Shown piece after piece: positions 1 through 64,000 of a stretch of 64,000 bases of DNA. This DNA comes from a virus. Below the pieces are notes generated by a model. The model did not search any database. It was given only the letters and a program-made list of their open reading frames with translations, and had not been told where the DNA came from. The translations under genes and the position numbers were made by a program. Each line of letters opens with the position of its first letter. The stretch's first letter is position 1. The stretch covers positions 1-64,000 of IMG/VR virus record IMGVR_UViG_3300042566_000599; one strand, written 5' to 3'.

Positions 1-783
1 CAACTTCTTAACCTGTGTTGTTTCGATGAATACTACGTCGTATAGACGACCGATTTCACCGAGCATGAAGTTACCTGGAGCAGCGTACTTTGTAACTTCG
101 ATGAACTCTGGGTTCGAACGAATGTCACGTGACTGCTTTGGGTGTACGAACTGTACGTATGTCTCACCTAAGCGAGGGATGTTCTTACCAGCAAGAGTAA
201 GAGCAGCGTCCTTAACAGCACCTGTAGTCAACTTGAAGTTGCCGTCTAGGTCTGAGAACTGTGTTGCAGCAGTTCCTTCGTTATACCAGTCGTTGACACC
301 CTGAAGTGCAGAGCGGTCGTAACCGAACACTGCAGAAGTTGCTGCAGAAAGTGTGTTACGTGCCTGAATATCTAGGTATTGTGCCATGTGACGGCCAAGA
401 AGACGTGAAGCAGAAGCCATTACGTCATCGAAGGATGCGTTTAGAAGAAGTTCAGAAACTGCTACTGCGTAGCCATGTTCTGCAACTGTAATTGCAATCT
501 GCTCTGCAGTAAGAGCGCTCGTTGTCATACGAACACCTTCTGTTAGAGGAGATGGGTCTACTGCGAAGTTCTTGTAACGAAGGAAGTTCACACGAAGACC
601 AGGAGCAACTCCTAGTTCAGTCTTCTTAACAGCAAACTGTTCAAAACGAAGAATTGGCATTGCCTGGAACAAGATTTCCTTGGACCAGATTGTCTGGATT
701 GCTTGATTCAGAGATGAGTTAGAGCCTGAATAAGCGGTAGGGGCGCTGGCGAGTTGACCAGTACCTGTAATTGCACTTGCCAT
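1..783 (-). CDS. Major capsid protein, N4-gp56-like (3' end cut by window)
   Basis: The reading frame is open from an ATG at 783 to the left edge (261 codons) and has no stop, so the C-terminus lies outside the window. The N-terminal half resembles the N4-gp56 family of major capsid proteins. It has a short polar leader, then the segment VRMTTSALTAEQIAITVAEH followed by YAVAVSELLL, and later FVHPKQSRDIRSNPEFIEV, a pattern typical of that family. It would form the icosahedral shell. The scaffold and portal genes lie directly upstream in transcription, as expected for a head module. The family call is from recognition of motifs, not from an alignment. Confidence 0.85.
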   Translation of the reverse strand, partial: MASAITGTGQLASAPTAYSGSNSSLNQAIQTIWSKEILFQAMPILRFEQFAVKKTELGVAPGLRVNFLRYKNFAVDPSPLTEGVRMTTSALTAEQIAITVAEHGYAVAVSELLLNASFDDVMASASRLLGRHMAQYLDIQARNTLSAATSAVFGYDRSALQGVNDWYNEGTAATQFSDLDGNFKLTTGAVKDAALTLAGKNIPRLGETYVQFVHPKQSRDIRSNPEFIEVTKYAAPGNFMLGEIGRLYDVVFIETTQVKKL

Positions 784-816
784 TTAGGTCAAGTCCTTTC
801 TAGATAGATGTTTGGG

Positions 817-1605
817 TTAACCGAACAGTCCCTGACCACGATTGTTTGCTGCATTGCCAAGTAATTTGGCTCTTTGTTTCGCATAGTCTGCCAATGACAT
901 ATCCCTGATTGAATCAGGAGTTAACGATTGTGTGTCCGAATTGGTGTCGAGGGGTCCTGCGGCAGGTGCTGTTACGCGAGGTCCTGCCATTTGTGCTCGT
1001 GCAGACTGCATAGCCTGTTGAGCGGAATCGAGAATTCGAGCAGACTTTTCTACTAAAGTTGCGATGCTCTGCTCAATTGCATCTGGTGAATCACCTTCAA
1101 TTAAATCGATAAGTTCAGGAATGATGTTATTTCGTTCCTGTTCCAATCGAGATTGACGATAATTCATCAACTCTTGGAATTTGCGCTCTTGGTCTAAGAG
1201 TGCAATAGCACGTTCTCTTTCAAGACGTTCATTCTCTAGTTGAGAATGGAATTCTTGCTCCTTCTTTTTGAGAAGGTCTTTAAAGGACAGTTCGTTTTCT
1301 TCCTGTTCCTTCTTCAACTGTGCTGCACGGTTTTCCTCTTCAGCAATACGTGTTTGACGTTCTGCTTCACGAGTTTCCGCTTCCTCACGTTCTTTCTTAA
1401 GGGACGAGAGTTCTTCTTTCATCTTTTCAAGTTGTGGATACAACTTTGCCTTTTCTTGCTCACGAGCCTTTGCAATATCATCGGCTGTGTAAGCAGTAAA
1501 TGACGAATTTGCAGTCTGGGTTTCAGCCTGACTACTCATTGTTAAATTAACTGCAGACAGATTTGCATCTGTCATATCTACTTGGTTATCCATAGCAGTA
1601 TTCAC
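817..1605 (-). CDS. Capsid scaffold / head assembly protein
   Basis: A 262-residue, highly charged protein with a long predicted coiled coil from about residue 45 to 165, rich in Glu, Lys, Arg and Gln. A disordered N-terminus and a Pro/Ala-containing C-terminus flank it. Size, composition and position between portal and major capsid genes fit a phage scaffold protein, which acts as an internal template in the procapsid and is later removed. No protease motif is visible. I assign it by context and composition; scaffolds diverge too fast for motif recognition. Confidence 0.75.
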   Translation of the reverse strand: MNTAMDNQVDMTDANLSAVNLTMSSQAETQTANSSFTAYTADDIAKAREQEKAKLYPQLEKMKEELSSLKKEREEAETREAERQTRIAEEENRAAQLKKEQEENELSFKDLLKKKEQEFHSQLENERLERERAIALLDQERKFQELMNYRQSRLEQERNNIIPELIDLIEGDSPDAIEQSIATLVEKSARILDSAQQAMQSARAQMAGPRVTAPAAGPLDTNSDTQSLTPDSIRDMSLADYAKQRAKLLGNAANNRGQGLFG

Positions 1606-1660
1606 TTATCTTTCTTGTGTAGTTGTCCGTATGCCTTTCGGCGTAGCCCTTGGTTGTTAT

Positions 1661-1725
1661 GAGATAATTGCATTACATTTGTACGCAATTGTCTCGTTAT
1701 ATTCCAAACTTTTTACAGATTGGAA
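1661..1725 (-). other. Two stem-loops between portal and scaffold genes
   Basis: Arms 1661-1671 and 1685-1695 pair over 11 positions with one G-U type mismatch. A second stem pairs 1702-1707 with 1720-1725. Neither is followed by a clear U-tract on the minus strand. They sit in the 122-base gap before the scaffold gene and may be RNA processing or stabilising sites, or a partial attenuator that sets scaffold and capsid levels. Confidence 0.45.
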
Positions 1726-1727
1726 AT

Positions 1728-3464
1728 CTACTCTTTATCTACCGTTCGTCGTTGTGGAATCTTGGTTCCATAGGCTTGAGTAAGCAAGTCATTTCTAATG
1801 CCTGCTTCTGCTTGGTCCTCAATCATCTTTGCTTCTTGAACAGCGGGGTCTTCAACCTTTTCTGGGGTTGGAGCGCCTTCAATACCGTCACCCATAACAT
1901 CCCCATCCCCTAACTGCGTTGGTGCTAGTGGGACTGCGTTTGCGCCATCAGGTCCAGGCATCATTCCTGTTAAATCTTGAATTTGCTTCTGTATTTGAAC
2001 TCGAATAAGGGATAACGCACCGTCCGCCTTGGCATCTTCCATAAGTTCACGGCGAATTTCTTGTAGTTTCTCTTCAGGGAATTCCTCTCCTAGAGTACGA
2101 AGAGCGCCTTCCTTTGACTCAAGGCCCATACCAAGTTTGGTTTGAATTTCATTAAGCACAATAAGTTTGTCTAGAGGAAGAGGAGGTGGGAACTGTACGT
2201 AGTTCATGTACGAGATTGGGTCATTAGGGTCTAATCGGTCTAGTTGACCTGCCTTGATTGGGCCGTCCTCATCTGGGTTGTACAAGAATGTTTGCGGTTC
2301 TTTGATGACAAGGGTGCGAAGTGCAAGTTCATTGATTCGCTCAAGGCCCTTACCATACTGCGCTACCTTTTGTGAGTAGCGGTTCATCAGTGGTTGATAC
2401 TGAATAGACAGAGCAACACCTGATGTGTTTGAGATTGGTTGAACTTGTCCAAGCGCAGTCTCAGGAATATTCATCATTTCGTGCATTGAGCGTTTCAACA
2501 ACTCAAGGTATTTTAATGCGCCATCAATTCCTTGTGCACCACCTTCAAGGTTGAATACTTGGGCGTCTTTTGGAAGACCTCCCCAAACTTTCTTTGCACC
2601 TTTCTCAAGGTTAGAGGCTTTAGCACCAACGATAACTGTCACAGGAGAAGCGTGATAGTTAATGATGTCTGCGACATCGGTGCTGATTTCGTTATATGCA
2701 CGGTTGATAGTGATGATGTCATGTGCGTCCGAGAGACCCCAGGGTGAACCTGAAACAGGAACGTTAGGAATATGTACCACTGGAATAAGTCCAAGTGGAT
2801 TTGGACGTGAATCGATGAGTTCATCATTGATGTACTCTTCAATTACGTCATCAGTTAAAATTTCAGTGTAAGTAAACACTTGACGGGTACCCTCTAGAGA
2901 AGTTCCCCAAAAACGATACTTCTGTTTAAAGCGAAGTAGACGAGTCCTATCATGTGGGTGAAACTCAGGAAAACAAAATGAGGAGTTCATTGGCAGAATG
3001 CGAACACGTCCAGGATGGAACCTTCCAGCAGAATCTGTCCATGGCTCTTCGTATGCTACTTTAACAAACACATCGCCTGTAATGCCGCCTTGTTGTCCCA
3101 TTTCAAGTAAGACACGCATCTTGTCGTTATCTACGTCCCAGATACGCTCTAAACGGTCTGGAATAATGGCCTCAGTTGCTTTTGGCGAACGAAAGTGAAC
3201 ACCGCGACCAAAAACAAATCTTGCAAGGTAGTCATTAAACGCACGATAATAGTTCACTGCAATTTGCATTTCGCCTTGTTCACGACGATAACCCCAGTGA
3301 TGCCCTAAATACATTGCCCAGTTTAGAGAGTAACGGTTTAATCGAGGACCGTGAACCTCAAATTCTTCATCAGCAAGTTCTACAAGACCAAGTGGTGAAA
3401 TAGAAATGGTAAGGTCGGATGACGCTGCGCGGTATGACGGTGGCGTGAAATCAAGAAATGACAT
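1728..3464 (-). CDS. Portal protein
   Basis: A 578-residue protein with the features of a phage portal. It has an N-terminal MYLGHHW region, a long mixed domain, and the stretch MNIPETALGQVQPISNTSGV followed by ALSIQYQPLMNRY (about residues 345-380) that resembles the crown/stem part of portal proteins. The C-terminus is acidic and Pro-rich. The portal forms the dodecameric DNA entry ring to which terminase docks. Terminase lies just upstream and scaffold downstream. The start at 3464 overlaps the stop of the upstream gene by one base. Confidence 0.85.
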   Translation of the reverse strand: MSFLDFTPPSYRAASSDLTISISPLGLVELADEEFEVHGPRLNRYSLNWAMYLGHHWGYRREQGEMQIAVNYYRAFNDYLARFVFGRGVHFRSPKATEAIIPDRLERIWDVDNDKMRVLLEMGQQGGITGDVFVKVAYEEPWTDSAGRFHPGRVRILPMNSSFCFPEFHPHDRTRLLRFKQKYRFWGTSLEGTRQVFTYTEILTDDVIEEYINDELIDSRPNPLGLIPVVHIPNVPVSGSPWGLSDAHDIITINRAYNEISTDVADIINYHASPVTVIVGAKASNLEKGAKKVWGGLPKDAQVFNLEGGAQGIDGALKYLELLKRSMHEMMNIPETALGQVQPISNTSGVALSIQYQPLMNRYSQKVAQYGKGLERINELALRTLVIKEPQTFLYNPDEDGPIKAGQLDRLDPNDPISYMNYVQFPPPLPLDKLIVLNEIQTKLGMGLESKEGALRTLGEEFPEEKLQEIRRELMEDAKADGALSLIRVQIQKQIQDLTGMMPGPDGANAVPLAPTQLGDGDVMGDGIEGAPTPEKVEDPAVQEAKMIEDQAEAGIRNDLLTQAYGTKIPQRRTVDKE

Positions 3465-3736
3465 TACTTCTTGCCTTTATCCTTTTCGGATTTTTGTGTT
3501 TCTTTTTTTGAAACTTCTTTTTTAATATTGCGTTTGTTTTCTTGTTCGTGTTGTTGTTTCTTCTGTGCCATTTTGCGACGACGGTCTTCTTCTGTTGTTT
3601 CTACGTACTGACCACCTGCTTGTTGATATTTTTTTGCAACCCAAGCACTAGCACCAGGATTAGGCCATGTAGAATATTTTGCTTTGGCCTGTGCGATAAA
3701 CATCGCATACAATTTTAAATTAGCAGGTTTTCTCAC
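3464..3736 (-). CDS. Small lysine-rich head-module protein, function unknown
   Basis: A 90-residue protein. The N-terminal half (about 1-45) carries an aromatic, folded-looking segment with WPNPGASAWVAKKYQQAGG. The C-terminal half is a run of Lys, Glu and Gln that is surely disordered. It abuts the portal gene with a one-base overlap and lies between terminase and portal, so a role in the virion head or the packaging site is likely. I do not recognise a family. Confidence 0.6.
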   Translation of the reverse strand: MRKPANLKLYAMFIAQAKAKYSTWPNPGASAWVAKKYQQAGGQYVETTEEDRRRKMAQKKQQHEQENKRNIKKEVSKKETQKSEKDKGKK

Positions 3737-3761
3737 TGAACTCCTCCGAATGCACCTTGTT

Positions 3762-3789
3762 CCCGCCCATACACTACCGTATAGGCGGG
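3762..3789 (-). other. GC-rich stem-loop
   Basis: CCCGCCCATAC at 3762-3772 pairs with GTATAGGCGGG at 3779-3789 (11 positions, one wobble, six-base loop). No U-tract follows on either strand, so it is not a canonical intrinsic terminator. It lies between two head-module genes, a possible mRNA processing or stability element. Confidence 0.5.
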
Positions 3790-3807
3790 TTCAGGTTGTC
3801 TAAATAA

Positions 3808-4203
3808 CTAGTCGTTTACGACTGTTGGTGCTTGGCGCTGTTGACGTCCGCCTGAACGAACAACGGTTTCAATCATCTGTTCTGCACGGTCTGTGTATGT
3901 GCCGTGAGCAAACTCGCCGAGCATTGTTGGTGCTTCAATCCATGCAGCCGAACCAACATGTGCACGCTCTGAGAGTGTCTCAGCAGCAGGCTTCTGCCAT
4001 ACAGGTGCATTGCGGTTTGGACGACCTGGAGCAACTGCTGCGCCCTGCTGCATTCCTTTTACGAAATCGTTTGGAACATCAGTATCAGTTGCTACGCCTT
4101 CTTCAAAGCGTAGTGGTCCACGACGAACTGGGTTGTCGCCCATCTTGCGCTCGTAGAGATTAGGTGCACGCTCTGGAAAGCGAGGTGCTGGAGAAATAGC
4201 CAT
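3808..4203 (-). CDS. Head-module protein of unknown function
   Basis: A 131-residue protein rich in Pro, Arg, Ala and Gln, with short motifs such as RRGPLRFEEGV and no clear hydrophobic core or membrane segment. It looks largely disordered. Its style matches other small, low-complexity proteins of this genome (for example those at 12.8-13.4 and 45-49 kb). It lies in the terminase-portal interval, and a minor virion protein is the most likely identity. Confidence 0.6.
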   Translation of the reverse strand: MAISPAPRFPERAPNLYERKMGDNPVRRGPLRFEEGVATDTDVPNDFVKGMQQGAAVAPGRPNRNAPVWQKPAAETLSERAHVGSAAWIEAPTMLGEFAHGTYTDRAEQMIETVVRSGGRQQRQAPTVVND

Positions 4204-4274
4204 TGGAGACTCCTTGTTTCTAGGTTTAGGTATACCTGGTAATAGTTTCCACCCTTTTAAGTAGTTTGTGTGGC

Positions 4275-5852
4275 TTAACCAAAGAAAGGATTACTTGATG
4301 CAACAATTTCTGGCATAACGAGGTCCTGAGTAAGGGAGCAAGCGATAGACAAGGAGTCCACAAAGTCGTCATGAGCGTAGGATTCGTCAGGGGCGGCTAC
4401 AAGAAAATTAGGACCTTTGTATTGCACCTCTGCATCTACCATCTGTTGGTAGAACCGCTTCCACGTTCTTAGGCGCCTTGTCTTTGCATGAGAAGGCCAT
4501 GAAATCATTTTACGTTGGATTAAAGCCTGTAGGTGTTTCCAACGTTTTGACTGCTCGGATGGGCTTGATGTCAAAGATATAACTTCTGCTCTAGGCAAAA
4601 GAAGTTTTAGTCTTTGTGCAACAGCATCACCTACACCGTTAGCGTCTACGCCAACTGCAAGTACGTCATAGTTCTCAAGGAAGTTAACAATTTGATAATA
4701 CTGCTCTTCCCAGTCATCTCCCTGCATTTCAAGCCAATTGAGAATGCGATGGTCAAAATACCCAAACTCATCAGGCCTATCCCAGTCGACCCAAACAACA
4801 GTTACAACGGTGCTGTCTGTCTTACGAGCAGGGTCGATACCAACAACAACTGGAGTCTTGTGCCAAGACTTTACTAACTCTTGTGATGTGTCACCAAGTT
4901 CATCCATTACTGATGAGGTAACAAACATTCCACGCTCTAACAACCACTTACAGTTGTACGACATTTGAAATTCATCAGAGTCCTCACCAATACGCAACAT
5001 TTCTTTTCTAATAAACTTTTCATAGTTTGCATTAAACTTTGCTACATCTTTCCAATCCCATTGGAAATGGTTTTGACGAGAAGCACGACCTGTCTGTCGT
5101 CTACGGTTTAATTGAATAGCGCGATAGAAGTTGTTTTTACTAGTCGTTGGTGTGCCAGTCTTTACCATTGTTCCTGCGTAGTACGCCAACATAGGAGAGA
5201 TAGACTTAGAAACAACAAAGTCGTCGGCTTCTTGACACTCATCGATTATTACAAGATGAAAAGATTTAGATTCAATTTTTGCTCTTGGGTTTGCAGTCAT
5301 CATTGTGATAGTAGAACCCGATTTCTTTAATCGAATTTGCCTTGTAACACCTCCCACACGTGCGGCTGCATCATCAATTTCAGGGTCATCCATAATTTCT
5401 AAAGCACGCTCTGAACTTAAACGAGTAACAGTACGGCCAAATAACGTTTCAGCCTGAGATTCTGTAGGAGCAAATAAACCAACCCAAATACCGTCTTTAA
5501 ACTTTCCAAGTAAATCAGGATACAGTTTTGCAAGACGGGGAAGTAGAATCATCATAGTTGCTACAGTGTCTGCAACAGTTTCTGATTTACCAGACTGACG
5601 AGAAGCAAGAGCAGTGATTTCTTCACCATCATTAATGATGACGGATTCCATAATACGACGAGCAAGCGGTTTCTGGTAAGCGTGCAGGTCGTGTCCCACA
5701 AGTACTACGAGAAACTCAAGCATCTTGTCTATGAGTTTGTCTACAAACTGTTGCGATAATTCATCTAAGGGTTCATCAACAGACTCTTCTACTGGCTGCT
5801 CATCCTGTAGAAAAAACTCAGGATTGATTTCTTCAAACTTATCTTGTTCCAT
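4275..5852 (-). CDS. terL: Terminase large subunit
   Basis: The DNA-packaging motor. The ATPase domain shows a Walker A-type SRQSGKSE (about residues 86-93 counting from the GTG at 5858) and a Walker B with catalytic acid, LVIIDECQEADD. The RNase H-like nuclease domain begins VVVGIDPARKTDSTVV, followed by LAVGVDANGVG and a terminal DDFVDSLSIAC, which supply the metal-binding acids. About 525 residues is normal for the family. The ATG at 5852 is preferred; an in-frame GTG lies two codons upstream. No small subunit is recognisable upstream; one of the two unknown genes at 5.9-6.4 kb could fill that role. Confidence 0.95.
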   Translation of the reverse strand: MEQDKFEEINPEFFLQDEQPVEESVDEPLDELSQQFVDKLIDKMLEFLVVLVGHDLHAYQKPLARRIMESVIINDGEEITALASRQSGKSETVADTVATMMILLPRLAKLYPDLLGKFKDGIWVGLFAPTESQAETLFGRTVTRLSSERALEIMDDPEIDDAAARVGGVTRQIRLKKSGSTITMMTANPRAKIESKSFHLVIIDECQEADDFVVSKSISPMLAYYAGTMVKTGTPTTSKNNFYRAIQLNRRRQTGRASRQNHFQWDWKDVAKFNANYEKFIRKEMLRIGEDSDEFQMSYNCKWLLERGMFVTSSVMDELGDTSQELVKSWHKTPVVVGIDPARKTDSTVVTVVWVDWDRPDEFGYFDHRILNWLEMQGDDWEEQYYQIVNFLENYDVLAVGVDANGVGDAVAQRLKLLLPRAEVISLTSSPSEQSKRWKHLQALIQRKMISWPSHAKTRRLRTWKRFYQQMVDAEVQYKGPNFLVAAPDESYAHDDFVDSLSIACSLTQDLVMPEIVASSNPFFG

Positions 5853-5872
5853 ATGCACCCATTAAACAGCGT

Positions 5873-5893
5873 GACCCACCTTTTGGGTGGGTC
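5873..5893 (-). other. Stem-loop upstream of terL
   Basis: GACCCACC at 5873-5880 pairs perfectly with GGTGGGTC at 5886-5893 around a five-base loop. There is no U-tract, so it is not a typical terminator. It stands 20-40 bases before the terL start and could influence terL translation or mark an RNA processing site. Confidence 0.5.
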
Positions 5894-5932
5894 AACGCCA
5901 GACCTGTAGAGAGGTGAAGCAAAGAAATCGTA

Positions 5933-6169
5933 TCACAAAACATGACGTTTCTTTAACTCCTTGGCAATTGCATGAAACGCTTCTGCACCCATAAGAACCT
6001 CATCAAGGTCGGCAGTGCTATTTTGTTTTTGATATATCGTGATATGTTTCCCAATCGAGTACATCGAGTGCTCCATCCAGGCTATCAAGTCTGGGGTGGA
6101 AATCGTCGACACTCTCTTCTCTATCCGAGTCTGGGGCTGGTGTCCATCCTGCTTTTTCCGTAAAATCAT
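5933..6169 (-). CDS. Unknown small protein, overlaps upstream gene out of frame
   Basis: The C-terminal part looks like a real globular segment: DLIAWMEHSMYSIGKHITIY, then a helix ending in AKELKKRHVL. The N-terminal 30 residues lie wholly inside the upstream gene in another frame and are rich in Lys, Arg and Gln, so the true start may be further in. Candidates are a GTG near 6118 and an ATG at 6073; I see no decisive ribosome-binding site. Its position directly before terL allows, but does not show, a small-terminase role. Confidence 0.5.
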   Translation of the reverse strand: MILRKKQDGHQPQTRIEKRVSTISTPDLIAWMEHSMYSIGKHITIYQKQNSTADLDEVLMGAEAFHAIAKELKKRHVL

Positions 6170-6410
6170 CGTAAGTTACATCCCGCCTTTCTAGGGCAGA
6201 GTTTAGCGCTTCTTCTTCATCTTTCGCACCAGTCCAACGGCCAATAACTAGGGCACGATAGTTAGGTAGTTTAAATATTAGGGGTTCAGAAGTTCTAAAG
6301 GGTTCCTCAATCTCTTGAGTCCAACCACGAACAAGCAGTTTTCCATCCCATTCATAGGGGAATTTAGTCACTTGTACAAATAGTGGTCCAATATTGTGTG
6401 CCTTTGGCAT
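6018..6410 (-). CDS. Unknown protein upstream of terminase
   Basis: A 130-residue protein that starts right at the stop of the KTSC-type gene. The first 75 residues look folded, with alternating hydrophobic positions (LFVQVTKFPYEWDGKLLVRG, then YRALVIGRWTGAKDEEEALN). The acidic C-terminus is encoded in the region shared with the next gene. No family recognised. It is probably part of the packaging/virion operon. Confidence 0.6.
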   Translation of the reverse strand: MPKAHNIGPLFVQVTKFPYEWDGKLLVRGWTQEIEEPFRTSEPLIFKLPNYRALVIGRWTGAKDEEEALNSALERRDVTYDDFTEKAGWTPAPDSDREESVDDFHPRLDSLDGALDVLDWETYHDISKTK

Positions 6411-7244
6411 TTATCTCTTTCTTGGTTTATTTGCCTTTGGTGCTTTAGGGGTGTTCTTTTTAGCCATACGGTCATACTGCTTACGTTCGTTGGTTAACTG
6501 TACAGCGCGGGTTATCTTATACAAAGCCGTGCGTGCGTACGCGGGAAGTGATGAGACACTTGCTGGACCACGTGGTTTGTAGTCTAGAACCTTATAAATG
6601 TATTGGCCTTTAGAGACTCGACGCTTAAAGTCTTGCCATTCTGTAGTATTGACTTCATAATAGTTGTAATAAGTACCGTCACGAAATACGACAGTCAACA
6701 CTGAACGCTGGCGGTCATAACCAGCGGCTACAGTGCGAGGGCGTTCTGGATTAGTTGTAGAGGTTGGCACTAGAGATAACGGCGCTGGAGCGTCAGACTC
6801 GCCAAATTGCGGACCCTTTTCACCAGGAATAACTACTTCACCAGTGTCTAAATCTTCATCGTAGTACTTACGACCAGCAGAACGGTCAACAAAATTACCT
6901 TGTGCGTCTATATAGTAGACGTCTTCACCGAGTCCTGGAAATACTGCCTCACCTGCCTGATTACGACGAGCAACGTCGTCAGGGCTTTGTGGGTTGTAGA
7001 AGCGCAGGGTTTCATCTGCGCTTAATAAGGATACTGTTTCAAAGAATTCACCAGCAGATGCTGCTGTAGGTAATGCAGAAAATGGACTTTGAAATGAGCC
7101 CTCTTGTGACAAGGCCTTCATCATTCCTGCGGTTGTCTTGGAGCCGATTCCATACGGCTTACCCATTGCTCCCAATAATTCTTGAGCAGAGGGGAGGGCA
7201 GGCCGACGACTAGCGCCTGCTCCTCCTCCTCTGACTCGTGCCAT
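6411..7244 (-). CDS. KTSC-domain-like protein
   Basis: A 277-residue protein. Around residues 175-230 it has the segment YDRQRSVLTVVFRDGTYYNY followed by YEVNTTEWQDF and SKGQYIYKVLDY, which matches the pattern of the KTSC domain (a small beta-rich domain often found at the end of phage and bacterial proteins, role unclear). The N-terminus is Gly/Arg-rich and the C-terminus ends in a basic Lys/Pro tail that may touch DNA. It is likely a virion or packaging accessory. Confidence 0.6.
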   Translation of the reverse strand: MARVRGGGAGASRRPALPSAQELLGAMGKPYGIGSKTTAGMMKALSQEGSFQSPFSALPTAASAGEFFETVSLLSADETLRFYNPQSPDDVARRNQAGEAVFPGLGEDVYYIDAQGNFVDRSAGRKYYDEDLDTGEVVIPGEKGPQFGESDAPAPLSLVPTSTTNPERPRTVAAGYDRQRSVLTVVFRDGTYYNYYEVNTTEWQDFKRRVSKGQYIYKVLDYKPRGPASVSSLPAYARTALYKITRAVQLTNERKQYDRMAKKNTPKAPKANKPRKR

Positions 7245-7252
7245 AACTTATA

Positions 7253-7909
7253 TTAGGACGCTACTGCAAATGGTGTAATTGTTACTGCTGCACCTGGTGC
7301 TGTGTTGTTTGCACCTGCGGCAACTGATTGAGTCTTGATAGTTCCTTCAAGACCGACAGCAGTTGCTGATAGTCCTGTAAGTGCAAGAACATCAGTGTTT
7401 GTACCTGTTGCAGTAAATGAGTTGGTGCTTGAAGTTGCAACGGTGTATGTGCCGTTTGCTGTTGCACTGCCTGAGTTAGCAATAACAACCTTCTGACCAA
7501 CTGAGAATCCGTGAGTTGATGATGTTACTGTAATAGTTGTGCTTCCAGCAGTACGAGCAATTGCTGTTACTGCCTTTGCAGCGTTTGTTGCTGCTGTTGC
7601 AGTTGTAGGAACGAGTGATGCGTCCTTCATTGCGTCAGTTGCTAGTGCTGTTGTAAGACCAATTACTGAAGGAACAAGTACGTAGTCAGTTGCACCAACT
7701 ACATCTTCTCCTGCTGAGTTTGCTGTGAATAGTGGGTATCCGCCCCATCCTGAAAGAGCGATGATGTGGTTATCAAGTGCTGGGTCTAAACGACCTGCCG
7801 TTGTATCTGGGCGAGCGTCATTTGGTTGAATAGGGAAGTTACCCCATACAAAATCAATTGCGACTTCACCTGCGGAATCGAGAAGATTCCCGTTGTTATT
7901 TGTTGCCAT
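7253..7909 (-). CDS. Virion decoration / surface protein
   Basis: A 218-residue protein very rich in Ala, Thr, Ser, Val and Gly with almost no charged clusters, typical of a beta-rich capsid or tail decoration protein. The segment STHGFSVGQKVVIANSG followed by NGTYTVAT (about residues 130-160) resembles small beta-sandwich repeats common in phage structural proteins. It may stabilise the head or display on the surface. The call is by composition and context. Confidence 0.6.
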   Translation of the reverse strand: MATNNNGNLLDSAGEVAIDFVWGNFPIQPNDARPDTTAGRLDPALDNHIIALSGWGGYPLFTANSAGEDVVGATDYVLVPSVIGLTTALATDAMKDASLVPTTATAATNAAKAVTAIARTAGSTTITVTSSTHGFSVGQKVVIANSGSATANGTYTVATSSTNSFTATGTNTDVLALTGLSATAVGLEGTIKTQSVAAGANNTAPGAAVTITPFAVAS

Positions 7910-8145
7910 TAGTTTTCTTCCTCACATGTGTGGTTGTCTAATTCAGTCTCAAAAAGCACCTCTTCGCAGTCGCGACATTTGAAGAAGCGTACTTCGTCTA
8001 GTGCTGGATGTAAGGAATCCGAATGTTCGTCGCCGTAAGCCATCTGAGGCCCTGCTAGGACTTCAGGAGGAAACGGTCCTCTTGGACTGTGTGATGCTGA
8101 TGGTACAGCATGTCCTTGCACTGCGAACTTGCGAATCACTTTCAT
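7909..8145 (-). CDS. Small zinc-finger-like protein
   Basis: A 78-residue protein. The C-terminus carries FKCRDCEEVLFETELDNHTC, a C-x2-C pair followed by His and Cys that could bind one zinc. The N-terminal part is Pro/His-rich and probably flexible. It overlaps the neighbours at both ends, so it is co-translated with the virion genes. Function unknown. Confidence 0.6.
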   Translation of the reverse strand: MKVIRKFAVQGHAVPSASHSPRGPFPPEVLAGPQMAYGDEHSDSLHPALDEVRFFKCRDCEEVLFETELDNHTCEEEN

Positions 8146-8402
8146 TCTTCGCTCGGTTCTTCAGCCGCCTTCTTCTTGCGTTTTGGCTTAGGTGCTTGAA
8201 CTTCGTCTGTGGGCTCATCTGCGTTGAGTACTGCAATAGCAGACTCTCTTTCGACCTTTAACTGCTCGGTGGTTTTTAAAAGGCCTGCCTTACGACGTGG
8301 CTCTAAGAAGTTTGGCAAATGTTTACCACAATAGAGAATTTCTTTTTGTTTGGTTATTTGGTAAATATAAAAGGCGTCTCTACTGCAGTTAGCACATTTC
8401 AT
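8142..8402 (-). CDS. Small zinc-ribbon protein with basic tail
   Basis: The 86-residue product starts MKCANCSRDAFYIYQI and has a second site near YCGKHL, giving a C-x2-C plus C-x2-H zinc ribbon. A helix and a Lys/Pro/Glu tail follow (KPKRKKKAAEEP). Such ribbons with 'FCGKH'-like second halves are common in actinobacterial phage proteins. Overlaps both neighbours by a few bases; role unknown. Confidence 0.65.
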   Translation of the reverse strand: MKCANCSRDAFYIYQITKQKEILYCGKHLPNFLEPRRKAGLLKTTEQLKVERESAIAVLNADEPTDEVQAPKPKRKKKAAEEPSEE

Positions 8403-8605
8403 TATTTCGCCTTCTTTGCGGCTTTCTTCTTGGCAGCAGCCTTCTTGACAGGGGCCTTCTTTGCTACCTTCTTTGCAACGGTTTTCTTCACTGGAGCCTT
8501 CTTCTTCTTTGCAGATTCAACTGCATCCAGTTCCTTCAATAGGCTTTCAATAATTGCTTTTGGGTCTTTCATTAGACCAAGTTTGATAAGTAGTTTCTTT
8601 AACAT
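8402..8605 (-). CDS. Histone H1-like Lys/Ala-rich protein
   Basis: A 67-residue protein whose second half is made of repeats of the kind KKAPVKKTVAKK, the composition seen in bacterial histone-like and eukaryotic H1 tails. The first 30 residues form a short amphipathic helix region. It probably binds DNA non-specifically, either inside the head or on phage DNA in the cell. It is encoded between zinc-ribbon and virion-type genes with one-base junctions. Confidence 0.65.
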   Translation of the reverse strand: MLKKLLIKLGLMKDPKAIIESLLKELDAVESAKKKKAPVKKTVAKKVAKKAPVKKAAAKKKAAKKAK

Positions 8606-8884
8606 TTAGCAGTCCCATGCTCGTAGTGATTTATTAATCCGACTGTTAGGGTCTCTAGCAGTCTTTGAAGAGGTGTTCTTACTCTTCATGCCTTCCATCC
8701 TAGCGCAAAATGATTTGCGACGTGCTGCTGATTTCTTAGACTTTGCAGCCTGTTCTTTTTTAACTGGAGGCTTTAGGTCAGAACCAGGATTTGCACGTTC
8801 GTATGACTTCCGCCCCTTCTCATTTAATCCACCTTTGGCGTTTTTGCCCTCTTTACGTTGCCATGCTTCCGATTTTTTTGCCAT
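8606..8884 (-). CDS. Conserved small basic phage protein (DUF6321-like)
   Basis: This protein has the pattern AWQRKEGKNAKGGLNEKGR, then SFCARMEGMKSKNTSSKTAR and a C-terminal DPNSRINKSLRAWDC. I recognise this layout from a family widespread in marine and aquatic tailed phages; I believe it is DUF6321, but the number is from memory. It is strongly basic. The ATG at 8884 overlaps the preceding stop (TAATG) and is preferred over a start two codons upstream. Confidence 0.75.
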   Translation of the reverse strand: MAKKSEAWQRKEGKNAKGGLNEKGRKSYERANPGSDLKPPVKKEQAAKSKKSAARRKSFCARMEGMKSKNTSSKTARDPNSRINKSLRAWDC

Positions 8885-9219
8885 TACCAATCCAATCCGT
8901 GTGAAAATTGTTTGCTGTCTAAAACAGGTGAGCCACCAGTCATTGGTCCTGGAGTAGACATTAGGTTTGACAAACGACTACGAGTTTGTTTTCCTAGTTG
9001 TGGATGGTCTTTGATAGTCTCTAACTTACGATAGTAATCAACAGAGTGCATTCCAAACCGTGAGCGAATAGCGGCGTCTCTATCAACAAGAGAGCCAAAA
9101 GAACGATTAGAAAATCTAACCATCTTCTTTTCTGAAGGAGTCAGGGGAGCGTGCCTATCTCCGTATCCTGCTCCAAAGTGTTTGTAAGAGTCATCATCTC
9201 CTACTAATGATGCTGGCAT
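8884..9219 (-). CDS. Small virion-type protein, unknown
   Basis: A 111-residue protein, basic and Ser/Gly/His-rich, with one helical segment (SRFGMHSVDYYRKLETIKDH). It has no membrane segment or known motif. It belongs to the group of short polar proteins between the lysis genes and terminase, and is joined to both neighbours by overlapping stop/start codons. Confidence 0.55.
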   Translation of the reverse strand: MPASLVGDDDSYKHFGAGYGDRHAPLTPSEKKMVRFSNRSFGSLVDRDAAIRSRFGMHSVDYYRKLETIKDHPQLGKQTRSRLSNLMSTPGPMTGGSPVLDSKQFSHGLDW

Positions 9220-9638
9220 TATTCAGGTGCTTTCATTGCACGGCCTGTTTTAGGGTCACGTACTGGAAGTGGACGTGTTGTTTTAGTTTCGTCAGTTGGT
9301 GCAGCCTTTGCTGCTCTTACTGTTTTTGGTTTTTTAGTAAACTGAGCACTAGTATCACCAATACTTAAATGAATTGGTGTCTCATGTTTTGCATGTCGAA
9401 GTACGGAACCAAAGAACTCCATGTTACGACCATGTGCAGTAACAGCAGACTGCTCAGCAAGAGCAGCCTTGTGAGACTCCGCTTCTATACCGTATTGATG
9501 GGCTGCATACTGAGCCTGATGAAGTGCCACAGCATGATGGTATTCAGGAGTAGTTTGTTTTGGATACTGCCCTAGTTTATTGGCTATCCACTTAAAGGGG
9601 TTTACGTCACCGCTAGAAAATGAAGGTTGCATGCTCAT
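9219..9638 (-). CDS. Unknown helical protein with basic C-terminus
   Basis: A 139-residue protein. The central part (about 20-75) is predicted helical and Ala/His/Gln-rich (YHHAVALHQAQYAAHQYGIE). The last 50 residues are Lys/Thr/Pro-rich and likely disordered. No recognised family. It could be a minor or internal virion protein, judging from location. Confidence 0.55.
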   Translation of the reverse strand: MSMQPSFSSGDVNPFKWIANKLGQYPKQTTPEYHHAVALHQAQYAAHQYGIEAESHKAALAEQSAVTAHGRNMEFFGSVLRHAKHETPIHLSIGDTSAQFTKKPKTVRAAKAAPTDETKTTRPLPVRDPKTGRAMKAPE

Positions 9639-9658
9639 GGGCTAATCTTCTCTCAGTC

Positions 9659-10030
9659 TTACTTGTTTTGGGTATTTAACGAGTCCTCAATCTTTATAAG
9701 CCGTTCACCCATCTCTACAAAGGCTTCCAGCATCATGTCAGCCTTTTCTTCAAGTTTTTCTTGTTTATAAAACATCTTGTTTACAACGTCTTTAGTAGAT
9801 TTACCGCCGTTTTGGCTTAACTCACCGTCTAGTTTATTGAGACGCTCCATGACGCCAGGCACGCGGTCACGCCCAGGAGACCCTTCTTCGCCCATCCAAT
9901 CTCTACGAAAATGGTCAAACCAATCCCCAAATTCTTTTGCCTTCTTGTAGCCTGGGCGAAAGATGACGCCTAAAGCAGTTGCAACCGATGCGATAAAAAT
10001 AATTGCACCAGCAATAGCCTCAAGCGTCAT
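9659..10030 (-). CDS. Membrane-anchored coiled-coil protein, lysis-region
   Basis: I place the start at the ATG at 10030, preceded by GAGGTAGAAGG; a longer frame reaching 10129 would overlap the upstream gene. The 123-residue product has one N-terminal membrane helix (AGAIIFIASVATALGVIF), then an amphipathic Trp-rich region and a C-terminal helix of Glu/Lys/Met. This layout resembles small DUF2746-like membrane proteins of actinobacteriophages. A holin regulator or membrane-associated lysis accessory is possible. Confidence 0.65.
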   Translation of the reverse strand: MTLEAIAGAIIFIASVATALGVIFRPGYKKAKEFGDWFDHFRRDWMGEEGSPGRDRVPGVMERLNKLDGELSQNGGKSTKDVVNKMFYKQEKLEEKADMMLEAFVEMGERLIKIEDSLNTQNK

Positions 10031-10043
10031 CCTTCTACCTCTA

Positions 10044-10238
10044 CTACTTCTTCTTGCCGAACCCGTATGACGGGTCTTTTGGATTGAGTGCCTTAGCCAA
10101 TGGTCCGAGAAGACCTGCAATAAATGCATTCAGCAAAGTCTTTGGGTCTGAAATACCGCTCATGTACAAAGCAGCAGTTGCTGCGGCTGCGGCACGTAGG
10201 TATGTACCTACTGCTTCTTCTAGTGCTTTCTTATCCAT
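10044..10238 (-). CDS. Small holin-like membrane protein
   Basis: A 64-residue product with a hydrophobic Ala-rich segment from about residue 12 to 28 (YLRAAAAATAALYMSG) and a second weak one around LLNAFIAGLLGPLAKAL. The tail ends GFGKKK. Short, two hydrophobic stretches, basic C-terminus and a place among other small membrane proteins fit a class II holin, but this is inference from topology only. Confidence 0.6.
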   Translation of the reverse strand: MDKKALEEAVGTYLRAAAAATAALYMSGISDPKTLLNAFIAGLLGPLAKALNPKDPSYGFGKKK

Positions 10239-10280
10239 ATCTCTCCTAAATGAGATGCCCTTCTCAAAGTAAATAGTCTC

Positions 10281-10448
10281 TTAATCTTCGCGGTTGCGCA
10301 GGGGATACGTCACCATCCATGCAAATAAAGTTGCAATAGTGGCTACTCCCACTACATCTTTTGCGCTTCCATCAAGCACAATCCAGGCAATAAACATACC
10401 TAGTAGTGTCCATAGTTGGTCGAGCATATCTTTAAGGAATTTAATCAT
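10281..10448 (-). CDS. 55-residue two-helix membrane protein, holin candidate
   Basis: Start ATG at 10448 overlaps the stop of the big upstream gene (ATGA). The product reads [20 protein letters not shown] then [20 protein letters not shown] and [15 protein letters not shown], giving two membrane helices with a short polar turn. Size and hairpin topology suit a holin or a small inner-membrane partner of the preceding large protein. No homologue recognised. Confidence 0.7.
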
Positions 10449-12730
10449 TTACGTCGTCTCCTAACGGCCTTACTATCTCCAGTTGGCGCACCGCCACCTG
10501 AACTGCTGCCTCCAGTTGACCCTCCAGTTGTTGTTGCGGCTGCAGCCGCAGCAGCGGCTGCTGTTGCAGCATTGATAGCAGCACCTGCAGCGATTACAGT
10601 TGCTACAACCATCTTTGTTGCTTCTTCGCGTTCTTCTTCGGACATGTCTGCACCGATGCTTCCTAATGCAAGAAGAACTTGACCTGGGTCTTCAAATAGG
10701 GCGCCAAGTAATTCAGAAGGGTTTTCAATAAGTGTGAGAGCGGCGGCAACTTCTGCAGTAATGATAACCTCATTACCGTTCTCATCGGTTCTAACATCGA
10801 CAGGTGTTTGTGGAGGTAAATCACTGTAAGTAATTCCAGCCTCTTGTAGAGTCTCGCTAGACACTGCTTCACCTGGTTGGAGGCTTTCCACAATCGCTGT
10901 GACAACAGCAGCCACCTCTGCGGCTGTTAACTTGCCATCAGCAAGTGCGTCAGAGATGACGGTTTCTGGTGTAGGCTGTGGGGATGATTCTTCAGACTGA
11001 TTTTCTTGCTCTTGGTTGTCTTGTTCTTGCTCTTCTGATTCTTCAGAAGGGAGTTCGTCCACAGGGTCCTCGGTTCCGTCAGTTTCTTCGGGGGTTGTGG
11101 GTTGTGACCCTTCTTCTGTGGGGCTCTGCTCTGGCTCTGTATCTGAATCAGTAGGTTCCTCAGATGAGTCTGGTTGTTGATTATCGGAAGATTCAGGAGT
11201 GTCTTCAGAACTCTCTTCATCGGTTGGAGTGTCTGACGGAGTGTCATCTTCTGGAGCATCCGTTGTCTCCTCTTCCTGATTTTGTGTTTCCTCTTCGGAA
11301 GGTTCTTCTGGATTCTCTTCAGGAGATTCAGGTTCTTCAGTCACTGGTGGCTCCACAGGATTCTCTGGTTGAGGCTGAGGCTCTGGTTGAGGTTCTGGAG
11401 CCGTGGGTTCAGGAGAAGGAGAAGGAGTAGGTACAGGTGAAGGTTCGGGTTGTGGTGTTGGCTCTGGTTGCGGGACTGGTGTTGGCTCTGGTGTTGGTAC
11501 GGGAGTTGGCTCAGGTTCTGGAAGAGGTTGAGGAGTAGGTGATGGAGTTGGTTCTGGTATTGGTTCCACTACTGGTGGGACTACTGGTGTGGGTTCTGGT
11601 TCAATGGGAACAGGAGTAGGCGTTGGAGTTGGTTCTGGGGTTGGTGTTGGGGTTGGTTCTGGCTGCGGTGTTGGTTCTGGTTCTGGTGTTGGTTCTGGTG
11701 TGGGTGTGGGAGTCGGAGTGGGCTCAGGTGATGGCTCGGGCTGAGGCTCAGGAGTCGGTTCAGGTTGAGGAGTAGGCTCTACAACTGGTTCAGGAGTTAA
11801 CTCGATAGGTTGTTCAATTTGAGTAACACCAGCCTCTTCTAGTGTAACAATTGTTCCATCTTGTAAACGCGCACCAGTACGCTCATCACCAAATAGGCGT
11901 CCTTCAACAGAGTATGTGTAAGAAACAGTCCCATCTGTAAGAATTTGACCAGTAATAACAATCTGTGTTGTCTCTCCAGTCATAGAACCGTATGGACGAT
12001 ATTTTCCATCCACTTGAAATCCACCCTCTGAAGTTCTAATAATGAAGTGGGTGTCTGGCATATGATGTGGCAATGCCCACCAGTCTCTAGATTCAATAGA
12101 GATAGACGGAGTATTTGGATAGGTGTGGAATGTTCCATCAGGTTGACCAAAGGTGATTACCGAGTTTGTTGTAGCATAAACATCCGTATATTCAACGCCG
12201 TTAAACATTACAGTTGTCTCTAGTGGAATTCGATAAGAAGTGTCATCTCCACCACCAGTGATTGTTTCTGTTACAACAGGTGGAGGAGTAGGTTGGGAGG
12301 TAACCGCAGGTGGAGTATCAGTGGATGTTGTTGTTGTTGTTGAGTTTTCTGCTGGGGATGGTTGTTGGGTGGATTCAGGGGACGGCTCCGTTGAAACAGA
12401 GGGTGAAGGTTCTACAACGGCTTCTTGAGTTGAACTCGTCCCAGAAGATGGAGAGGATTCTCCAGTGGGAGCAGAGGAATCGGAAGTTGGCTGAGGAGTT
12501 AAAGTGGGCGAAGGCTCGGACGTTGGCTCTTGAGTCGGACTTGGAACGGGTTCAGTCGAAGTTGATGTGGAAGGACTAACCGTAGAGTTTGAGGCAATAG
12601 TAACTGTTGATGTTTCTTCTGCATATGAAGGGATGACAGTTAAAAGCAAGTAGATAAAACTTGCACCTAATAAAAATGATAAACGATTAAAGAAACCAGA
12701 TTGTGCTGCGGATGAACGCAGTAGTGTCAA
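10445..12730 (-). CDS. Very long Pro/Thr/Glu-rich exported or membrane protein
   Basis: A 761-residue protein that starts at a TTG with a strong ribosome-binding site (GAGGGG). Residues about 15-37 are a signal peptide or signal anchor ending PSYAEE. A Ser/Thr/Pro stalk follows to about 155. A folded, beta-rich domain of roughly 130 residues comes next (with [20 protein letters not shown] and FGQPDG), then about 150 residues of PEPTP-type repeats and about 140 acidic residues. An Ala/Val-rich helix (ATAAAAAAAAATTT) and a Gly/Ser linker end in RRRRK. Such a rod-like molecule could span or modify the host envelope. It is not a tape-measure protein by composition. Small holin-like genes follow immediately. 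Function unknown. Confidence 0.8.
11340..11790 (-). repeat. Degenerate tandem repeat coding PEPTP units
   Basis: The DNA is a run of short units of the type GGTTCTGG / GGTGTTGG (plus-strand view) encoding Pro-Glu-Pro-Thr-Pro stretches within the large envelope-type gene. Units vary in length and order, which suggests slippage-driven expansion and contraction. It makes several long but spurious open frames on the other strand. Confidence 0.8.
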
Positions 12731-12773
12731 GAAACCCCTCGGAATCTTTTTATTTGTACCCCTCGAAGATTAA

Positions 12774-12802
12774 ATTATACTGGTTTCCAGTTTCTTCGCA
12801 CT
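12774..12802 (-). promoter_or_regulatory. Putative sigma70-type promoter for the 10445-12730 gene
   Basis: On the minus strand a perfect TATAAT lies at 12779-12774, about 45 bases before the TTG start. The region 17 bases further upstream (AGTGCG) is a poor -35 box. It overlaps the end of the preceding small gene. A plausible internal promoter, not more. Confidence 0.3.
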
Positions 12803-13005
12803 ACTAATTTAGAGGCAGGATTTTGTGAATTGACTGATTCTCCCTGCACACCTTTGCCACGATTTGACCACGATACAACGCTAGGTTCTGCTTTTGATTT
12901 ATAGCCTAAATTAGCGTTGTAACCAAAGTGCTGTGTTATTCTACGACGTTGATTAACGCGTAGTGTTTGCCTTTGCATTTTTGGTGAACCAAATACTTCG
13001 TCCAT
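12775..13005 (-). CDS. Small basic protein, unknown
   Basis: A 76-residue, Arg/Asn/Gln/Ser-rich protein with little hydrophobic core (LRVNQRRRITQHFGYNANLG). Probably disordered or nucleic-acid binding. Its start overlaps the stop of the upstream gene (TAATG). No family recognised. Confidence 0.55.
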   Translation of the reverse strand: MDEVFGSPKMQRQTLRVNQRRRITQHFGYNANLGYKSKAEPSVVSWSNRGKGVQGESVNSQNPASKLVVRRNWKPV

Positions 13006-13361
13006 TAACTTACTCCTGCTGCACCATTAAATGTTGTTCCACCAATTCCCATAGTGTCAACAGTATTTGTAGTTTTCTTTGACTTGCTCATTTTTTTAGG
13101 AGGATTTGGAACTTCATTAGTAACCCCACCAGAACCCATTGCTCCAATCATATTTGGATAGTTGCTGTACCAATAGCCCGCACCTGTGTATCCAGATTCT
13201 TTTTTACGTCCAAATCTACGCATCTGTTGTTCTTCAACATTTGGACTTTTATTAAACTGAGGTGCAAGCCCACTTACTCGTGGTCCAATACTGTAGCGTC
13301 CGTAGGTGCCTGTACGGCCACCCATCATTCCTACGCCAACTCTATACAGATTGCTTGCCAT
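13005..13361 (-). CDS. Gly/Ser/Lys-rich small protein, unknown
   Basis: I use the ATG at 13361 (MASNLYRVGVGMMGG); a longer frame begins at 13385 inside the upstream gene. The 118-residue product is Gly/Tyr/Arg-rich, with a basic PPKKMSKSKKTTN tail segment. It resembles the low-complexity proteins at 45-49 kb in style. Possibly a virion-associated protein. Confidence 0.55.
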   Translation of the reverse strand: MASNLYRVGVGMMGGRTGTYGRYSIGPRVSGLAPQFNKSPNVEEQQMRRFGRKKESGYTGAGYWYSNYPNMIGAMGSGGVTNEVPNPPKKMSKSKKTTNTVDTMGIGGTTFNGAAGVS

Positions 13362-13551
13362 AGTTAAACACGCCTTCTGGGTCATAGACCTCTATAGATT
13401 GAGTTACTAGTGTAGAGCCTACTTGACGTGCATGGTGGCCACAAAAGTATAACTGTCCCGCTATCAAGGTTGCTCTTACCATGGCTTGTGCACCGCACTT
13501 ATCACATCTATCAAAAGACGTAATTGGAGCCCTAGTATCGACTGCAGTCAT
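13342..13551 (-). CDS. Actinobacterial zinc ribbon protein (DUF7455-like)
   Basis: A 69-residue protein with FDRCDKCGAQAMVRATLIAG followed by QLYFCGHHARQ. This exact arrangement (C-x2-C, then CGHHAR) is the hallmark of a short zinc ribbon family found throughout Actinobacteria next to sigma-factor genes. I know it as DUF7455. The phage copy is strong evidence for an actinobacterial host. Its molecular role is not established; a link with RNA polymerase or sigma factors is speculation. Confidence 0.85.
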   Translation of the reverse strand: MTAVDTRAPITSFDRCDKCGAQAMVRATLIAGQLYFCGHHARQVGSTLVTQSIEVYDPEGVFNYGKQSV

Positions 13552-13595
13552 GACACAATTTTGCCCTATTTACTGAATCTGGTAAGGTGCAACTC

Positions 13596-13727
13596 ATGAT
13601 AAGAGAATTTATAAAAGCATTTACTTGTAGGCACAAGACTTTTGAGAAGAGTTCATGTCCTTTTACAGGATATACCTACGAAATGTGTGTTTCCTGTGGA
13701 AAACGATTAAGCGCAATTAAGTCTTAA
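13596..13727 (+). CDS. 43-residue zinc-ribbon micro-gene on the opposite strand
   Basis: An ATG at 13596 with AAGGTG upstream opens a 43-codon frame encoding MIREFIKAFTCRHKTFEKSS, a Cys-Pro segment and YEMCVSCGKRLSAIKS. Cys and His spacing (C-x-H near residue 12, then C-x2-C) fits a zinc ribbon. It fills most of the gap between two minus-strand genes, and its stop codon interlocks with the endolysin stop. That precise fit, plus the motif, argues that it is real, although it stands alone on the plus strand. Confidence 0.6.
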   Translation: MIREFIKAFTCRHKTFEKSSCPFTGYTYEMCVSCGKRLSAIKS

Positions 13728-14299
13728 AGAGGACGTTTGCACTCGCTGCAAACTTTTGGTTCTGCAGACTGTGTTGTTGCAGGCTTCGATGCTCCTGCAC
13801 CTTTAAACTTTGGACGACCAAAGCCAACGATTGAAATCATAACACCAGCCTTGTTCTTCTTGTAGGCACGCAGTTGCTTGCAAACTTCTCCGCCATTTCG
13901 TTGACTTCCAGATTTCTTCGAAGATGTGTTTCCTTCGATACACCAAACGGTTCCATCTTCGTTGTCTTTGATAACAATTCCAACGTGAGAAATTCTATCG
14001 ACACCGTCTGCGGGGAAATCAAAATAGGCTATATCTCCTGGTTCTGGGTCTGCAACATCTCCGTCAATCCATGAGCCAGCCTTTTTAAATGCCTGTGCAC
14101 CACTTGGAGTGTAAACAGTGTTAGGCACCTTTACGCCACTTTCGGAGGCCACCCAATTTACGAAACTTCCGCACCATGGTTGGAAGTTTGCTTTCATAAA
14201 AGCGCCATATTTAGTTTCGTTATCTTTAGGGCCTTCAATGACCCCAATCTCTGCTGTAGCAACTTCAATAAGTCGTTTTGCTGTTCCTTGTTCGGCCAT
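13724..14299 (-). CDS. Endolysin with CHAP domain
   Basis: Cell-wall hydrolase that cleaves peptidoglycan at the end of infection. From the ATG at 14299 (TAATG junction with the previous gene) the protein has 191 residues. The catalytic Cys is in QPWCGSFVNW (Cys about 43) and the His in RISHVGIVI (about 105). The acidic/polar third residue is in WCIEGNTS (about 122-124). A short Lys-rich linker leads to a C-terminal VCSECKRPL zinc-type tail. No separate wall-binding domain is evident. It follows a two-helix membrane gene, the classic holin-endolysin order. Confidence 0.9.
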   Translation of the reverse strand: MAEQGTAKRLIEVATAEIGVIEGPKDNETKYGAFMKANFQPWCGSFVNWVASESGVKVPNTVYTPSGAQAFKKAGSWIDGDVADPEPGDIAYFDFPADGVDRISHVGIVIKDNEDGTVWCIEGNTSSKKSGSQRNGGEVCKQLRAYKKNKAGVMISIVGFGRPKFKGAGASKPATTQSAEPKVCSECKRPL

Positions 14300-14709
14300 T
14301 AGTCCTTGTCCCAATCTGTATCAACTGGTTGTTCTTCTGGCATTGCGCCATTAGGCTTTGCTGCAAGACGTGCTGCGGTAGCATCAATCTCTGCTTCTAA
14401 TTTTTTATCTTCTAGTGTGTTCTTTGCATCAACTTCTTTATTCGCTATCTGTGCTGCCATTACATCTTTTGCACCGCTCTGACCAATCAATAGACCAGCA
14501 AGAGTTCCTGTAATAAAGGTTGCAACGCTTCCTAGAACGTTAAAAAACATCTTGTCGTTCTCAGATTGTGCTCCGATTGGTTGAGTAACAAACAGAAGGC
14601 CGTAGAGGATTCCTACAGCAGTGAGGAACAAGATAGACCCTAATGTAATTCCTAAAATAAACTTAAGGCGAGCATCAAGGTCTTGTGGTGTAAGTTTTTC
14701 TTTAGCCAT
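14299..14709 (-). CDS. Two-helix membrane protein, probable holin
   Basis: A 136-residue protein with a first membrane helix at about residues 15-40 (LGITLGSILFLTAVGILYGL), a second at about 58-80 (NVLGSVATFITGTLAGLLIG), and a charged coiled-coil tail ending WDKD. It lies directly before the endolysin with a one-base stop/start overlap. Holin or holin partner is the natural inference. Confidence 0.7.
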   Translation of the reverse strand: MAKEKLTPQDLDARLKFILGITLGSILFLTAVGILYGLLFVTQPIGAQSENDKMFFNVLGSVATFITGTLAGLLIGQSGAKDVMAAQIANKEVDAKNTLEDKKLEAEIDATAARLAAKPNGAMPEEQPVDTDWDKD

Positions 14710-14908
14710 TTGTTGTTCCTTCTGTTTCTACTGTGATGTTAGTGTTTAGGTCTTTTGGACAAGTCTTGTTCACTTCACAAACGGGCGGTTTGCACTCTGC
14801 CATCTCCCAGTTTGCTGGGTCTTGGCAAGGATAGCGGTAGAACCCCTGGTAACTGCAACTTGATAGTACGGCCGCTAGGACCGACGCAAGAAGAATTCGT
14901 TTAAACAC
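14702..14908 (-). CDS. Small Cys-rich lipoprotein
   Basis: A 68-residue protein with a signal peptide and lipobox (LSSC, Cys about 18), followed by YRYPCQDPANWEMAECKPPV, a motif I recognise from short lipoproteins in marine cyanophages. It would be exported and lipid-anchored. In the lysis group it could act on the outer face of the membrane, in the manner of a spanin-like or superinfection-blocking lipoprotein. Four further Cys suggest disulfides. Confidence 0.7.
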   Translation of the reverse strand: MFKRILLASVLAAVLSSCSYQGFYRYPCQDPANWEMAECKPPVCEVNKTCPKDLNTNITVETEGTTNG

Positions 14909-14918
14909 AGGACAATTA

Positions 14919-15182
14919 TCAGTCCTGTTGAATTCCCATACGTTCTAAATACAATTCTTTTTCGCTCATGAGGTACTCCTCAATCCGCTTGTACTGCTCC
15001 TGAGCCTTCTCTTCAGTCGCCTTTACCTGCTCCTCTGTTAACTCACCCATAGCATCCTTGAAGGACTCTACGGCTAGGTCCAGGTCAGTCTTAGCAAGGG
15101 CGGCACGTAGTTGTGCCTGTTTCCATATAAACTCTGCGTGTTCGATTTTTCTTTGCTTTCTCTTATCTTGTGTTTTAGACAT
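14919..15182 (-). CDS. Short coiled-coil protein, unknown
   Basis: Start at the ATG 15182 (AGAGG upstream); an earlier ATG at 15206 lies deeper in the preceding gene. The 87-residue product is almost entirely helical and rich in Glu, Lys and Gln. It probably forms a dimeric coiled coil. No family recognised. Confidence 0.6.
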   Translation of the reverse strand: MSKTQDKRKQRKIEHAEFIWKQAQLRAALAKTDLDLAVESFKDAMGELTEEQVKATEEKAQEQYKRIEEYLMSEKELYLERMGIQQD

Positions 15183-15681
15183 GAATGACCTCTGGTATCG
15201 AGTCATTAAACTCTGTTAATGGGATTCTCCATGAACCCTCTGGTGTGTATTTCCATTCGTCTCGCTGTACATCTTCCATTCTTATCCATCCATAAATCTC
15301 AACTTCAGAATAGTAATCTCTGTCAAGCACTCTTGCACCAACAAGAAGGTTTCCAGGCTTTATATCTTTTGGAAACACAGGAATCTCATCACGTGTTCGT
15401 ATACTTTTAACTTCAATATTTGAACCGACGTCAGGAATGTGTTGACGATATATGTGTTCTTCATTTGGATAGAACGGAAATGTCAATGGCATTTTATAGA
15501 GTTTTGCAACTGCATACTCTGCAACGATAGTGCGAACATTTGCTGCAATCTCTGGTTCTAATTTGCTTTTGTTATCTCCTGCATAGTTAGGGCGGTCAAT
15601 TGAACCCCACTTCATCATCCATCGGTTTAATGCGATGTCTGCACAGGCTCTTACTTCTTCTTTACTTAGGCTAACAATCAT
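15175..15681 (-). CDS. PD-(D/E)XK nuclease-like protein
   Basis: A 168-residue protein whose central IPDVGSNIEVKSIRTR (Asp about 84, Glu 90, Lys 92) fits the D-x(n)-E-x-K metal-binding core of the PD-(D/E)XK superfamily. An upstream helix with Glu (VAEYAVAKLY, Glu about 55) completes the usual layout. Substrate unknown. It may degrade or process DNA; lack of restriction-specificity regions makes a classical restriction enzyme unlikely. Confidence 0.65.
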   Translation of the reverse strand: MIVSLSKEEVRACADIALNRWMMKWGSIDRPNYAGDNKSKLEPEIAANVRTIVAEYAVAKLYKMPLTFPFYPNEEHIYRQHIPDVGSNIEVKSIRTRDEIPVFPKDIKPGNLLVGARVLDRDYYSEVEIYGWIRMEDVQRDEWKYTPEGSWRIPLTEFNDSIPEVIHV

Positions 15682-15760
15682 GACGTGAGCCTACCAGATG
15701 TTGGTGGGCAGTTTTTGCGTGCTCGTACCCAGGAGCCTCTTATGAAGTTGTACCAGTATG

Positions 15761-16249
15761 TTATTGGATGTCTATGGTGCGTGGCTTCTTATGCTCAGGT
15801 ATTTCTCGCTCTAGACGAATGGTCAAAATACCATCCTTCATGTGAGCAGAGATAACTTTTACATCATCGGCTAATGCAAACTTTTGCTCAAAATTACGAG
15901 CGGCTATGCCTTTATGGACATAATCTGCTGCATCGTCGTCTTTTTTACCTGTAACGGTAAGGCTGTTGTCTTGAAATGTGATTTCAATGTCAGATTTAGT
16001 AAACCCAGCGGCCGCTATTTCGATGAGGTAAGTCTCCTCATCATCGACCTGGACGATGTTATATGGAGGATAAGTTGACTTATTCTCTTTTCGTAGTTGT
16101 TCAAGAAGTTCAAAATGTCGTTCAAAACCGACAGTCCACGAACTTAAGAAGGGGGTTAGAAGTTGAAAGGGGTCCGTAGGCCTCTCAACTTTAGTAGACT
16201 CATAATGAGGGTATTTAGCAAACTGTTTGCCTTTTTGCATAGGGTACAT
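15761..16249 (-). CDS. Hsp20 / alpha-crystallin small heat-shock protein
   Basis: A 162-residue protein with the alpha-crystallin domain from about residue 58 to 155: YLIEIAAAGFTKSDIEITFQ, LTVTGKK, GIAARNFEQKFALADDVKV and DGILTIRLEREIPE. The N-terminal arm is Pro-rich. It acts as an ATP-independent holdase. Small heat-shock genes are well known in T4-like and cyanobacterial phages and may help virion protein folding. Confidence 0.92.
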   Translation of the reverse strand: MYPMQKGKQFAKYPHYESTKVERPTDPFQLLTPFLSSWTVGFERHFELLEQLRKENKSTYPPYNIVQVDDEETYLIEIAAAGFTKSDIEITFQDNSLTVTGKKDDDAADYVHKGIAARNFEQKFALADDVKVISAHMKDGILTIRLEREIPEHKKPRTIDIQ

Positions 16250-16337
16250 AATCTCTCCTTAGACGAGATGGGTGAATGGCTCCCAAACGGCAAGCCATAG
16301 ATGTAACTCTACAGGAGTGTGATTTATTTCACAAAAC

Positions 16338-16889
16338 TTACTTTTTGTGTTGAAGTTCCTTTTGAAAAGGTCCAGATGTGTTTACATCTATTTTTTCAGC
16401 AACAGTCATTGCTTTTTCTGGCTTCACGCCCGCGTACAGGGCTCCAAGAGCATATGGGGAGCCAGACCCAACACCATAAAACCCTACATCGGACATACAC
16501 ACTGATAAATCATCAGCAATATCAAATATCTGACCGTTGACAGCAATTAGCAAGTTAAACCGCATTTCACTTGCTTTTCCTTCAGATTTTCCTTCGTTAA
16601 AATCATAGCCATTGTTTTCTAAGCAGAGGCGTAGTGATGGCATCAATTTAGCGATAACAAAGTGATACGTGTCTTTTCTGTCTTTAGCAGCCATTGCAGG
16701 TGGAACCCATAGGTGTTGCGCAATATCGCAAGGTGCAACCTCTCCAGAACCAGCAACTAAGTACTCTCCTACAAGACTGATTTTTTTCATGGCTGGATGA
16801 TTACTGCGACGTCCACCATCAAGTGTTACTTGATTGTCTGCCATAAGCAGGCAGTGGTCTTCATACTGGACACCAATAATCGTAGTCAT
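16338..16889 (-). CDS. HslV/proteasome-beta-like Ntn peptidase
   Basis: A 183-residue protein starting MTTIIGVQYEDHCLLMADNQ. After Met removal the Thr would be the N-terminal nucleophile. Counting from it, Asp17 (MADNQ) and a Lys at 34-35 (MKKISLVG) sit where HslV has Asp17 and Lys33, allowing a two-residue insertion. A Gly/Ser turn follows (AGSGEV). So the catalytic set looks intact. No ATPase partner (HslU) is encoded nearby; it would need a host unfoldase or act on unfolded peptides. It follows the lysis-nuclease group and precedes Hsp20, hinting at a protein quality pair. Confidence 0.8.
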   Translation of the reverse strand: MTTIIGVQYEDHCLLMADNQVTLDGGRRSNHPAMKKISLVGEYLVAGSGEVAPCDIAQHLWVPPAMAAKDRKDTYHFVIAKLMPSLRLCLENNGYDFNEGKSEGKASEMRFNLLIAVNGQIFDIADDLSVCMSDVGFYGVGSGSPYALGALYAGVKPEKAMTVAEKIDVNTSGPFQKELQHKK

Positions 16890-16984
16890 GGTTTTCGACC
16901 TCTTTCCTGACTTAAGGATACCAGGGGTCTATAAAAGGCAATAAGCCTAAACTAAGTCCTATATGTCCGTTTTGTCCAGTTTGT

Positions 16985-17680
16985 CTAATTATATGACTTC
17001 TTATGCCAGAAGGTGTCGCGGTACCACCCGCTTACGCGACTAAGAGACCGTCTACCGTTGTCCAATGCTTCCTTAGTAAGTCCTTTTGAGTGCTCAAGAA
17101 CCCAAGACTCTCTCTTAAATGGGATTACCTGTGCCATAGGAGTTCCTTGAGGAATTATGCCTGAAAACCCCTTTTGTAAAAAGAAGGGGATGCTTCCACG
17201 GTTTAATGCAAATTGTAAATCTACAACACCCGTCAGCGTATAGAAGGGTAAATCTAGCCTGTTAAACGGATGAGTAAATAGGAGACTGTAACCTTTTGGA
17301 AGTTGCAATGTTATTGGAGTGACCCAAGCAAATGCTGTCTTTTCAAACGAATCTGGGATTGGAATTCCTTGACTAATTTCGGGAGTTCGTTTATGGACCA
17401 TAGGAGTTTCAGTATCTTTCCAAACAATTGTTGAAGGAAAGCCCTCACCATTATTTTCCACAAAAATGTCCATAGGTAAAGTCAAGTAATAACCGACGGT
17501 AAGTGCGTCAAAAAATGGCATGCATATTTTAAAGGTCTTTCTAAACTCACTTGTTATCTGCCTATTCACCCATGGTGATTCGTCCTTATACCATTTAGGC
17601 ACGAGTGTTTTTGCTGGTACAACGCTTTGAGGTATGTGAGACTCAAAATTATCAAACAAAATCTTTTTTGCATTTTTCAT
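16985..17680 (-). CDS. DUF6065-like protein, paralogue 1
   Basis: A 231-residue protein with an N-terminal PKWYKDESPW motif and a C-terminal pattern QGTPMAQVIPFKRESW, preceded by a hydrophobic, Phe/Pro-rich beta region (PITLQLPKGYSLLFTHPFNR). The same layout recurs in the genes at 37.5-38.3 and 54.8-55.6 kb, so the phage carries three members. I believe the family is DUF6065, from memory. Function unknown; it has the look of a double-stranded beta-helix (cupin-like) fold but no metal triad that I can confirm. Confidence 0.65.
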   Translation of the reverse strand: MKNAKKILFDNFESHIPQSVVPAKTLVPKWYKDESPWVNRQITSEFRKTFKICMPFFDALTVGYYLTLPMDIFVENNGEGFPSTIVWKDTETPMVHKRTPEISQGIPIPDSFEKTAFAWVTPITLQLPKGYSLLFTHPFNRLDLPFYTLTGVVDLQFALNRGSIPFFLQKGFSGIIPQGTPMAQVIPFKRESWVLEHSKGLTKEALDNGRRSLSRVSGWYRDTFWHKKSYN

Positions 17681-17686
17681 GCGTAG

Positions 17687-18148
17687 TTATTCCGTTTCTG
17701 TGGAAATAAAGTTTGCTTTAAACACCTGCCAAAATGAAGCGAAGTCTTTGTGAAGAAGTAGTAGAGATACCTTTTCAAAAGGAACCCACATTGCTTCTTC
17801 TACTTCGTCGGTGTCTATTGTTGGAACTAACTCTTCATCTGTTGTTGCTAAGAAGGTGTGAAACTGCCAATTTCCATGGTCGCTGACAACTGAATCATAG
17901 ACAATTATTTTTCCAGGATTTAATCCGAGTTCTTCTTGAGTCTCTCGATATGCAGCCATCGAGTAGTCTTCGTCATAACGACGAGCACCACCAGGAATAC
18001 CCCAAGTGTTGGGTTGTTGACTTACGTTCTTAGAACGTAGTTCCAACAAAACTTTATTGTTGTGGACGATAAGAATGCCTGCTGCACCATACTTGCCCCA
18101 ATGCTTAGCGCCACATTCACACGGTAGTAATGCTTCTTCATCATTCAT
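17687..18148 (-). CDS. Nudix hydrolase
   Basis: A 153-residue protein with a complete Nudix box from about residue 54 to 76: GARRYDEDYSMAAYRETQEE then LGL (G-x5-E-x7-R-E-x2-E-E-x-G). An N-terminal CECGAKHWGKY adds two Cys, as in zinc-ribbon Nudix proteins such as NudC-like enzymes. It would hydrolyse nucleoside diphosphates linked to another group, for instance to clean modified nucleotides or NAD-type substrates. That last possibility is worth noting beside the ART-like array. Confidence 0.9.
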   Translation of the reverse strand: MNDEEALLPCECGAKHWGKYGAAGILIVHNNKVLLELRSKNVSQQPNTWGIPGGARRYDEDYSMAAYRETQEELGLNPGKIIVYDSVVSDHGNWQFHTFLATTDEELVPTIDTDEVEEAMWVPFEKVSLLLLHKDFASFWQVFKANFISTETE

Positions 18149-18153
18149 ATTGC

Positions 18154-18163
18154 CACCCTATCA
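18154..18163 (-). promoter_or_regulatory. Conserved TGATAGGGTG element before the Nudix gene
   Basis: Minus-strand TTGTGATAGGGTGGCAATAT lies 6-25 bases upstream of the Nudix start. The core TGATAGGGTG recurs exactly before the sulfotransferase gene. TRTGAT could be a -10 box with a G-rich start site; no good -35 is seen. Putative phage promoter or operator. Confidence 0.4.
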
Positions 18164-18169
18164 CAAAAA

Positions 18170-18292
18170 TTAACGGTTCTTGTGTTTCTTCTTTCTTGTA
18201 TACACCTTTTTAGAGGGAACAGGAACCGCAGCGTTCGACCGTCTTAATTCCTGAACTTTCTTGACCCTGGCAGGATTAGGACTCTTCCTCAT
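18170..18292 (-). CDS. 40-residue basic protein
   Basis: Product MRKSPNPARVKKVQELRRSN followed by a Pro/Val stretch and KKVYTRKKKHKNR. It is overwhelmingly Lys/Arg. The start overlaps the stop of the upstream gene (18,289). It probably binds nucleic acid or is packaged with DNA. Too short for confident family assignment. Confidence 0.6.
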   Translation of the reverse strand: MRKSPNPARVKKVQELRRSNAAVPVPSKKVYTRKKKHKNR

Positions 18293-18552
18293 CGCTTTTT
18301 AGGGGTGAAGTGCTCGTGCTCGTGGTCTACTTCAAACTTACCATCCTCGTGCATCTGCATGTGTATCTTATGATGGTGGCTATAGTCATGTGAAAGGATG
18401 CCGTCACCACCAAATGACTTTGCATTAGAAGGTCCTCTACCCTTCGTGTGCCACTTAAGAATGTGCCAGCCAATAGAGTGGCCTTGTTGGTCTGGTACCC
18501 AACGCTTCTTGTTAGGCACATCATCAAATTGACTACTTAAGTTATCAGACAT
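18289..18552 (-). CDS. His-rich small protein with LS-x-QF N-terminus
   Basis: An 87-residue protein starting MSDNLSSQFDDVP. The rest is rich in His, Lys and Gly (SHDYSHHHKIHMQMHEDGKF, then HEHEHF). The C-terminal half may bind metal. The first residues match the short N-terminal signature shared by the array of genes just upstream (18.65-21.2 kb). Function unknown. Confidence 0.6.
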   Translation of the reverse strand: MSDNLSSQFDDVPNKKRWVPDQQGHSIGWHILKWHTKGRGPSNAKSFGGDGILSHDYSHHHKIHMQMHEDGKFEVDHEHEHFTPKKR

Positions 18553-18554
18553 GG

Positions 18555-18653
18555 CTACTTCTTCTCACAGATACATTTGCAGGTGTCTATAGTACAGCAC
18601 CCATACAACATCTCGTGAAAGCAAAGACGGCACTCTTCTTTAGAAACGCTCAC
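18555..18653 (-). CDS. 32-residue cysteine-rich peptide
   Basis: A GTG at 18653 overlaps the stop of the preceding ART-like gene (GTGA). The peptide has seven cysteines in 32 residues (ECRLCFHEM, then YGCCTIDTCKCICEKK). It could bind one or two zinc ions, metallothionein-style. The tight junction on the 5' side and the Cys pattern support it; no ribosome-binding site is independent of the coupling. Confidence 0.5.
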   Translation of the reverse strand: MSVSKEECRLCFHEMLYGCCTIDTCKCICEKK

Positions 18654-18967
18654 TTATGCTCTCCCAGTACCATGAAACCGTGAGGAGATGAGAAGAACCG
18701 CTCGTGCTCTACATTTCCTGATTCTATTTTTACATTGTCACTAACTGGTGTAACTCTATAGACCTTTACTGGTCTCTTCTCCGCCCCTATAGGCAGTTTT
18801 GTTTCGCCAAAGAAACGTGCTTGACCAGGGTCACTGGTAGCCCACGCACGTGCGACAGGTCCTTCGCCTTCAGTTACTGCAGGCAAGATGAACCCGCCAC
18901 TTACATCTGCACGAGTTCCGTGGTACATAGGACCAAACTGTTGCTCAGAGAGATTACGACGAGTCAT
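18650..18967 (-). CDS. ADP-ribosyltransferase-like protein (Arr-type), copy 1
   Basis: From the ATG at 18967 (ATGA with the upstream stop) a 105-residue protein reads MTRRNLSEQQFGPMYHGTRA. The MYHGT motif, AWATSDPGQARFFG and KVYRVTPVSDNV follow in the order seen in Arr-type rifampin ADP-ribosyltransferases, where His of HGT and a central Tyr/Trp region bind NAD. The central Tyr is replaced by Trp here. It ends with FFSSPHGFMVLGEH. It may modify a host protein or small molecule using NAD, but activity is not shown by sequence alone. Confidence 0.65.
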   Translation of the reverse strand: MTRRNLSEQQFGPMYHGTRADVSGGFILPAVTEGEGPVARAWATSDPGQARFFGETKLPIGAEKRPVKVYRVTPVSDNVKIESGNVEHERFFSSPHGFMVLGEHK

Positions 18968-19125
18968 ATGCTCCACCATCCATTAGGAGAGCCGTTTGGA
19001 TTATCAATCTTATGTTGCTCATGAGCATCGTTAACTGTGCGCCAATTAATCTCATGAGTAGGTTTGCCACATAATGGGCATGGGTCAACGCCAGTTAACT
19101 TATAGACGTGCTCGCATGTGTTCAT
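18964..19125 (-). CDS. 53-residue zinc-ribbon protein
   Basis: ATG at 19125 overlaps the stop of the upstream ART-like gene (TAATG), and its own stop overlaps the next start. The product reads MNTCEHVYKLTGVDPCPLCG, then KPTHEINWRTVNDAHEQHKI and a Gly/Asn/Trp end. Cys/His at 4, 6, 16 and 19 suit a zinc knuckle. It is clearly part of the array operon; role unknown. Confidence 0.65.
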   Translation of the reverse strand: MNTCEHVYKLTGVDPCPLCGKPTHEINWRTVNDAHEQHKIDNPNGSPNGWWSI

Positions 19126-19511
19126 TAGATACCTCTAAAGTAAGCGCTGTTTGTAATTGGGTCTCTACCTGCTCGTGCCTCAATATACGGGTTTAATACT
19201 GATGCCACATGTTTTTTTACAATAAAACCTATATTACTAGAACGTGCTCCAGGAAAGTCTTTACTTGATGCATCAGAGTGTAAGTTAGGGGCAAGTGGTT
19301 CTACTTCGTAAATATTACCGTGGTGTGGATGCTTACCCACAGAGTCAAAACCTAATCCGCTGCTAATGCGGTCTTGAGTGTGTTTCTCTGCATCTGCCAA
19401 ACTAGGCGTTGCCCAGGCAGCGGCACCGCTATGGCGAGGCTTTACAAGGTCACCTGGTTTTAGTGTTTCGATAGTGCCGTGAAATAACTGACCTGATAGT
19501 GGAGCGCTCAT
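19125..19511 (-). CDS. ADP-ribosyltransferase-like protein (Arr-type), copy 2
   Basis: A 128-residue protein starting MSAPLSGQLFHGTIETLKPG. HGT (His 11), AAAWATPSLADAEKHTQD and GNIYEVEPLAPN fit the Arr-like order. As in copy 1, Trp stands where Arr has its catalytic Tyr. It shares the first 20 residues almost exactly with copy 3, so the two are recent duplicates or under common constraint. It ends with a long tail (EARAGRDPITNSAYFRGI). Coupled to both neighbours by overlapping codons. Confidence 0.7.
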   Translation of the reverse strand: MSAPLSGQLFHGTIETLKPGDLVKPRHSGAAAWATPSLADAEKHTQDRISSGLGFDSVGKHPHHGNIYEVEPLAPNLHSDASSKDFPGARSSNIGFIVKKHVASVLNPYIEARAGRDPITNSAYFRGI

Positions 19512-19834
19512 CCGACATCGTTCCTTGGTACAGAGAAGTCGTGAAGTCCTATGACTTTAAAACCCTTTTGACTTCTATAAGTTTGTTTTGTTATGGTGTC
19601 TTTGTTGGTCAAGGTCTTATCGTTTTCTAATGGGGCTACTTTGTAAACCATGCCAAAGAGATGACCCTTACGTGATAACCGCTGGTCACTTGAGGCATAG
19701 ATATGTGCCGATAATTCGTGCGTAGTCGCGTAAGCGCCAGGACCCATTGCTGCATCAGACGGTTTTACTATATCTCCAACTTTTAAAGTCTCTGTAGTTC
19801 CGTGAAATAGTTGTTTAGATAAAGGTGCACTCAT
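19508..19834 (-). CDS. ADP-ribosyltransferase-like protein (Arr-type), copy 3
   Basis: A 108-residue protein starting MSAPLSKQLFHGTTETLKVG. His 11 of HGT and Tyr 35 (GAYATTHELSAHIYASS) correspond to the His and Tyr of the Arr NAD site. GMVYKVAPLEND and FKVIGLHDF complete the fold pattern. It is the most Arr-like of the array. Arr enzymes inactivate rifamycins; here a phage-host function (effector or nucleotide-linked modification) seems more likely, but this is inference. Confidence 0.72.
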   Translation of the reverse strand: MSAPLSKQLFHGTTETLKVGDIVKPSDAAMGPGAYATTHELSAHIYASSDQRLSRKGHLFGMVYKVAPLENDKTLTNKDTITKQTYRSQKGFKVIGLHDFSVPRNDVG

Positions 19835-20274
19835 GCCTTCTTCTCCCTAGGTGGGTTAAAGGTGCGCTTGCGAGACTTAACTGCCTCTCCTGATTTGCGT
19901 AGGTTGGTCACTCCAGTAATTTTAACAGGAGCGCCTTCTTTTACCATGACTTCTTTTTCTTCATGAGGGTCTTGGCTACTAAAGTTTGCAAAACCACCTT
20001 GTCGCATTTTTTCCGTGTTTGTCTCTACAGAAGACATAGGAACTTGGGCATGCACTACGTGTGCGTAGTCAGTACGCCAGTGTGGTGTGAGAGCACGGCT
20101 GTTAGGGCTATTGGCAAACTCTTTAGCCACCTGTGAGTCTGCACTCCAGTGAGTACCTAGGTTGTTCATGTCCAACTTGTATTGTGACGACTTGCCACCT
20201 TTAGGATAATGAGGGTACGAGGTGTTGATGCCACGATGTGCTTCAAAGAATAACTCGTTAGATAGAACGCTCAC
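19831..20274 (-). CDS. ADP-ribosyltransferase-like protein (R-S-E type)
   Basis: A 147-residue protein starting MSVLSNELFFEAHRGINTSY. It has the order HRG..., LGTHWSADSQVAKEFANSP, VVHAQVPMSSVE and EEKEVMVKEGAPVKITGV. That resembles R-S-E type ART domains: Arg in HRG, Ser in the WSAD region, and an E-x-E in EEKEV. It differs from its three Arr-type neighbours, so two ART lineages sit side by side. The tail is Lys/Arg-rich. Activity and target are unknown. Confidence 0.65.
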   Translation of the reverse strand: MSVLSNELFFEAHRGINTSYPHYPKGGKSSQYKLDMNNLGTHWSADSQVAKEFANSPNSRALTPHWRTDYAHVVHAQVPMSSVETNTEKMRQGGFANFSSQDPHEEKEVMVKEGAPVKITGVTNLRKSGEAVKSRKRTFNPPREKKA

Positions 20275-20609
20275 CAGTCCCAGCCCTTTTCATGTGGTTC
20301 CTTGTGCTCGACAGGAATTAACATATTGGGATTAACATCCATAGCAGATGCGATGCGATGATGTCCTTCTCCTAGCATCGGCCCTTTTTCACCGTGAATA
20401 ATCTCGACAGGATTTTGTACACCAATCTTTTTAATAGATTCGTACATACCTTTTGAATCTTCCCACTTGTCCTCTTTGGCCGACTTGAGTTTGCGTGCGA
20501 GCACCTCTTCATTGGGCTCGCCCCTGTGCGCATCCGTCATAGGCATCTTCGCTATCTCACGCGCAGGCAAAAACATAGCCAACTGATTACTTGACACGCT
20601 GCGGCTCAT
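20271..20609 (-). CDS. ParB/sulfiredoxin-fold-like small protein
   Basis: A 112-residue protein starting MSRSVSSNQLAMFLP. The segment IKKIGVQNPVEIIHGEKGPM followed by LGEGHHRIASA matches the ParB-type pattern (G-x-x-x-P-x(n)-G-x-H-R-x-x-A), found in nucleotide-binding ParB, Srx and nuclease-like proteins. It is too short for a partition protein with a DNA-binding HTH. It overlaps the next gene (ATGA) and carries the array-type N-terminus. Confidence 0.65.
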   Translation of the reverse strand: MSRSVSSNQLAMFLPAREIAKMPMTDAHRGEPNEEVLARKLKSAKEDKWEDSKGMYESIKKIGVQNPVEIIHGEKGPMLGEGHHRIASAMDVNPNMLIPVEHKEPHEKGWDW

Positions 20610-20629
20610 TTTTTTCTCTCCAGAAACGA

Positions 20630-21037
20630 CTAGTGGTGGAAGTGCTCTCCATTGAGAGTGGTGTGTGGATAATCTTCGTGAAATTTGCGATGGTCATGTT
20701 CATGTGCTGCAATTAACTCACGATGAGTCATGCGGTCTGCTTCACCTTCAGCATTCTCGTCCTTCGGACGCACACCAGGGATATGGTCGTCATAGCCATC
20801 GTGGTGTGAACGCCACTCTGCATAGTCGATACCGTGGCCGTTGTAGGACTTCATGTGGTCGAGCAGGTCAGCGTGGTCATGAATTTGTACAGTACGAGTG
20901 CGTTCGATGTTTGCACCCATGGCAGATAACTTTCCTGCCTCGGCCATCGCCTTGTAGGCATTGACAGAGTGTTCATCTAAGTGAATGTGGTCTTGTGGTT
21001 CATTGCACCATTCGCTACCGCAATGTTGATTTGCCAT
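20630..21037 (-). CDS. His/Asp-rich protein of the array, unknown
   Basis: A 135-residue protein with dense His and Asp: MANQHCGSEWCNEPQDHIHL at the start (C-x4-C with His), then VQIHDHADLLDHMKSYNGHG and AAHEHDHRKFHEDYPH. It may bind zinc or another metal. No catalytic family recognised. It does not carry the LS-x-x-QF start. Confidence 0.55.
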   Translation of the reverse strand: MANQHCGSEWCNEPQDHIHLDEHSVNAYKAMAEAGKLSAMGANIERTRTVQIHDHADLLDHMKSYNGHGIDYAEWRSHHDGYDDHIPGVRPKDENAEGEADRMTHRELIAAHEHDHRKFHEDYPHTTLNGEHFHH

Positions 21038-21048
21038 TGATTCTCTCC

Positions 21049-21165
21049 CTACGCCTTTGTGCTACTTGCAGTATTGGATGCTTTACTGGGCGGCATCATC
21101 TGCATAGCCACATTGACGTATTGGTCTTTGGGCATTACGAATTGATTTGCAGACAGGCTACTCAT
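21049..21165 (-). CDS. 38-residue peptide with LS-x-x-QF start
   Basis: An ATG at 21165 opens MSSLSANQFVMPKDQYVNVA and continues with a Met/Pro/Ser tail to a stop at 21049. It is little more than the N-terminal signature shared by its neighbours, so it may be a remnant, or the signature may itself be the functional part. Ribosome-binding site not obvious. Confidence 0.45.
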   Translation of the reverse strand: MSSLSANQFVMPKDQYVNVAMQMMPPSKASNTASSTKA

Positions 21166-21188
21166 AGCACTAATTATGCGGCTAAGAG

Positions 21189-21395
21189 TTAGTTCTTACG
21201 TCCCCAACTAATAAGGTTCCACACGCGCTCGTGCCAATAATAAATGAAGACCTTGATTACTGTTTCCCAGAAAGCGATAATCGCCGCCAGGGTACCTTTT
21301 CCAGTAATGGCAAAGACGACAGCCCAAGAACTAAGTGTTCCCCAGATGCGGTACGAAAGAGCCTTAACAAAAGAGCGAGAACGAGTGACCTTCAT
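21189..21395 (-). CDS. DUF2061-type membrane protein
   Basis: From the ATG at 21395 (GGAG eight bases before) a 68-residue protein reads MKVTRSRSFVKALSYRIWGT, LSSWAVVFAITG, AAIIAFWETVIKVFIYYWHE and RVWN. This is the classic two-helix DUF2061 pattern, often found in phages and next to sulfur-assimilation genes in bacteria. Function unknown; its place beside an APS-kinase-like gene is notable. Confidence 0.85.
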   Translation of the reverse strand: MKVTRSRSFVKALSYRIWGTLSSWAVVFAITGKGTLAAIIAFWETVIKVFIYYWHERVWNLISWGRKN

Positions 21396-21428
21396 GCAGG
21401 CCACTCCATCTTGTCATTAGTAATTAGC

Positions 21429-22184
21429 CTATAGACCCATCTCGCGACGCTTTTGAGTAGCCGATATAGCCTCAATACTATCTTCAAGTTTTACCTGCTC
21501 AATCTTGTATCCGACATCGCGACCATACACGATGTTAGTAATGTTAGGCATGCGCAACACCATTGCACCCCTCATTGCTGGGTCTTCCTCAATAAAGGAC
21601 TTGACTTGAGAGAACGTGAGTGGGTCCTTCTCACTTGTTCCTTGAGTATTTCGAACACCTAGTACAACCTGCGGAGTTCTTTTTTCTGCTTCGTTATAGA
21701 GAGCGTGATGACCTTCATGCCATGGCTGATAGCGTCCAAGCATAAGAGTCGTTGGCTTCTTCCAATCATGTAACCCAAAGACTCTGATGACATCTTCTAC
21801 CTCTTGCTCAACTGTACGCCCATCAAGAATTACTAAATCAACATTGGTTGGGTTTTCCCATATCTTGTTGGTGTCTTCGTAACGGCCAGCCTCAATACGA
21901 TTAACCCAGATAAGGATGTCGGGCTTTCCAAATGCTTCACGAGTCTCATGAGTAGGACATATGAAATCTACAATAACTGTACGCCCCTGAGCATGTAGCA
22001 ATCGTGCAAGGGCGCCTAACCTTCTTGATTGCTCAATGCGGTCTTCAGGAGTAAATCCTAGGTCTTTGTTTAAATCGGCACGGACTTCATCTGCATTCAA
22101 GTGGATGGCATCAATGTGCTCCATCAATGTCTTTGCAAGAACTGTCTTACCTGAACCTGGAAGTCCAATAATCTGAATAATCAT
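21429..22184 (-). CDS. APS kinase-like / nucleotidylyltransferase fusion
   Basis: A 251-residue two-domain protein. The N-terminal part (1-125) looks like adenylylsulfate kinase CysC: P-loop IGLPGSGKT (6-14), then HLNADEVRADLNKDLGFTPE, RLLHAQGRTVIVDFICPT and HETREAFG. CysC makes PAPS from APS. The C-terminal part (145-251) is a nucleotidylyltransferase with LMLGRYQPWHEGHHAL (HxGH at 156-159), closer to NMNAT/cytidylyltransferases than to ATP sulfurylase. The CysC signature DGD is altered to NAD, so a different kinase substrate is possible. The sulfotransferase two genes upstream supports a PAPS role. Confidence 0.75.
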   Translation of the reverse strand: MIIQIIGLPGSGKTVLAKTLMEHIDAIHLNADEVRADLNKDLGFTPEDRIEQSRRLGALARLLHAQGRTVIVDFICPTHETREAFGKPDILIWVNRIEAGRYEDTNKIWENPTNVDLVILDGRTVEQEVEDVIRVFGLHDWKKPTTLMLGRYQPWHEGHHALYNEAEKRTPQVVLGVRNTQGTSEKDPLTFSQVKSFIEEDPAMRGAMVLRMPNITNIVYGRDVGYKIEQVKLEDSIEAISATQKRREMGL

Positions 22185-22216
22185 GGGCTACTGCCTTATC
22201 TCTCAAGTGAAAAATC

Positions 22217-22477
22217 TTATTGGTTAGGGGAGGTAAAGAAGTCTCGGTTGAGTTCGATAAAGACCTTCTTATCTTCTGGAACATCGTCAACGTAGTAGAT
22301 GGCGTTTGTTGGGCACACAGGCTCGCACGCACCGCAGTCGACACAGTCGTTGGGATTTATAAATAACTGATTGTCTCCTTCATAGATGCAGTCTACTGGA
22401 CACTCTTCGATGCAAGACTTGTCTTTTACATCAATACATGCATCTGTAATAACGTATGTCACGAGTTCTCCGTCCAT
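22217..22477 (-). CDS. fdxA: FdxA-like 7Fe ferredoxin
   Basis: An 86-residue ferredoxin closely matching the actinobacterial FdxA pattern: CIDVKDKSCIEECPVDCIYE, then NPNDCVDCGACEPVCPTNAI. The cysteines (14, 22, 26, 30, 45, 48, 51, 55) are those of a 3Fe-4S plus 4Fe-4S protein. It lacks the 20 or so extra C-terminal residues of bacterial FdxA. It carries low-potential electrons; the partner enzyme is not evident. It overlaps the sulfotransferase by 19 bases, so the two are co-expressed. Confidence 0.9.
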   Translation of the reverse strand: MDGELVTYVITDACIDVKDKSCIEECPVDCIYEGDNQLFINPNDCVDCGACEPVCPTNAIYYVDDVPEDKKVFIELNRDFFTSPNQ

Positions 22478-23172
22478 TGAGTTGGCTCATAGTTAAAGCG
22501 GGTGGTGTACTTCTCGTCAATAGACTTGAAGTACTCCAAATCCTTGAGTGTGAGTTCCCTCTTCCAACGTCCACTTCCATCAAATATAGGCTGTTGTACC
22601 TGCCACGCTCGCATCTGGAAGAAGGCCTTCATGTCTGTAGGCTCTATGTACTCTGGATTTTTATGTTCCCACCATTGTTGACGATTCTCATAGTAGCGAG
22701 TCATCTGCTCGTCATACTCGAGCCCTAGGTGTTCGCACATCTTTTTGCAATGGCCTTCTAAATCTTTAATTAACTCTTCATATTTAATAAGTAGCACATC
22801 TTCTCGGTCTGCTACCTCTATGGTTTTGGTTAAATACTCTAGAACTGTCTTGTCTCTTTCTGGAAATGGCGCAGCATGGGTGTTTTTAACAGAGGCTACG
22901 ACATCGCGGTAATCTCTAACCGTCATAATAAACTTGACATCAGGATATAAGGACTCGATGGTGTCCATAGCAAATAAATGAGATGGGGTCTTCTCTATAA
23001 CTCCGATGGTCCCGTACTTCTTAGGGTCTAAGATTGAAGGCACAACATTTGCGCGATTATTTAAAAACATCCAAGTTTCTTTTGGAATCAGATGCAGGTC
23101 TTTGTGCGCTCCAAGAATGGTGGCTACAAGGGTTGTAGAAGAGTGCATAGAACCGACTACCGATACAAGCAT
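22459..23172 (-). CDS. PAPS-dependent sulfotransferase family protein
   Basis: A 237-residue protein. The N-terminal VSVVGSMHSSTTLVATILGA is the 5'-phosphosulfate loop (usually G-x2-R-S-G-T-T, here with His and Ser). EKTPSHLF and MTVRDYRDVVASVKNTH (about 95-112) provide the 3'-phosphate site. The C-terminus has WKRELT and a helix typical of the family. It would transfer sulfate from PAPS to a hydroxyl or amine on sugar, lipid or protein. With the CysC-like gene it forms a possible sulfation module, perhaps altering the host surface. Confidence 0.85.
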   Translation of the reverse strand: MLVSVVGSMHSSTTLVATILGAHKDLHLIPKETWMFLNNRANVVPSILDPKKYGTIGVIEKTPSHLFAMDTIESLYPDVKFIMTVRDYRDVVASVKNTHAAPFPERDKTVLEYLTKTIEVADREDVLLIKYEELIKDLEGHCKKMCEHLGLEYDEQMTRYYENRQQWWEHKNPEYIEPTDMKAFFQMRAWQVQQPIFDGSGRWKRELTLKDLEYFKSIDEKYTTRFNYEPTQWTENS

Positions 23173-23208
23173 TTGTCTTTAATCTCCTTATTTCATACAA
23201 ATATTGGG

Positions 23209-23218
23209 CACCCTATCA
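23209..23218 (-). promoter_or_regulatory. Conserved TGATAGGGTG element before the sulfotransferase
   Basis: Minus-strand CCTTATGATAGGGTGCCCAA lies about 35-55 bases upstream of the sulfotransferase start. It shares TGATAGGGTG with the Nudix upstream region, and TATGAT would serve as a -10 box. This gap of 69 bases is the longest near here, consistent with an internal promoter. Confidence 0.45.
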
Positions 23219-23241
23219 TAAGGCGCGTCTTGAAACGTTGA

Positions 23242-23412
23242 TTACCCACCCGTCTTGTAGAAGCCCTTACCTTTGAATATGACGCCATTGGGCGTGTAGA
23301 TGCGCTTCATATCGTGATTACAGCAGGCGGGCATCTTTTTCATCTCGTCAAATGAGCGATGTATCTCTTGAACTGTGTTACAAATTGAACAGAGGAAGTC
23401 ATAGGTCGGCAT
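23242..23412 (-). CDS. FmdB-like zinc ribbon protein
   Basis: From the ATG at 23412 the 56-residue product reads MPTYDFLCSICNTVQEIHRS, then PACCNHDMKRIYTPNGVIFK and GKGFYKTGG. That is the FmdB putative regulatory zinc ribbon, common in bacteria and phages. It may bind DNA or RNA polymerase. An in-frame start 12 codons upstream is inside the preceding gene and less likely. Confidence 0.85.
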   Translation of the reverse strand: MPTYDFLCSICNTVQEIHRSFDEMKKMPACCNHDMKRIYTPNGVIFKGKGFYKTGG

Positions 23413-23656
23413 CGTCAAAGACCAATTCTTCATGTGGTACATAGACAATCATGGGAAGGCGTGGGTCGCCCAGCACTGGTGCCCATTCTTGTGTCGGATA
23501 ATCCATCTCTTGATTCATTTCTTTCAGTAACTGCTTCCAGGTATAGCGCCAAGAGCCATCTCCACAAGCAGATGTCCAACCAACTGGGTTACGTTGCCAT
23601 GCATTGCCACGTACATCGATGACCACCGAGCCCATAGGTGGCTCTTTCATGCTCAT
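23399..23656 (-). CDS. Small Trp-rich protein, unknown
   Basis: An 85-residue, acidic protein with five Trp (NAWQRNPVGWTSACGDGSWR). It looks folded. It may be a nucleic-acid or ligand-binding module; no family recognised. Overlaps the upstream stop (ATGA) and the FmdB start. Confidence 0.55.
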   Translation of the reverse strand: MSMKEPPMGSVVIDVRGNAWQRNPVGWTSACGDGSWRYTWKQLLKEMNQEMDYPTQEWAPVLGDPRLPMIVYVPHEELVFDDADL

Positions 23657-23820
23657 CTGCTCTTCCTTATCTTTGGAAAGGTGACTACTACCCAGTAGTG
23701 CCAGAAGTGTCCTGACCAGGATGGTGCAGGTGAGTTATCTTTAAACACCATCCGCTTAAACCACCTGTACTGGGGCTCTCTATCTGCACCTGCTAATCGC
23801 ATATCAACTGCTCTAATCAT
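23653..23820 (-). CDS. 55-residue basic, aromatic protein
   Basis: ATG at 23820, stop overlapping the next start (ATGA at 23656). The product reads MIRAVDMRLAGADREPQYRW, FKRMV, then SWSGHFWHYWVVVTFPKIRK. Aromatic and basic residues dominate. Position and junction support it; function unknown. Confidence 0.55.
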   Translation of the reverse strand: MIRAVDMRLAGADREPQYRWFKRMVFKDNSPAPSWSGHFWHYWVVVTFPKIRKSR

Positions 23821-23829
23821 GTGACCCTC

Positions 23830-24024
23830 CTAGTCATTACTGAGAAAGGGACGTATCTTCCACAATCTCAGGCGAAAGAATACATGACCCCACACCACAA
23901 ACTCCAATTCTAGGTACCCAGGAGCCGTTTTAAGGCCATTTGGGTAGCAGTAGAGCCTTCTGATGCCACTTCTGCGTTCGTACTTGCGTACGATGGCCTC
24001 TAGCCGCTTATCTTCGTCGTCCAT
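23830..24024 (-). CDS. 64-residue protein, unknown
   Basis: An N-terminal charged helix (DDEDKRLEAIVRKYERRSGI) is followed by a hydrophobic, aromatic beta region (YLELEFVVWGHVFFRLRLWK). It may be membrane-associated or form a small beta sheet. One of the first genes of the long minus-strand operon. Confidence 0.5.
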   Translation of the reverse strand: MDDEDKRLEAIVRKYERRSGIRRLYCYPNGLKTAPGYLELEFVVWGHVFFRLRLWKIRPFLSND

Positions 24025-24030
24025 TTTGCT

Positions 24031-24135
24031 CTAATCCTCCTCTAGATGGTCATTTTCGCACATTCTGGCCAATTCAGGCACAGCGTAGACCTTGCCACAC
24101 AACTGGCAGGTCCACTGAGCGAGCCTATCCTTCAT
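24031..24135 (-). CDS. 34-residue zinc-finger peptide, first gene of the left operon
   Basis: An ATG at 24135 gives MKDRLAQWTCQLCGKVYAVP, ELARMCENDHLEED. Two Cys (C-x2-C) plus a Cys and His at the end form a C2-CH zinc finger. Its stop lies seven bases before the next start. It is the most upstream gene I can support in this minus-strand block. Confidence 0.5.
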   Translation of the reverse strand: MKDRLAQWTCQLCGKVYAVPELARMCENDHLEED

Positions 24136-24261
24136 CAGGAGCAGTCTACGGCTACTGCCTAACCTCCAACCCCTCAACCATGTCTCCAACCTGGGGGTTC
24201 CCTTGGGGAGTTTGACTTAATGGTGGGGGGTGTTATGTCAGTTGTATGTGTTGTTACTTCA

Positions 24262-24284
24262 CCACCTGACTACTAATCAGGTGG
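24262..24284. other. Stem-loop in the divergent region
   Basis: CCACCTGA (24262-24269) pairs perfectly with TCAGGTGG (24277-24284) around a seven-base loop. On the plus strand TTGTTGTT follows. Possible weak terminator or protein-binding hairpin near the start of the left operon. Confidence 0.5.
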
Positions 24285-24693
24285 TTGTTGTTCAACTCAT
24301 GCTTTGTTATCAGGTGTGAATAATTATTTGGTGACAACATTGGTGACAATAACTTCGGCTACTGTGCAGATTGCAACATGGTCTGTGCGAATACCACCAA
24401 GCCAACAGACCACCTCACCAGTTGTTATCACATACTTTGTTACTCGCTTCGCGTTGCTATGTGTTGTTATGTAGTTAGTTATTAGTTGTTACAACTAACG
24501 ATTCGTTATGTGTAGATAGTTACTATGACTAACTGGGTTATTCCCTAGTAATTAAGTGACTCACTCAGTCATTCCCTAGTAAGCCCAGTAACTTCAGCAC
24601 TAGACATCTTGGTAAGTTACTTCGTGACTGGTCTGGTGATGTAGCCAGTTAGTGATGAAGTAACTTTAGTTTCGCCATTCCTACTTACTTGTT

Positions 24694-24702
24694 TTATCCA
24701 CA
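24694..24702 (+). promoter_or_regulatory. Perfect DnaA box
   Basis: TTATCCACA, the consensus DnaA box, occurs at 24694-24702 inside the 1.7-kb non-coding region. A 9-mer can occur by chance in a window of this size, so its meaning depends on the repeats around it. Confidence 0.45.
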
Positions 24703-25141
24703 GGTGTAACTCTTCATACGCACGACAGCAGAACACCTAGTTACTTATCTCTATTCCTAAAGTGTTTATTTGTATTAGGTGTATCTCTATCTATTCTTTA
24801 TGTATCTATTGCAATCTTTGTATTAGTCATTACTGAAAAGAAAAACCTCTTGGCGCGAATAGTTATGTGGGGGCGCACGCTCAAACACGAACTAACCAAC
24901 TTTCATAACGGGGATACAGGTGGGTTACTTGTAGGCACACAGGGCGCACAGGCACAACAGGCACACACAAAAACGCGAACTAACTTGGAATGGCAGCCAC
25001 GAAGTTAGTTGAAGATTCAACTACCTCATGAGGGGGCTGGGGCGCATACAGGGCTATCTAGGCTCAAAACCCCTATGAACACGCCTGTACAACTCAGTCG
25101 GTCATCTATGGCATAATTGGGTCTGCACACGCGACCAACGC

Positions 25142-25179
25142 GATTCGGAAAAGTAGCACCTGTCGAGTGATTCCGAATC
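25142..25179. repeat. Inverted repeat with GATTCGGAA arms
   Basis: GATTCGGAA at 25142-25150 and TTCCGAATC at 25171-25179 form a perfect 9-bp stem with a 20-base spacer. Possible operator for a dimeric repressor or an RNA hairpin. Confidence 0.55.
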
Positions 25180-25499
25180 TCTAGTAGTCAGAGTGAAAAA
25201 GGCAAAGCGCAATTACAAACTGCGGTGTATCTGTTTATAGAACTTCGGTTCGCGGTTGATAACCAAAACAGAGTGACGAAAGAGTTTAGGTGCGTAAATT
25301 AAATAGTGACTAAGAAGCACGCGATAACTAATTGTGTTTCAGTTAATTAACATAACGATTACCAATAGTGAATCTACCTATTGCTAACGGATTAACTGGA
25401 AACAATTACATTACGAAAGTTAGGAATAAAAACTTTCTTGCGAAGACTTGTTATACGCCATGACTAACTTGTTTATTCAACGCACCGAATAAATAAATT

Positions 25500-25558
25500 A
25501 CGAGCGATTAAATGTAACAACGAGCGATTAAGTAATAAACGATAACGACGAACGATTA
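25500..25558. repeat. Iteron-like repeats ACGAGCGATTA
   Basis: ACGAGCGATTAA occurs at 25500-25511 and 25520-25531, and the variant ACGAACGATTA at about 25548-25558, at roughly 20 and 28-base steps. The region is AT-rich. The near-helical spacing is typical of initiator-binding iterons. Confidence 0.5.
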
Positions 25559-25606
25559 GGAAACTAATTGTGTATAGCGTGTGGCTTAGAAGAGTTATGG
25601 AAAGTT

Positions 25607-25713
25607 GTATAACTCAGATTGTCAGTTGTTCATGGATTGCCAACTTTGTTGGTGCAGACAGTAACCAATCTGTTCGACAGAACAATGAAGACAACTGAAC
25701 AATCTAGTTATAC
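25607..25713. repeat. Large imperfect inverted repeat
   Basis: GTATAACTCAGATTGTCAGT... (25607-25633) is nearly the reverse complement of 25685-25713, with a few single-base gaps. The 50-base interior holds smaller complementary words (TTGGT/ACCAA, TCTG/CAGA). As DNA it could extrude a cruciform; as RNA it would form a long hairpin. Confidence 0.6.
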
Positions 25714-25743
25714 ATACTTAGTAATTCCGCTATGTGCTTTCTG

Positions 25744-25789
25744 CGATTGTTAGTGACAACCACTCAGCGAAGTGACTCACTAACAATCG
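25744..25789. repeat. Perfect 13-bp inverted repeat before the plus-strand operon
   Basis: CGATTGTTAGTGA (25744-25756) and TCACTAACAATCG (25777-25789) are perfect complements with a 20-base spacer. It ends 30 bases before the first plus-strand gene. It may be an operator, or a leader hairpin controlling early transcription. Confidence 0.65.
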
Positions 25790-25818
25790 TGGTGAATACA
25801 TAGGAAGGTAATAAACAA

Positions 25819-25989
25819 ATGCAAATCACATACACAGTCGGTGACTTATTCACCTCTACTAAATCACGAGTGACTGGAACTATCCAAGAGATTGTTCCCA
25901 TTAGCGATTCCCTAGTAAAAGTCAGATTAGATGTTGAAGGCGTTACTCGCTGGACTACATGGACACCTGATGTTGAACCTACTGAATAA
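25819..25989 (+). CDS. 56-residue protein, first gene of the right operon
   Basis: ATG at 25819 with AGGAAGG upstream. The product reads MQITYTVGDLFTSTKSRVTG, TIQEIVPISDSLVKVRLDVE and GVTRWTTWTPDVEPTE. It looks like a small five-stranded beta barrel (SH3- or Tudor-like). Function unknown. Confidence 0.7.
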   Translation: MQITYTVGDLFTSTKSRVTGTIQEIVPISDSLVKVRLDVEGVTRWTTWTPDVEPTE

Positions 25990-26015
25990 ACCAATACAAG
26001 AAAAAGGAGAAATAA

Positions 26016-26303
26016 ATGGGCGAAAGAATGTACGACTTCAACGATAGAGAGATAAGTGTTCTCGACCTAGCGTTGAGTTCAGTAATCGAAGCAACAAAAC
26101 ACGCACTTCTCGAAGGTATGACACCACCTGACGGACTACTGGAAACGCTGATAACAACTAATGAAAAACTACAACAGGTAATCCAATGGCGTTGTGACGA
26201 TTTCAATGAGTTCCAAGAGATAACACAAACTCTCTTTGATGTTGAATCAACGGCAAAACAGATAGAAAAAGACCCTGAAGTATCTACACCTGATTACAAC
26301 TAA
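26016..26303 (+). CDS. Helical acidic protein, unknown
   Basis: A 95-residue protein with a strong ribosome-binding site (AAGGAG). Two or three amphipathic helices (ISVLDLALSSVIEATKHALL, LETLITTNEKLQQVIQ). Precedes the AAA+ ATPase gene by 37 bases, and may be an adaptor, but that is guesswork. Confidence 0.65.
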   Translation: MGERMYDFNDREISVLDLALSSVIEATKHALLEGMTPPDGLLETLITTNEKLQQVIQWRCDDFNEFQEITQTLFDVESTAKQIEKDPEVSTPDYN

Positions 26304-26340
26304 ATAAACCAAATACCAATCACCTAGAGAAAGAAAACAA

Positions 26341-27723
26341 ATGACAACAAATTACGGCGTACTACTCGTTTCACAACCTGCTGATGTAAATGTAACTCGA
26401 CAGGTATTTATCGCAAACATAAACGGACAGACTGTTGTTCGTTCTCGATTCACAAATGGTAAGCAAGGAAAGCAGAACGCTTGGATAACTGAACCATTCA
26501 GTTATGAAAGTGGTGAGCCACTTATCGGTGACCCAGTTGCAATTCCTGTATCACAGAATGATGTTGAAGACTTCAGAGAAAACGGATTCCCACGAGTTCT
26601 GATTCAGAAACTAATTCGTAAGCACTCACTTGGTAATCAAGACATCACAGAAGAGGCGATAGCAGTTGCCGATTCAGTCTTCAGCGCAGTAGATAACGAC
26701 CCTGCTTCGCTTGCTCAGTATTACACCGACAATCGCGGTCAGCGTTCAGTAAAGGATTCAATCGTGGCAAACAATTCAGTTATTCGTATCAAGCCAGTCG
26801 CTTCTAACGAGTTAGTTAGTGAGCGTTCGTTGTATCTACCTAGTGTCGGTGAGTTCTCGCACTACATCTCACGAAAGTTTGCTGGTGATGTTGATGAACT
26901 CGCTATGTACCAATTCGCATTGAAGAACAAGATGAATGTTCTTCTTTATGGAGACGCTGGAACTGGAAAGACAACATCTTCAATGTGGGTATCTTCATTG
27001 TTAGGTCTTCCTTACTTTGCGATTCCTTCCAACTCTGCACTTGATTACACACAAATTGTTGGTGGCTATGTACCAAACGCCAATGGTTCTTTGTCATGGA
27101 GTGACGGCGCAGTAACTCGCTTAGTTCGTAATGGTGGAGTTCTTCTTATCGGTGAAGTAAATACACTTGCTAAGAATGTTCAACAATTCCTAATGCCACT
27201 ACTTGATTACCGCCGTTCAATTACTGTCATGGAGAATGGCAACGAAGTTATCAAGGCGCACGACAACTTGTTAATTATCGCTGACATGAATCCAAATTAT
27301 CGTGGCACTCAACTACTTAATGAAGCATGGAAAGACCGCTTCGAGATTAAGTTGAACTTCGATTATGACCGCAAGATTGAAGAGAAGATTCTCAAATCAG
27401 AATCACTCTTGGAACTTGCTTACGGCATGAGGTCGCGTTCTCGTGGTGCGAGTAACTACTCAAACACAGATAGCACCGCAATCTTCGATACTCCTGTTTC
27501 AACTCGTATCCTCAAAACATTTGAGAAGTTAGCAACAGAGTTGTCATTCGACTTTGCTTGTGAGGTCTTCATAAATAACTTTGATGAAAACGAACGACCA
27601 GCAGTAAAGATGTTGTTGGAATCAAATGCTTACAATCTCAAAGAAGATTTAGGTATTACTGATTCATCTTCTGTCACACGCGACAGAATCATTGAAGAAC
27701 ACTTAACTCGTCTTGATTCCTAG
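26341..27723 (+). CDS. MoxR/CobS-like AAA+ ATPase
   Basis: A 460-residue protein. The AAA+ domain begins at about residue 190: Walker A NVLLYGDAGTGKTTSS (about 204-211), the MoxR-type IPSNSALDYTQIVGGYVP, Walker B GGVLLIGEVN (Glu but no Asp, D to G), sensor LLIIADMNPNYRG and an arginine-finger region EAWKDRFEI. An N-terminal domain of about 180 residues looks beta-rich. MoxR/CobS ATPases work with VWA partners to remodel proteins or insert metal. The VWA gene follows after 11 bases. CobS homologues are known in cyanophages. Confidence 0.85.
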   Translation: MTTNYGVLLVSQPADVNVTRQVFIANINGQTVVRSRFTNGKQGKQNAWITEPFSYESGEPLIGDPVAIPVSQNDVEDFRENGFPRVLIQKLIRKHSLGNQDITEEAIAVADSVFSAVDNDPASLAQYYTDNRGQRSVKDSIVANNSVIRIKPVASNELVSERSLYLPSVGEFSHYISRKFAGDVDELAMYQFALKNKMNVLLYGDAGTGKTTSSMWVSSLLGLPYFAIPSNSALDYTQIVGGYVPNANGSLSWSDGAVTRLVRNGGVLLIGEVNTLAKNVQQFLMPLLDYRRSITVMENGNEVIKAHDNLLIIADMNPNYRGTQLLNEAWKDRFEIKLNFDYDRKIEEKILKSESLLELAYGMRSRSRGASNYSNTDSTAIFDTPVSTRILKTFEKLATELSFDFACEVFINNFDENERPAVKMLLESNAYNLKEDLGITDSSSVTRDRIIEEHLTRLDS

Positions 27724-27734
27724 AAGGGAATGTC

Positions 27735-29657
27735 ATGTCACAACCAAAACTAACTGAGTTCGTTAATAGAGCGACTCAGATTCAACAGGAAGAAGAGCAG
27801 AACCGCGCTCGTGTCGAGCGACTAACTCGTTACTTCTCTCGTGTTAATTCAGCACTTACATTTCGTGAAATAAAAGTAACTGTTGAATCATCAGAACTAA
27901 ATGCACCTGCTTGGTCAGGTGCTAGTGACATCACACTTAATTCACGACTTATCAACGACTTTAACAAAGGCGTTAATGTTGCGAATCTTCGTGGTCTTAA
28001 CTTTCACGAGTTATCACACATTCTCTATACACCGCGTACAGGTTCAGAGATTGTCACATGGGTCAATGAACAGGGTTATCGCCAAGCGTTTAATGCACTA
28101 GAAGACCAGCGCATTGAAACTCTATTTACTTCACGATTCCCTTCAACTGTTGATTGGTTCGTAGTAACTGTTCTGACTTACTTTGTTAATGATGAACAAC
28201 AATTCGCAAACTCTTATCCGTTGCTTCGTGGTCGTAAGTATCTGCCACTAGAAGTGCGTACTAAGTCGCGTGAGTTGTTTATACACAAAGATAAGTTAGA
28301 TGAACTGTGTTCAATCATTGACGAATACAGAACACTTATTTACCCACTTGATACAGAGCGTGGCAAAGTTCTTGTTGAACAATTCCACAAACTCATTGAC
28401 TCACTACCTCAGCATGACAACGGAAGCGAAAGTGGAAGTGGCGAAAGTGGTGAAGGCAGTAATGAAGTTGTTGATTACAACGACATGGCTGAGTGGGAGA
28501 AAGAGATACTAAAGAACGCCACACCTGCTGACGGCACTATAAAGAACACTAAGACAGTTCTTAATTGCCCATTTGGTCACGAAGAGCGACCAACTGAAGG
28601 TATCGAACCAACAGTTGCTTCACGACCACAACCATTGAAACAACAGAAGCGCGATAGTGAAAGAGCAAAGCAATTAGATAGTGTGATTGAAGATGAAGCC
28701 GATTCATTCTTTGATTCACAATTTGATTCTGATTCACAATCTAACTCTGAGTCATTCGGTCAATCTGCTGGTACTGAAACTTCTCTTTCAGAACTTCTCA
28801 ATACCGCTATTACTGATGTTATGGATAAGCACGAAGTTGCTAACGAAATTAACAACATCATTCGTGTAATGAAGGGTCTTCCTTCTTTATCTTCTAACAA
28901 CCTAGAAGAACCTGAACCTGCTCGTTACCACAATCTAATTCCCGACAGTAGGACACTCTCTGCTTCAGTTTCATTCGCTCGTGAGTTAGAGCGATTGAAA
29001 GCAAAGTTTGACCCTGCTTGGGATAAGTACGAATCTCGTGGCAAATTAAATGCTTCTCGATTCATGCGTGGTGATGATTTAGATACAGTCTTTGATTCAT
29101 GGAATGAAGGTCGTGAAGATGTTACTGAGATTGAAGCAGTAATCATTCTTGATAATTCAGGTTCTATGAATGGAGAAAAAGCAACTCAGTCTTATCGTGC
29201 TATGTATGCAGTTAAATACGCACTCGACAAGATTGGTGCTAATTGTTCTGTTCTTACTTTCAACACACAAACTCGAACTCTTTATCACGCAACTGAAAAG
29301 GCAAACAATTCAGTTCGTGATAGTGGAACAACAGGTGGCACAGAAGCCGAGTATGCAGTTCGTTATGCAACTAAGTTACTTGCTGAATCAACCAAGCCTG
29401 TAAAACTATTCTTTGCAATTACTGACGGAGAATGGTCTGACACAAAGGTTTGTGATGAAGAGATTAAGAAACTCTCTCGTGCTGGCGTGCTAACCGCGTT
29501 TGCATACATTCCTGAATCACATGAAGAAGTTGTGCTGACTCACGAGAAGGCGCACTACTCAGATGTTGCTTCAGTAATTCGTAATCCGTTTGACCTTGTT
29601 GGTATGGCTCGAATAATCGTGCAAAACGCGATTAGTCGCAGACTTACTAACGCTTAG
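27735..29657 (+). CDS. VWA-domain protein, CobT-like partner of the ATPase
   Basis: A 640-residue protein. A metalloprotease-like HELSH occurs at 91-95 within FHELSHILYTPRTG. The middle is acidic, Ser/Gln-rich and probably flexible. A C-terminal VWA domain has the MIDAS motif DNSGSM (Asp 473), then Thr in TGGTEAE and Asp in ITDGEWSD. The layout (helical N-domain, acidic middle, C-terminal VWA) is that of cobaltochelatase CobT and related MoxR partners. Whether it serves cobalamin synthesis or a chaperone-like remodelling job is open. Confidence 0.85.
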   Translation: MSQPKLTEFVNRATQIQQEEEQNRARVERLTRYFSRVNSALTFREIKVTVESSELNAPAWSGASDITLNSRLINDFNKGVNVANLRGLNFHELSHILYTPRTGSEIVTWVNEQGYRQAFNALEDQRIETLFTSRFPSTVDWFVVTVLTYFVNDEQQFANSYPLLRGRKYLPLEVRTKSRELFIHKDKLDELCSIIDEYRTLIYPLDTERGKVLVEQFHKLIDSLPQHDNGSESGSGESGEGSNEVVDYNDMAEWEKEILKNATPADGTIKNTKTVLNCPFGHEERPTEGIEPTVASRPQPLKQQKRDSERAKQLDSVIEDEADSFFDSQFDSDSQSNSESFGQSAGTETSLSELLNTAITDVMDKHEVANEINNIIRVMKGLPSLSSNNLEEPEPARYHNLIPDSRTLSASVSFARELERLKAKFDPAWDKYESRGKLNASRFMRGDDLDTVFDSWNEGREDVTEIEAVIILDNSGSMNGEKATQSYRAMYAVKYALDKIGANCSVLTFNTQTRTLYHATEKANNSVRDSGTTGGTEAEYAVRYATKLLAESTKPVKLFFAITDGEWSDTKVCDEEIKKLSRAGVLTAFAYIPESHEEVVLTHEKAHYSDVASVIRNPFDLVGMARIIVQNAISRRLTNA

Positions 29658-29679
29658 ATGTCACTCTCTAGGTGACTAG

Positions 29680-29723
29680 GTGTGGAGTGTGCTTTATTTT
29701 GGATTGCACACTCCACACTTTTT
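29680..29723 (+). terminator. Strong intrinsic terminator after the VWA gene
   Basis: GTGTGGAGTGTGC (29680-29692) and GCACACTCCACAC (29706-29718) form a perfect 13-bp stem with a 13-base loop, followed by TTTTT. It lies 22 bases after the VWA stop. Expression of the next gene needs read-through or a separate promoter. Confidence 0.92.
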
Positions 29724-29768
29724 AATTACTAATACAAACATTCACAATAACAATTAGGAGAAAAACAA

Positions 29769-30380
29769 ATGAAGTTTAATGAACTAGAACTCGGTGTTGC
29801 ATACGCAGTAATTCCTTCATGGACTTATTCATCACGAGATAAGAAAGACCCAACTCGTGTTCGTGCGATAGATGTTGAAAAAGCAACTCTTGTTAATTTA
29901 ACAAAGTATGAATACAAGGTGTATCGCTCTGACATTCCGAATCACCCTGAGTTTGTAAAAGCACCAACAGGTTCTCGCTCTGTCGGTTATCTATTTACTA
30001 ACAACGACTTAAACAATCCGACTTACTGGCTTGCACGACCACAGGACATTGTTGAGAAGTGGTCTGTATTAGAACCACGCTGGGCAGAACAGGAACGCCT
30101 AGAGAGGGAAGTAAGAGAGAAGCAACGATTAGAACAAGAGAAGCGCGAACAAGAGCGTAAGCACGCACAAGAGCAACGCCAGCGACTAGAGAAGGCAACG
30201 ATTGAATCTCTAGTTTCTATTCTCGGTAATCGCGCTAATAACACCAACATTCGATTCGATACTCGAAGTGGTCGTGACAACGAAGGTAACTACAAAGAGA
30301 TAAACATTGTGCAACTAGATGTTGATGTTGCACAAATACTTATTGAGAGAGTCCTAGAAGCGAAAGAGGTATTGGGATAA
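29769..30380 (+). CDS. Coiled-coil protein, unknown
   Basis: A 203-residue protein with AGGAG before the ATG. The first 95 residues look beta-rich (LGVAYAVIPSWTYSSRDKKD). Residues about 105-145 form a highly charged Glu/Arg/Gln coiled coil. The C-terminus is mixed. It is joined to the next gene by TAATG. No family recognised. Confidence 0.7.
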   Translation: MKFNELELGVAYAVIPSWTYSSRDKKDPTRVRAIDVEKATLVNLTKYEYKVYRSDIPNHPEFVKAPTGSRSVGYLFTNNDLNNPTYWLARPQDIVEKWSVLEPRWAEQERLEREVREKQRLEQEKREQERKHAQEQRQRLEKATIESLVSILGNRANNTNIRFDTRSGRDNEGNYKEINIVQLDVDVAQILIERVLEAKEVLG

Positions 30381-31012
30381 TGACAACAGAACTAGCAACT
30401 CAATCTCCTGTTAATACAGTCATTCGAGTTCGTGATGAATCTTTTTATTTAGACAGATTCAAGAAGGCAGTTAAGACCGCTTGGATTCCTAATGGTCGAA
30501 TCGTTGATACTGATTACTATTGTGAAATCTATAAAGAGTTTGCAATAGTAATTTGGAAACAAGAGATAAAGAAACCTGACGGCACGATACGACTTCACTT
30601 TAATAATTACATTTGGGAAGTCGGCTCAATCTATGACAACTTGCATAATCTAAATTGGATTTCACAAGGTTGTGTATCAACAGGCTATGGCGCAGTTTCA
30701 TTTGATAAGACAGTCGCTAAGGCTCACAAGAAAGTTGATTTACTATCTCTTCTTTATAGTGAGAAGTCGGAGTTACAAGCCCTATCACATACTTACGGCA
30801 GAACTCTCTTGCATGATGAAGAACCTATCTACAACGCACTTATTGGTGATGTAGTTGCTCTTCGTGCATTTGGTCGCGTACGACTTGGAAAGATTGTGAA
30901 ACTAACTGGCAGTCGTTTCGTTGTTGCTTACATGACACCCAGCAATTCACAAGATGTTCATTACAAAACTCTTCCACTTAATTACATCTACCCTAGAGAA
31001 AGGAAAAACTAA
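30380..31012 (+). CDS. Unknown protein of the early block
   Basis: A 210-residue protein without clear motifs. It has an aromatic, beta-rich core (EFAIVIWKQEIKKPDGTIRL, then HFNNYIWEVG) and a C-terminal segment, VVALRAFGRVRLGKIVKLTG, that resembles a small barrel. Coupled to neighbours at both ends by one-base overlaps. Confidence 0.65.
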   Translation: MTTELATQSPVNTVIRVRDESFYLDRFKKAVKTAWIPNGRIVDTDYYCEIYKEFAIVIWKQEIKKPDGTIRLHFNNYIWEVGSIYDNLHNLNWISQGCVSTGYGAVSFDKTVAKAHKKVDLLSLLYSEKSELQALSHTYGRTLLHDEEPIYNALIGDVVALRAFGRVRLGKIVKLTGSRFVVAYMTPSNSQDVHYKTLPLNYIYPRERKN

Positions 31013-31188
31013 TGGCAACTCGATTAACTCGCAGAGGTTGGATTGTTCTTGTAATCATTCCTGCACTTCTACTTGCACTTCTAGTGTCGTGGGCAACTCG
31101 TGATGTTTGTTATGTAGGCGATAAGCCTTATGCAAACTTTCTCGGTTATGGCTCATGTGAAAAGTTAATAGATGAGGTGACAAAGTGA
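31012..31188 (+). CDS. 58-residue single-pass membrane protein
   Basis: ATG at 31012 in a TAATG junction. Basic N-terminus, one membrane helix (GWIVLVIIPALLLALLVSWA), then an exported domain with two Cys (RDVCYVGDKPYANF...YGSCEK) that may form a disulfide. Small early membrane proteins of phages often act on the host envelope or in exclusion; no direct evidence. Confidence 0.7.
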   Translation: MATRLTRRGWIVLVIIPALLLALLVSWATRDVCYVGDKPYANFLGYGSCEKLIDEVTK

Positions 31189-31271
31189 TTACATTCTTTG
31201 TATTGGTGACTATTGCGACTCTTATCGGGGTCGCAATAGCACTTTCATCTCCAATGATTGACGGAGAGTAA
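31185..31271 (+). CDS. 28-residue membrane peptide
   Basis: A GTG at 31185 overlaps the previous stop (GTGA). The product MITFFVLVTIATLIGVAIAL followed by SSPMIDGE is one membrane helix and a short tail. The tight junctions on both sides (three-base gap to the next start) support translation. Might partner the preceding membrane protein. Confidence 0.5.
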   Translation: MITFFVLVTIATLIGVAIALSSPMIDGE

Positions 31272-31273
31272 CT

Positions 31274-31435
31274 ATGGGATTTGCAGAAATAATCCATGTC
31301 AGCACAGAAGAACTAGAGATGTGCGATTCCTGTAATCAAGAAGGGCGTTTGATAAAAGGTCAATTCATAACAGATAGTTCAGGACAACCTGTTATGTGGT
31401 TCTGTTTTAACTGTGTTAATAAAGTTATTACTTAG
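31274..31435 (+). CDS. 53-residue zinc-ribbon protein
   Basis: The product MGFAEIIHVSTEELEMCDSC, NQEGRLIKGQ, and MWFCFNCVNKVIT carries two C-x2-C knuckles (Cys about 17/20 and 44/47), a classic zinc ribbon. Starts two bases after the preceding stop. Possibly DNA-binding or transcription-associated. Confidence 0.65.
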   Translation: MGFAEIIHVSTEELEMCDSCNQEGRLIKGQFITDSSGQPVMWFCFNCVNKVIT

Positions 31436-31442
31436 GAGAATA

Positions 31443-32078
31443 ATGAAAACAAAAGTTTGCATAGGTTGTTTCTATGACTTACCGCTATCAAAGTTTAATA
31501 AACACATACAGGGTCAATACGGAAAGAGGGCAAGGTGTAAGAAGTGCCAAGCAATCTTGCGTAAGGGTTCTGTCGCACGAATGGCAAAGCGTAAAGCGTT
31601 ACTGGCACAAGGTAAGCGACCTTGTAATGGTTGCGGTAAAGCAAAGCCGTTATCTGCCTTTCAACCTAAGACACAGGCAAATGGTAAAGAAGGTTGGGAA
31701 GGTAAATGCAAGCCTTGTGTTTCTTTACGACAAAAGAGAAGCAGTATCTCTCGTAATAAAGAAGCAAGACAATTAGTGTTTGAGTATCTGAAGAAGAACC
31801 CTTGTATTGACTGTGGGGAAACTAATGTATTGGCATTGGAGTTCGACCATGTTTATAGCAAGAAGTTCAACATAGGTAATGCACTAAATAGCAACACCGC
31901 TATTGACTTGCTAAAAAAAGAGATAAAGAAGTGTGTTGTCAGGTGTTCTACTTGCCACAGAATAAAGACACACTTGGAAATTAACTCATGGCGTTTCCAA
32001 ATGTCTATTGAAGATAAAGCAACGAGTCGTAAAGTAAAAAGCACAAAACAATACAAAGCCTTAAAGAAGGTTTCGTGA
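31443..32078 (+). CDS. HNH endonuclease-like protein with zinc knuckles, copy 1
   Basis: From the ATG at 31443 (TAGGAG upstream) the product has 211 residues. Two treble-clef-like repeats come first (VCIGCFYDLPLSKFN...CKKC; PCNGCGKAKPLSAFQ...CKPC). The C-terminal HNH-like domain has NPCIDCGETNVLALEFDHVY and CVVRCSTCHRIKTHLE. The Asp-His pair of FDHV and the two Cys pairs match Cys-rich HNH nucleases. It may be a free-standing homing or host-DNA-cutting enzyme. Confidence 0.8.
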   Translation: MKTKVCIGCFYDLPLSKFNKHIQGQYGKRARCKKCQAILRKGSVARMAKRKALLAQGKRPCNGCGKAKPLSAFQPKTQANGKEGWEGKCKPCVSLRQKRSSISRNKEARQLVFEYLKKNPCIDCGETNVLALEFDHVYSKKFNIGNALNSNTAIDLLKKEIKKCVVRCSTCHRIKTHLEINSWRFQMSIEDKATSRKVKSTKQYKALKKVS

Positions 32079-32626
32079 TGAATACAAAAGTTTGCAGTAG
32101 GTGTCGCAAGACAAAACCAACTACTTCATTCAATCGTAAGCGGTCTAGTGGGATAAGCGGTCAATACCAGCCTTACTGCCGACCCTGCCAAAGTGAGTAC
32201 CAAAGACAACACTACAAAGTAAGAACGCAAGACCAATTACAAAAGATGTATAAGAATCGAAGAAGGCGAAAGAAAGAGATTCATGAGTTCTTAGCCAATT
32301 ACTTTAAGAAAAACACCTGTGTTGATTGTGCTAAAAAGAAAGTTCGCATTAAGAAGTTACTTAGTGGGAAAGTTCCGACTTCAACAATCAACCAAATCAT
32401 AAAGATTGTGGATTCCGACATTCGCACCTTGACCTTCGACCACCTACACACAAGGGGCGATAAGGAACACACAATCGCTAACATGATTCGTGACATTCAA
32501 CCATTACACAAGATTAAAAAAGAAATACAAAAGTGTGTAGTGCGTTGTCATAACTGCCACGACATTATTACTGTGAAGCGTGCTAAAAATTGGAGATACC
32601 ACGCCCACAAACAAGTAACTAAATAA
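32078..32626 (+). CDS. HNH endonuclease-like protein, copy 2
   Basis: A 182-residue relative of the gene before it. It has one N-terminal knuckle (VCSRCRKTKPTTSFNRK...CRPC), a basic linker, then TCVDCAKKKV, LTFDHLHTRGDKEH and CVVRCHNCHDIITVKR. There is an insertion between the first Cys pair and FDH compared with copy 1. The ATG at 32078 overlaps the preceding stop (TGATG). Tandem duplication of a small HNH gene is the likely origin. Confidence 0.8.
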   Translation: MNTKVCSRCRKTKPTTSFNRKRSSGISGQYQPYCRPCQSEYQRQHYKVRTQDQLQKMYKNRRRRKKEIHEFLANYFKKNTCVDCAKKKVRIKKLLSGKVPTSTINQIIKIVDSDIRTLTFDHLHTRGDKEHTIANMIRDIQPLHKIKKEIQKCVVRCHNCHDIITVKRAKNWRYHAHKQVTK

Positions 32627-32632
32627 ATGTAT

Positions 32633-32776
32633 CTAGTGGGGGTTAAAGCGAGTGACCTTTGTAGGTTTCTATTCATTCCCTACAAACTGTTCAAGGCTAA
32701 GAACAACCATGACCTCTCATGGGTCTTTGTATTACTCCTTTCAACCATGAAAGCGAGTTGTATCTGCCCCCACTAG
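32633..32776 (+). ncRNA. Candidate structured RNA: closing stem with four internal hairpins
   Basis: CTAGTGGGGG (32633-32642) pairs perfectly with CCCCCACTAG (32767-32776). Inside lie four hairpins: TTTGTAGG/CCTACAAA (32658-32665 with 32679-32686), TGTTC/GAACA (32688-32692 with 32701-32705), CCATGA/TCATGG (32707-32712 with 32717-32722), and ACTCCTTTC/GAAAG-C-GAGT (32734-32742 with 32749-32758, one bulge). AAAGCGAGT occurs on both sides. Together they make a compact multi-branch junction filling the gap between the HNH gene and the next start. It could be a cis-regulatory leader or a free small RNA. I cannot match it to a known class. Confidence 0.6.
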
Positions 32777-32802
32777 ATTCCCAATTAAGAAAGGAAGTAG
32801 AA

Positions 32803-33438
32803 ATGCCAAACTGGTGTTTTAACGCTCTTAACATCTCAGTTGAGAGTCCAAAACAATTACAAAAGTTAATGCAAGCAATTACAAATGATTCAGAACAACC
32901 TTTCGACTTCAATCGAATAATTCCAATACCTGAAGAACTCGCTAACACTTCATCACCTAATAAAGATAACGCTGATGAAATGAAAAAGAAGTATGGGTTC
33001 TCTGATTGGTATGACTGGCGAGTTACTAACTGGGGAACTAAATGGAACGCCTCTGATGTTGAACTCGACATTGAAACATCACAACAGATTCGTATTCGAT
33101 TCAATACCGCTTGGTCACCACCAACACCAGTTATTACAAAGATTGCAGAGAAGTTTCCTTTTGCTTTCATAACTTTGGATTGGGAAGAAGAAGGTGGTTA
33201 CTACGGCAACTCTGAGTACGAGAACGGCAGACTCACTTTAGAACACGAAGGCGAAATGGATTGTGACTATCGCTGGGAGAAGTGGGGGGAGTGTGCTGAG
33301 TGGTGCGAACAATGTGGTGTTTGTGATTGCGAAGTTTGTAATTGCGAGTATCGCTCACAACAAACGCTTTGTGAAAGATGTAATGACGGCGAACATGGAC
33401 AACTAAAAGGAGAAACAGATGAACCAACGACAGACTGA
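32803..33438 (+). CDS. YubB/DUF1281-like ferredoxin-fold protein with Cys-rich tail
   Basis: From the ATG at 32803 (GGAAG upstream) a 211-residue protein starts MPNWCFNALNISVESPKQLQ, the hallmark opening of the DUF1281/YubB ferredoxin-like family common on plasmids and phages. YDWRVTNWGTKWNASDVEL and RFNTAWSPPTPVI continue it. The last 50 residues form a Cys-rich tail (CEQCGVCDCEVCNCEYRSQQ), likely metal-binding. Function of the family is unknown. Confidence 0.8.
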   Translation: MPNWCFNALNISVESPKQLQKLMQAITNDSEQPFDFNRIIPIPEELANTSSPNKDNADEMKKKYGFSDWYDWRVTNWGTKWNASDVELDIETSQQIRIRFNTAWSPPTPVITKIAEKFPFAFITLDWEEEGGYYGNSEYENGRLTLEHEGEMDCDYRWEKWGECAEWCEQCGVCDCEVCNCEYRSQQTLCERCNDGEHGQLKGETDEPTTD

Positions 33439-33727
33439 CATAGTTAAAGGACTTACTCTTGCAAATGAGTTTCTAAAGATTCTTCGTGCGTTTAAGGTGG
33501 AACAAGCACATGAGAATCCAATTCCGTTTGAGGTAACTCATTCATTAGCAAACGCTCAATTAAATCTCGTAATGGAGAAATACAATTCAGACCCCGAAGA
33601 TTTAATTTGGGGTCTTGTGCAGGTTGTTGAGATGTTCCTAAAACTAACTGACACAGACCCCGAAGATTTATCGGGCGCACTAGACCAATTCATTCGCTTC
33701 ATTGAAGAACAGGAAAACGACAAATGA
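33419..33727 (+). CDS. Helical protein, unknown
   Basis: A 102-residue, mostly helical acidic protein. An AAGGAG site precedes the ATG, which lies inside the end of the previous gene. Contains two similar 'DPEDL' repeats (SDPEDLIWGL, TDPEDLSGAL). No family recognised. Confidence 0.6.
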   Translation: MNQRQTDIVKGLTLANEFLKILRAFKVEQAHENPIPFEVTHSLANAQLNLVMEKYNSDPEDLIWGLVQVVEMFLKLTDTDPEDLSGALDQFIRFIEEQENDK

Positions 33728-34059
33728 AAAAAGTAAAAGTAAAAACACTTCCTTCATCACAACCAAAGAGAGCGACTAACAATCCTGTCTTCAATCTCAA
33801 AGTGCCAACACCACGCGACATTGACCAAACTCCATGTCAAAAGAATGACCCTGAGATTTGGTTTCCTAGTGGAGAGAACCTTCCTGAAGACACCGAGAAG
33901 ATAAAAACTGCTAAATCACTATGCGCTCAATGCCACGAAACAACTAAGTGCCTTTCATTCGCATTATCGAATCGGATTCGTTATGGGATTTGGGGTGGCA
34001 CTACTGAATCAGAACGACAGACACTTATTCGTAGAGCAGAACGGAGTAAAACTAAATGA
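33724..34059 (+). CDS. WhiB-family regulator, copy 1
   Basis: A 111-residue protein with the four WhiB cysteines (38, 67, 70, 76: C-x28-C-x2-C-x5-C) that hold a 4Fe-4S cluster, then the turn GIWGG (88-92) and a basic ESERQTLIRRAER helix. WhiB proteins bind the sigma-factor region of RNA polymerase and occur only in Actinobacteria and their phages. In phages they can shut down host genes or block superinfection. Coupled to neighbours by ATGA. Confidence 0.93.
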   Translation: MKKVKVKTLPSSQPKRATNNPVFNLKVPTPRDIDQTPCQKNDPEIWFPSGENLPEDTEKIKTAKSLCAQCHETTKCLSFALSNRIRYGIWGGTTESERQTLIRRAERSKTK

Positions 34060-34307
34060 CACCTACCTACACAGTTCGCGTATCTCTTAACTCAGTTACT
34101 TATGAAGTGACGGCAGATGATGAAGAACAAGCAATCGAGAAAGCCCACGAGTTTATCTTGGAAGAATCAACTTACGATTTAGCAAAGTGGGCAGACTATG
34201 AAGTAAGTATTGAAGAGTGTGATGTCTGCGAAGCACCTGACGGAACACCTCATTGTGATTGTGGTCAATGTGATTGTGGCGAAGACACAGAAGGGAATGA
34301 ATCATGA
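34056..34307 (+). CDS. Acidic protein with Cys-rich tail
   Basis: An 83-residue protein. The first 50 residues form a beta-alpha unit (YTVRVSLNSVTYEVTADDEE). The tail is Cys/Asp-rich (CDVCEAPDGTPHCDCGQCDC), similar in style to the tail of the DUF1281-like protein. Probably metal-binding; function unknown. Confidence 0.65.
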   Translation: MTPTYTVRVSLNSVTYEVTADDEEQAIEKAHEFILEESTYDLAKWADYEVSIEECDVCEAPDGTPHCDCGQCDCGEDTEGNES

Positions 34308-34408
34308 AGTGTAACGATTGTGGCGCAAAAGTTACTTACGAGAGTATGACGGAAGAAGGCAACTGGTCATGCTCTGATTGTGGTTGGGATACAGGGGTGA
34401 GTGACTAA
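34304..34408 (+). CDS. 34-residue zinc ribbon
   Basis: MKCNDCGAKVTYESMTEEGN followed by WSCSDCGWDTGVSD: two C-x2-C-G knuckles, the minimal zinc ribbon. Start and stop interlock with both neighbours (ATGA, TAATG). Could bind nucleic acid or RNA polymerase. Confidence 0.7.
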   Translation: MKCNDCGAKVTYESMTEEGNWSCSDCGWDTGVSD

Positions 34409-34851
34409 TGGTTAATACATTCCTTCCGTATCCCGACTTTGTTCAATCTGCACAAGCACTCGATTACAAACGACTTGGCAAACAACGAGTAGAAGCGTGG
34501 CAGATACTTCGTGCGCTTCGTGGAGAGACAAAAGGTTGGCGTAATCACCCAGCAACTAACTTGTGGCGTGGTCACGAGAAGTTACTTTGTGAATACGGAA
34601 TCGCAGTCTGTGATGAATGGATTGCTCGTGGTTACAAAGACACAATGCGTGAGAGATTCGTTGCAATACATTCGACTTACCCTGATTGTGAAATACCAAA
34701 ATGGTTTGGTAATACAAACTTTCATAATTCACATCAGAGTAATCTCAATCGCAAAGATTCGACTTACTATCACTTCAACATCACAAACGATTTACCTTAT
34801 TTGTGGTTCGACAATGAAACAGAACAACTCTATGAAAAGGAATCAAAGTGA
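34408..34851 (+). CDS. Pyrimidine dimer DNA glycosylase-like (MSMEG_6728 family)
   Basis: A 147-residue protein starting MVNTFLPYPDFVQSAQALDY then KRLGKQRVEAWQILRALRGE, GWRNHPATNLWRGHEKLLCE and YGIAVCDEWIARGYKD. This is the MSMEG_6728-type family related to T4 endonuclease V, found mostly in Actinobacteria. It would repair UV lesions in DNA, useful to phages in sunlit water. Catalysis would use an N-terminal amine, so the start matters; the ATG at 34408 fits the family N-terminus. Confidence 0.88.
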   Translation: MVNTFLPYPDFVQSAQALDYKRLGKQRVEAWQILRALRGETKGWRNHPATNLWRGHEKLLCEYGIAVCDEWIARGYKDTMRERFVAIHSTYPDCEIPKWFGNTNFHNSHQSNLNRKDSTYYHFNITNDLPYLWFDNETEQLYEKESK

Positions 34852-35081
34852 CCGAGAAATCAGAATGGCTAACAAACGAACAGGTAAGTGAGTTACTGGG
34901 GTTGAAGTATTCAACTCTCTACACTTATCGAAGAAGGAACACTCTTCCTGAACCCGATACATACATTGGAAGAACTCCTGTATGGAATCGAAAGACAATC
35001 GAAGAATGGAAAAACAATCGCAGAGAAACTGAGATTGAGTTAATACCCGACCAACTAACAGAACAGGAAAACAAATCATGA
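34848..35081 (+). CDS. AlpA/excisionase-like HTH protein
   Basis: A 77-residue protein with a MerR/AlpA-type winged helix: EWLTNEQVSELLGLKYSTLY, TYRRRNTLPEPDTYIGRTPV and WNRKTIEEWKN. Such short DNA-binding proteins direct integrase to excise, or act as transcription switches. It lies 477 bases before the integrase gene, which supports an Xis role. Confidence 0.8.
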   Translation: MTEKSEWLTNEQVSELLGLKYSTLYTYRRRNTLPEPDTYIGRTPVWNRKTIEEWKNNRRETEIELIPDQLTEQENKS

Positions 35082-35356
35082 GAATAAAATTAAATAAGGA
35101 ATCAAATCCAAATACATCTTTTGTAATTGGTGTAATGAACAGTTATGAATTGAAATCAGGAATTGGAATTGGGTTCTCTTACTTCAATGACGGAACTTTA
35201 GATTTTGGATTCGTAATTGGTAAGAGTTACTTCAATCTTGAACTATTGTGGGGAAGAGCAGAAGAACTCTCTTACTATGAAGAAGAAGATGAAGCCGAAC
35301 AGGAACTTGAAGACTGGCTTGGTGAATTAGCAGAACAGGAAAGACAGAAGAACTAA
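35078..35356 (+). CDS. Small protein with acidic tail, unknown
   Basis: A 92-residue protein. It has a beta-rich first half (TSFVIGVMNSYELKSGIGIG, FSYFNDGTLDFGFVIG) and an acidic helical tail. Last gene before a terminator; coupled to the HTH gene by ATGA. No family recognised. Confidence 0.6.
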   Translation: MRIKLNKESNPNTSFVIGVMNSYELKSGIGIGFSYFNDGTLDFGFVIGKSYFNLELLWGRAEELSYYEEEDEAEQELEDWLGELAEQERQKN

Positions 35357-35403
35357 CACATAGCGGAATAACTCAACTCTTCTAAGTTACTTGGTCACTA
35401 CCT

Positions 35404-35440
35404 AGACCCTCATTCCCGATACGGAATGGGGGTCTTTTTT
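35404..35440 (+). terminator. Intrinsic terminator before the integrase
   Basis: AGACCCTCATTCC (35404-35416) pairs with GGAATGGGGGTCT (35423-35435) with one G-U, six-base loop, followed by a run of T (to 35440). It separates the early operon from integrase, which therefore has its own promoter or relies on read-through. Confidence 0.9.
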
Positions 35441-35446
35441 ATGCCC

Positions 35447-35550
35447 TCTAAGTTACTGACCAGTAGAGGGGCTTGCGATTTGCGCTAGATGTTACTGGTG
35501 GGTAACTTACTGGTTGTTACTAGCCAGTAACTTACTCGCCAGTAGAGGGG
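35447..35550. repeat. Repeat cluster upstream of integrase, attP candidate
   Basis: GTTACTGACCAGTAGAGGGG (35452-35471) recurs as CTTACTCGCCAGTAGAGGGG (35531-35550). Between them lie four or five TTACTG/CAGTAA words in both orientations (for example 35491, 35507, 35524). TCTAAGTTACT is at 35381 and 35447. Such a cluster next to a tyrosine integrase is typical of core and arm sites of a phage attachment site. The core cannot be fixed without a host attB. Confidence 0.45.
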
Positions 35551-35557
35551 GCGTTTT

Positions 35558-36835
35558 ATGGCGTATGTCGTTCAGCGTGGGTCACGATTTACAGGCTATT
35601 ACCGCATGGGCAAAAAACGCCTGTCTGCTGGCACATGGGGCAGTTTCAAGGAAGCCCAGTATCAGGCACTACGCATGGAGAATGGGGCTTCTGAGGGGCT
35701 TTCAAGGGCTAATTTGACCCTCTCTGAGTATGCCGATAAATGGCTTCAGAGGGCTGAATTACTGCCTATCACGAAAAAGGGGTATGAATCCCTATGGAAG
35801 AGGTACTTAGCCCCTCAAATCGGCTCTAAACAGGTTTCTGAGGTATCCACGCTTGAAGTGAGGGAATTGCTGGGCGAATTGAAGGCTCAGGGGGTAGGGG
35901 GCGCGACTCTCGCTCAAATCAAGGCGTGTCTAGGCTCTCTCTACAAATGGTTACAAGAGGGGCAAATTACTCAAACCAACCCAACTAGGGGCATAAAGGT
36001 CAAAGTGGGCAAATCGGACATCTCCAATGTGGTCGAGCCTGACCAGTTCAAGAAGATTGTGACCCACCTACCAACAGAGGGTGCAAAGTTATTTGCAAAG
36101 TTCTTAGTTGCTTCAGGGGCGAGATTCGGTGAGGCAAGTGAGATTCGATTAAAAGATTTTAATTTCAATACAAAAGAAGTTTTTATTCAGAGGCGTGTCA
36201 GCGAGTTAGGCAAGAAGCACAACAAGGGAGAAAGATTCCTAGTCGTAGATGCCACTAAGTCGGGTTACAAGCGTGTAGTGGTGCTACCTGAAGCCCTACT
36301 ACAAGAGATTCAAGCGTATGTCATGCTAAATCGCATAGGGAAAGACGACCTAGTGTTTGAGAAAAGCAAAGTCATACCAAAAGATAAACTAAAGAGTTCT
36401 CGTGGCACAGAAAAGTCTTCACGACCATTCGTGAAAGACGGAAAACTGTTCCAACATGGCACGCTCAGGGCTTACGCAAGTGGGTCTTGTAGGTGTGATG
36501 AGTGTAAGGCGATAGTTCGAGAGTATCGAAGGTCGCAAAGAGCAAAGTCATACCAAAAGGGTGAGGTCATACCAAAAGAACCGAGCCACTTGCCACGAGA
36601 TACATGGAGAACCATTTGGAACAAAGCAATAGCCAAATCAGGCATGGGTTGGAGTCCAAGAACTCACGATTTGCGTCACGCAAACGCAACGCAGTTACTT
36701 AAAAACGGCGTTGATGTGCATGAAGTAAAAGAGCGATTGGGTCACCAGTCCATCAAAACTACCGAACGCTATCTCCACCGCGTTCGTCACCAGAAATCAA
36801 AGGCGAGTGAAGTTGTCAATGACTTTCTGGGTTAG
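35558..36835 (+). CDS. int: Tyrosine integrase with a Cys-rich insertion
   Basis: A 425-residue site-specific recombinase. N-terminal AP2-like arm-binding segment (VQRGSRFTGYYRMGKKRLSA), a SAM-like core-binding domain (about 52-145), and the catalytic domain with Arg 189 (ASGARFGEASEIRL), Lys near 234-238, H-x2-R at 370-373 (THDLRHANATQLL), His 396 (LGHQSIKTT) and Tyr 405 (ERYLH). Between Lys and H-x2-R there is an extra segment of about 60 residues containing QHGTLRAYASGSCRCDECKA (300-319), a zinc-type motif seen elsewhere in actinophage proteins. The gene suggests a temperate life style. Confidence 0.95.
   Translation: MAYVVQRGSRFTGYYRMGKKRLSAGTWGSFKEAQYQALRMENGASEGLSRANLTLSEYADKWLQRAELLPITKKGYESLWKRYLAPQIGSKQVSEVSTLEVRELLGELKAQGVGGATLAQIKACLGSLYKWLQEGQITQTNPTRGIKVKVGKSDISNVVEPDQFKKIVTHLPTEGAKLFAKFLVASGARFGEASEIRLKDFNFNTKEVFIQRRVSELGKKHNKGERFLVVDATKSGYKRVVVLPEALLQEIQAYVMLNRIGKDDLVFEKSKVIPKDKLKSSRGTEKSSRPFVKDGKLFQHGTLRAYASGSCRCDECKAIVREYRRSQRAKSYQKGEVIPKEPSHLPRDTWRTIWNKAIAKSGMGWSPRTHDLRHANATQLLKNGVDVHEVKERLGHQSIKTTERYLHRVRHQKSKASEVVNDFLG
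36365..36578 (+). repeat. 19-bp direct repeats inside the integrase gene
   Basis: AGCAAAGTCATACCAAAAG occurs identically at 36365-36383 and 36541-36559. A 14-base part is repeated at 36565-36578, and an 18/19 match lies at 37450-37468, downstream of the lysozyme-like gene. The first two copies are read in different frames (SKVIPK versus AKSYQK), so conservation is at DNA level. They bracket the Cys-rich insertion of the integrase. Confidence 0.75.
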
Positions 36836-36843
36836 GAGAACTG

Positions 36844-37419
36844 ATGAAACTAGAAACACAGAATCGGCTTGTAGTGCTAATTCTCAGCACCGCCTTCCTT
36901 TCGGGGTTGTTTGGTGTAGGCAGAGTTAGCCCAGCGTTTAGTCCAACACGGGCAGAGGCGTTGGTAGTGCAGGTCGAGCAAGAGTCCAGCGACAAGTTGC
37001 TTGTTAAGTTCGAGAACTCTCACAAGTTGAGTGACCTAGAACTAGTAGCCCTATTGAAAGCAGTAGGGTTCGAAGGCAAAGCATTACGAGAAGCATGGGC
37101 AGTTGCGAAGAAAGAATCGACAGGAAGACCGCTCGCGCACAATGGGAACGCCTCAACAGGCGACAACTCATACGGCTTGTTTCAAATAAACATGCTTGGA
37201 GAGTTGGGAGAAGAGCGTCGAAAGAAGTTTGGATTGGATTCCAATGCCGAACTGCTAAACCCTGTGGTTAATGCCCAAATCGCTTATCACATGAGCGGTG
37301 GGGGCGACAACTGGAGTGCGTGGAAGGGAATGACTCAGCGAACCAGAGAATGGATAGCAAAGTTCCCTGACACTAAACCAAAAGCCAAAGCAATAGCAAA
37401 AGGCAAAGGTAATAACTAA
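36844..37419 (+). CDS. Secreted lysozyme/transglycosylase-like protein
   Basis: A 191-residue protein. A hydrophobic segment near the start (LVVLILSTAFLSGLFGVGRV) is a signal peptide or anchor. The lysozyme-like domain has AWAVAKKESTGRPLAHNG with the presumed catalytic Glu, then SYGLFQINMLG, NPVVNAQIAYHMS and WSAWKGMTQRT. The tail is Lys/Ala-rich. It lies eight bases after integrase, away from the lysis genes. It may be a moron-type gene expressed in lysogens that remodels the cell wall. Confidence 0.82.
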   Translation: MKLETQNRLVVLILSTAFLSGLFGVGRVSPAFSPTRAEALVVQVEQESSDKLLVKFENSHKLSDLELVALLKAVGFEGKALREAWAVAKKESTGRPLAHNGNASTGDNSYGLFQINMLGELGEERRKKFGLDSNAELLNPVVNAQIAYHMSGGGDNWSAWKGMTQRTREWIAKFPDTKPKAKAIAKGKGNN

Positions 37420-37476
37420 ATAGGTAAAGCAATAGGTAAAGGCTAGTAAAGCAAAGTCTTACCAAAAGCAATACCA

Positions 37477-37520
37477 AGTGGAGTAGCCCTCTTGATTGGG
37501 GGTTACTCCACTAAGTTTTT
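37477..37520. terminator. Terminator between convergent blocks
   Basis: AGTGGAGTAGCCC (37477-37489) and GGGTTACTCCACT (37500-37512) form a 13-bp stem with one G-U. On the plus strand AAGTTTTT follows. It overlaps the stop of the minus-strand gene and would serve mainly the plus-strand operon. Confidence 0.85.
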
Positions 37521-38252
37521 GTTTATTAAAAACCTCACTTGTTCCATGACCTTAGTTCTTTTTGCAGTCAAATATCTTTCTTTTAATGGTTTGAAAGAAG
37601 AATATGTATTTGGAGCAGTACTAATTTCTTCTTCTATGTTTTTTAAAACAGTTGAGTTTATGTAACGTTTAAAAACAATTTTTTTATTAGTCATAAACTC
37701 TACATAAAATAAAGGGTCTCCTTCATTAAAGACCATTGTTCTAGAAGTTTTTGGTAAAAAGTAATTTAAATGATAAGGCCTATACCAAGAACCAATATCA
37801 AACTCTCCTGCAGTTAATATAGCCCCAGGTGCAGGAGTATGAGTGGGAAAATAAGGAGCAGTAAACTTAGCAATTAGGGGCTCATCAGCAACAAAGTTCC
37901 ACGACAAATCTATGCTTATGTCATCGTAATTTTCGATAGAAGATGGTCTTGGTTTATAAGAATCAATTAAACAAGTTGAGTCTAGAGTGTCAAACATGAC
38001 CTTATACTCATCAATGTTCTTAGGGATGTTTGCTTGAAAAGACACTTCATTATAAACAGCATAAACGTTCTTTAACAAAGAGGTTGTCGCTGGACATGCA
38101 AATATTGTTTTTGGACCGCTATCACTTACTTTTTGTTTTCTAAGTGCATTAAACACATGCACTGGTTCTGCATAAAGCAGAGTTCTAGAGAATGCCTCTG
38201 GGTTATAACCAGAGGCAGTCCAATAGATTGTTATTGTGTCTTTGTCCTTCAC
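37503..38252 (-). CDS. DUF6065-like protein, paralogue 2
   Basis: A 249-residue protein with IYWTASGYNPEAFSRTLLYA at the start and the family-like C-terminal order AGEFDIGSWYRPYHLNYFLP, VFNEGDPLFYVEFMTNKKIV and FKRYI. This corresponds to GVVDLQFALN... GTPMAQVIPFKRE in paralogue 1 and to paralogue 3 at 54.8 kb, though it is the most divergent. It overlaps the ribonucleotide reductase stop by four bases, so the two are co-translated. Function unknown. Confidence 0.55.
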   Translation of the reverse strand: MKDKDTITIYWTASGYNPEAFSRTLLYAEPVHVFNALRKQKVSDSGPKTIFACPATTSLLKNVYAVYNEVSFQANIPKNIDEYKVMFDTLDSTCLIDSYKPRPSSIENYDDISIDLSWNFVADEPLIAKFTAPYFPTHTPAPGAILTAGEFDIGSWYRPYHLNYFLPKTSRTMVFNEGDPLFYVEFMTNKKIVFKRYINSTVLKNIEEEISTAPNTYSSFKPLKERYLTAKRTKVMEQVRFLINKNLVE

Positions 38253-40264
38253 ACGTTGTCCTTAATGAGTTTTATTTCGCAAGCATCGGTTGTGCAGTAC
38301 GCTTCTCCGATTGCATCTGCTGCCATTCCAGCATACACTCCGCTGAAATCAATTGGAAAAACTTCCATTGTTGCTGCTTCATACGCTTCTTTAGTTGTTT
38401 GGGTGTACGGCATTTGGGGATAAACATGGTTGCCACTTGGTAAAAACGAGACTGTCTTTAACTGACCGTCATACATGTGCAACACAGTACCGATAGCAGA
38501 AGACTCTGTCTCTGGGTCAAAACTAATAGTGACACTTACAGAGTTGTCTGACCAGTATCTCTGGGCTGTAGCAGCAAGTGCCATTTTTTCATAAACACTT
38601 ACCTCTTTCTCTGAACGTATAGCATCTGACTTTACAGGGAAGAATACGACAGAAGTTGTATCTGGAGATTCGTTTGCTGGTTCAACTTTGTAATTAGCCA
38701 TTTTGAAGAGCGGCAACATAGGGTCATTGTTAGCAAAACGAATAGCACGCATGAAGTACTCGCCGCCAACAGACCAGTGAACTCCAGGAGATTCTCCAGC
38801 AAGAATAGAGACTGTTCCACTTGGCTTTACAGTCGTAGTCTTTATTGATTCACGAATACCCAACCACTCAGAATAGTTTTTATCGTAGTTTTGAATAATG
38901 GAATAACCTTTATCCATCCACTCACGTAAGGTTGGCAAACCTTTGTTATCTGCAAAGTTTGCGACTCCAGAGATAGATGTTCCAATGCGACGATTGCGCT
39001 GCATGATGGCGTTGGTCTCTTCCCAGTGAGTAGGAAGAAGCGTTACAGTCTTTGCATAGAGATATGCAAACTTTAGGGTGCGCAGGAAGTCTTCCAAGTT
39101 CTCGTGGCGATTTAAGTAGGTTTCAACCAAAGTACAGCACTCATACGATTCAAGAGACTGTTCGGCACAGGGGTTGTAGCCAGCAGCACGCCAATCTTTA
39201 TTGTTTGCAGGGTCAGCAAGCCGACCGTACTTACGAGTAACATCCATCCAGATAACTCCAGGCTCACCATTACGAGCAATGCCGTCAATGATTGGGGTCA
39301 AGTCTTGGCCAACAGATACCTCAACAGAGTTGTTGGACATCCAGCCGTGAGTCATACGCTCTGGATACTTGTCGTAGTTCTTTAAATTTAAGAAGTCTTC
39401 ATCGTCAAGTCGTCCCATTAACAACTCGGCAGAACGACGAACATTTCCAGACACAACACAAACACCAATCATGTTTCCAATGTCTGCAATGTCTCTACGA
39501 GTTAACTTTTGACCTGCACGACCGTTAAACATCGAACGAATCAAGTCGTGAAGTTTGATTAGTGGGTCTGGTCCTGCTGCGGTTCCACCGAACGTCTTGA
39601 TTGGTTCGCCTGCTGGACGGACTGCTTCGTAATTAAATACTGGATTCTTCGAATCTGGTCGTAAGTAGGAATTGATGAGGGCTGCGGTCGATTCGACCCA
39701 GCCTTCTCTGGTGTCTGGGATGTCATACGGTTGGTCTCCTTGTGGTGCGTAGATAGTGAACTCTTTGTCTGCGCCCTTATCATCAAAGCCAACTCCAACT
39801 CCAAGCATTGATGCTTCCATTAAGAATGCGAATGGTTTTGCTGGGTCTGTCTTTGTCATGGAACCAGTTGATACAAATGCACAGTTCTGTAGGGCTGCTG
39901 AATTTCGTTGAACATTCACTAGAGGAGTGCCCATAACCCACAGTCCGCGTCCTGGCGGTGTCCACTTCAAGTTAAATAGTCGGTCAAAGGCTTCTTTAGC
40001 AGAGGCTGCTGCTTTGGCGTCAGACCAAGGGAGTCGTTGACTTTTGGCGTGGTCCTTTTGAAGAGAGTACATACCGTTGATGACGCGTTCACATACGTCG
40101 ACCCATGTCTCTTTCTGACCATCTTGCTTTAGGCGAGAATAGGTTCGAAGGAAAGTGATTTCACCAACCGAGTTTCCACCAGCATCTCGATAGCCAAACG
40201 GTGCTTTCTTGTCCTTGTACTGGGCAATAAAGTCGTCAGTTAATTTAAAAGAAAAGTAATTCAT
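38249..40264 (-). CDS. nrdJ: Adenosylcobalamin-dependent (class II) ribonucleotide reductase
   Basis: A 671-residue enzyme reducing ribonucleotides to deoxyribonucleotides with B12. The first active-site Cys is in SAALQNCAFVSTG. NPCAEQSLESYECC carries the radical Cys and Glu (class II usually NPCGEI). VKPSGTVSILAGESPGVHW and the C-terminal redox pair AYCTTDACEIK follow. Length and order match the monomeric triphosphate reductase type. The ATG at 40264 has AGGGGAA before it and is preferred to one four codons upstream. A putative promoter lies at 40.34-40.37 kb. It supplies dNTPs for phage DNA. Confidence 0.95.
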   Translation of the reverse strand: MNYFSFKLTDDFIAQYKDKKAPFGYRDAGGNSVGEITFLRTYSRLKQDGQKETWVDVCERVINGMYSLQKDHAKSQRLPWSDAKAAASAKEAFDRLFNLKWTPPGRGLWVMGTPLVNVQRNSAALQNCAFVSTGSMTKTDPAKPFAFLMEASMLGVGVGFDDKGADKEFTIYAPQGDQPYDIPDTREGWVESTAALINSYLRPDSKNPVFNYEAVRPAGEPIKTFGGTAAGPDPLIKLHDLIRSMFNGRAGQKLTRRDIADIGNMIGVCVVSGNVRRSAELLMGRLDDEDFLNLKNYDKYPERMTHGWMSNNSVEVSVGQDLTPIIDGIARNGEPGVIWMDVTRKYGRLADPANNKDWRAAGYNPCAEQSLESYECCTLVETYLNRHENLEDFLRTLKFAYLYAKTVTLLPTHWEETNAIMQRNRRIGTSISGVANFADNKGLPTLREWMDKGYSIIQNYDKNYSEWLGIRESIKTTTVKPSGTVSILAGESPGVHWSVGGEYFMRAIRFANNDPMLPLFKMANYKVEPANESPDTTSVVFFPVKSDAIRSEKEVSVYEKMALAATAQRYWSDNSVSVTISFDPETESSAIGTVLHMYDGQLKTVSFLPSGNHVYPQMPYTQTTKEAYEAATMEVFPIDFSGVYAGMAADAIGEAYCTTDACEIKLIKDNV

Positions 40265-40343
40265 TTCCCCTACCATTTCATCAGATTATCAAATACCCCA
40301 TAAGGGGAGACCTATTGTGCTTGTGTAAAACCTATCATGCACT

Positions 40344-40372
40344 TGTTAACTTCGTTTAATACTTTTTTCAAC
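40344..40372 (-). promoter_or_regulatory. Putative promoter of the ribonucleotide reductase gene
   Basis: Minus-strand TTGAAA (40372-40367), 17-base spacer, TAACAA (40349-40344). It lies about 75 bases upstream of the start within a 150-base gap. The gap also holds a small CCCC-ATAA-GGGG hairpin (40296-40307) in the leader. Confidence 0.4.
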
Positions 40373-40421
40373 CTATGCAGTATGAACCCTGTTTCATACC
40401 TTGATAATTGCTGTTATCAGA

Positions 40422-41927
40422 TTATTGGTCTTCTATTGACCCAGAAATAATCTTTGTTACTGTATCTTCTTTAAGCGTCTCAGGCAACTCTTTTAATGCT
40501 TGAGCACGGTCACCAAAGATGGCGGAAAGCACTCCACCAGCACTCTGACGCTGGGCTGTAATCTGTATAAACTCTTTATTGGTCTCCATTTCCTTAACCT
40601 GATTGACCAGTTTGAATAGGCGGTCAATCTCCTGTGAGACGTTAGGGTCCGCATATCCGCCATTCATTTCTTCGGCAAAACGCATGAACGCCACACGCTG
40701 TCCTTGCATCTCAATTATGGCTGTGAGCAGGGATTTTAATTGTTCTTTAGTCTTTACCTCTACTGGAAGATTGAAGGCACAAGAATTATTAGGCTTGAAA
40801 GCAGGGCAATTAGCAGCGACAAAGCAAGTGTTGCACTGACGAATTGAACCACTCTGCGTTTGAACGACGGGTACATCTTTTAAAACATCCCTTCCATTCT
40901 CATCTGTTTCTACTACAGTCTTTATATTGAAGCCAAATACAGGTAAATTCTGCATCTCTTCAGGGGCTCTTTGAACCACTTCACTTCGCTCCACTTTCCT
41001 CCCTTCTACTCCACTGTTATCAGAAGGTACCCCCATCATTTCCATCAAACCTGTCATTAGTGGGGTATCGCTGTTATCAGATACTTCCTCAATTTTGCCA
41101 CCCTCAATGATGTGTAAATCAGGCTTCTTTTTATCCATTGACTTCTCCAACTGTAGATACGACCACACGGCAACTCTAGTGGCTTCAAGGGTACTATCTT
41201 TGACGAACTCTGAATAGTCTAGACCTGCGCCCTCAACAATTGCCTTGTATCGAAGCCTGGCTTGGTCTTTCATCTTCTTTGGATATCTAACTAACTTGGT
41301 CCCATCCCAGATGATTGTTTCGCCTCTTCTCATGGGCGATAACCATGACAATGTGCTTGCTGTAGCAAATGGTATCTGTCTTAGGTTGTCTGGCTTGGCA
41401 CACCCCAGAGCATGATAGCGAGTTCCAAACTGTCTTTCATAGGCTCTGGTTATGCCTGATAGGTTGGTGACTGATTCAATCTCTTCATTAGGTATTGCAA
41501 TGTTTTGGAATTGCTGTGAAAGTTCTTTTAGGTTGAGTAGCCCGTACTCTTGATGCCATATTACCCATAGTTTGGGGTCATTACTGAAAAAGGGACGTTG
41601 TTGTGCTACCCACTCTTGGCCCAAAATCTGTGAGTCGAATTCTTGAAAGGCCTCGGCTCTGTCAGCGTTATTGACCAAAAACTCCTGGTAGTCAGCAGCC
41701 AAGTCTAGTAACTCTTGTCTGGACAGGCCAGCCTTGTCCGCCTGAGATGCTCCAGACTCAATATAAACCTTTACATTACTATCAAAATGTTCAGAGATAA
41801 GCCAAGACTTTGTTTTAGGCAACCCACGTTTGCGTAAACCCCAATAGTTGAGTCCCATCGACTCAACTTTGAGACCTTCAAGAAGGGTACGGTTACTTCC
41901 AACCTCTGTTCCTGAGAAGATAAGCAT
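40422..41927 (-). CDS. Large phage protein, TIM-barrel/TGT-like N-domain and Cys-cluster C-domain
   Basis: A 501-residue protein. Residues 1-255 have an alpha/beta barrel look (MLIFSGTEVGSNRTLLEGLK, LWVIWHQEYG, RYHALGCAKPDNLRQIPFAT then ASTLSWLSPMRRGETIIWDG). The last segment recalls the barrel of tRNA-guanine transglycosylase-like (DpdA-type) phage proteins, but I am unsure. A flexible linker leads to a C-terminal part with RQCNTCFVAANCPAFKPNNS plus one more Cys (C-x2-C-x5-C-x7-C), a zinc or iron-sulfur site, and a helical end. It could relate to DNA base modification. No other 7-deazaguanine genes are recognised here. Confidence 0.5.
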   Translation of the reverse strand: MLIFSGTEVGSNRTLLEGLKVESMGLNYWGLRKRGLPKTKSWLISEHFDSNVKVYIESGASQADKAGLSRQELLDLAADYQEFLVNNADRAEAFQEFDSQILGQEWVAQQRPFFSNDPKLWVIWHQEYGLLNLKELSQQFQNIAIPNEEIESVTNLSGITRAYERQFGTRYHALGCAKPDNLRQIPFATASTLSWLSPMRRGETIIWDGTKLVRYPKKMKDQARLRYKAIVEGAGLDYSEFVKDSTLEATRVAVWSYLQLEKSMDKKKPDLHIIEGGKIEEVSDNSDTPLMTGLMEMMGVPSDNSGVEGRKVERSEVVQRAPEEMQNLPVFGFNIKTVVETDENGRDVLKDVPVVQTQSGSIRQCNTCFVAANCPAFKPNNSCAFNLPVEVKTKEQLKSLLTAIIEMQGQRVAFMRFAEEMNGGYADPNVSQEIDRLFKLVNQVKEMETNKEFIQITAQRQSAGGVLSAIFGDRAQALKELPETLKEDTVTKIISGSIEDQ

Positions 41928-42412
41928 TAGTCATCCCAGAGTTGTGCGTCTTTGGGCTGGGATGCATACTTTGACTTAGCAATATTAACTTTTGTAATAG
42001 CGTCCTCTATGTCTGACCATTTGCGAACTTTACTTGGAGCATCAGGCCTGTGTTCGATAGGTAAGTAACTTGGGTTACTCACCAGTAGTGTGGGTATACC
42101 TTGCTCCATAACCCAGGCACACATTGATGGGTCAGAGTCAACGTACATCTCTACAGGAGCCTTTTGACGACTTAACTTAAATTGACGTTTCTTTAGGTCT
42201 TCTCCAGTCAAGTCAACAACGTTGTCCAGTAGGTCATCAAAACCAATAATTCCGTGAGAGTTTAACCAGTGTTTTGCATCAGAAGAAGTGCCCTTAGTAA
42301 TCAAGGCAACACGATGTAAATTATTTAATGCATAGTAAACCAGTACACCCGCTCTGTTTGGTTCCCCAGATTCGGCTCTGAGCACTCCATCTAATGAAAA
42401 TATTATGTTCAT
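41927..42412 (-). CDS. HAD-like protein lacking the nucleophile Asp
   Basis: A 161-residue protein with the HAD phosphatase order: motif I IIFSLDGVL (about 3-11), motif II ALITKGTSS, motif IV MYVDSDPS. In active enzymes motif I is DxDGxL; here the first Asp is Ser, so phosphatase chemistry should be lost. The usual fold remains. It may be a regulatory or binding relative. Starts right at the stop of its neighbour. Confidence 0.65.
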   Translation of the reverse strand: MNIIFSLDGVLRAESGEPNRAGVLVYYALNNLHRVALITKGTSSDAKHWLNSHGIIGFDDLLDNVVDLTGEDLKKRQFKLSRQKAPVEMYVDSDPSMCAWVMEQGIPTLLVSNPSYLPIEHRPDAPSKVRKWSDIEDAITKVNIAKSKYASQPKDAQLWDD

Positions 42413-42416
42413 AAGC

Positions 42417-42854
42417 CTATTCCTTGTACCTTAATAAGTCGTTGTCTTTTATGTATTCAAAAATTTCTTTGTTAGTTTTGTTTAAGATATAACTAGGTAT
42501 TGATAAAGAACTCAAAGAAGATACCCAACAATGTATTGACAAAACATAAAAACCTTCAGAACAAGAGTAGATACTAGGGTCTAACCGTGGTCTGTTAAGT
42601 AAAGCCTCTGTATTCTTTGGAACAACTACATATATAGGATTAAACAAAGGTTCTTCGTCAGTAACAGAAGTTTGTGTTCCGCCAAAAATAGGGGGCAATC
42701 CCAAAGCATATCTGGTTGCTAACTCAAGATGAGTCGTGGCAAATGCTTGTGCTCCAATTTCAGGAATACTGTAACCAGGAGTTATAAGGGTACCTATTTC
42801 CATCTGGTGTGGGCTTCCGTGAAACAATTTTAATTCTCCAATATTTTGCTCCAT
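42417..42854 (-). CDS. ADP-ribosyltransferase-like protein (Arr-type), distant copy
   Basis: A 145-residue protein starting MEQNIGELKLFHGSPHQMEI. FHGSP, IGAQAFATTHLELATRYALG and NPIYVVVPKNTEALLN parallel FHGT, GAYATTHELSAHIYAS and VYKVAPLEND of the array at 19.5 kb. The second half is helical and unlike the array members. It sits beside a nucleotidyltransferase gene. The Arr Tyr position is Phe here, so activity is uncertain. Confidence 0.6.
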   Translation of the reverse strand: MEQNIGELKLFHGSPHQMEIGTLITPGYSIPEIGAQAFATTHLELATRYALGLPPIFGGTQTSVTDEEPLFNPIYVVVPKNTEALLNRPRLDPSIYSCSEGFYVLSIHCWVSSLSSLSIPSYILNKTNKEIFEYIKDNDLLRYKE

Positions 42855-42863
42855 TTAGAGTTA

Positions 42864-43802
42864 CTAATCTCCGATTCGATAAGTTGCTGCTCTACGAATA
42901 AGGGTTTGAGTATCAGGCAATTCAACTCCATACGTCTCTTCTGCCTGCTTTCCCTCGTAAGCCTTTAAGTAGTCATGCATCTGACGAAGAGCGGGAACAG
43001 TCCCATACTTCTTTCCTGCTTGCCAACGATAATTATAGAAGTCGTCATAACCCTTACCAAATTCACCAAATGCAAGTTTGCGAGATTGATGGATGTCCTC
43101 AAATAACATCGCTCCCTGCTGTAGTGATTGCTGTAACTTGTACTCGGCATTACGACGTATAGCGTCATTAGGAGCAGACTGCACTTCAATCAATGCCCTT
43201 GAATAACGAGTAACAATATCCATAGCCATAGAACGGTCACGTTGTGTTGCTTTTTCCCATGCAGGATTACTTGGAGCAGTTGTTCGACGTGGAAATACTG
43301 TCCACTCATTGTGCTTTAAGTCATATGCTGCATACGGATGTATGGTGCGAATATCTGTAGCACCAGGATTTACATAAAAAGTTACTTCAAATCCATGCCA
43401 ATTAGAAGTCTCTGGTTGTAAGTGATTTCTAAAGTCTTCATTAAGCATTTTACTAATTTCTGTATCAGACAATCCAACATATTCAGGATGGGCTCTACGG
43501 AACTGTACATAATCAACGCCAATCAACACATCCATGTCACCTGGGTCACGATGGGCTGACCATTGGTATGAGACTGCAGAACCTGCAATCCATGTGTGAG
43601 CCCAAAGGTCTGAGTGTCGGTACTGCTCATTCAAAAATCCAAATAGAAGTTGCAGAATTCCGTTCCGCACCCAGCCCTTGAGAACTGTGCCAGTAAATAA
43701 CTGAGGGTCTAAATCTTCTTCTGGTTGTGAGAAGTACGAAGTAGAACCTTGTTGAATCTCAACAGGCTCTGCTCCTTGTTCTATGCTTAACTGGCGTTTC
43801 AT
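42864..43802 (-). CDS. Nucleotidyltransferase-fold protein
   Basis: A 312-residue protein. WIAGSAVSYQWSAHRDPGDM followed by DVLIGVD is the nucleotidyltransferase signature (GS...D-x-D). A third acidic residue is likely in GFEVTFYV. It probably transfers a nucleotide to RNA, protein or a small molecule, like kanamycin-type or MNT enzymes. C-terminal helices (RYSRALIEVQ) complete it. The pairing with an ART-like gene is suggestive but unproven. Confidence 0.7.
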   Translation of the reverse strand: MKRQLSIEQGAEPVEIQQGSTSYFSQPEEDLDPQLFTGTVLKGWVRNGILQLLFGFLNEQYRHSDLWAHTWIAGSAVSYQWSAHRDPGDMDVLIGVDYVQFRRAHPEYVGLSDTEISKMLNEDFRNHLQPETSNWHGFEVTFYVNPGATDIRTIHPYAAYDLKHNEWTVFPRRTTAPSNPAWEKATQRDRSMAMDIVTRYSRALIEVQSAPNDAIRRNAEYKLQQSLQQGAMLFEDIHQSRKLAFGEFGKGYDDFYNYRWQAGKKYGTVPALRQMHDYLKAYEGKQAEETYGVELPDTQTLIRRAATYRIGD

Positions 43803-43821
43803 ACGCCTAGTCTATGTCTCT

Positions 43822-44157
43822 TTAGGCTTTCGAGGTATCTATGCCACGTTCAGAGAGTGCAGAACGCAGTTTTTCTTTTGCTTCATCGGCAGGATTTGCT
43901 GATAAAGCCATCAAAACAGACTTTGTAATACGGTCTGTTAATAGTAAAGATTCAATGTCCTCCACTATTTCGCGGCAAGAATGGAACACATCAAAAGTGC
44001 TTGCTTTACGTTGTACACGGTCTCCCTCTACAGCCTCTGTACTAACCGCGCCGTCTTCATGAACCACTACGGTAAAAGCATATTGAAACCTTGGTTCAGG
44101 TCTTCCAAGGTCTTCCCAAGCCTTTTCTTTTTCTACGGGGTCGTTTATATGCTCCAT
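43822..44157 (-). CDS. Unknown helical protein
   Basis: A 111-residue protein with a beta strand (YAFTVVVHEDGAVSTEAVEG) and a helical C-terminal half (IVEDIESLLLTDRITKSVLM). Resembles small phage regulators in composition; no family recognised. One-base overlap with the upstream gene. Confidence 0.6.
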   Translation of the reverse strand: MEHINDPVEKEKAWEDLGRPEPRFQYAFTVVVHEDGAVSTEAVEGDRVQRKASTFDVFHSCREIVEDIESLLLTDRITKSVLMALSANPADEAKEKLRSALSERGIDTSKA

Positions 44158-44705
44158 TAACTCAACCCCATCAATTTTTGTTTACGTTGGGCTACACCAA
44201 CTGCTACAGGACAAAAATCACACAAGTAAGTTTTTGGACCTACTTCGTCTTGGTATTTGCCCATACCTTCTGCTTTACGTTCTTTAACAGTATTTGGAAC
44301 TAACATCTTCTCTTTTATGTGCCAATCAGCGCAGCCATCTTTCGGTTGGTTATGCGCTTTGTAGCACTGCATTGCACCTTCCATGAAGGTTGAACGAGAT
44401 TCGTAAAACTTGTCATCAACCTCGTCAAGACCTTTAGAGCCTCCGCTTTTTAGTTGACGAATAATCTCTTTCTTCTTACTTGCGTCAGCCCAATACTTAA
44501 TGGGTAAAACAAACAACTTTCCTTTGTGAGGGTCTCCTGATGGAAATACGTGGTTTTCACAGGCAATGGCAAGAAGATAATCCTGTTCTACAGGACCTTC
44601 ATAGGGAGGAAGTTCTTCAAGAGAATCACAGACTAGGCAATGTAAAAGCCTGAATACAGGACCGCCTACATCCTTCTTTTCTCCAAGTATAGGTATATTA
44701 CTCAT
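44157..44705 (-). CDS. Zinc-binding protein, unknown
   Basis: A 182-residue protein. LLHCLVCDSLEELPPYEG and ACENH near the start, and CDFCPVAVGVAQRKQ near the end, look like two metal sites. LFVLPIKYWADASKKKEI lies between. A four-residue-spaced Cys pair at the end is reminiscent of radical or nuclease zinc hooks, without firm match. A 20-base palindrome (AGTTATCT-TAAC-AGATAACT, 44727-44746) lies just upstream. Confidence 0.6.
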   Translation of the reverse strand: MSNIPILGEKKDVGGPVFRLLHCLVCDSLEELPPYEGPVEQDYLLAIACENHVFPSGDPHKGKLFVLPIKYWADASKKKEIIRQLKSGGSKGLDEVDDKFYESRSTFMEGAMQCYKAHNQPKDGCADWHIKEKMLVPNTVKERKAEGMGKYQDEVGPKTYLCDFCPVAVGVAQRKQKLMGLS

Positions 44706-44757
44706 TGTGCTCCTTGTAGTAGTCCAGTTATCTTAACAGATAACTACATAAGTTAGT

Positions 44758-45039
44758 TTAGTAGTCGTTGTCAGTTGGCTTTAGCCAAGCGTGAAGGTGA
44801 TGTTGTTCGACGATAGCGTGTGCTGGAGCATGCTTCTCGCCTCTGTATAAGACACCTTCTGGAAGTTTAATCTTTGCGTCATGGTTTCCACGATTGACAG
44901 CGGAAATTGCACGCTTTGATGGGCCAAGCATGGAGGCAGGAACTGGTGGGTAGTGATTCCCTTGTAAATGAGCAAGAAGACCTAAGTCCTTGTTCTTGCC
45001 CTTCATTGAAGCAAATTCTTCAGCATGCATGTTTCCCAT
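44758..45039 (-). CDS. Small protein of the 45-49 kb cluster
   Basis: A 93-residue protein, His/Lys/Ala-rich, with SAVNRGNHDAKIKLPEGVLY and RGEKHAPAHAIVEQHHLHAW. First of about a dozen small, polar genes in a row, many with low-complexity sequence. Function unknown. Confidence 0.55.
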   Translation of the reverse strand: MGNMHAEEFASMKGKNKDLGLLAHLQGNHYPPVPASMLGPSKRAISAVNRGNHDAKIKLPEGVLYRGEKHAPAHAIVEQHHLHAWLKPTDNDY

Positions 45040-45041
45040 GG

Positions 45042-45365
45042 TTATCCCTTCGCTCCGTCATGTCCATCAACAAAGTGTTGATTAATAGAACGCTTTATGT
45101 TCCCCTGTAACCGTGATGTTGTACGGCTGTATTTAAGGTCTGGAACAACCCAACCCTGGTCTCCGTGCCATGCAACTGGAGTGTTGTATGACTTAACTAC
45201 ATATGATGGATTGTGTGAACGCATTGTTTCTGCGACATCTGACGGCAACATTCCTGTGCCATGTCCAACGTCTTCCATTGCACCACCACGGCTGCTTGGA
45301 CCTACAAAAGGTTCTTTAGCAGCAACTGCTTCACCAAGATTCTTGTGTGTAACTCTTTTTGCCAT
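45042..45365 (-). CDS. Small protein, folded C-terminal half, unknown
   Basis: A 107-residue protein. The second half (SYVVKSYNTPVAWHGDQGWV, VPDLKYSRTTSRLQG) looks like a small beta domain that I have seen in actinophage proteins but cannot name securely. It precedes the preceding-listed gene by two bases. Confidence 0.55.
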   Translation of the reverse strand: MAKRVTHKNLGEAVAAKEPFVGPSSRGGAMEDVGHGTGMLPSDVAETMRSHNPSYVVKSYNTPVAWHGDQGWVVPDLKYSRTTSRLQGNIKRSINQHFVDGHDGAKG

Positions 45366-45367
45366 AA

Positions 45368-45517
45368 TTAAAATCCTAACTCAACAGCGCAAGACTGACA
45401 GACTCGTCCTTGTCCTGCATAATCCATTGCGCCTTTGCCTCCACAATTGTCACATTTCCAATTAGGGTTGTCACTAACTTTACGCTTTGGGTCATTGGAA
45501 CGGTCTGGAACTCCCAT
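45368..45517 (-). CDS. 49-residue zinc ribbon
   Basis: MGVPDRSNDPKRKVSDNPNW, then KCDNCGGKGAMDYAGQGRVC and QSCAVELGF: two C-x2-C knuckles, 16-17 residues apart. It fills the gap between neighbours exactly. Similar in size to the other free-standing zinc ribbons of this genome. Confidence 0.65.
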   Translation of the reverse strand: MGVPDRSNDPKRKVSDNPNWKCDNCGGKGAMDYAGQGRVCQSCAVELGF

Positions 45518-45519
45518 GA

Positions 45520-45723
45520 TTACTTACCTGGGTTTACTTTGTTTGGATACTCAGTAGTAGTAAAGCCATATCCATAGAATGGATGTAGAGACTGACGATT
45601 AGCCTCAGTTGCTGAGGTGTTCATTGCATTCTCTTCTGTGTCAGGGCGAACTTTACGGTACTTGCCGTCGGTTGCTCCTGCATCAAGGGATTTGTTCATC
45701 GAACGAGATGAGTTAACTGCCAT
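45520..45723 (-). CDS. Small disordered protein
   Basis: A 67-residue Ser/Asn/Lys-rich protein (MAVNSSRSMNKSLDAGATDG) with an aromatic C-terminus (PFYGYGFTTTEYPNKVNP). No hydrophobic core. Unknown. Confidence 0.5.
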   Translation of the reverse strand: MAVNSSRSMNKSLDAGATDGKYRKVRPDTEENAMNTSATEANRQSLHPFYGYGFTTTEYPNKVNPGK

Positions 45724-45918
45724 TTATTTGCCTTTCTTTCTTGATTTAGGAGCAGACTTAATGCTTCCAGCACGGCCTGCAGCAAGTACAGATGCTCTGG
45801 CTTCCCAACTTTCTACAGAACGCTTCTTCTTTGTAGCACCTGGAAGATTAGTGCCGTACTTTTGAGTTAAAGACTCAATGCTAGGAAGAGCCGCTCCTCT
45901 GCGGTCGTTAAACATCAT
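45724..45918 (-). CDS. Small basic protein
   Basis: A 64-residue protein, basic, ending KSAPKSRKKGK, with one helix (VESWEARASVLAAGRAG). Overlaps the next start by four bases. May bind DNA; unknown. Confidence 0.5.
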   Translation of the reverse strand: MMFNDRRGAALPSIESLTQKYGTNLPGATKKKRSVESWEARASVLAAGRAGSIKSAPKSRKKGK

Positions 45919-46106
45919 TGCATTAATTCCTTTGCTCTCTTCTGCCGTTTGGCTGTAGTGCAGCCAGTGCAGTGCCCCTGGTTTGTTAGGAATTCTACAG
46001 GGTTAATTATCATCCCACAGGTTGGACAGTTGGAAGACCCATTGTATCTTGTAAGATTTTCAGCCTGTAGTTCCACAGTTAGCATGCCATCGCCATCGTC
46101 AGCCAT
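45915..46106 (-). CDS. Small zinc-ribbon protein
   Basis: A 63-residue protein with SSNCPTCGMIINPVEFLTNQ followed by GHCTGCTTAKRQKRA: two C-x2-C sites around a short loop and a basic helix at the end. A DNA- or RNA-binding ribbon is plausible. Confidence 0.65.
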   Translation of the reverse strand: MADDGDGMLTVELQAENLTRYNGSSNCPTCGMIINPVEFLTNQGHCTGCTTAKRQKRAKELMQ

Positions 46107-46302
46107 TGTTCATCTCCCTACGCATTCTAGACTCAAACAAAACTTTTGAAAGCAGGTTAGCACCTGAAGTAGTTGCCTTGTACAGGGGATAGTCTCCCTC
46201 TAACTGAGAAACTGGAACGGCTGCGGCCCTCATTACTGCTCCGTGTTGTTCGGCTTGTGACATTCCTTTTTGCGCAAGAAAATCAGAAGAGTTATCAGCC
46301 AT
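46099..46302 (-). CDS. Small helical protein
   Basis: A 67-residue protein starting MADNSSDFLAQKGMSQAEQH. Ala/Met/Gln-rich helices, basic end. Its first residues weakly resemble the S-x-x-F start of the ART array proteins. Unknown. Confidence 0.5.
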   Translation of the reverse strand: MADNSSDFLAQKGMSQAEQHGAVMRAAAVPVSQLEGDYPLYKATTSGANLLSKVLFESRMRREMNNG

Positions 46303-46661
46303 TACTCACTCCCTAACGTGTTTCTAGATGCTCCAGTGTAGCCTGCTGGGCTTCCTGAGTACCATGAAGTGCGAGGTTCTACGTAGTTGCGGTCTACTGT
46401 TACAACATCATCAATGCCCACAGCACGACGGTCGTATCCATAGCGGTCTGGAAATAATCGAATCTGTGGAAGTGGTGGACGAACCATCTCTGCAATCTCT
46501 GTTCCAGGAATAGTTGCAACCATAAGTGCTTGCTGTGTTAGGCGCTCCATGTTAGAAGACCATGGACCGTTGTATTGCCAACGTTTTGCTACTTGGTCAG
46601 GTTGAACAGGAGCACGCCATGGCTTTGTGTGGTCATACACTCCATCATACTTCTGCGTCAT
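46302..46661 (-). CDS. Unknown protein of the 45-49 kb cluster
   Basis: A 119-residue protein rich in Pro, Tyr, Arg and Trp (HTKPWRAPVQPDQVAKRWQY, NGPWSSNMERL) with a middle helix. Perhaps a peptide-like linker or minor structural protein. One-base junction with the preceding gene's stop. Confidence 0.55.
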   Translation of the reverse strand: MTQKYDGVYDHTKPWRAPVQPDQVAKRWQYNGPWSSNMERLTQQALMVATIPGTEIAEMVRPPLPQIRLFPDRYGYDRRAVGIDDVVTVDRNYVEPRTSWYSGSPAGYTGASRNTLGSE

Positions 46662-47311
46662 AGTGCACCTCTATGAGAAACCCAAGATACTGCTTGAGTT
46701 TTATTAGGGATGTCTACACCAAGTTGTTCAGAAGCAGACTTGTATGCGTGCACAAAATGTTGATAACGACCCATAGCAGAAAGGCCGATGTCAGGCGACA
46801 TCTTTCCTCCACCACCACGTGGTGTTGATTTACGCCCAGTTCCTACAAAAGGATGTCCCATAGCAATGTCATAAGCATGACGGTCAATTGTTACTGGTTC
46901 TTTGTTACTTGGGTCGTGAATATTCTCAAAAAAACTACGGACTTTATGTCCACCCAGTACTTCGTGTGGGTCTTCTCCACTGTGAATTCGTCTTGCTTTT
47001 TCTACGTTTGCTGGAAGAAGTGCTCCTGGTACAGAGCCTGTTGTTCTAAGTTCGTGTGCTTGAGCAACATTCTTATCCCAATCATTGAGAGGAGATAATG
47101 CAGCAAGAATTCCTGCTCCTTTACGAACGTCTCCACTACCAACTTTTTTGGCTTCGTCATGAGCACGCTCATACCACTCAGAACCGCCCTTAAGTAGTTC
47201 AGGACTAGACTGGTTATACTTATTTAAAATATTTTGAACATGAACGTGAAACTGTTCTTGGGCTAAATTTTTATCCCAACTACCATGTTCGTTAACTCCA
47301 AAGAATGCCAT
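46658..47311 (-). CDS. DUF7178-like protein
   Basis: From the ATG at 47311 (TAATG junction) a 217-residue helical protein. It has GSEWYERAHDEAKKVG, GAGILAALSPLNDWDKNVAQ, VEKARRIHSGEDPHEVLGGH, KVRSFFENI and VTIDRHAYDIAMG. I recognise this order from a family of actinophage proteins (DUF7178 as I recall). The helix-hairpin-like arrangement and invariant DRHA recall DNA glycosylases of the HhH class, but a catalytic Lys/Asp is not certain. Function unknown. Confidence 0.7.
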   Translation of the reverse strand: MAFFGVNEHGSWDKNLAQEQFHVHVQNILNKYNQSSPELLKGGSEWYERAHDEAKKVGSGDVRKGAGILAALSPLNDWDKNVAQAHELRTTGSVPGALLPANVEKARRIHSGEDPHEVLGGHKVRSFFENIHDPSNKEPVTIDRHAYDIAMGHPFVGTGRKSTPRGGGGKMSPDIGLSAMGRYQHFVHAYKSASEQLGVDIPNKTQAVSWVSHRGAL

Positions 47312-47844
47312 TATTGCCACGCAGGTTTCAAATAAGCCATCATGTTTTGACGGCGTACATCAATTTGACCTGGAGCATCTGATACTAAATTTGACTTACC
47401 ATCATTTACTAGGTGTGGAGCAGGAGTTAGTTGAGTTTGTGGAGCAAAACGCGGTGCACGGTAAACTACCGCACCTTTGCTTGCGTCTGCTTGTGCCAAC
47501 ATTTGACGACGAATACCCATATCTGACGTAAACTCTTGAGGCCAAAAGTACATAGATGGCTCAATACGTTCACCTTTATGAACACCTCGTTGATAAGCCT
47601 TTTGATTTACACGACTCTTTACTGAGTCAAGAAGTCTGTCATCTCGACGTGAGCGGATTGTTCCTAAATAACCGTCTGGATACTCAGCAGATGGGACGCG
47701 GCCAACACCAATACGTGTTGCATCCAGAAGGTCACGAGCAACTGGAGTTCCTGCCCCACCCTGGTTGTTATAACCAGCAAGTCCTCCGCCACCTAATGAT
47801 TGCCAGTTTTGACTAGCGGAAAAGTTATTAGCGCCTGTAGGCAT
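47311..47844 (-). CDS. Gly/Gln/Arg-rich protein, unknown
   Basis: A 177-residue protein with a Gly/Asn-rich start (QSLGGGGLAGYNNQGGAGTP) and several basic segments (TIRSRRDDRLLDSVKSRVNQ). Largely disordered. In line with other members of this cluster. Possibly carried in the virion. Confidence 0.55.
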   Translation of the reverse strand: MPTGANNFSASQNWQSLGGGGLAGYNNQGGAGTPVARDLLDATRIGVGRVPSAEYPDGYLGTIRSRRDDRLLDSVKSRVNQKAYQRGVHKGERIEPSMYFWPQEFTSDMGIRRQMLAQADASKGAVVYRAPRFAPQTQLTPAPHLVNDGKSNLVSDAPGQIDVRRQNMMAYLKPAWQ

Positions 47845-48422
47845 CAGACACCTCTTCCTCTACGGTTCTTTGCAATCTTTGCATAAACTTCATTAATAGA
47901 AATTGGCTTTCCTCGTAAACGTGCGCCACGACTAATGTGAGATTGCTCAGCAAACTCCATAGCCTTTGGTTTTGGCTCCATACGTTCAGCAGCACTCGAC
48001 CCTGTTGAAGTACTACGAAATTCTGGATTAGATTCAATGCCCCTTAATTGACGGCTAAAATAAAGGTTGCCACCTTCTGGACGACGAGTATCCGTACCAC
48101 CGAGGTCATAACCAGCAATCTGCTTATCACGTTCTCCTGCTGAACGAGCAGACTCTAAACTTGTGTGCTTTTGACTTACGTCTTGAAATATTTTATTACC
48201 AGATTTCCAAGCACCCTGATAGTCACTACTAGTTGCTTGTACTTCATGTTCTTTTCTAAAAGACTTTGCTTGTTCAGGAGTTAACGGAGCATCTGTTATC
48301 TTTTCAGCACCTGGTTTTGAGACCATAATGCCAGGTCCTTTTGCAGGTTGAAAGGTTCGTAAATTGCGGCTTGCTCCGCCTTCATTTGCTAGTTTTGCAA
48401 ATTCAGAATTACTCAGCACCAC
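47844..48422 (-). CDS. Unknown protein with LS-x-x-EF start
   Basis: A 192-residue protein starting MVLSNSEFAKLANEGG, similar to the N-terminal signature of the 18-21 kb array. The rest is polar and charged, with a segment GGNLYFSRQLRGIESNPEFR. It ends in a basic RRGRG tail. No catalytic motif seen. Confidence 0.55.
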   Translation of the reverse strand: MVLSNSEFAKLANEGGASRNLRTFQPAKGPGIMVSKPGAEKITDAPLTPEQAKSFRKEHEVQATSSDYQGAWKSGNKIFQDVSQKHTSLESARSAGERDKQIAGYDLGGTDTRRPEGGNLYFSRQLRGIESNPEFRSTSTGSSAAERMEPKPKAMEFAEQSHISRGARLRGKPISINEVYAKIAKNRRGRGV

Positions 48423-48678
48423 GACCTACCCCCTTGTCAGAACGAGGCAAACTAGGGGTAGCGTCATCATCAAACTTGTACACAGAACCAGAACTCTTTT
48501 TTGAGTAAGGTAGAGGTCCGCCCTTACCCATATCACGGGTACGCCAAGCAGTGCGTTGTTCATAGGTTCCGCGAGTAGCAGAACCGTACGATACTGGTGA
48601 CTCTATTTCAGGAGTGACTGGCGTAACAATGCTGTTGTCATCCCCGAACTGTGAATAAGAACGAGGTTGTGTTGGCAC
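48409..48678 (-). CDS. Small disordered protein
   Basis: An 89-residue, Ser/Thr/Pro/Gly-rich protein (MPTQPRSYSQFGDDNSIVTP). No folded core. The start includes a YSQF segment. Overlaps the next gene by 14 bases. Confidence 0.5.
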   Translation of the reverse strand: MPTQPRSYSQFGDDNSIVTPVTPEIESPVSYGSATRGTYEQRTAWRTRDMGKGGPLPYSKKSSGSVYKFDDDATPSLPRSDKGVGRGAE

Positions 48679-48680
48679 TT

Positions 48681-49139
48681 TTAGTTACCGTTGTCCATCC
48701 CGTATGTGAAGTCAGCACTTTGACGTCCACGAACTGAAGGAACAACTTTTGCATTTGAAAGAGTTGCTGATGCTTCAATTGAGTGAACTGCTGGAAACTT
48801 TGCTCCAACAACATAGCGAGCACCCATACGCTCAGACTGTGCTGCATTTCCTGCAGGAACATTCTTGCGATTTGCTTTGTTCATAATTGTTGGGTCGCCA
48901 GCCTGTGTGTTCTTCTTAGGCATCAGTTTTCCACGTAGTGGTTTTGCACTGATGTTAGTTACACCAGAGTAGTCTGTGCCTACGTAACGACGTGGACTCG
49001 ACATGTGTGCTGCTGATGCTAAAACTTCTTCTGGGGTGTCAATACTTCTGTTTTTCATAGTACCTACCGATTCGAGATGACTTGTAGGAGCACCCATGCG
49101 ACGGCGCATTGCGTGACCCATTCCTGACCAAGTTGCCAT
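48681..49139 (-). CDS. Basic small protein, unknown
   Basis: A 152-residue, Ala/Ser/Arg/Met-rich protein (MGHAMRRRMGAPTSHLESVG). No recognised domain. First transcribed gene of the small-protein cluster; 36 bases separate it from SpoVS. Confidence 0.55.
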   Translation of the reverse strand: MATWSGMGHAMRRRMGAPTSHLESVGTMKNRSIDTPEEVLASAAHMSSPRRYVGTDYSGVTNISAKPLRGKLMPKKNTQAGDPTIMNKANRKNVPAGNAAQSERMGARYVVGAKFPAVHSIEASATLSNAKVVPSVRGRQSADFTYGMDNGN

Positions 49140-49175
49140 AATAACTCCCTTGCTTACTCCAAGGATAAGCCCGTT

Positions 49176-49463
49176 TTAACTGGCTGTAATGACGAATACG
49201 ATGGCGCTTATCTCTCCATCGCGGCTTTCAATTGTCGTAAAACCTGGCTTACAGGTTAAGTCCATGCCACGAGGAGCGACATAGCCACGAGAAATTGCGA
49301 TTGCTTTTACAGCCTGGTTCACTGCTCCAGCGCCTACAGCACGTAGTTTGACCTCGTGCTTTTCATAGATTGCATGAGCGATTGCTGATGCAACGGATTG
49401 AGGGTTTGACCCTGCGCTTACTCGTAAAAACGGTTCTTCTGTAGAGGTTACTTCTATAGTCAC
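49176..49463 (-). CDS. spoVS: SpoVS-like Alba-fold protein
   Basis: A 95-residue protein with LRVSAGSNPQSVASAIAHAI, KLRAVGAGAVNQAVKAIAIS, RGYVAPRGMDLTCKPGFTTI and AIVFVI. This is the stage V sporulation protein S family almost throughout. SpoVS has an Alba-like fold and is thought to bind nucleic acid. In phages it could act on transcription or development of the host. It stands between recombination genes and the small-protein cluster. Confidence 0.93.
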   Translation of the reverse strand: MTIEVTSTEEPFLRVSAGSNPQSVASAIAHAIYEKHEVKLRAVGAGAVNQAVKAIAISRGYVAPRGMDLTCKPGFTTIESRDGEISAIVFVITAS

Positions 49464-49518
49464 AGATATGAGTCCTTTGGGTTCGATGTAGTGCCACTCC
49501 TAAGACAAAATAGTAGAA

Positions 49519-50097
49519 CTAATCTCTGGATTGGTCTCGATATTTGATGTCCTGAATTTGGGTTACGACAGCCTCTTCTACCTTGTCCTTGGCTATACCA
49601 GCAGCCAATCTAGCCAGAGCGTATGAGTCGGCAGCATTATCGTCGTTGAATTCTATGCCCCATCTTTTATATATTTGCAGCAACATCTCTTGCTTTTTAG
49701 CGTTCCCTTTACCTGCTGCATACTTCTTTAAAGTCATTGGAGGAACCATTACTGGAAATCTAATGTCGTCATCAAAGTAGTCGTAGATGGTCAACTTTAC
49801 TAGAGCAGATAGTTCACCCAGTACTAATGCGGAATGACTAGCAAGCACAGTGCCTTCCATCGCAATTTTCTGTATGGCATGAGTTTCAGAAATGTAGTCA
49901 AGATGGTCAAACAAAAATTGACGAATGTCTACTAGACGCTCAACACCAAAGTAAGGTGATTTGTATACCCAAGTGTGATACTTAGACGGTTGATTAATTT
50001 GCAAAGCAGTGAAGGCAAATCCAGTAAGAGATTGGTCAATGCCTATTGTTACCGAGTTACCATCTTCAAGATTACCGTCAAATGATTTGGTCGGCAC
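49519..50097 (-). CDS. RuvC-like Holliday junction endonuclease
   Basis: A 192-residue RNase H-fold nuclease: GIDQSLTGFAFTALQ (first Asp), KIAMEGTVLASHSALVLGEL (Glu) and DDNAADSYALARLAAG (last acids). That is the RuvC arrangement. It resolves branched DNA before packaging. Close to RecA and other nucleases in one operon. Confidence 0.9.
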   Translation of the reverse strand: MPTKSFDGNLEDGNSVTIGIDQSLTGFAFTALQINQPSKYHTWVYKSPYFGVERLVDIRQFLFDHLDYISETHAIQKIAMEGTVLASHSALVLGELSALVKLTIYDYFDDDIRFPVMVPPMTLKKYAAGKGNAKKQEMLLQIYKRWGIEFNDDNAADSYALARLAAGIAKDKVEEAVVTQIQDIKYRDQSRD

Positions 50098-50362
50098 GGC
50101 GCTCTCTTTCGGTAATTACCATGTCAACAGTTCCTAGATAACCAGCGCCGTCTACCAAGTTATCCCTCTTATGTTTGTAGGCTTCTCTTGCAATCTTTAC
50201 CCAAGTCATAGCAAGACCGACCTGTTCTTCTGTAAGTTCTATATTAAAGATTACTTCCCATCCCTTTTTGATTCGATTAAAGTTATCAAGGGGATGGTCG
50301 TAAGACTCATTTCTGTCATTGTTTATTAACTGGTGTGCTTCAGGCAAAATTGGTTCACTCAT
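50078..50362 (-). CDS. DUF6378-like helical protein
   Basis: From the ATG at 50362 (ATGA with the upstream stop) a 94-residue protein: ILPEAHQLINNDRNESYDHP, LDNFNRIKKGWEVIF, VGLAMTWVKIAREAYKHKRD and NLVDGAGYLG. I recognise this as DUF6378, common in actinophages. Its pattern (DR...YG/DH... K..R....NLVD..GY) is like small MazG-type or all-alpha NTP hydrolases, but that is a guess. Confidence 0.8.
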   Translation of the reverse strand: MSEPILPEAHQLINNDRNESYDHPLDNFNRIKKGWEVIFNIELTEEQVGLAMTWVKIAREAYKHKRDNLVDGAGYLGTVDMVITERERRADQII

Positions 50363-51234
50363 GGAATTAGTACATACCTTCCTGTTAGCCATTGGTTAGA
50401 TGCAGTTGTTGTTGCGATGCTTGCGTATGTCTCATTAATTGTTGACTTCAAGTTCTTCATCCACCACCCAGCAAAAGCAGCAGTGGAATTGGACGTGCCT
50501 ACAGCAAATTGTTTTGTGCCATTCATTGCAGTATGAAAGAAACGACCATTAGTGTAGAAGTCAGTAGATGTGTGGCCATTGCTGTACAAAGCAATAGTTG
50601 GAGTTGCGTCTTTATTCCAAGCCTCGCCACCTCGTAATGCAGGATTATCGGTTGCTCCAACAGAGACTACATCAGCAATACAAGCAGGAACAGCGATATT
50701 GGCTCTGTTCTTTTCATTACCAGTGGAAGCAATTACTGCTACCTCTTGTTGTTTCAAGGAAGAAATTGTTCCAGTTAATTCGGATGTTGCTCTACATGGA
50801 GCGTTTACTTTTCCTTGAGAGATGCTAACGGCTTTAATATTGTGTTTAGAAGCATTTGCTACAACCCATTCAAGAGCCTTGGTAATATCGTCAATGGTGT
50901 AAGCACCTGCTCTACCATTAGTGCTCAATCCAAGAACTCGAATTAACACAACTTTTGCATTAGGATTTACTCCTGTAAGAATTGAAAGCATGGTTGTCCC
51001 ATGAGCAAAGGCTGGAAGTGAATTGGCTGCAACCGACGCTGCTCCAGTGCCTTCTTGAAAACGTGTTCCGTTAGGACAGGCTGCGTTAGAAACAATACAA
51101 ACTTCGTGAACTACATTGTTTGGAAACAAAGATGCATTAAACCCAACATCAATAATTGCAACAGTAGGCGATTGTGCGTTGGCTGGATATAAACCCCCAA
51201 CCAATAGTAAAACTACAACCAATAACTTTTTCAT
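50359..51234 (-). CDS. Secreted subtilisin-like serine protease
   Basis: A 291-residue S8 peptidase. Signal peptide 1-20 ends YPANA. Catalytic Asp 29 (AIIDVGF), His 78 (FAHGTTML), oxyanion Asn 173 (ASTGNEKN) and Ser 248 (GTSNSTAAFAG) are all present in the right order. It would be exported. Possible roles are cleavage of host surface or rival-phage receptor proteins, or maturation of exported phage proteins such as the large Pro-rich one. Unusual as a replication-operon member. Confidence 0.9.
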   Translation of the reverse strand: MKKLLVVVLLLVGGLYPANAQSPTVAIIDVGFNASLFPNNVVHEVCIVSNAACPNGTRFQEGTGAASVAANSLPAFAHGTTMLSILTGVNPNAKVVLIRVLGLSTNGRAGAYTIDDITKALEWVVANASKHNIKAVSISQGKVNAPCRATSELTGTISSLKQQEVAVIASTGNEKNRANIAVPACIADVVSVGATDNPALRGGEAWNKDATPTIALYSNGHTSTDFYTNGRFFHTAMNGTKQFAVGTSNSTAAFAGWWMKNLKSTINETYASIATTTASNQWLTGRYVLIP

Positions 51235-51698
51235 ACGTATTCCCTCCTTGGCCCTCCAGCCGTTCTACGAGTTATCTCTCTTGAAACTAAAGTGATGTCT
51301 CGTTCTTGGTTATTAAGCATCATTTCTAGAATCTTGCGACGAGCATACTTCTCTTCGAACTTATCTTCAAGTTCTAAAACTTCAGAATCAACTGCAATCT
51401 GTGCTCTAATCAAAGTTACTTTATCGCCTTTTGTTGCAGAACCCATTTTCTCTACCATTAGACGATTAGTCTTTAGGTCTAAGGCTCGTTGAGCCCCTCT
51501 TTCCTGTAACTGCGATTCCGCTAACTGAGAGGCTATGTAATCGGCCCAACCAGTTAACACAGTAAACAACTCAGCCAACTGCTCACTACTAAGAGAAGTA
51601 ATGTCTGGCGGTAGAGGAGTTAACTCATAGGTGGGTTTTGGTACTTCAACAGCCTTTTCTAATAAAGGGTCCCAAGTATTTACGGAATTAAGTCGCAT
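51231..51698 (-). CDS. Coiled-coil protein next to the Cas4-like nuclease
   Basis: A 155-residue, mostly helical protein with long coiled coils (DKVTLIRAQIAVDSEVLELE, DKFEEKYARRKILEMMLNNQ) and a basic end. Overlaps the nuclease gene by 19 bases, suggesting a partner role in recombination. No family recognised. Confidence 0.6.
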   Translation of the reverse strand: MRLNSVNTWDPLLEKAVEVPKPTYELTPLPPDITSLSSEQLAELFTVLTGWADYIASQLAESQLQERGAQRALDLKTNRLMVEKMGSATKGDKVTLIRAQIAVDSEVLELEDKFEEKYARRKILEMMLNNQERDITLVSREITRRTAGGPRREYV

Positions 51699-52528
51699 TG
51701 TTTACACCCATCTCTAGATACGTTGCATTTAGGTATAACATCAGCATCTACTGCATCAATTACTTTTTTAGCAGCGTTAAAAATTCTTTCAACAATTTCA
51801 AAATCAGCCTTTACTGTGAACTCTTTGTAGTCCTGGTCTGCTTTCAACTCATAAAGAAACACAATTTCTTTAGGCGCTTCATCTCCATACATACGACTAG
51901 CCAGTTCTAAGTACATTTGACCCTGCAATAGGTGACTGCGAAATGGTCTACGAATATTCTTCCAAGCCCTTGTAACATCACCATCAGCATCGTACAAAAG
52001 GTCTGGAGCCTCAAACCTCAGAGTTCCTGCTCCAATAGACTTTATTTCTATCAAACAATCTTCACCAAGGTTCTTAATCCAACCATCTGTATGACCAGAA
52101 ATACGTAATGAGTCTTCTCTAAGACTTACTTCACCGTACTCTAAAACATCACATCCGCAATGCTCACACTCTTTAGGTGACAGTCCAAAAGTAATACCTT
52201 TGCAATAAACACAATTAAACTTTCCATACAAGTTACCCATTTCATAAAAACGGTTTTGCCATTTTTCATGGATGGCGTGCCCTTCGTCAAAGATGTTCTG
52301 TAGTCTAAGAGACGGTTTGTCTGGCTTCTTTTTACCGCCTTTTAATAGGTAAAAAGAATACCTATGACACCAATCAGACTTGATAATTTCAGATGGGTGT
52401 AAAACATCTGTTCTTCGGTCTGACTCTGGGCTACGCAAAAGGTGTCTCTCTACATCACCTATAAGACGTGTTTCAGTCTTTTTGGCATCCAAGAACTTCT
52501 TTAGGTCTTTCGACGCTTGAACTGGCAT
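51680..52528 (-). CDS. Cas4/RecB-like exonuclease with Cys cluster
   Basis: A 282-residue PD-(D/E)XK nuclease. LHPSEIIKSDWCHRYSFYLL starts the domain, GHTDGWIKNLGEDCLIEIKS holds the catalytic Asp, Glu and Lys, and the end CNVSRDGCKQCDL together with the early Cys can hold a 4Fe-4S cluster, as in Cas4 and AddB. An extra zinc finger (CVYCKGITFGLSPKECEHCG) is inserted near the middle. It probably trims DNA ends for RecA-type recombination. Confidence 0.85.
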   Translation of the reverse strand: MPVQASKDLKKFLDAKKTETRLIGDVERHLLRSPESDRRTDVLHPSEIIKSDWCHRYSFYLLKGGKKKPDKPSLRLQNIFDEGHAIHEKWQNRFYEMGNLYGKFNCVYCKGITFGLSPKECEHCGCDVLEYGEVSLREDSLRISGHTDGWIKNLGEDCLIEIKSIGAGTLRFEAPDLLYDADGDVTRAWKNIRRPFRSHLLQGQMYLELASRMYGDEAPKEIVFLYELKADQDYKEFTVKADFEIVERIFNAAKKVIDAVDADVIPKCNVSRDGCKQCDLIP

Positions 52529-52845
52529 TACACATCCTTACTAAATATAAACTCTTCTAAGGTCATTTTCTTTTTGTATTTTTTTTGCCACTTTCGTACT
52601 AAAGCGTTCCTTTCTCGATGAGAGAGTCCTCCCCAAATTCCATGAGGCTCGTCTCTAGAGACTGCGTCCCATAAACATGCGTTTTTAACTGGACAGTGAG
52701 TTTTTCCGTTCTCACCAAAACAAAAAGCCTTTGCTTTTTCAGCAATGACTTTGTACTGCTCCTTATCTCGTGGTGGATAAAAGAGGTCAGTATCTTCTCC
52801 TGAGCATTTAGCCTGATATCTCCAGGCGTACTCTGGTTCTTCCAT
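52528..52845 (-). CDS. WhiB-family regulator, copy 2, with unusual Cys spacing
   Basis: A 105-residue protein with Cys 14, 42, 51 and 57, PHGIWGGLSHRERN and a basic helix (RKWQKKYKKK). The WhiB fold is clear, but Cys 42 and 51 are eight residues apart where the family has two (C-x8-C-x5-C). This could change cluster stability or ligand. It is in the recombination operon, unlike copy 1, which is in the early block. Confidence 0.88.
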   Translation of the reverse strand: MEEPEYAWRYQAKCSGEDTDLFYPPRDKEQYKVIAEKAKAFCFGENGKTHCPVKNACLWDAVSRDEPHGIWGGLSHRERNALVRKWQKKYKKKMTLEEFIFSKDV

Positions 52846-52848
52846 ATG

Positions 52849-53166
52849 TTAGGCATCCTTTGTCTTGTCTCGCATCTCTAGGAAATCATTCTCAAGAAGA
52901 ATGACGTAATCTTCCCCATCGAGATGAATGCCTAAAACTGGCATTCTTCCTTCAAGGATTGCCTCTCTAACGTTCTTTTTTAAAACATCGGACTTTACAG
53001 TGAATTGTTTTTTTCCAGTCCACTTGTGCTCAATCAGCAGGTCGTCTGAACGCACATCGCCCTTTCTTGCCCAAAGAGCACCCGACGCCGCATTACGTGT
53101 TCCACCAATGGTTTTGGCAAGACGTTTCTCATGCTTCAGGGACTCTTTTTGCCCTTTACTCCTCAA
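52849..53166 (-). CDS. Hjc/resolvase-like PD-(D/E)XK nuclease
   Basis: A 105-residue protein. LKHEKRLAKTIGGTRNAASG, ARKGDVRSDDLLIEHKWTGK and KQFTVKSDVL show the E...GD...D...E-x-K pattern (Glu 46, Lys 48) of small Holliday junction resolvases. It is the second resolvase-type gene beside RuvC-like. It may act in DNA branch clearing or host DNA degradation. Confidence 0.75.
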   Translation of the reverse strand: MRSKGQKESLKHEKRLAKTIGGTRNAASGALWARKGDVRSDDLLIEHKWTGKKQFTVKSDVLKKNVREAILEGRMPVLGIHLDGEDYVILLENDFLEMRDKTKDA

Positions 53167-53404
53167 GTTCTATTTTGCCTTCCTCGTAACCGTGAAGCAA
53201 CTTAGGAACTATATAGAACAAGGTCTCTCTCCAAAAACACCTGTTACAGCCACAAAAAGGTTCTCCCGATAATGTTTCAGTGACCTCTTCATCTGCTCCT
53301 TCAGAATAAACGGCTTCGAATAACATGTCGGTGTAGGTCTCTACCCCTCGTTCTAACTCTTCTGCCCATTCTGGGTCATTTACAAAAAACTCCTTCTCAG
53401 TCAT
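53156..53404 (-). CDS. Acidic protein with Cys motif
   Basis: An 82-residue acidic protein, helical, with GEPFCGCNRCFWRETLFYIV. Three Cys (C-x-C-x2-C) may bind a metal with a further ligand. Located between RecA and resolvase genes; unknown function. Confidence 0.6.
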   Translation of the reverse strand: MTEKEFFVNDPEWAEELERGVETYTDMLFEAVYSEGADEEVTETLSGEPFCGCNRCFWRETLFYIVPKLLHGYEEGKIELEE

Positions 53405-54443
53405 CGGAACCTACTGATATCGCGTCTGTAGATTCAAGAACAAGTTTTTCTAACTCTTCTTTTAAATCCAATTCACTGCGAAGACTGTCAATGACAGACT
53501 CAGTGCCTTGCCATTTTCTTTCACCGTAGTAATACCATCCACCCTTACGCTCTATAACCCCTTTGACGACTGCAAGAGCAGCGATTTCTTTAGCAAAGTC
53601 ATACTCTCCAGGAAGGCAAGCGCCACCATTTGTAAAGTAAAAGTCAAAATATGCAACTCTTTGTGGGGGAGCCGTTTTATTCTTAAGAGTCCTAACCTTG
53701 ATTCGTTGACCAATTCGGACCTTATTGTTACCTGAACCAAGTTCAATCCATTCATCTCGACGGATTTCACACCGAGTAAAAAATGCATAATTCTTTCCCT
53801 CACCTCCAGGAGTGGTGCGAGGGTCTCCGTGCATTACACCAATCTTCATGCGGTACTGATTGATGACAATACCCAATACTGGGCGTTCTGCTTCAACAAG
53901 GCTTCTTTTCATTGCAGTACCGACAACTCTAAAGAACTTGTTAGTTAGTAGTGCTCCTCTTCCTACAGTTGCTTCGTCCATATTCTTTTCTAACTCAGGA
54001 GAAGGTGATAAGGCTGGAAGAGAGTCGATAACAATTGCGTCTACAGACTTAGACTCAGCAAAAGCAATGACTGCATCATAGGCTTCTTCCATAACGCTAG
54101 TCTCAACGACAATAACTCTGCTGGTATCGACACCACACATTTCAGCATATTCAGGTACCCATGCTTCTGCTGCAACCCAAACAGTTGTGAAGTTTGGGTC
54201 TTTCTCTTGATTAGCAGCGATAGTTTTTAAGGCTACTGCTGTCTTTCCATGAGACGGTTCGCCAATTAATTCATTCCATTGATTTCCAGGAAATCCACCG
54301 CCCAAGACATAGTCGAGAGTTGTAGAACCGCTGGTAAACCTAGGAACAAGGTCAGAACGAATATCATTAGCAAACACAACAACGCCATCACCAAACTTTT
54401 TATTAAGTTGTGCGACAATCTTTTTTGCCTCATCAGTTATCAT
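53397..54443 (-). CDS. recA: RecA-like recombinase
   Basis: A 348-residue recombinase. SGSTTLDYVLGGGFPGNQWN, Walker A GEPSHGKT (61-68), Walker B VDAIVIDSLPALSP and VLGIVINQYRMKIGVMHGDP with TTPGGEGKNYAF (DNA-binding loop L2 region) all match RecA. It promotes strand exchange, repair and recombination-dependent replication. Host-like length; diverged from bacterial RecA, as usual for phage forms. Confidence 0.95.
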   Translation of the reverse strand: MITDEAKKIVAQLNKKFGDGVVVFANDIRSDLVPRFTSGSTTLDYVLGGGFPGNQWNELIGEPSHGKTAVALKTIAANQEKDPNFTTVWVAAEAWVPEYAEMCGVDTSRVIVVETSVMEEAYDAVIAFAESKSVDAIVIDSLPALSPSPELEKNMDEATVGRGALLTNKFFRVVGTAMKRSLVEAERPVLGIVINQYRMKIGVMHGDPRTTPGGEGKNYAFFTRCEIRRDEWIELGSGNNKVRIGQRIKVRTLKNKTAPPQRVAYFDFYFTNGGACLPGEYDFAKEIAALAVVKGVIERKGGWYYYGERKWQGTESVIDSLRSELDLKEELEKLVLESTDAISVGSDD

Positions 54444-54817
54444 CCATCAATCCTTCCAACTATCTGTTGTGGGTTAAAGTTATTTGTTACATCGTTTCCT
54501 CGGGCTGACTTTGTTGTCCCCTCTACTTTTGCTCCAGTTAAAGAACCGTATCGACTACCAGATTGCTCAAGAGGATACCCGCAGTCATAGCAACGTAACT
54601 TTGCGCCAGCAACACTCATGTAGTTGTTAGAAGAACAATTTGGACAAGACTGTGTCTGTGCAGCACTCTGTGCCTTTGATAAAGGAGCAGAAGGCTGTGA
54701 AGGAACATACTGAGTCATAGGCTGTTGAGACGGTGGCATAGGCATGTTTGTTGGACGCGATTGTTGTGGGGGTGTTTGTTGTCCTAGTTTATCTGCCCAC
54801 CAGTTTGCATTACTCAT
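54440..54817 (-). CDS. Pro/Gln-rich protein with zinc ribbon
   Basis: A 125-residue protein. The first 55 residues are disordered (Pro, Gln, Ser). SCPNCSSNNYMSVAGAKLRC followed by YDCGYPLEQSG is a zinc ribbon, and the end NNFNPQQIVGRIDG is a short conserved-looking peptide. This layout is frequent in actinophages near tail or recombination genes. Overlaps RecA by four bases; an adaptor role is possible. Confidence 0.7.
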   Translation of the reverse strand: MSNANWWADKLGQQTPPQQSRPTNMPMPPSQQPMTQYVPSQPSAPLSKAQSAAQTQSCPNCSSNNYMSVAGAKLRCYDCGYPLEQSGSRYGSLTGAKVEGTTKSARGNDVTNNFNPQQIVGRIDG

Positions 54818-55557
54818 CTTCCATCCCTTTCAACTTTTTTTCTTTTTGAAATATACTGCTTACTTCCAGAAAATTGAGTAAAAAAAGGCATTCTAAAATT
54901 TTCAAATCTTTTTTTGTCTTGTTCTGTTTGGTAACGAACCTCTAAGTTTAAAGGCTCTCTTTTAAATGGCACATATTGAACAAGAGGAGTTCCTCTTTTA
55001 ATAAAAATTTCGTCTTTTTCTGAGGTTAACAACACTTGTTGGTTTACAACATGGTGTGTATCAGTATCTATAATTCCAGGTAACACCGTAAACTCATTCG
55101 TGTAGTGATAAAACAAGGGTAATTGAAGCACTGAATAACCAGGAGGGGTTATAATATACCATGGGCAGTCTGACTTAAAAATAAAATTGCCATTTTGATT
55201 TAAGTGTTTAAAAGGAACGTGGGATAAAAACTGTTGGTTAGAGTGACTACTCCAACGAAATTTTTCATGAGAAGTTCTCCAAGAATATTGTTCTGTATTT
55301 CTGTCATATTTTAAAATACTATCTGCCCACATAGGAATGACTATTCCTGCGGAAAAATAGTCGGGAAATGAAGGACAATTTTTTACGTTTCCTACAGTCA
55401 CCTCTTTACTAGTTACTACGGTTTCTATTAAAGAAGTGGTCTTCCACCACTCTGGAATAAATTTGTTTGCTGGTTTTGGCAATACTTCTTCAACCAACTC
55501 TAATCCTTCAAGTGTAGATACAACCTCTATTAAAGGAGTTACTTGTTTTTTAAACAC
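54814..55557 (-). CDS. DUF6065-like protein, paralogue 3
   Basis: A 247-residue protein with PANKFIPEWWKTTS, CPSFPDYFSAGIVIPMWADS, CPWYIITPPGYSVLQLPLFY and RGTPLVQYVPFKREPL. It matches paralogue 1 (16,985-17,680) through PxWYK/PEWWK, GYSLLF/GYSVLQ and GTPxxQVIPFKRE. One base separates it from the DNA polymerase start. Its role is unknown; its place in the replication operon is odd. Confidence 0.65.
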   Translation of the reverse strand: MFKKQVTPLIEVVSTLEGLELVEEVLPKPANKFIPEWWKTTSLIETVVTSKEVTVGNVKNCPSFPDYFSAGIVIPMWADSILKYDRNTEQYSWRTSHEKFRWSSHSNQQFLSHVPFKHLNQNGNFIFKSDCPWYIITPPGYSVLQLPLFYHYTNEFTVLPGIIDTDTHHVVNQQVLLTSEKDEIFIKRGTPLVQYVPFKREPLNLEVRYQTEQDKKRFENFRMPFFTQFSGSKQYISKRKKVERDGR

Positions 55558-57560
55558 TATTTAGCCTCTCCCCACTTGTTTACTATTTTTACGTCTGCAA
55601 TAAGAGGAAATGTAATCTCTGGTAGGTGAATACCTTCCATCGACACACGAATTGCTTCGGCGGTCTCTTCTGCTAAATCTTCACGAGCAACAGTAACCAA
55701 TTCGTCGTGTACAGTCAAAACGACGTTGGCTGCTGGCTCATCTACAAAACAAGAGTGTGCCCTTACAATTGCCAGTTTCATGATGTCTGCTGCAGACCCT
55801 TGAATTACCGTGTTAAACGCTTGACGTTCTGCTCTGGACCTTAATCCCTGGTCTCTGCTCTTTAAGTCAGGTATATAACGACGTCGTCCAAATAGGGTAG
55901 ATACAAACGGAGTCGGTGCCTGAGCGGAAGCCATACGGATAACTCGTGCTCGATATTTTGCAATGTCGTTGAACTGCTTACTGAATCGGTCTAACAGGTC
56001 TCTTGCATCTTTTACAGTACACCCAATGCTTTGAGCAATCTTCTCGGGTCCAACACCATAAGCGATAGATAGAACAAGAACTTTTCCAGCCTTACGGTCT
56101 ACTCCCATCGTGTCACCAATAGTCGTGTATATGTCCCCGCCATCTACATAATTTTTAACCATAATTGGGTCACCTGAAAAGGCTGCAATAATACGAGGCT
56201 CAATCTGGCTGTAGTCAGCAACAATCAATTTGTGACCAGGTGGAGCGATAAACAAATCTCGAATTAGTTTCCCGTACTCTCCGCCACTAGGGATGTTCTG
56301 AAGATTTGGGTCACTGCTAGAGAAACGACCTGTCTCTGCTCCATGCGATTTAAAATTTGTGTGCACTTTTTGATTTATTAAAAGTGACTTCTTCTCTACA
56401 ATCTTTGTCTTTCCCATTACTGTGTGGGTAATCTCGCCACCTAAGTAGGGCATTACATAAGTTGTCATTAATTTATTTAAATCTTGGTACTCAAGAATTG
56501 CATCAACCAACTCGTCTTTATTGCGGTAGAACTCCAACGCATCAGATGAAACAGAGTAGTGCTGGATTCCTAAGTTTTGAGGAGCAGTAGCAGCCACCTC
56601 TTGTCCTTTTGTAGTTAACGCTACTTTAATACGGAGGTTTGGCCTTATCCCTCTTCCGCCATCTTCTTTTGAAGAAAACAACAACTTCTGCTTTTCCTGC
56701 ACAGAGTTCATGGAAAATGGAGTACCTACTAACTTCCAAGCCTTGGCCTTAGCAACGTCTATGTCTTTTTCAAGGCGATGCTTCAACTTAGTAAGTTCTA
56801 CAACATCGATAGTTGCTCCAGCAAGTTCCATATCGCATAAAGAAGCAATTACGTCCATTTCAAGGTTCCAAACTCGGCTCAAATCCCCCTCAAGTTTAGG
56901 AGCCATAACTTTGTAGAGTTTGTAGGTAGCATCAGCATCGAGTCCTGAATAGTTTGCTACATCACTAAAAGAGTGAACCTCTACTTGTGCGCCAACACCT
57001 TTTTCAACAATAATTCCAAGTTCTCTCTTTGCGCAGTCAGCAAGCCCTAAGTAACCACGGTTTCGGTTGTTAACAATAAAGCCAGCCATCATTGTGTCAA
57101 AGAATGGTTTAGAGGGTACAACGCCACGGTAATACTTTGCAATAGACTTTAAATCAAACTTTACATTGTGACCAATCTTTAACTTGTCACTAAAAAACAA
57201 AGGCTTAAGTGCTTTGAAAACATCACCTGGCAACAACTGGTCAGGAGCAGGACCGAATACTGGGGTCCACTTAGTTTGGTTTTTTGAGTAGTCTGTGTCC
57301 TTCAACTCTTTACCAGCGGCTAATTTACGTTGACCACTGAGTAACAACTCTTTATCCCAATGCAAAAACTCACCATTAGGGTGACCCATCGGTATTACAT
57401 CTACCCTGTCTTCTGTTGCAAGAGAAATCCACAGCACGTCGTTAACAACGGGTTGGACTCGATTTTCTCCAACTGTTTCCACGTCAAATGCAAAAGCGTC
57501 TACGCGCTCATAGTGTGAAACTAAGTCGTCTAATTGTTTTTTGGTTGTAATAATGTTCAT
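55557..57560 (-). CDS. polA: DNA polymerase family A with 3'-5' exonuclease
   Basis: A 667-residue replicative polymerase without the 5' nuclease domain. Exonuclease: FAFDVETVGENR (Asp 26, Glu 28) and later VKFDLKSI and YSGLDADATY. Polymerase motif A VADYSQIEPRIIAAFSG (about 446-462), motif B RKAGKVLVLSIAYGVG, motif C VLTVHDELV (about 618). The motif B position equal to E. coli Phe762 is Leu (residue 497), as discussed in the findings. It copies the phage genome together with the primase and helicase downstream. Confidence 0.97.
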   Translation of the reverse strand: MNIITTKKQLDDLVSHYERVDAFAFDVETVGENRVQPVVNDVLWISLATEDRVDVIPMGHPNGEFLHWDKELLLSGQRKLAAGKELKDTDYSKNQTKWTPVFGPAPDQLLPGDVFKALKPLFFSDKLKIGHNVKFDLKSIAKYYRGVVPSKPFFDTMMAGFIVNNRNRGYLGLADCAKRELGIIVEKGVGAQVEVHSFSDVANYSGLDADATYKLYKVMAPKLEGDLSRVWNLEMDVIASLCDMELAGATIDVVELTKLKHRLEKDIDVAKAKAWKLVGTPFSMNSVQEKQKLLFSSKEDGGRGIRPNLRIKVALTTKGQEVAATAPQNLGIQHYSVSSDALEFYRNKDELVDAILEYQDLNKLMTTYVMPYLGGEITHTVMGKTKIVEKKSLLINQKVHTNFKSHGAETGRFSSSDPNLQNIPSGGEYGKLIRDLFIAPPGHKLIVADYSQIEPRIIAAFSGDPIMVKNYVDGGDIYTTIGDTMGVDRKAGKVLVLSIAYGVGPEKIAQSIGCTVKDARDLLDRFSKQFNDIAKYRARVIRMASAQAPTPFVSTLFGRRRYIPDLKSRDQGLRSRAERQAFNTVIQGSAADIMKLAIVRAHSCFVDEPAANVVLTVHDELVTVAREDLAEETAEAIRVSMEGIHLPEITFPLIADVKIVNKWGEAK

Positions 57561-57578
57561 ATAATCCCTCTAGTTAGA

Positions 57579-57616
57579 GTAAGAGAGCCTGAAACCTAAG
57601 TAACAGGCTCCCTTAC
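57579..57616 (-). other. Stem-loop between SSB-like and polymerase genes
   Basis: GTAAGAGAGCCTG (57579-57591) pairs with CAGGCTCCCTTAC (57604-57616), 13 positions with one mismatch, 12-base loop. On the minus strand no U-tract follows. It may be a partial terminator or processing site that lowers polymerase relative to SSB. Confidence 0.65.
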
Positions 57617-57628
57617 TTGTGGAACGTC

Positions 57629-58276
57629 TTAAGCGACTGAGCGAGCAACCTCTAGTAGTTCAGAGCGAGGGGTCTCTCGAATTACTTCTGCTGTATAAGG
57701 TTCAGCGGATGCTACTAACTCATTAACCGTATCAGGGTTAAGTTTCCACTCCTCGGCAAGGTCACGACCACGGACGAAGTTGAGGGTGTACTGCGTCGTT
57801 GGGCCAGTGCCTAGTCGAGAAATCTCCCAGAACTCTTTTGAAAGAGGCCCTTTGCGCTCATCGTCATGTGCTTTCTTAATCTGACGAGCCAGTGATGGAG
57901 GAGCAGTAAGGATTTGTAGTCCCTCTGTCTCTCCAGCGAGTACGAGTACGTTAAATGCAAACTTACCACGAGGCTTGTCCCCAAGAATCTCGCACAACGG
58001 GCACTCGTCACCCATACATACAAAGGACTTCTTACCCTTAGGTCGCTCAATCCAGTGCTGTTCGTAAGTTGCAAATGGTGAATCCTCTAGGAACTTAACA
58101 AGTTGTGGTTCCTCAGAGAAACGGAAGTCGGTTGGATATTCAGAGTTCTCTGTGTTGAGAAGTGCATCAACGGCATCCCAGCCTTGTTGCACAGTTGTTC
58201 CAACCTTAGGTGTTGCTGTTTCGCTGTCTTCATCTAAGTAAGAATCAGCGTTTACTGCTGGTTTTGTAATTGGCAT
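57629..58276 (-). CDS. Single-stranded DNA-binding-like protein
   Basis: A 215-residue protein. An acidic N-terminus, then SFVCMGDECPLCEILGDKPR, GKFAFNVLVLAGETEGLQIL and YTLNFVRGRDLAEEW. The Cys pattern in the OB-like core is like phage gp32-type or T7 gp2.5-style ssDNA-binding proteins with a zinc site. Position before the polymerase supports this. I cannot exclude another zinc-binding replication factor. Confidence 0.7.
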   Translation of the reverse strand: MPITKPAVNADSYLDEDSETATPKVGTTVQQGWDAVDALLNTENSEYPTDFRFSEEPQLVKFLEDSPFATYEQHWIERPKGKKSFVCMGDECPLCEILGDKPRGKFAFNVLVLAGETEGLQILTAPPSLARQIKKAHDDERKGPLSKEFWEISRLGTGPTTQYTLNFVRGRDLAEEWKLNPDTVNELVASAEPYTAEVIRETPRSELLEVARSVA

Positions 58277-58300
58277 TTGTTTCTTTCTAGGTAATGAGGC

Positions 58301-58777
58301 CTATTGGCTCTCGGTGGATGTGATTTCCTTCCAGCGCTTTAATAAAGCCTCTGTAAGGTCTTCGTGTTGGCTCCACTCTACACGAGCAGAGCCAAGTAGG
58401 TTTCGCTTAGAAAACTCATCAACTGCAGACTCTATGAGATTGCGGGTATAAACCCGATTTCCTCCAGTCTTTTGACCTTTTAAAGTCTTAGACCTAAGTC
58501 GATACGGGGCACGTGGGATATATCCTTTGCGTTCCCATAAACGAACAGTGACGATTGTCTTTTCCAATGCTTGTGCTAGTGCACCGATTGTAAAGACTTC
58601 TGTTTCTTTGCCTCCTAATGTTTTAACGATTGGGTTTTCATCCCAACCATTAGTCTCACCGCTTTTACGGCGAGAAACTTTTGGGTCTGGTTCACGACGC
58701 TTCTTCTTTGAACCAGGAATGTATTCGAGGTCTTTAAAGGCCTCATAAATCTCGTCTTCTCCTCTTAATCCTGGCAT
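58301..58777 (-). CDS. MerR-type HTH DNA-binding protein
   Basis: From the ATG at 58777 (MPGLRGEDEIYEAF) a 158-residue protein. The N-terminal half is basic. EVFTIGALAQALEKTIVTVR followed by LWERKGYIPRAPYRL is a MerR-like winged helix, and NRVYTRNLIESAVDEF is its wing/linker. It is probably a transcription regulator or initiator. It lies upstream of the SSB-like gene. Confidence 0.8.
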   Translation of the reverse strand: MPGLRGEDEIYEAFKDLEYIPGSKKKRREPDPKVSRRKSGETNGWDENPIVKTLGGKETEVFTIGALAQALEKTIVTVRLWERKGYIPRAPYRLRSKTLKGQKTGGNRVYTRNLIESAVDEFSKRNLLGSARVEWSQHEDLTEALLKRWKEITSTESQ

Positions 58778-58778
58778 G

Positions 58779-58919
58779 TTATTCCTTACGTAAAAACATT
58801 GGGACAATAGAGCCACATGGACAGATTGGCCGTTCTTTTTTTGAAGACAAATCAATATCAGTTGTGATTGTTAGAGTAGTCGTAGTGCATCCACCGCAAT
58901 CAAATGTATAGGAATTCAT
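58779..58919 (-). CDS. 46-residue zinc ribbon
   Basis: MNSYTFDCGGCTTTTLTITT, DIDLSSKKERPICPCGSIVP, MFLRKE. C-x2-C and C-x-C sites about 23 residues apart give a zinc ribbon. The ATG at 58919 overlaps the previous stop, and its stop is one base before the next start (TAACATG region). Confidence 0.65.
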   Translation of the reverse strand: MNSYTFDCGGCTTTTLTITTDIDLSSKKERPICPCGSIVPMFLRKE

Positions 58920-59356
58920 CGTTTGTTCATCACCAATGCCCACACAACAGTTTGCGGATACATTTCGTCAACTTCTTCTTCAGTAAGTTCATCGCTGTAA
59001 AGGGATGCCATCAGTGCATCCTCATCAATTACTTCTACAGTCTTTATCAACTTATCGCGTAAACCGCGTTCATCAATAATTTCAAACGCAACATCTTCAT
59101 CAATCTTTCTAGTAACTCGACGCTGCTTTGTCATAGAAGTAAAGCCTTCAATTTCTTTTGGCAATTCAAAGATGATGTTTCCTTTGTCATCCTTTTCACC
59201 GCTGTCATCAATTACGGAGAAGAGGTCTTCACGTAAATCTTTCATCTGTTGTTGAAAGTACTCAACTTGTTTTTTATAAAAAATGTACTGCTGTGCCTGT
59301 GAAAGGGTGTCGTCTTTGTCAACACCTCTTGGCTCTTGGTTTGCTACGCGTGCCAT
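58916..59356 (-). CDS. Helical acidic protein, unknown
   Basis: A 146-residue protein. N-terminal coiled coil (QQYIFYKKQVEYFQQQMKDL), middle beta hairpin (GNIIFELPKEIEGFTSMTKQ) and acidic helices at the end. Resembles small replication-accessory proteins near phage SNF2 helicases, but no family name comes to mind. Confidence 0.6.
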   Translation of the reverse strand: MARVANQEPRGVDKDDTLSQAQQYIFYKKQVEYFQQQMKDLREDLFSVIDDSGEKDDKGNIIFELPKEIEGFTSMTKQRRVTRKIDEDVAFEIIDERGLRDKLIKTVEVIDEDALMASLYSDELTEEEVDEMYPQTVVWALVMNKR

Positions 59357-59364
59357 TACCCCTC

Positions 59365-60870
59365 CTACGATTTCATAAGGAAGTTCAAAAGACTTCCTAC
59401 TGTTAAGTCTACACCACCACGAGAGTTGATTCCCGCACCGTCAAGTACGGCGTTAGCCACAGCGCCCTTCTGCTGGAGCATCTCATGTTGGCGTTCTTCT
59501 ATTGAGTTTTTCATCAGTATATCCTGAATGGTGATAGTAGGCCAACGGCTTGACGTACGCTTTATACGCCCATTTCTTTGAACCGCCAGACCAGCATTCC
59601 ATGGCAGGTCATAGTTAATTAAAAGGTTTGCATTAGGCAGGTCTACTCCATAGCCCCCAGCATCTGATGAAATAAAGACCCTACATTCTGGGTCAGTTAA
59701 AAACTTTTCTTTGCTCCTTTCTTTTTCTTTGGAATTCATTTCTCCTGTATAAATTGTTCCTCCAAGTTTGTCAAAGATTAAAGCGACGGCATCAAGGTAA
59801 GAAGTGAATACGACTATCTTTGCATCTGGGTCGGTCTCTAGATGTTCTTTGGCGTAGTCTACAAGAACGTCTAATTTGGGAGATTTAGCGCCTTGAAGTT
59901 TTACATGACCTTCCGCTACTAAATACTGAGCATATTGAGACTCACTACCTGCAAGAAGCAATGGACTGTCACAGACCATTCGCAGAGCGGTTATCTTTGA
60001 CATTATCGACCCACGCATTAAGTCTGCAGGACTACCAGGCTTATACCCCTCCCCATAATGTGCAGCGATGGAAAAACTTGCACCCAACAATTGCTTTGCT
60101 TCTACTAGTTCATTCATTAGTTCTTCTGCAATGAAGTGATACAACTTGCGACCAGTCGAATCAAAAGGAACAAGCAGAGGGTCACGGTTAATAACGCTAG
60201 GAAGGTGAGGGGCTACATCAGGGTCTGTCTGTACCTTCCTTACAGAACAAGCCTTCATCTTTTCGTGAAAAATAGGAAGATTACGGTAACGCTGCACTCC
60301 ACCGAAGTGATTGCGAACAATAAAGGTTTGGTCAAATAAATCAAAACGACCAAGAAGAGTTGGATTAACAAACTGCATAATGCTATACAACTCTTCTGGC
60401 CTACCATTTTCGATAGGTGTTCCTGTTAGAGCAAACTTAATAGAAACGCTACGAGATAGTTCCTTGACCTTTTTGGAGCGCTTAGACTTAAATCCCTTTA
60501 TAGCCGTGGCTTCGTCGCAGACGATTGCGTCCAAATATAGGTTTTTTACTATATCCCAGTCATTAACGATGGACTCGTAATTAGTGATTAAATACCTAGC
60601 ATTGGAGGAGTATTGAGCCTCTCTAGTCTTCTTATTACCATCAATGACCTGAACTGTAGAATCAGAAAACTTCTTTATTTCTTTTTCCCACTGATACTTA
60701 AGACTCGATAAAGCAACCACAAGAACCTTTTTAGGCGATAGTTGTTCAAGTGCTGCAATCGTCATGCAGGTTTTACCAAGACCCATCTCATAAGCAACTA
60801 ACATCCTTTTCTCGCCAACCATACGACTGACTGCTTCTACCTGATAAGGTTTTAAGGTTCCGTTAAACAA
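59365..60870 (-). CDS. SNF2-family DNA helicase/translocase
   Basis: A 501-residue helicase. Motif I YEMGLGKTCMTI (29-34), motif Ia LVVALSSLKYQWEKEIKKF, motif II VCDEATAIKG (DEAT), motif III FALTGTPIENGRPEELY, then the second RecA lobe with KIVVFTSYLDAVALIF, SSDAGGYGVDLPNANLLINY and QRNGRIKRTS. It probably moves along double-stranded DNA to remodel or recombine it. Sits just after primase. Confidence 0.95.
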   Translation of the reverse strand: MFNGTLKPYQVEAVSRMVGEKRMLVAYEMGLGKTCMTIAALEQLSPKKVLVVALSSLKYQWEKEIKKFSDSTVQVIDGNKKTREAQYSSNARYLITNYESIVNDWDIVKNLYLDAIVCDEATAIKGFKSKRSKKVKELSRSVSIKFALTGTPIENGRPEELYSIMQFVNPTLLGRFDLFDQTFIVRNHFGGVQRYRNLPIFHEKMKACSVRKVQTDPDVAPHLPSVINRDPLLVPFDSTGRKLYHFIAEELMNELVEAKQLLGASFSIAAHYGEGYKPGSPADLMRGSIMSKITALRMVCDSPLLLAGSESQYAQYLVAEGHVKLQGAKSPKLDVLVDYAKEHLETDPDAKIVVFTSYLDAVALIFDKLGGTIYTGEMNSKEKERSKEKFLTDPECRVFISSDAGGYGVDLPNANLLINYDLPWNAGLAVQRNGRIKRTSSRWPTITIQDILMKNSIEERQHEMLQQKGAVANAVLDGAGINSRGGVDLTVGSLLNFLMKS

Positions 60871-61798
60871 AGAATGCCTCTTTGCCTAATACGTAAGACT
60901 TGGCGTTCTCAATACCCTGATGAATCTCATTAATAGTCATGTCACCTGGGTCTTTTACATCAATGCCCTTGTAATCAAAAAAGAACAAGTTCAAACCATA
61001 CTTTCGAGCATAAGGACGCATTGATTCTGCAGCCTTCAACCCCGCCTCATCTTTATCAAAAGCAGCAATTACTTTGTCCGCTCTTCGCATAATCTTTGCT
61101 TGGTCTTCGCTAACTATTGCGCCAAAAGTAGATACAGCACCCTCAACACCAGCACAACGAAGACGTACAACATCTAATGGAGATTCAACAACCACAAGAA
61201 TGTCGGTTGCCATTACCTCGACACCAAATACTGTTTTTGACTTTTTAACTCCCGTTGGTTGATTGCGAAAGAAGCGGCCCGAAGCACCCTTCTCTTGCCA
61301 TCCCATTAACTCGTGTGTATCAGGATTACGGATAGGAAGAATCCATGCTGAGTTGTTTACATCCCAAAATACTCCGTGATGTTTTGCTGCTTCTGCAGTT
61401 AAAAATCTTTTCTTTAACTCTAATGCGGGAGGCTCTGAGTAGACGGCCAAACGAGCCTCTGACATGCCGATTGGCTCTGCTTCTGGCTGTACATATTGTG
61501 GCAAGTCTTTAATACGGCGTAATAAAGCATCTATGGGAAATTCTTCTTGACCATCAATAAACTCTTTTGCGTCGTGGTAATCAATGCCGCGCAAATCACG
61601 AACAAGCGTGTATAAGTTTCCCTTGTAACCGCAAGAAAAACAAATGTGTGCACCAGTCATAATGTTTATCCACCATGATGGGTGGTGGTCTTCTTTTCCT
61701 GTGCGCTTCTTGTGCATAGGACAAAGGCCGTTAACCTCATCACCACGTTGCGCTGCAAGAGGTAAATCAAGTGATAGGAGAACCTTCTCTACATCCAT
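60863..61798 (-). CDS. DNA primase (zinc finger and Toprim)
   Basis: From the ATG at 61798 (ATGA with the helicase stop) the product has 311 residues. CPMH...CFSCG (Cys 26, His 29, Cys 53, 56) is a CHC2-type zinc finger that reads template. The Toprim part has ILVVVESPLDVVRLR, VEGAVSTFGAIVS and VIAAFDKDEAGLKAAE. It makes RNA primers for the replisome. An earlier in-frame ATG at 61828 lies inside the upstream gene. Confidence 0.92.
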   Translation of the reverse strand: MDVEKVLLSLDLPLAAQRGDEVNGLCPMHKKRTGKEDHHPSWWINIMTGAHICFSCGYKGNLYTLVRDLRGIDYHDAKEFIDGQEEFPIDALLRRIKDLPQYVQPEAEPIGMSEARLAVYSEPPALELKKRFLTAEAAKHHGVFWDVNNSAWILPIRNPDTHELMGWQEKGASGRFFRNQPTGVKKSKTVFGVEVMATDILVVVESPLDVVRLRCAGVEGAVSTFGAIVSEDQAKIMRRADKVIAAFDKDEAGLKAAESMRPYARKYGLNLFFFDYKGIDVKDPGDMTINEIHQGIENAKSYVLGKEAFFV

Positions 61799-63045
61799 CA
61801 CTTGCTCCAATTCATGCAGTATGCGCACTTAGTCATGAAGGACTCATCATGAAAGCACCCAGTCTCCCAACGCCAAGTAATCGCAGTCTCACTTGGAGGA
61901 CAGTTACGTGATTGAACAATCTTTAAAAGCCTAATCTCTTCATCCTCTTCTACTGGCTCAAGGCCAAGGATTACATCTGAGTCTTGGAAGAAGGAAGACG
62001 AGTAACCAATTGAGTCTGCAGTCACCTTTCCAGCACGCATCTTCCATAGAAGAGTTTGAGTAGTAATAACTACTGGCTTATTTATCTTCTGAGCCAGCCT
62101 CTTTAGTGCACGTGTTATGTTAGTGATTGCTTGAGGTGTGTTCATTTCACCAGTAATCTCATCAAGCATCAAGTAGACACCGTCTACAAACACAATGTCA
62201 GGACTGCACTGCTCAATCTTTGCTGATAAAGCAGACACAGTAATACCGTTAACGGCATCTACCAAATGGAATGAGTGCTCCTTCTCCATGGCGTTTAAAG
62301 TATCGATGTAACGAGATTCTTCTGCTGGCAATAATTTTCCACGACGCAGACGGCCATGAGATATGTGGGAACGCATCGCATCGTGACGCTGCTGTTGCTC
62401 GTGATTGTTCATCTCAAAGGATTGGAACATAGGGGTGTATCCCAATGTGTGAATGTTTATTGCAACCTGAAGAGCAATCTGAGACTTACCAGTCTTTGGT
62501 GGAGCAATGACCGTGATTAATTGTCCGCCTTGCAGTCCCGCTGTTGCTTCATCAATCTTTTCAAACCCTGTTGGTATTCCTAAAAACTTTTTATCTTGTA
62601 ACGCTTTGTATTCTGCGTAGCGTTCTTCAGTGTTCTTTGACAAGTCAACTTCATGAGTGCCAAGTACGCCCTGTTCATTAACTTTTGCAATCGCCTGCTC
62701 CATAGCAAGAAGAGCAGCATCATGATTGTTGTCTTGCAGTAACTCGACCGCGTTCTCTAAACCTTGACGAGTAAGTAGTCGACGGCGGAAGTCGACCATC
62801 GTGTCTAGTAGATACTCAACGGAGTCTTCTACATCAAGAATCTTGTAATTTGGGTAATGGTCTTTGACTGTTACGCCAGTTGGAACTTCACGATATTCGC
62901 TGTAGTGCTTGCGAACAAAACTCCATACCTTGCGATTGTCTTCGTCTAAAAACCATCCGTCTTGAACACCTCGTGAAAGGGCAGGGACGATGTCACGGTC
63001 ACGAATTACTTTACTGACCAGACGGTGTTCGTTATCTGCTGCCAT
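61798..63045 (-). CDS. Replicative DnaB-like helicase
   Basis: A 415-residue RecA-fold hexameric helicase. N-terminal helical domain (1-130), then LGIPTGFEKIDEATAGLQGG, Walker A IAPPKTGKSQ (about 180-189), FQSFEMNNHEQQQRHDAM, Walker B CSPDIVFVDGVYLM and VVITTQTLLWKM. It unwinds DNA ahead of the polymerase. Direct coupling to primase, and the loader gene upstream, form a standard replisome set. Confidence 0.93.
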   Translation of the reverse strand: MAADNEHRLVSKVIRDRDIVPALSRGVQDGWFLDEDNRKVWSFVRKHYSEYREVPTGVTVKDHYPNYKILDVEDSVEYLLDTMVDFRRRLLTRQGLENAVELLQDNNHDAALLAMEQAIAKVNEQGVLGTHEVDLSKNTEERYAEYKALQDKKFLGIPTGFEKIDEATAGLQGGQLITVIAPPKTGKSQIALQVAINIHTLGYTPMFQSFEMNNHEQQQRHDAMRSHISHGRLRRGKLLPAEESRYIDTLNAMEKEHSFHLVDAVNGITVSALSAKIEQCSPDIVFVDGVYLMLDEITGEMNTPQAITNITRALKRLAQKINKPVVITTQTLLWKMRAGKVTADSIGYSSSFFQDSDVILGLEPVEEDEEIRLLKIVQSRNCPPSETAITWRWETGCFHDESFMTKCAYCMNWSK

Positions 63046-63062
63046 ATCGCCCCCTCAAGGCT

Positions 63063-63479
63063 CTAAAGATTGGCTAGTTCTACTCCTGCTGAACCATATC
63101 GCGCAACTCGGTCGGGCTTGTCGATAACGCCCTTCAAATTTGGTCGATACGGAAGTGTTGCGACTAACTCATCTACACTCTCGTACAACTGCCAGTAGTT
63201 AAACGGGTTAACTACACGACGCTCTAACTTTTCAAAAGATTTTTCAAGAAGTTCTTCTGTCCAACCTTCTGTCTCAAAACCAGCAAGTTCTAAGGAAATG
63301 CCGTAGTTGTTAGCAAGTATCCACAATCTGTTGGCTCCAAGCAAATCGACTTCGCCAAGTTTATAGGTAATCTTCTTACCTAGTAGCCGACGTGTCTCTT
63401 CTTCAACTAATTTAATTACTACATCAGTAGTAGCAATAACTTGTGGAGAGGAGACATTTGATATGTCTCCGTTTTTCAT
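63063..63479 (-). CDS. Unknown protein in the replication operon
   Basis: A 138-residue helical protein: VVIKLVEEETRRLLGKKITY, LWILANNYGISLELAGF and NPFNYWQLYESVDELVATLP. It resembles loader-helicase accessory proteins by position only. No family recognised. Confidence 0.6.
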   Translation of the reverse strand: MKNGDISNVSSPQVIATTDVVIKLVEEETRRLLGKKITYKLGEVDLLGANRLWILANNYGISLELAGFETEGWTEELLEKSFEKLERRVVNPFNYWQLYESVDELVATLPYRPNLKGVIDKPDRVARYGSAGVELANL

Positions 63480-63784
63480 AGTACTTCTATCTTAGCGTAC
63501 TTTAAAACAAACTCACGAAACTTCTCCGCAGTATCGCTTGCGTCTAGCGCAAGTTCCTCAGGAATCTCTTCGGGCACAAGAATGGAGTAGTGCCCATCGT
63601 TCATGTACATACGGTCATCAACAAAGCGAACATGCTTGCAATTAAACGTCTTCTTCCACTTTGGACAATTGCATCGAAGTTTTTTACTGTCAGTGTCGAG
63701 TTCGACTTCGAAAATTCCAGCAGCCTGCGCAGAGATGAACAGTTGTACTGTTCTCCACGAAGCCTTCACGCTGCCGCCTTTCAC
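63476..63784 (-). CDS. SWIM zinc-finger protein
   Basis: A 102-residue protein from a GTG at 63784 that overlaps the loader stop (GTGA). LRCNCPKWKKTFNCKHVRFV has the C-x-C-x(n)-C-x-H SWIM pattern, usually for nucleic-acid or protein binding. FEVELDTDSKK precedes it. Common next to phage replication genes. Confidence 0.8.
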   Translation of the reverse strand: MKGGSVKASWRTVQLFISAQAAGIFEVELDTDSKKLRCNCPKWKKTFNCKHVRFVDDRMYMNDGHYSILVPEEIPEELALDASDTAEKFREFVLKYAKIEVL

Positions 63785-63999
63785 TGTGCACCCCTCAAAT
63801 CAGAACCAAAAATTGGAACACGTACGAATGCTTCTTGAGCAAAACTGCCCATCGCTTCACTGTACTTGTCATTCCAGTTTTCCAGCATAACGTTCGTTGT
63901 CACAATAGTGGGCAACGCCTTGTCATACCTTGCACGAAGTATCTCATCAAAGGACGCATCGTCGTACTTTGAACCATACTCTTTTCCTAAGTCATCTAT
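63781..63999 (-). CDS. DnaC/IstB-like helicase loader (5' part outside window)
   Basis: The frame is open to the right edge, so only the last 72 residues are present. IDDLGKEYGSKYDDASFDEI is a Walker B region, and ALPTIVTTNVMLENWNDKYS is the sensor I loop. RVPIFGSDLRGAQ ends it. This is the C-terminal half of a DnaC-like AAA+ loader for the DnaB-like helicase downstream. Confidence 0.8.
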   Translation of the reverse strand: MDDLGKEYGSKYDDASFDEILRARYDKALPTIVTTNVMLENWNDKYSEAMGSFAQEAFVRVPIFGSDLRGAQ

Positions 64000-64000
64000 G

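Follow-up and report, generated by a model that had tools for sequence, protein, structure and literature searches.

Proteasome-like threonine peptidases of an apparently unnamed group-I lineage occupy fixed late-gene places in freshwater actinophages

Given a gene for a proteasome-like peptidase in the late block of a virus, and no gene for HslU beside it, we wondered to which family of proteasome homologues such a protein belongs, whether an ATPase serves it, and what it might cut. The gene lies in the first 64 kb (here called the window) of a 96,345-bp IMG/VR viral record. The bare observation of an HslV-like phage protein without HslU is not new, since such proteins have already been described: a paper on Salmonella jumbo phages notes HslV without HslU (PMC7823757), and the PPH and AAH families described by Fuchs, Alva, and Lupas in 2021 came with no AAA+ partners and no informative context (PMC8665760). 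In the literature that we searched, we found no description of the actinophage lineage reported below, of its core status, of its slot between an endolysin and the small protein g95 with in-place replacement, or of its linkage to the portal gene in 75 of 75 loci.

The peptidase gene (Table 1) encodes 183 aa from an ATG start, with a purine-rich, RBS-like stretch on its 5' side. The product passes the Pfam cutoff for PF00227 (Proteasome; 25 bits against 22.4), as the single match to that profile in the whole record, and has a full-length match to phrog_1040, "peptidase HslV family" (E value, 2.1e-25). The initial Met is followed by Thr, and the Lys of the putative active site, residue 36 of the ORF and 35 of the mature protein, aligns with K33 of HslV. 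T2, D18, and K36 are invariant among 47 homologues of 59 to 90% identity, and they are likewise invariant in 39/39 rows after alignment of 38 members of a portal-linked sister lineage (see below). Where Gly47 of the oxyanion hole is expected, the protein has an A-G-S-G stretch whose register is uncertain; G47 is invariant in the window lineage and G49 in both lineages. The pairwise dN/dS of the homologues (0.024 to 0.074) indicates that the protein is under selection, and a homologue with a stop three codons ahead of the usual end (L034) loses the tail alone. Judged by these residues, the protein is most simply read as a proteasome-like N-terminal-nucleophile threonine peptidase with an intact catalytic site. 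This agrees with the initial annotation, which had called it phage-borne and HslV-like, on a stretch that is indeed a piece of a viral record, and had described its Thr, Asp17, and Lys as kept.

Table 1. Coordinates of the peptidase gene and of other features of the window
Feature	Position	Strand	Remarks
Group-I HslV/BPH-like threonine peptidase	16338..16889	-	Thr1=T2, Asp17=D18, Lys33-equivalent=K36, pore loop ~93-110
Hsp20 small heat-shock protein	15761..16249	-	Pfam 7e-20, phrog_432 1e-40; next downstream, 89-bp gap
168-aa late-block protein, DVGSNIEVK PD-(D/E)XK-like motif	15175..15681	-	phrog_18407 weak; motif by eye
g95, small Lys/Glu-rich protein, probably coiled-coil	14919..15206	-	
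CHAP endolysin	13724..14314	-	
Terminase large subunit (TerL)	4275..5858	-	
Portal protein	1728..3464	-	
Scaffold-like coiled-coil protein, portal-MCP interval	817..1605	-	Assigned by position and sequence character
MCP, N-terminal part	1..783	-	Continued at other record end; without delta-like N-terminal domain
AAA_5 (MoxR/CobS-like) ATPase	26341..27723	+	Only candidate AAA+ partner seen
VWA/CobT-like protein	27735..29657	+	Paired with AAA_5 ATPase
WhiB-like regulator	33724..34059	+	Host marker
Second WhiB-like domain	52600..52824	-	Host marker

The AlphaFold2 model of the monomer (47-row alignment; pLDDT, 89.4; pTM, 0.87) has the complete topology of a proteasome beta subunit, with helices H1 to H4 and without an extra C-terminal helix. 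Helix H2 spans residues 68 to 92 (25 residues), and from it a charged, low-confidence loop of about 18 aa leads to the next strand. Foldseek searches with this model returned BPH first (TM, 0.71), followed by HslV and 20S beta subunits (probability, 1.00 for all three), and a sequence search of solved structures gave two BPH proteins as the best matches.

We assign the virus to the actinophages by its WhiB genes, the evidence from which an actinobacterial host can be claimed, as it had been at the outset. WhiB serves as an actinophage marker (PMC10202952); two such domains are found in the record and at least one in all 11 other records tested, and the sole control genome to give a signal was that of a Corynebacterium. 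Within the phage collection, OX376641 is the closest record, with a peptidase homologue of 40% identity; its strain name, LanE43-AprF5, identifies it as one of the two cultured phages that PMC10202952 describes for Planktophila, a freshwater actinobacterium. The homologues in both of these, LanE43AprE7 and AprF5, are ~40% identical to the window peptidase. The MCP gene is split by the record ends (window positions 1-783 and L020:15874-16344), so that the record, whose IMG/VR class is not circular, probably represents a permuted, nearly complete genome. A tyrosine integrase gene (35558-36835, +) suggests a temperate or formerly temperate phage, and an attachment-site search aimed at the host found no tRNA fragment near it. 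Further genes on the minus strand encode a queuine tRNA-ribosyltransferase-like protein (phrog_887; 40422-41927), an APS-kinase-like P-loop kinase apparently fused to a cytidylyltransferase-like domain (phrog_10255; 21429-22184), and a sulfotransferase-family protein (Pfam, 1e-20; no PHROG match; 22459-23172), which is unusual for a phage.

The genes for endolysin, TerL, portal, scaffold-like protein, and MCP lie on the same strand as the peptidase gene, in keeping with its proposed position in a late block, and the Hsp20 gene is directly downstream, as had also been pointed out. As a constant partner, Hsp20 can be rejected: it is present in 3 of the 19 related records searched, all in the close clade. 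At least 551 IMG/VR stretches encode relatives of the peptidase query alignment, and the commonest order in the relatives that we fetched is endolysin-peptidase-g95. Where the flank sufficed, the endolysin gene lies 33 to 639 bp upstream of the peptidase gene in 48 of 72 related loci (mostly 33 to 181 bp), and in 53 of 70 loci a g95 homologue lies no more than 2.5 kb downstream. Within the clade to which the window belongs, the peptidase is followed by Hsp20, and the endolysin is farther downstream. Together with the presence of the peptidase in 9/9 related records of at least 86 kb, these gene orders mark it, as far as genomes can tell, as a core late gene of this freshwater actinophage group. 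Two of these nine records, with a TerL 86 to 89% identical to that of the window, hold in the endolysin-g95 slot a homologue with 29 to 31% identity (L423:4927-5499 and L424:7770-8345). Here, a divergent homologue appears to have replaced the window-type peptidase, or the reverse, and a peptidase of ~30% identity in the same slot suggests that what this place calls for is some proteasome-like peptidase and not one particular sequence.

Several other features of this region deserve mention. Scanning the late block for promoters yielded fewer hits than scanning shuffled sequences. Most relatives encode the 168-aa protein, whose DVGSNIEVK motif suggests a PD-(D/E)XK nuclease fold, close to the peptidase, on one strand or the other. 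One of two phrog_7084 (DUF6065-like) paralogues (16985-17680, -) immediately precedes the peptidase gene; the other (L020:3874-4587, -) sits beside tail genes. Homologues of a row of small ORFs at 18650-20274 (-) recur near the peptidase in many relatives, and two ORFs within it (19125-19511 and 19508-19834, -) show weak matches to rifampin ADP-ribosyltransferase (Arr) with a common FHGT motif. A 761-aa protein with long Pro-Thr-Glu-rich repeats (10445-12730, -), possibly a surface or adhesion protein, keeps its late-block position in relatives. In an unrelated phage, Salmonella phage Ent1 (Jerseyvirus), an HslV-family gene is directly upstream of two holin genes and an endolysin gene.

A different place is occupied in the sister lineage, whose sister relation to the window lineage has moderate tree support (74/79). 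In the Planktophila phages, TerL and portal are followed by the peptidase, further genes, the scaffold-like protein, and the MCP. We fetched 80 related loci, and in all 75 that include upstream sequence the portal gene directly precedes the peptidase gene, in 74 of them at a distance of 6 to 19 bp. The slot behind the portal gene is where many phages keep the prohead protease. In Planktophila phage F5, the fourth gene after the peptidase encodes a 1711-aa protein (L021:21470-26605) that is a candidate substrate, and a gene of similar size recurs near the same place in relatives. Taken together, abundant freshwater actinophages seem to keep a peptidase of this group-I lineage as a core late gene whose neighbors, either the portal gene or the endolysin and g95 genes, are strongly conserved, and such fixed places make its job testable. 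Since homologues exist in cultured Planktophila phages, the function of a phage proteasome homologue could be approached by proteomics of virions and infected cells.

What, then, might this job be? With confidence that is about evenly divided, we propose that the protein is a ring peptidase that works without an unfoldase in the late phase, where it carries out general proteolysis or clips particular phage proteins. The host Met-aminopeptidase would take off Met1 and expose Thr1, and the subunits would then assemble into a small ring or a double ring of the HslV or BPH kind. With no unfoldase dedicated to it, this ring would cut unfolded or flexible polypeptides that pass the charged, mobile pore loop. 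It would be made with the other late genes and act late in infection, either in general proteolysis or in the clipping of particular phage proteins during assembly. The fold, the catalytic site, purifying selection, the host marker, the fixed late position, the absence of HslU/ClpX-type genes, and the exchange for a divergent homologue in the slot come from the data presented here; ring assembly, independence from ATP, timing of expression, and substrates we infer. Perhaps g95 acts as a dedicated partner or is itself a substrate, in which case the function would be specific rather than general. An ATP-dependent mode may also exist, given the constant AAA_5/VWA pair discussed below.

Of the other readings, the one that places the peptidase in the virion deserves the most attention, although we consider it somewhat doubtful: the peptidase would cut scaffold, portal-proximal, or internal virion proteins in head assembly, in the genomic place of a prohead protease. 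Processing of virion proteins had been suggested initially, on the grounds that no prohead protease is visible in the window. The window-lineage genomes tested gave no match to an S78 or ClpP-type protease, and searches of the rest of the record for these two types uncovered no dedicated prohead protease outside the window. However, this argument is weak, because homologous capsids are built by phages that have no classical annotated protease directly between portal and MCP. Streptomyces phage FlowerPower and Bacillus phage Pascal have homologous MCPs, are not among the peptidase hits, and carry no such gene behind the portal gene; in Pascal, one gene only separates portal from MCP, and in FlowerPower gp11, annotated as "peptidase," sits in this interval. 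The MCP has no delta-like domain, and the MCP N termini are collinear across the phages with homologous capsids, which also speaks against a maturation role. What does lend support to the idea is the sister lineage, cultured Planktophila phages included, with its gene directly behind that for the portal at every one of the 75 loci, and the MCPs of both lineages belong to phrog_1357. In the window lineage, by contrast, the peptidase is encoded in the lysis block and not beside the portal, and the portal, scaffold-like, and MCP genes of the window phage are consecutive, with no protease gene among them. Moreover, DSL-LC01 carries both the peptidase and an S78 match, and the jumbo phage pSal-SNUABM-04 has HslV plus prohead proteases (PMC7823757). 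Membership of the peptidase itself in the S78 or ClpP-like prohead protease families was rejected, since only proteasome-type profiles match it, and a literature search found no paper on virion proteomics of HslV-bearing phages.

An extended version of this idea, to which we give a rather low probability, is that freshwater actinophages have taken a proteasome-type ring peptidase into service for morphogenesis or late assembly, with its gene directly behind that for the portal in the one lineage and within the lysis block in the other. To our knowledge, no Ntn-hydrolase has previously been implicated in virion maturation; if the idea were true, the recruited protease would be the first.

We regard a dedicated ATP-dependent protease as improbable. 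A search for HslU/ClpX-type ATPases (AAA_2) in the record itself and in eight related records gave nothing above the cutoff, while 14/14 control genomes gave a signal. The original statement that no unfoldase gene is seen therefore holds for this type, but has to be qualified by the AAA_5 (CobS/MoxR-like) ATPase and VWA (CobT-like) adaptor encoded at 26341-29657, which could build an ATP-dependent protease with the peptidase. The AAA_5 gene is present in 10/10 related phage records tested, as well as in DSL-LC01 and Pumpernickel, both carriers of peptidase relatives. Yet the pair is on the other strand, in a transcription unit of its own 10 kb from the peptidase gene, and the ATPase C terminus (...EEHLTRLDS) has no HbYX or HslU-like tail. 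Gordonia and Listeria phages absent from the named peptidase hits encode relatives of AAA_5 as well, and five proteobacterial phages have the peptidase without AAA_5. AAA_5 is thus not established as an obligate partner. The closest relatives of the AAA_5/VWA pair are found in Gordonia and Brevibacterium phages.

We attach a similarly small likelihood to a role outside proteolysis proper, in which the same fold would serve a specific amide-bond enzyme, either a connectase-like ligase or a peptide/conjugate hydrolase. Connectase, from the same family, sets a precedent for the fold as a ligase, and the solved BPH is inactive on standard substrates; against this, the peptidase model has all four ring-contact helices (H1 to H4), whereas the monomeric connectase has no H1 and H2 and carries an insertion. 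Finally, use of the host proteasome ATPase, which had been suggested early on and would suit an actinobacterial host as assigned by WhiB, is very improbable, since the mycobacterial-type ATPases (Mpa/ARC) dock on alpha subunits. No alpha subunit is present here; the protein is a beta-like homologue of group I that matches BPH over the full length and 20S beta subunits only weakly and, for the most part, partially.

Apart from what the peptidase does, there is the question of where it belongs among known proteasome homologues. The phage collection contains 137 records that match the peptidase at an E value of 0.01. When genome contigs were scanned with the peptidase alignment, no cellular relative came up; in a second scan of actinobacterial genomes, picked by a 16S pattern, 4 of 396 matched, and the one strong match led to AAH. 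In trees, the window lineage forms a clade of its own (95 to 99% support), with no settled position among AAH, PPH, and BPH. It lies outside AAH and BPH, and its length and helix H2 set it apart from PPH, for which reasons we regard it as a further group-I lineage of actinophages, apparently without a name so far.

The comparison with each known family supports the same picture. BPH (5ovs/5ovt/5ovu) is the best solved match by both sequence (1e-12 with a profile) and fold. The solved protein showed no proteolysis in standard assays and is set apart from HslV by its long pore loop and by the absence of an unfoldase (PMC5777263). A long charged pore loop and no known unfoldase are found for the phage peptidase too; however, identity to BPH is 22 to 24%, the BPH loop is highly acidic where that of the phage is Lys/Glu mixed, and the BPH pair of T. 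denitrificans and C. metallidurans, whose rows came from HMMER alignments, separates in trees with 98 to 99% support. With HslV, the peptidase shares the fold, the Thr1 exposed after Met, Asp17, and Lys33, but it has no HslU and a longer pore loop, and its scores against the NCBIfam models (22.1 against a cutoff of 137 bits and 21.3 against 157.75) reject HslV proper. It is also far below the NCBI cutoffs for archaeal and bacterial beta subunits (bacterial beta, 13.9 against 191.9 bits), which, with no alpha subunit present, rejects an actinobacterial 20S beta subunit.

AAH resembles the window protein as a group-I type with helix H2 that occurs in Streptomyces and phages, and we recovered AAH-type sequences from Streptomyces, Rhizobium, and phages of Firmicutes and Gammaproteobacteria. 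The AAH rows, so labeled from their taxonomic spread, carry an F-T-S-S-F-R-M-G-Q-like motif that the phage peptidase does not have, and they are monophyletic (99 to 100% support), with the window protein outside; a sister relation between the two is not rejected (p-AU, 0.3 to 0.37). PPH is phage-borne as well, and its C-terminal half, like that of the window protein, has GSGxxxALGAL-like and D..T.G motifs, but its members have ~140 aa and no H2 (PMC8665760), as opposed to 183 aa and an H2 of 25 residues. The 2021 survey called PPH the first true viral member and listed no actinophage with AAH (PMC8665760). The annotated members of phrog_1040, lastly, have the same fold and catalytic residues and no HslU alongside. 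Those examined belong mostly to phages of Proteobacteria, Firmicutes, and others, where the gene is often located in regions for nucleotide metabolism or accessory functions, whereas the window lineage resides in actinophages and is fixed in the late block.
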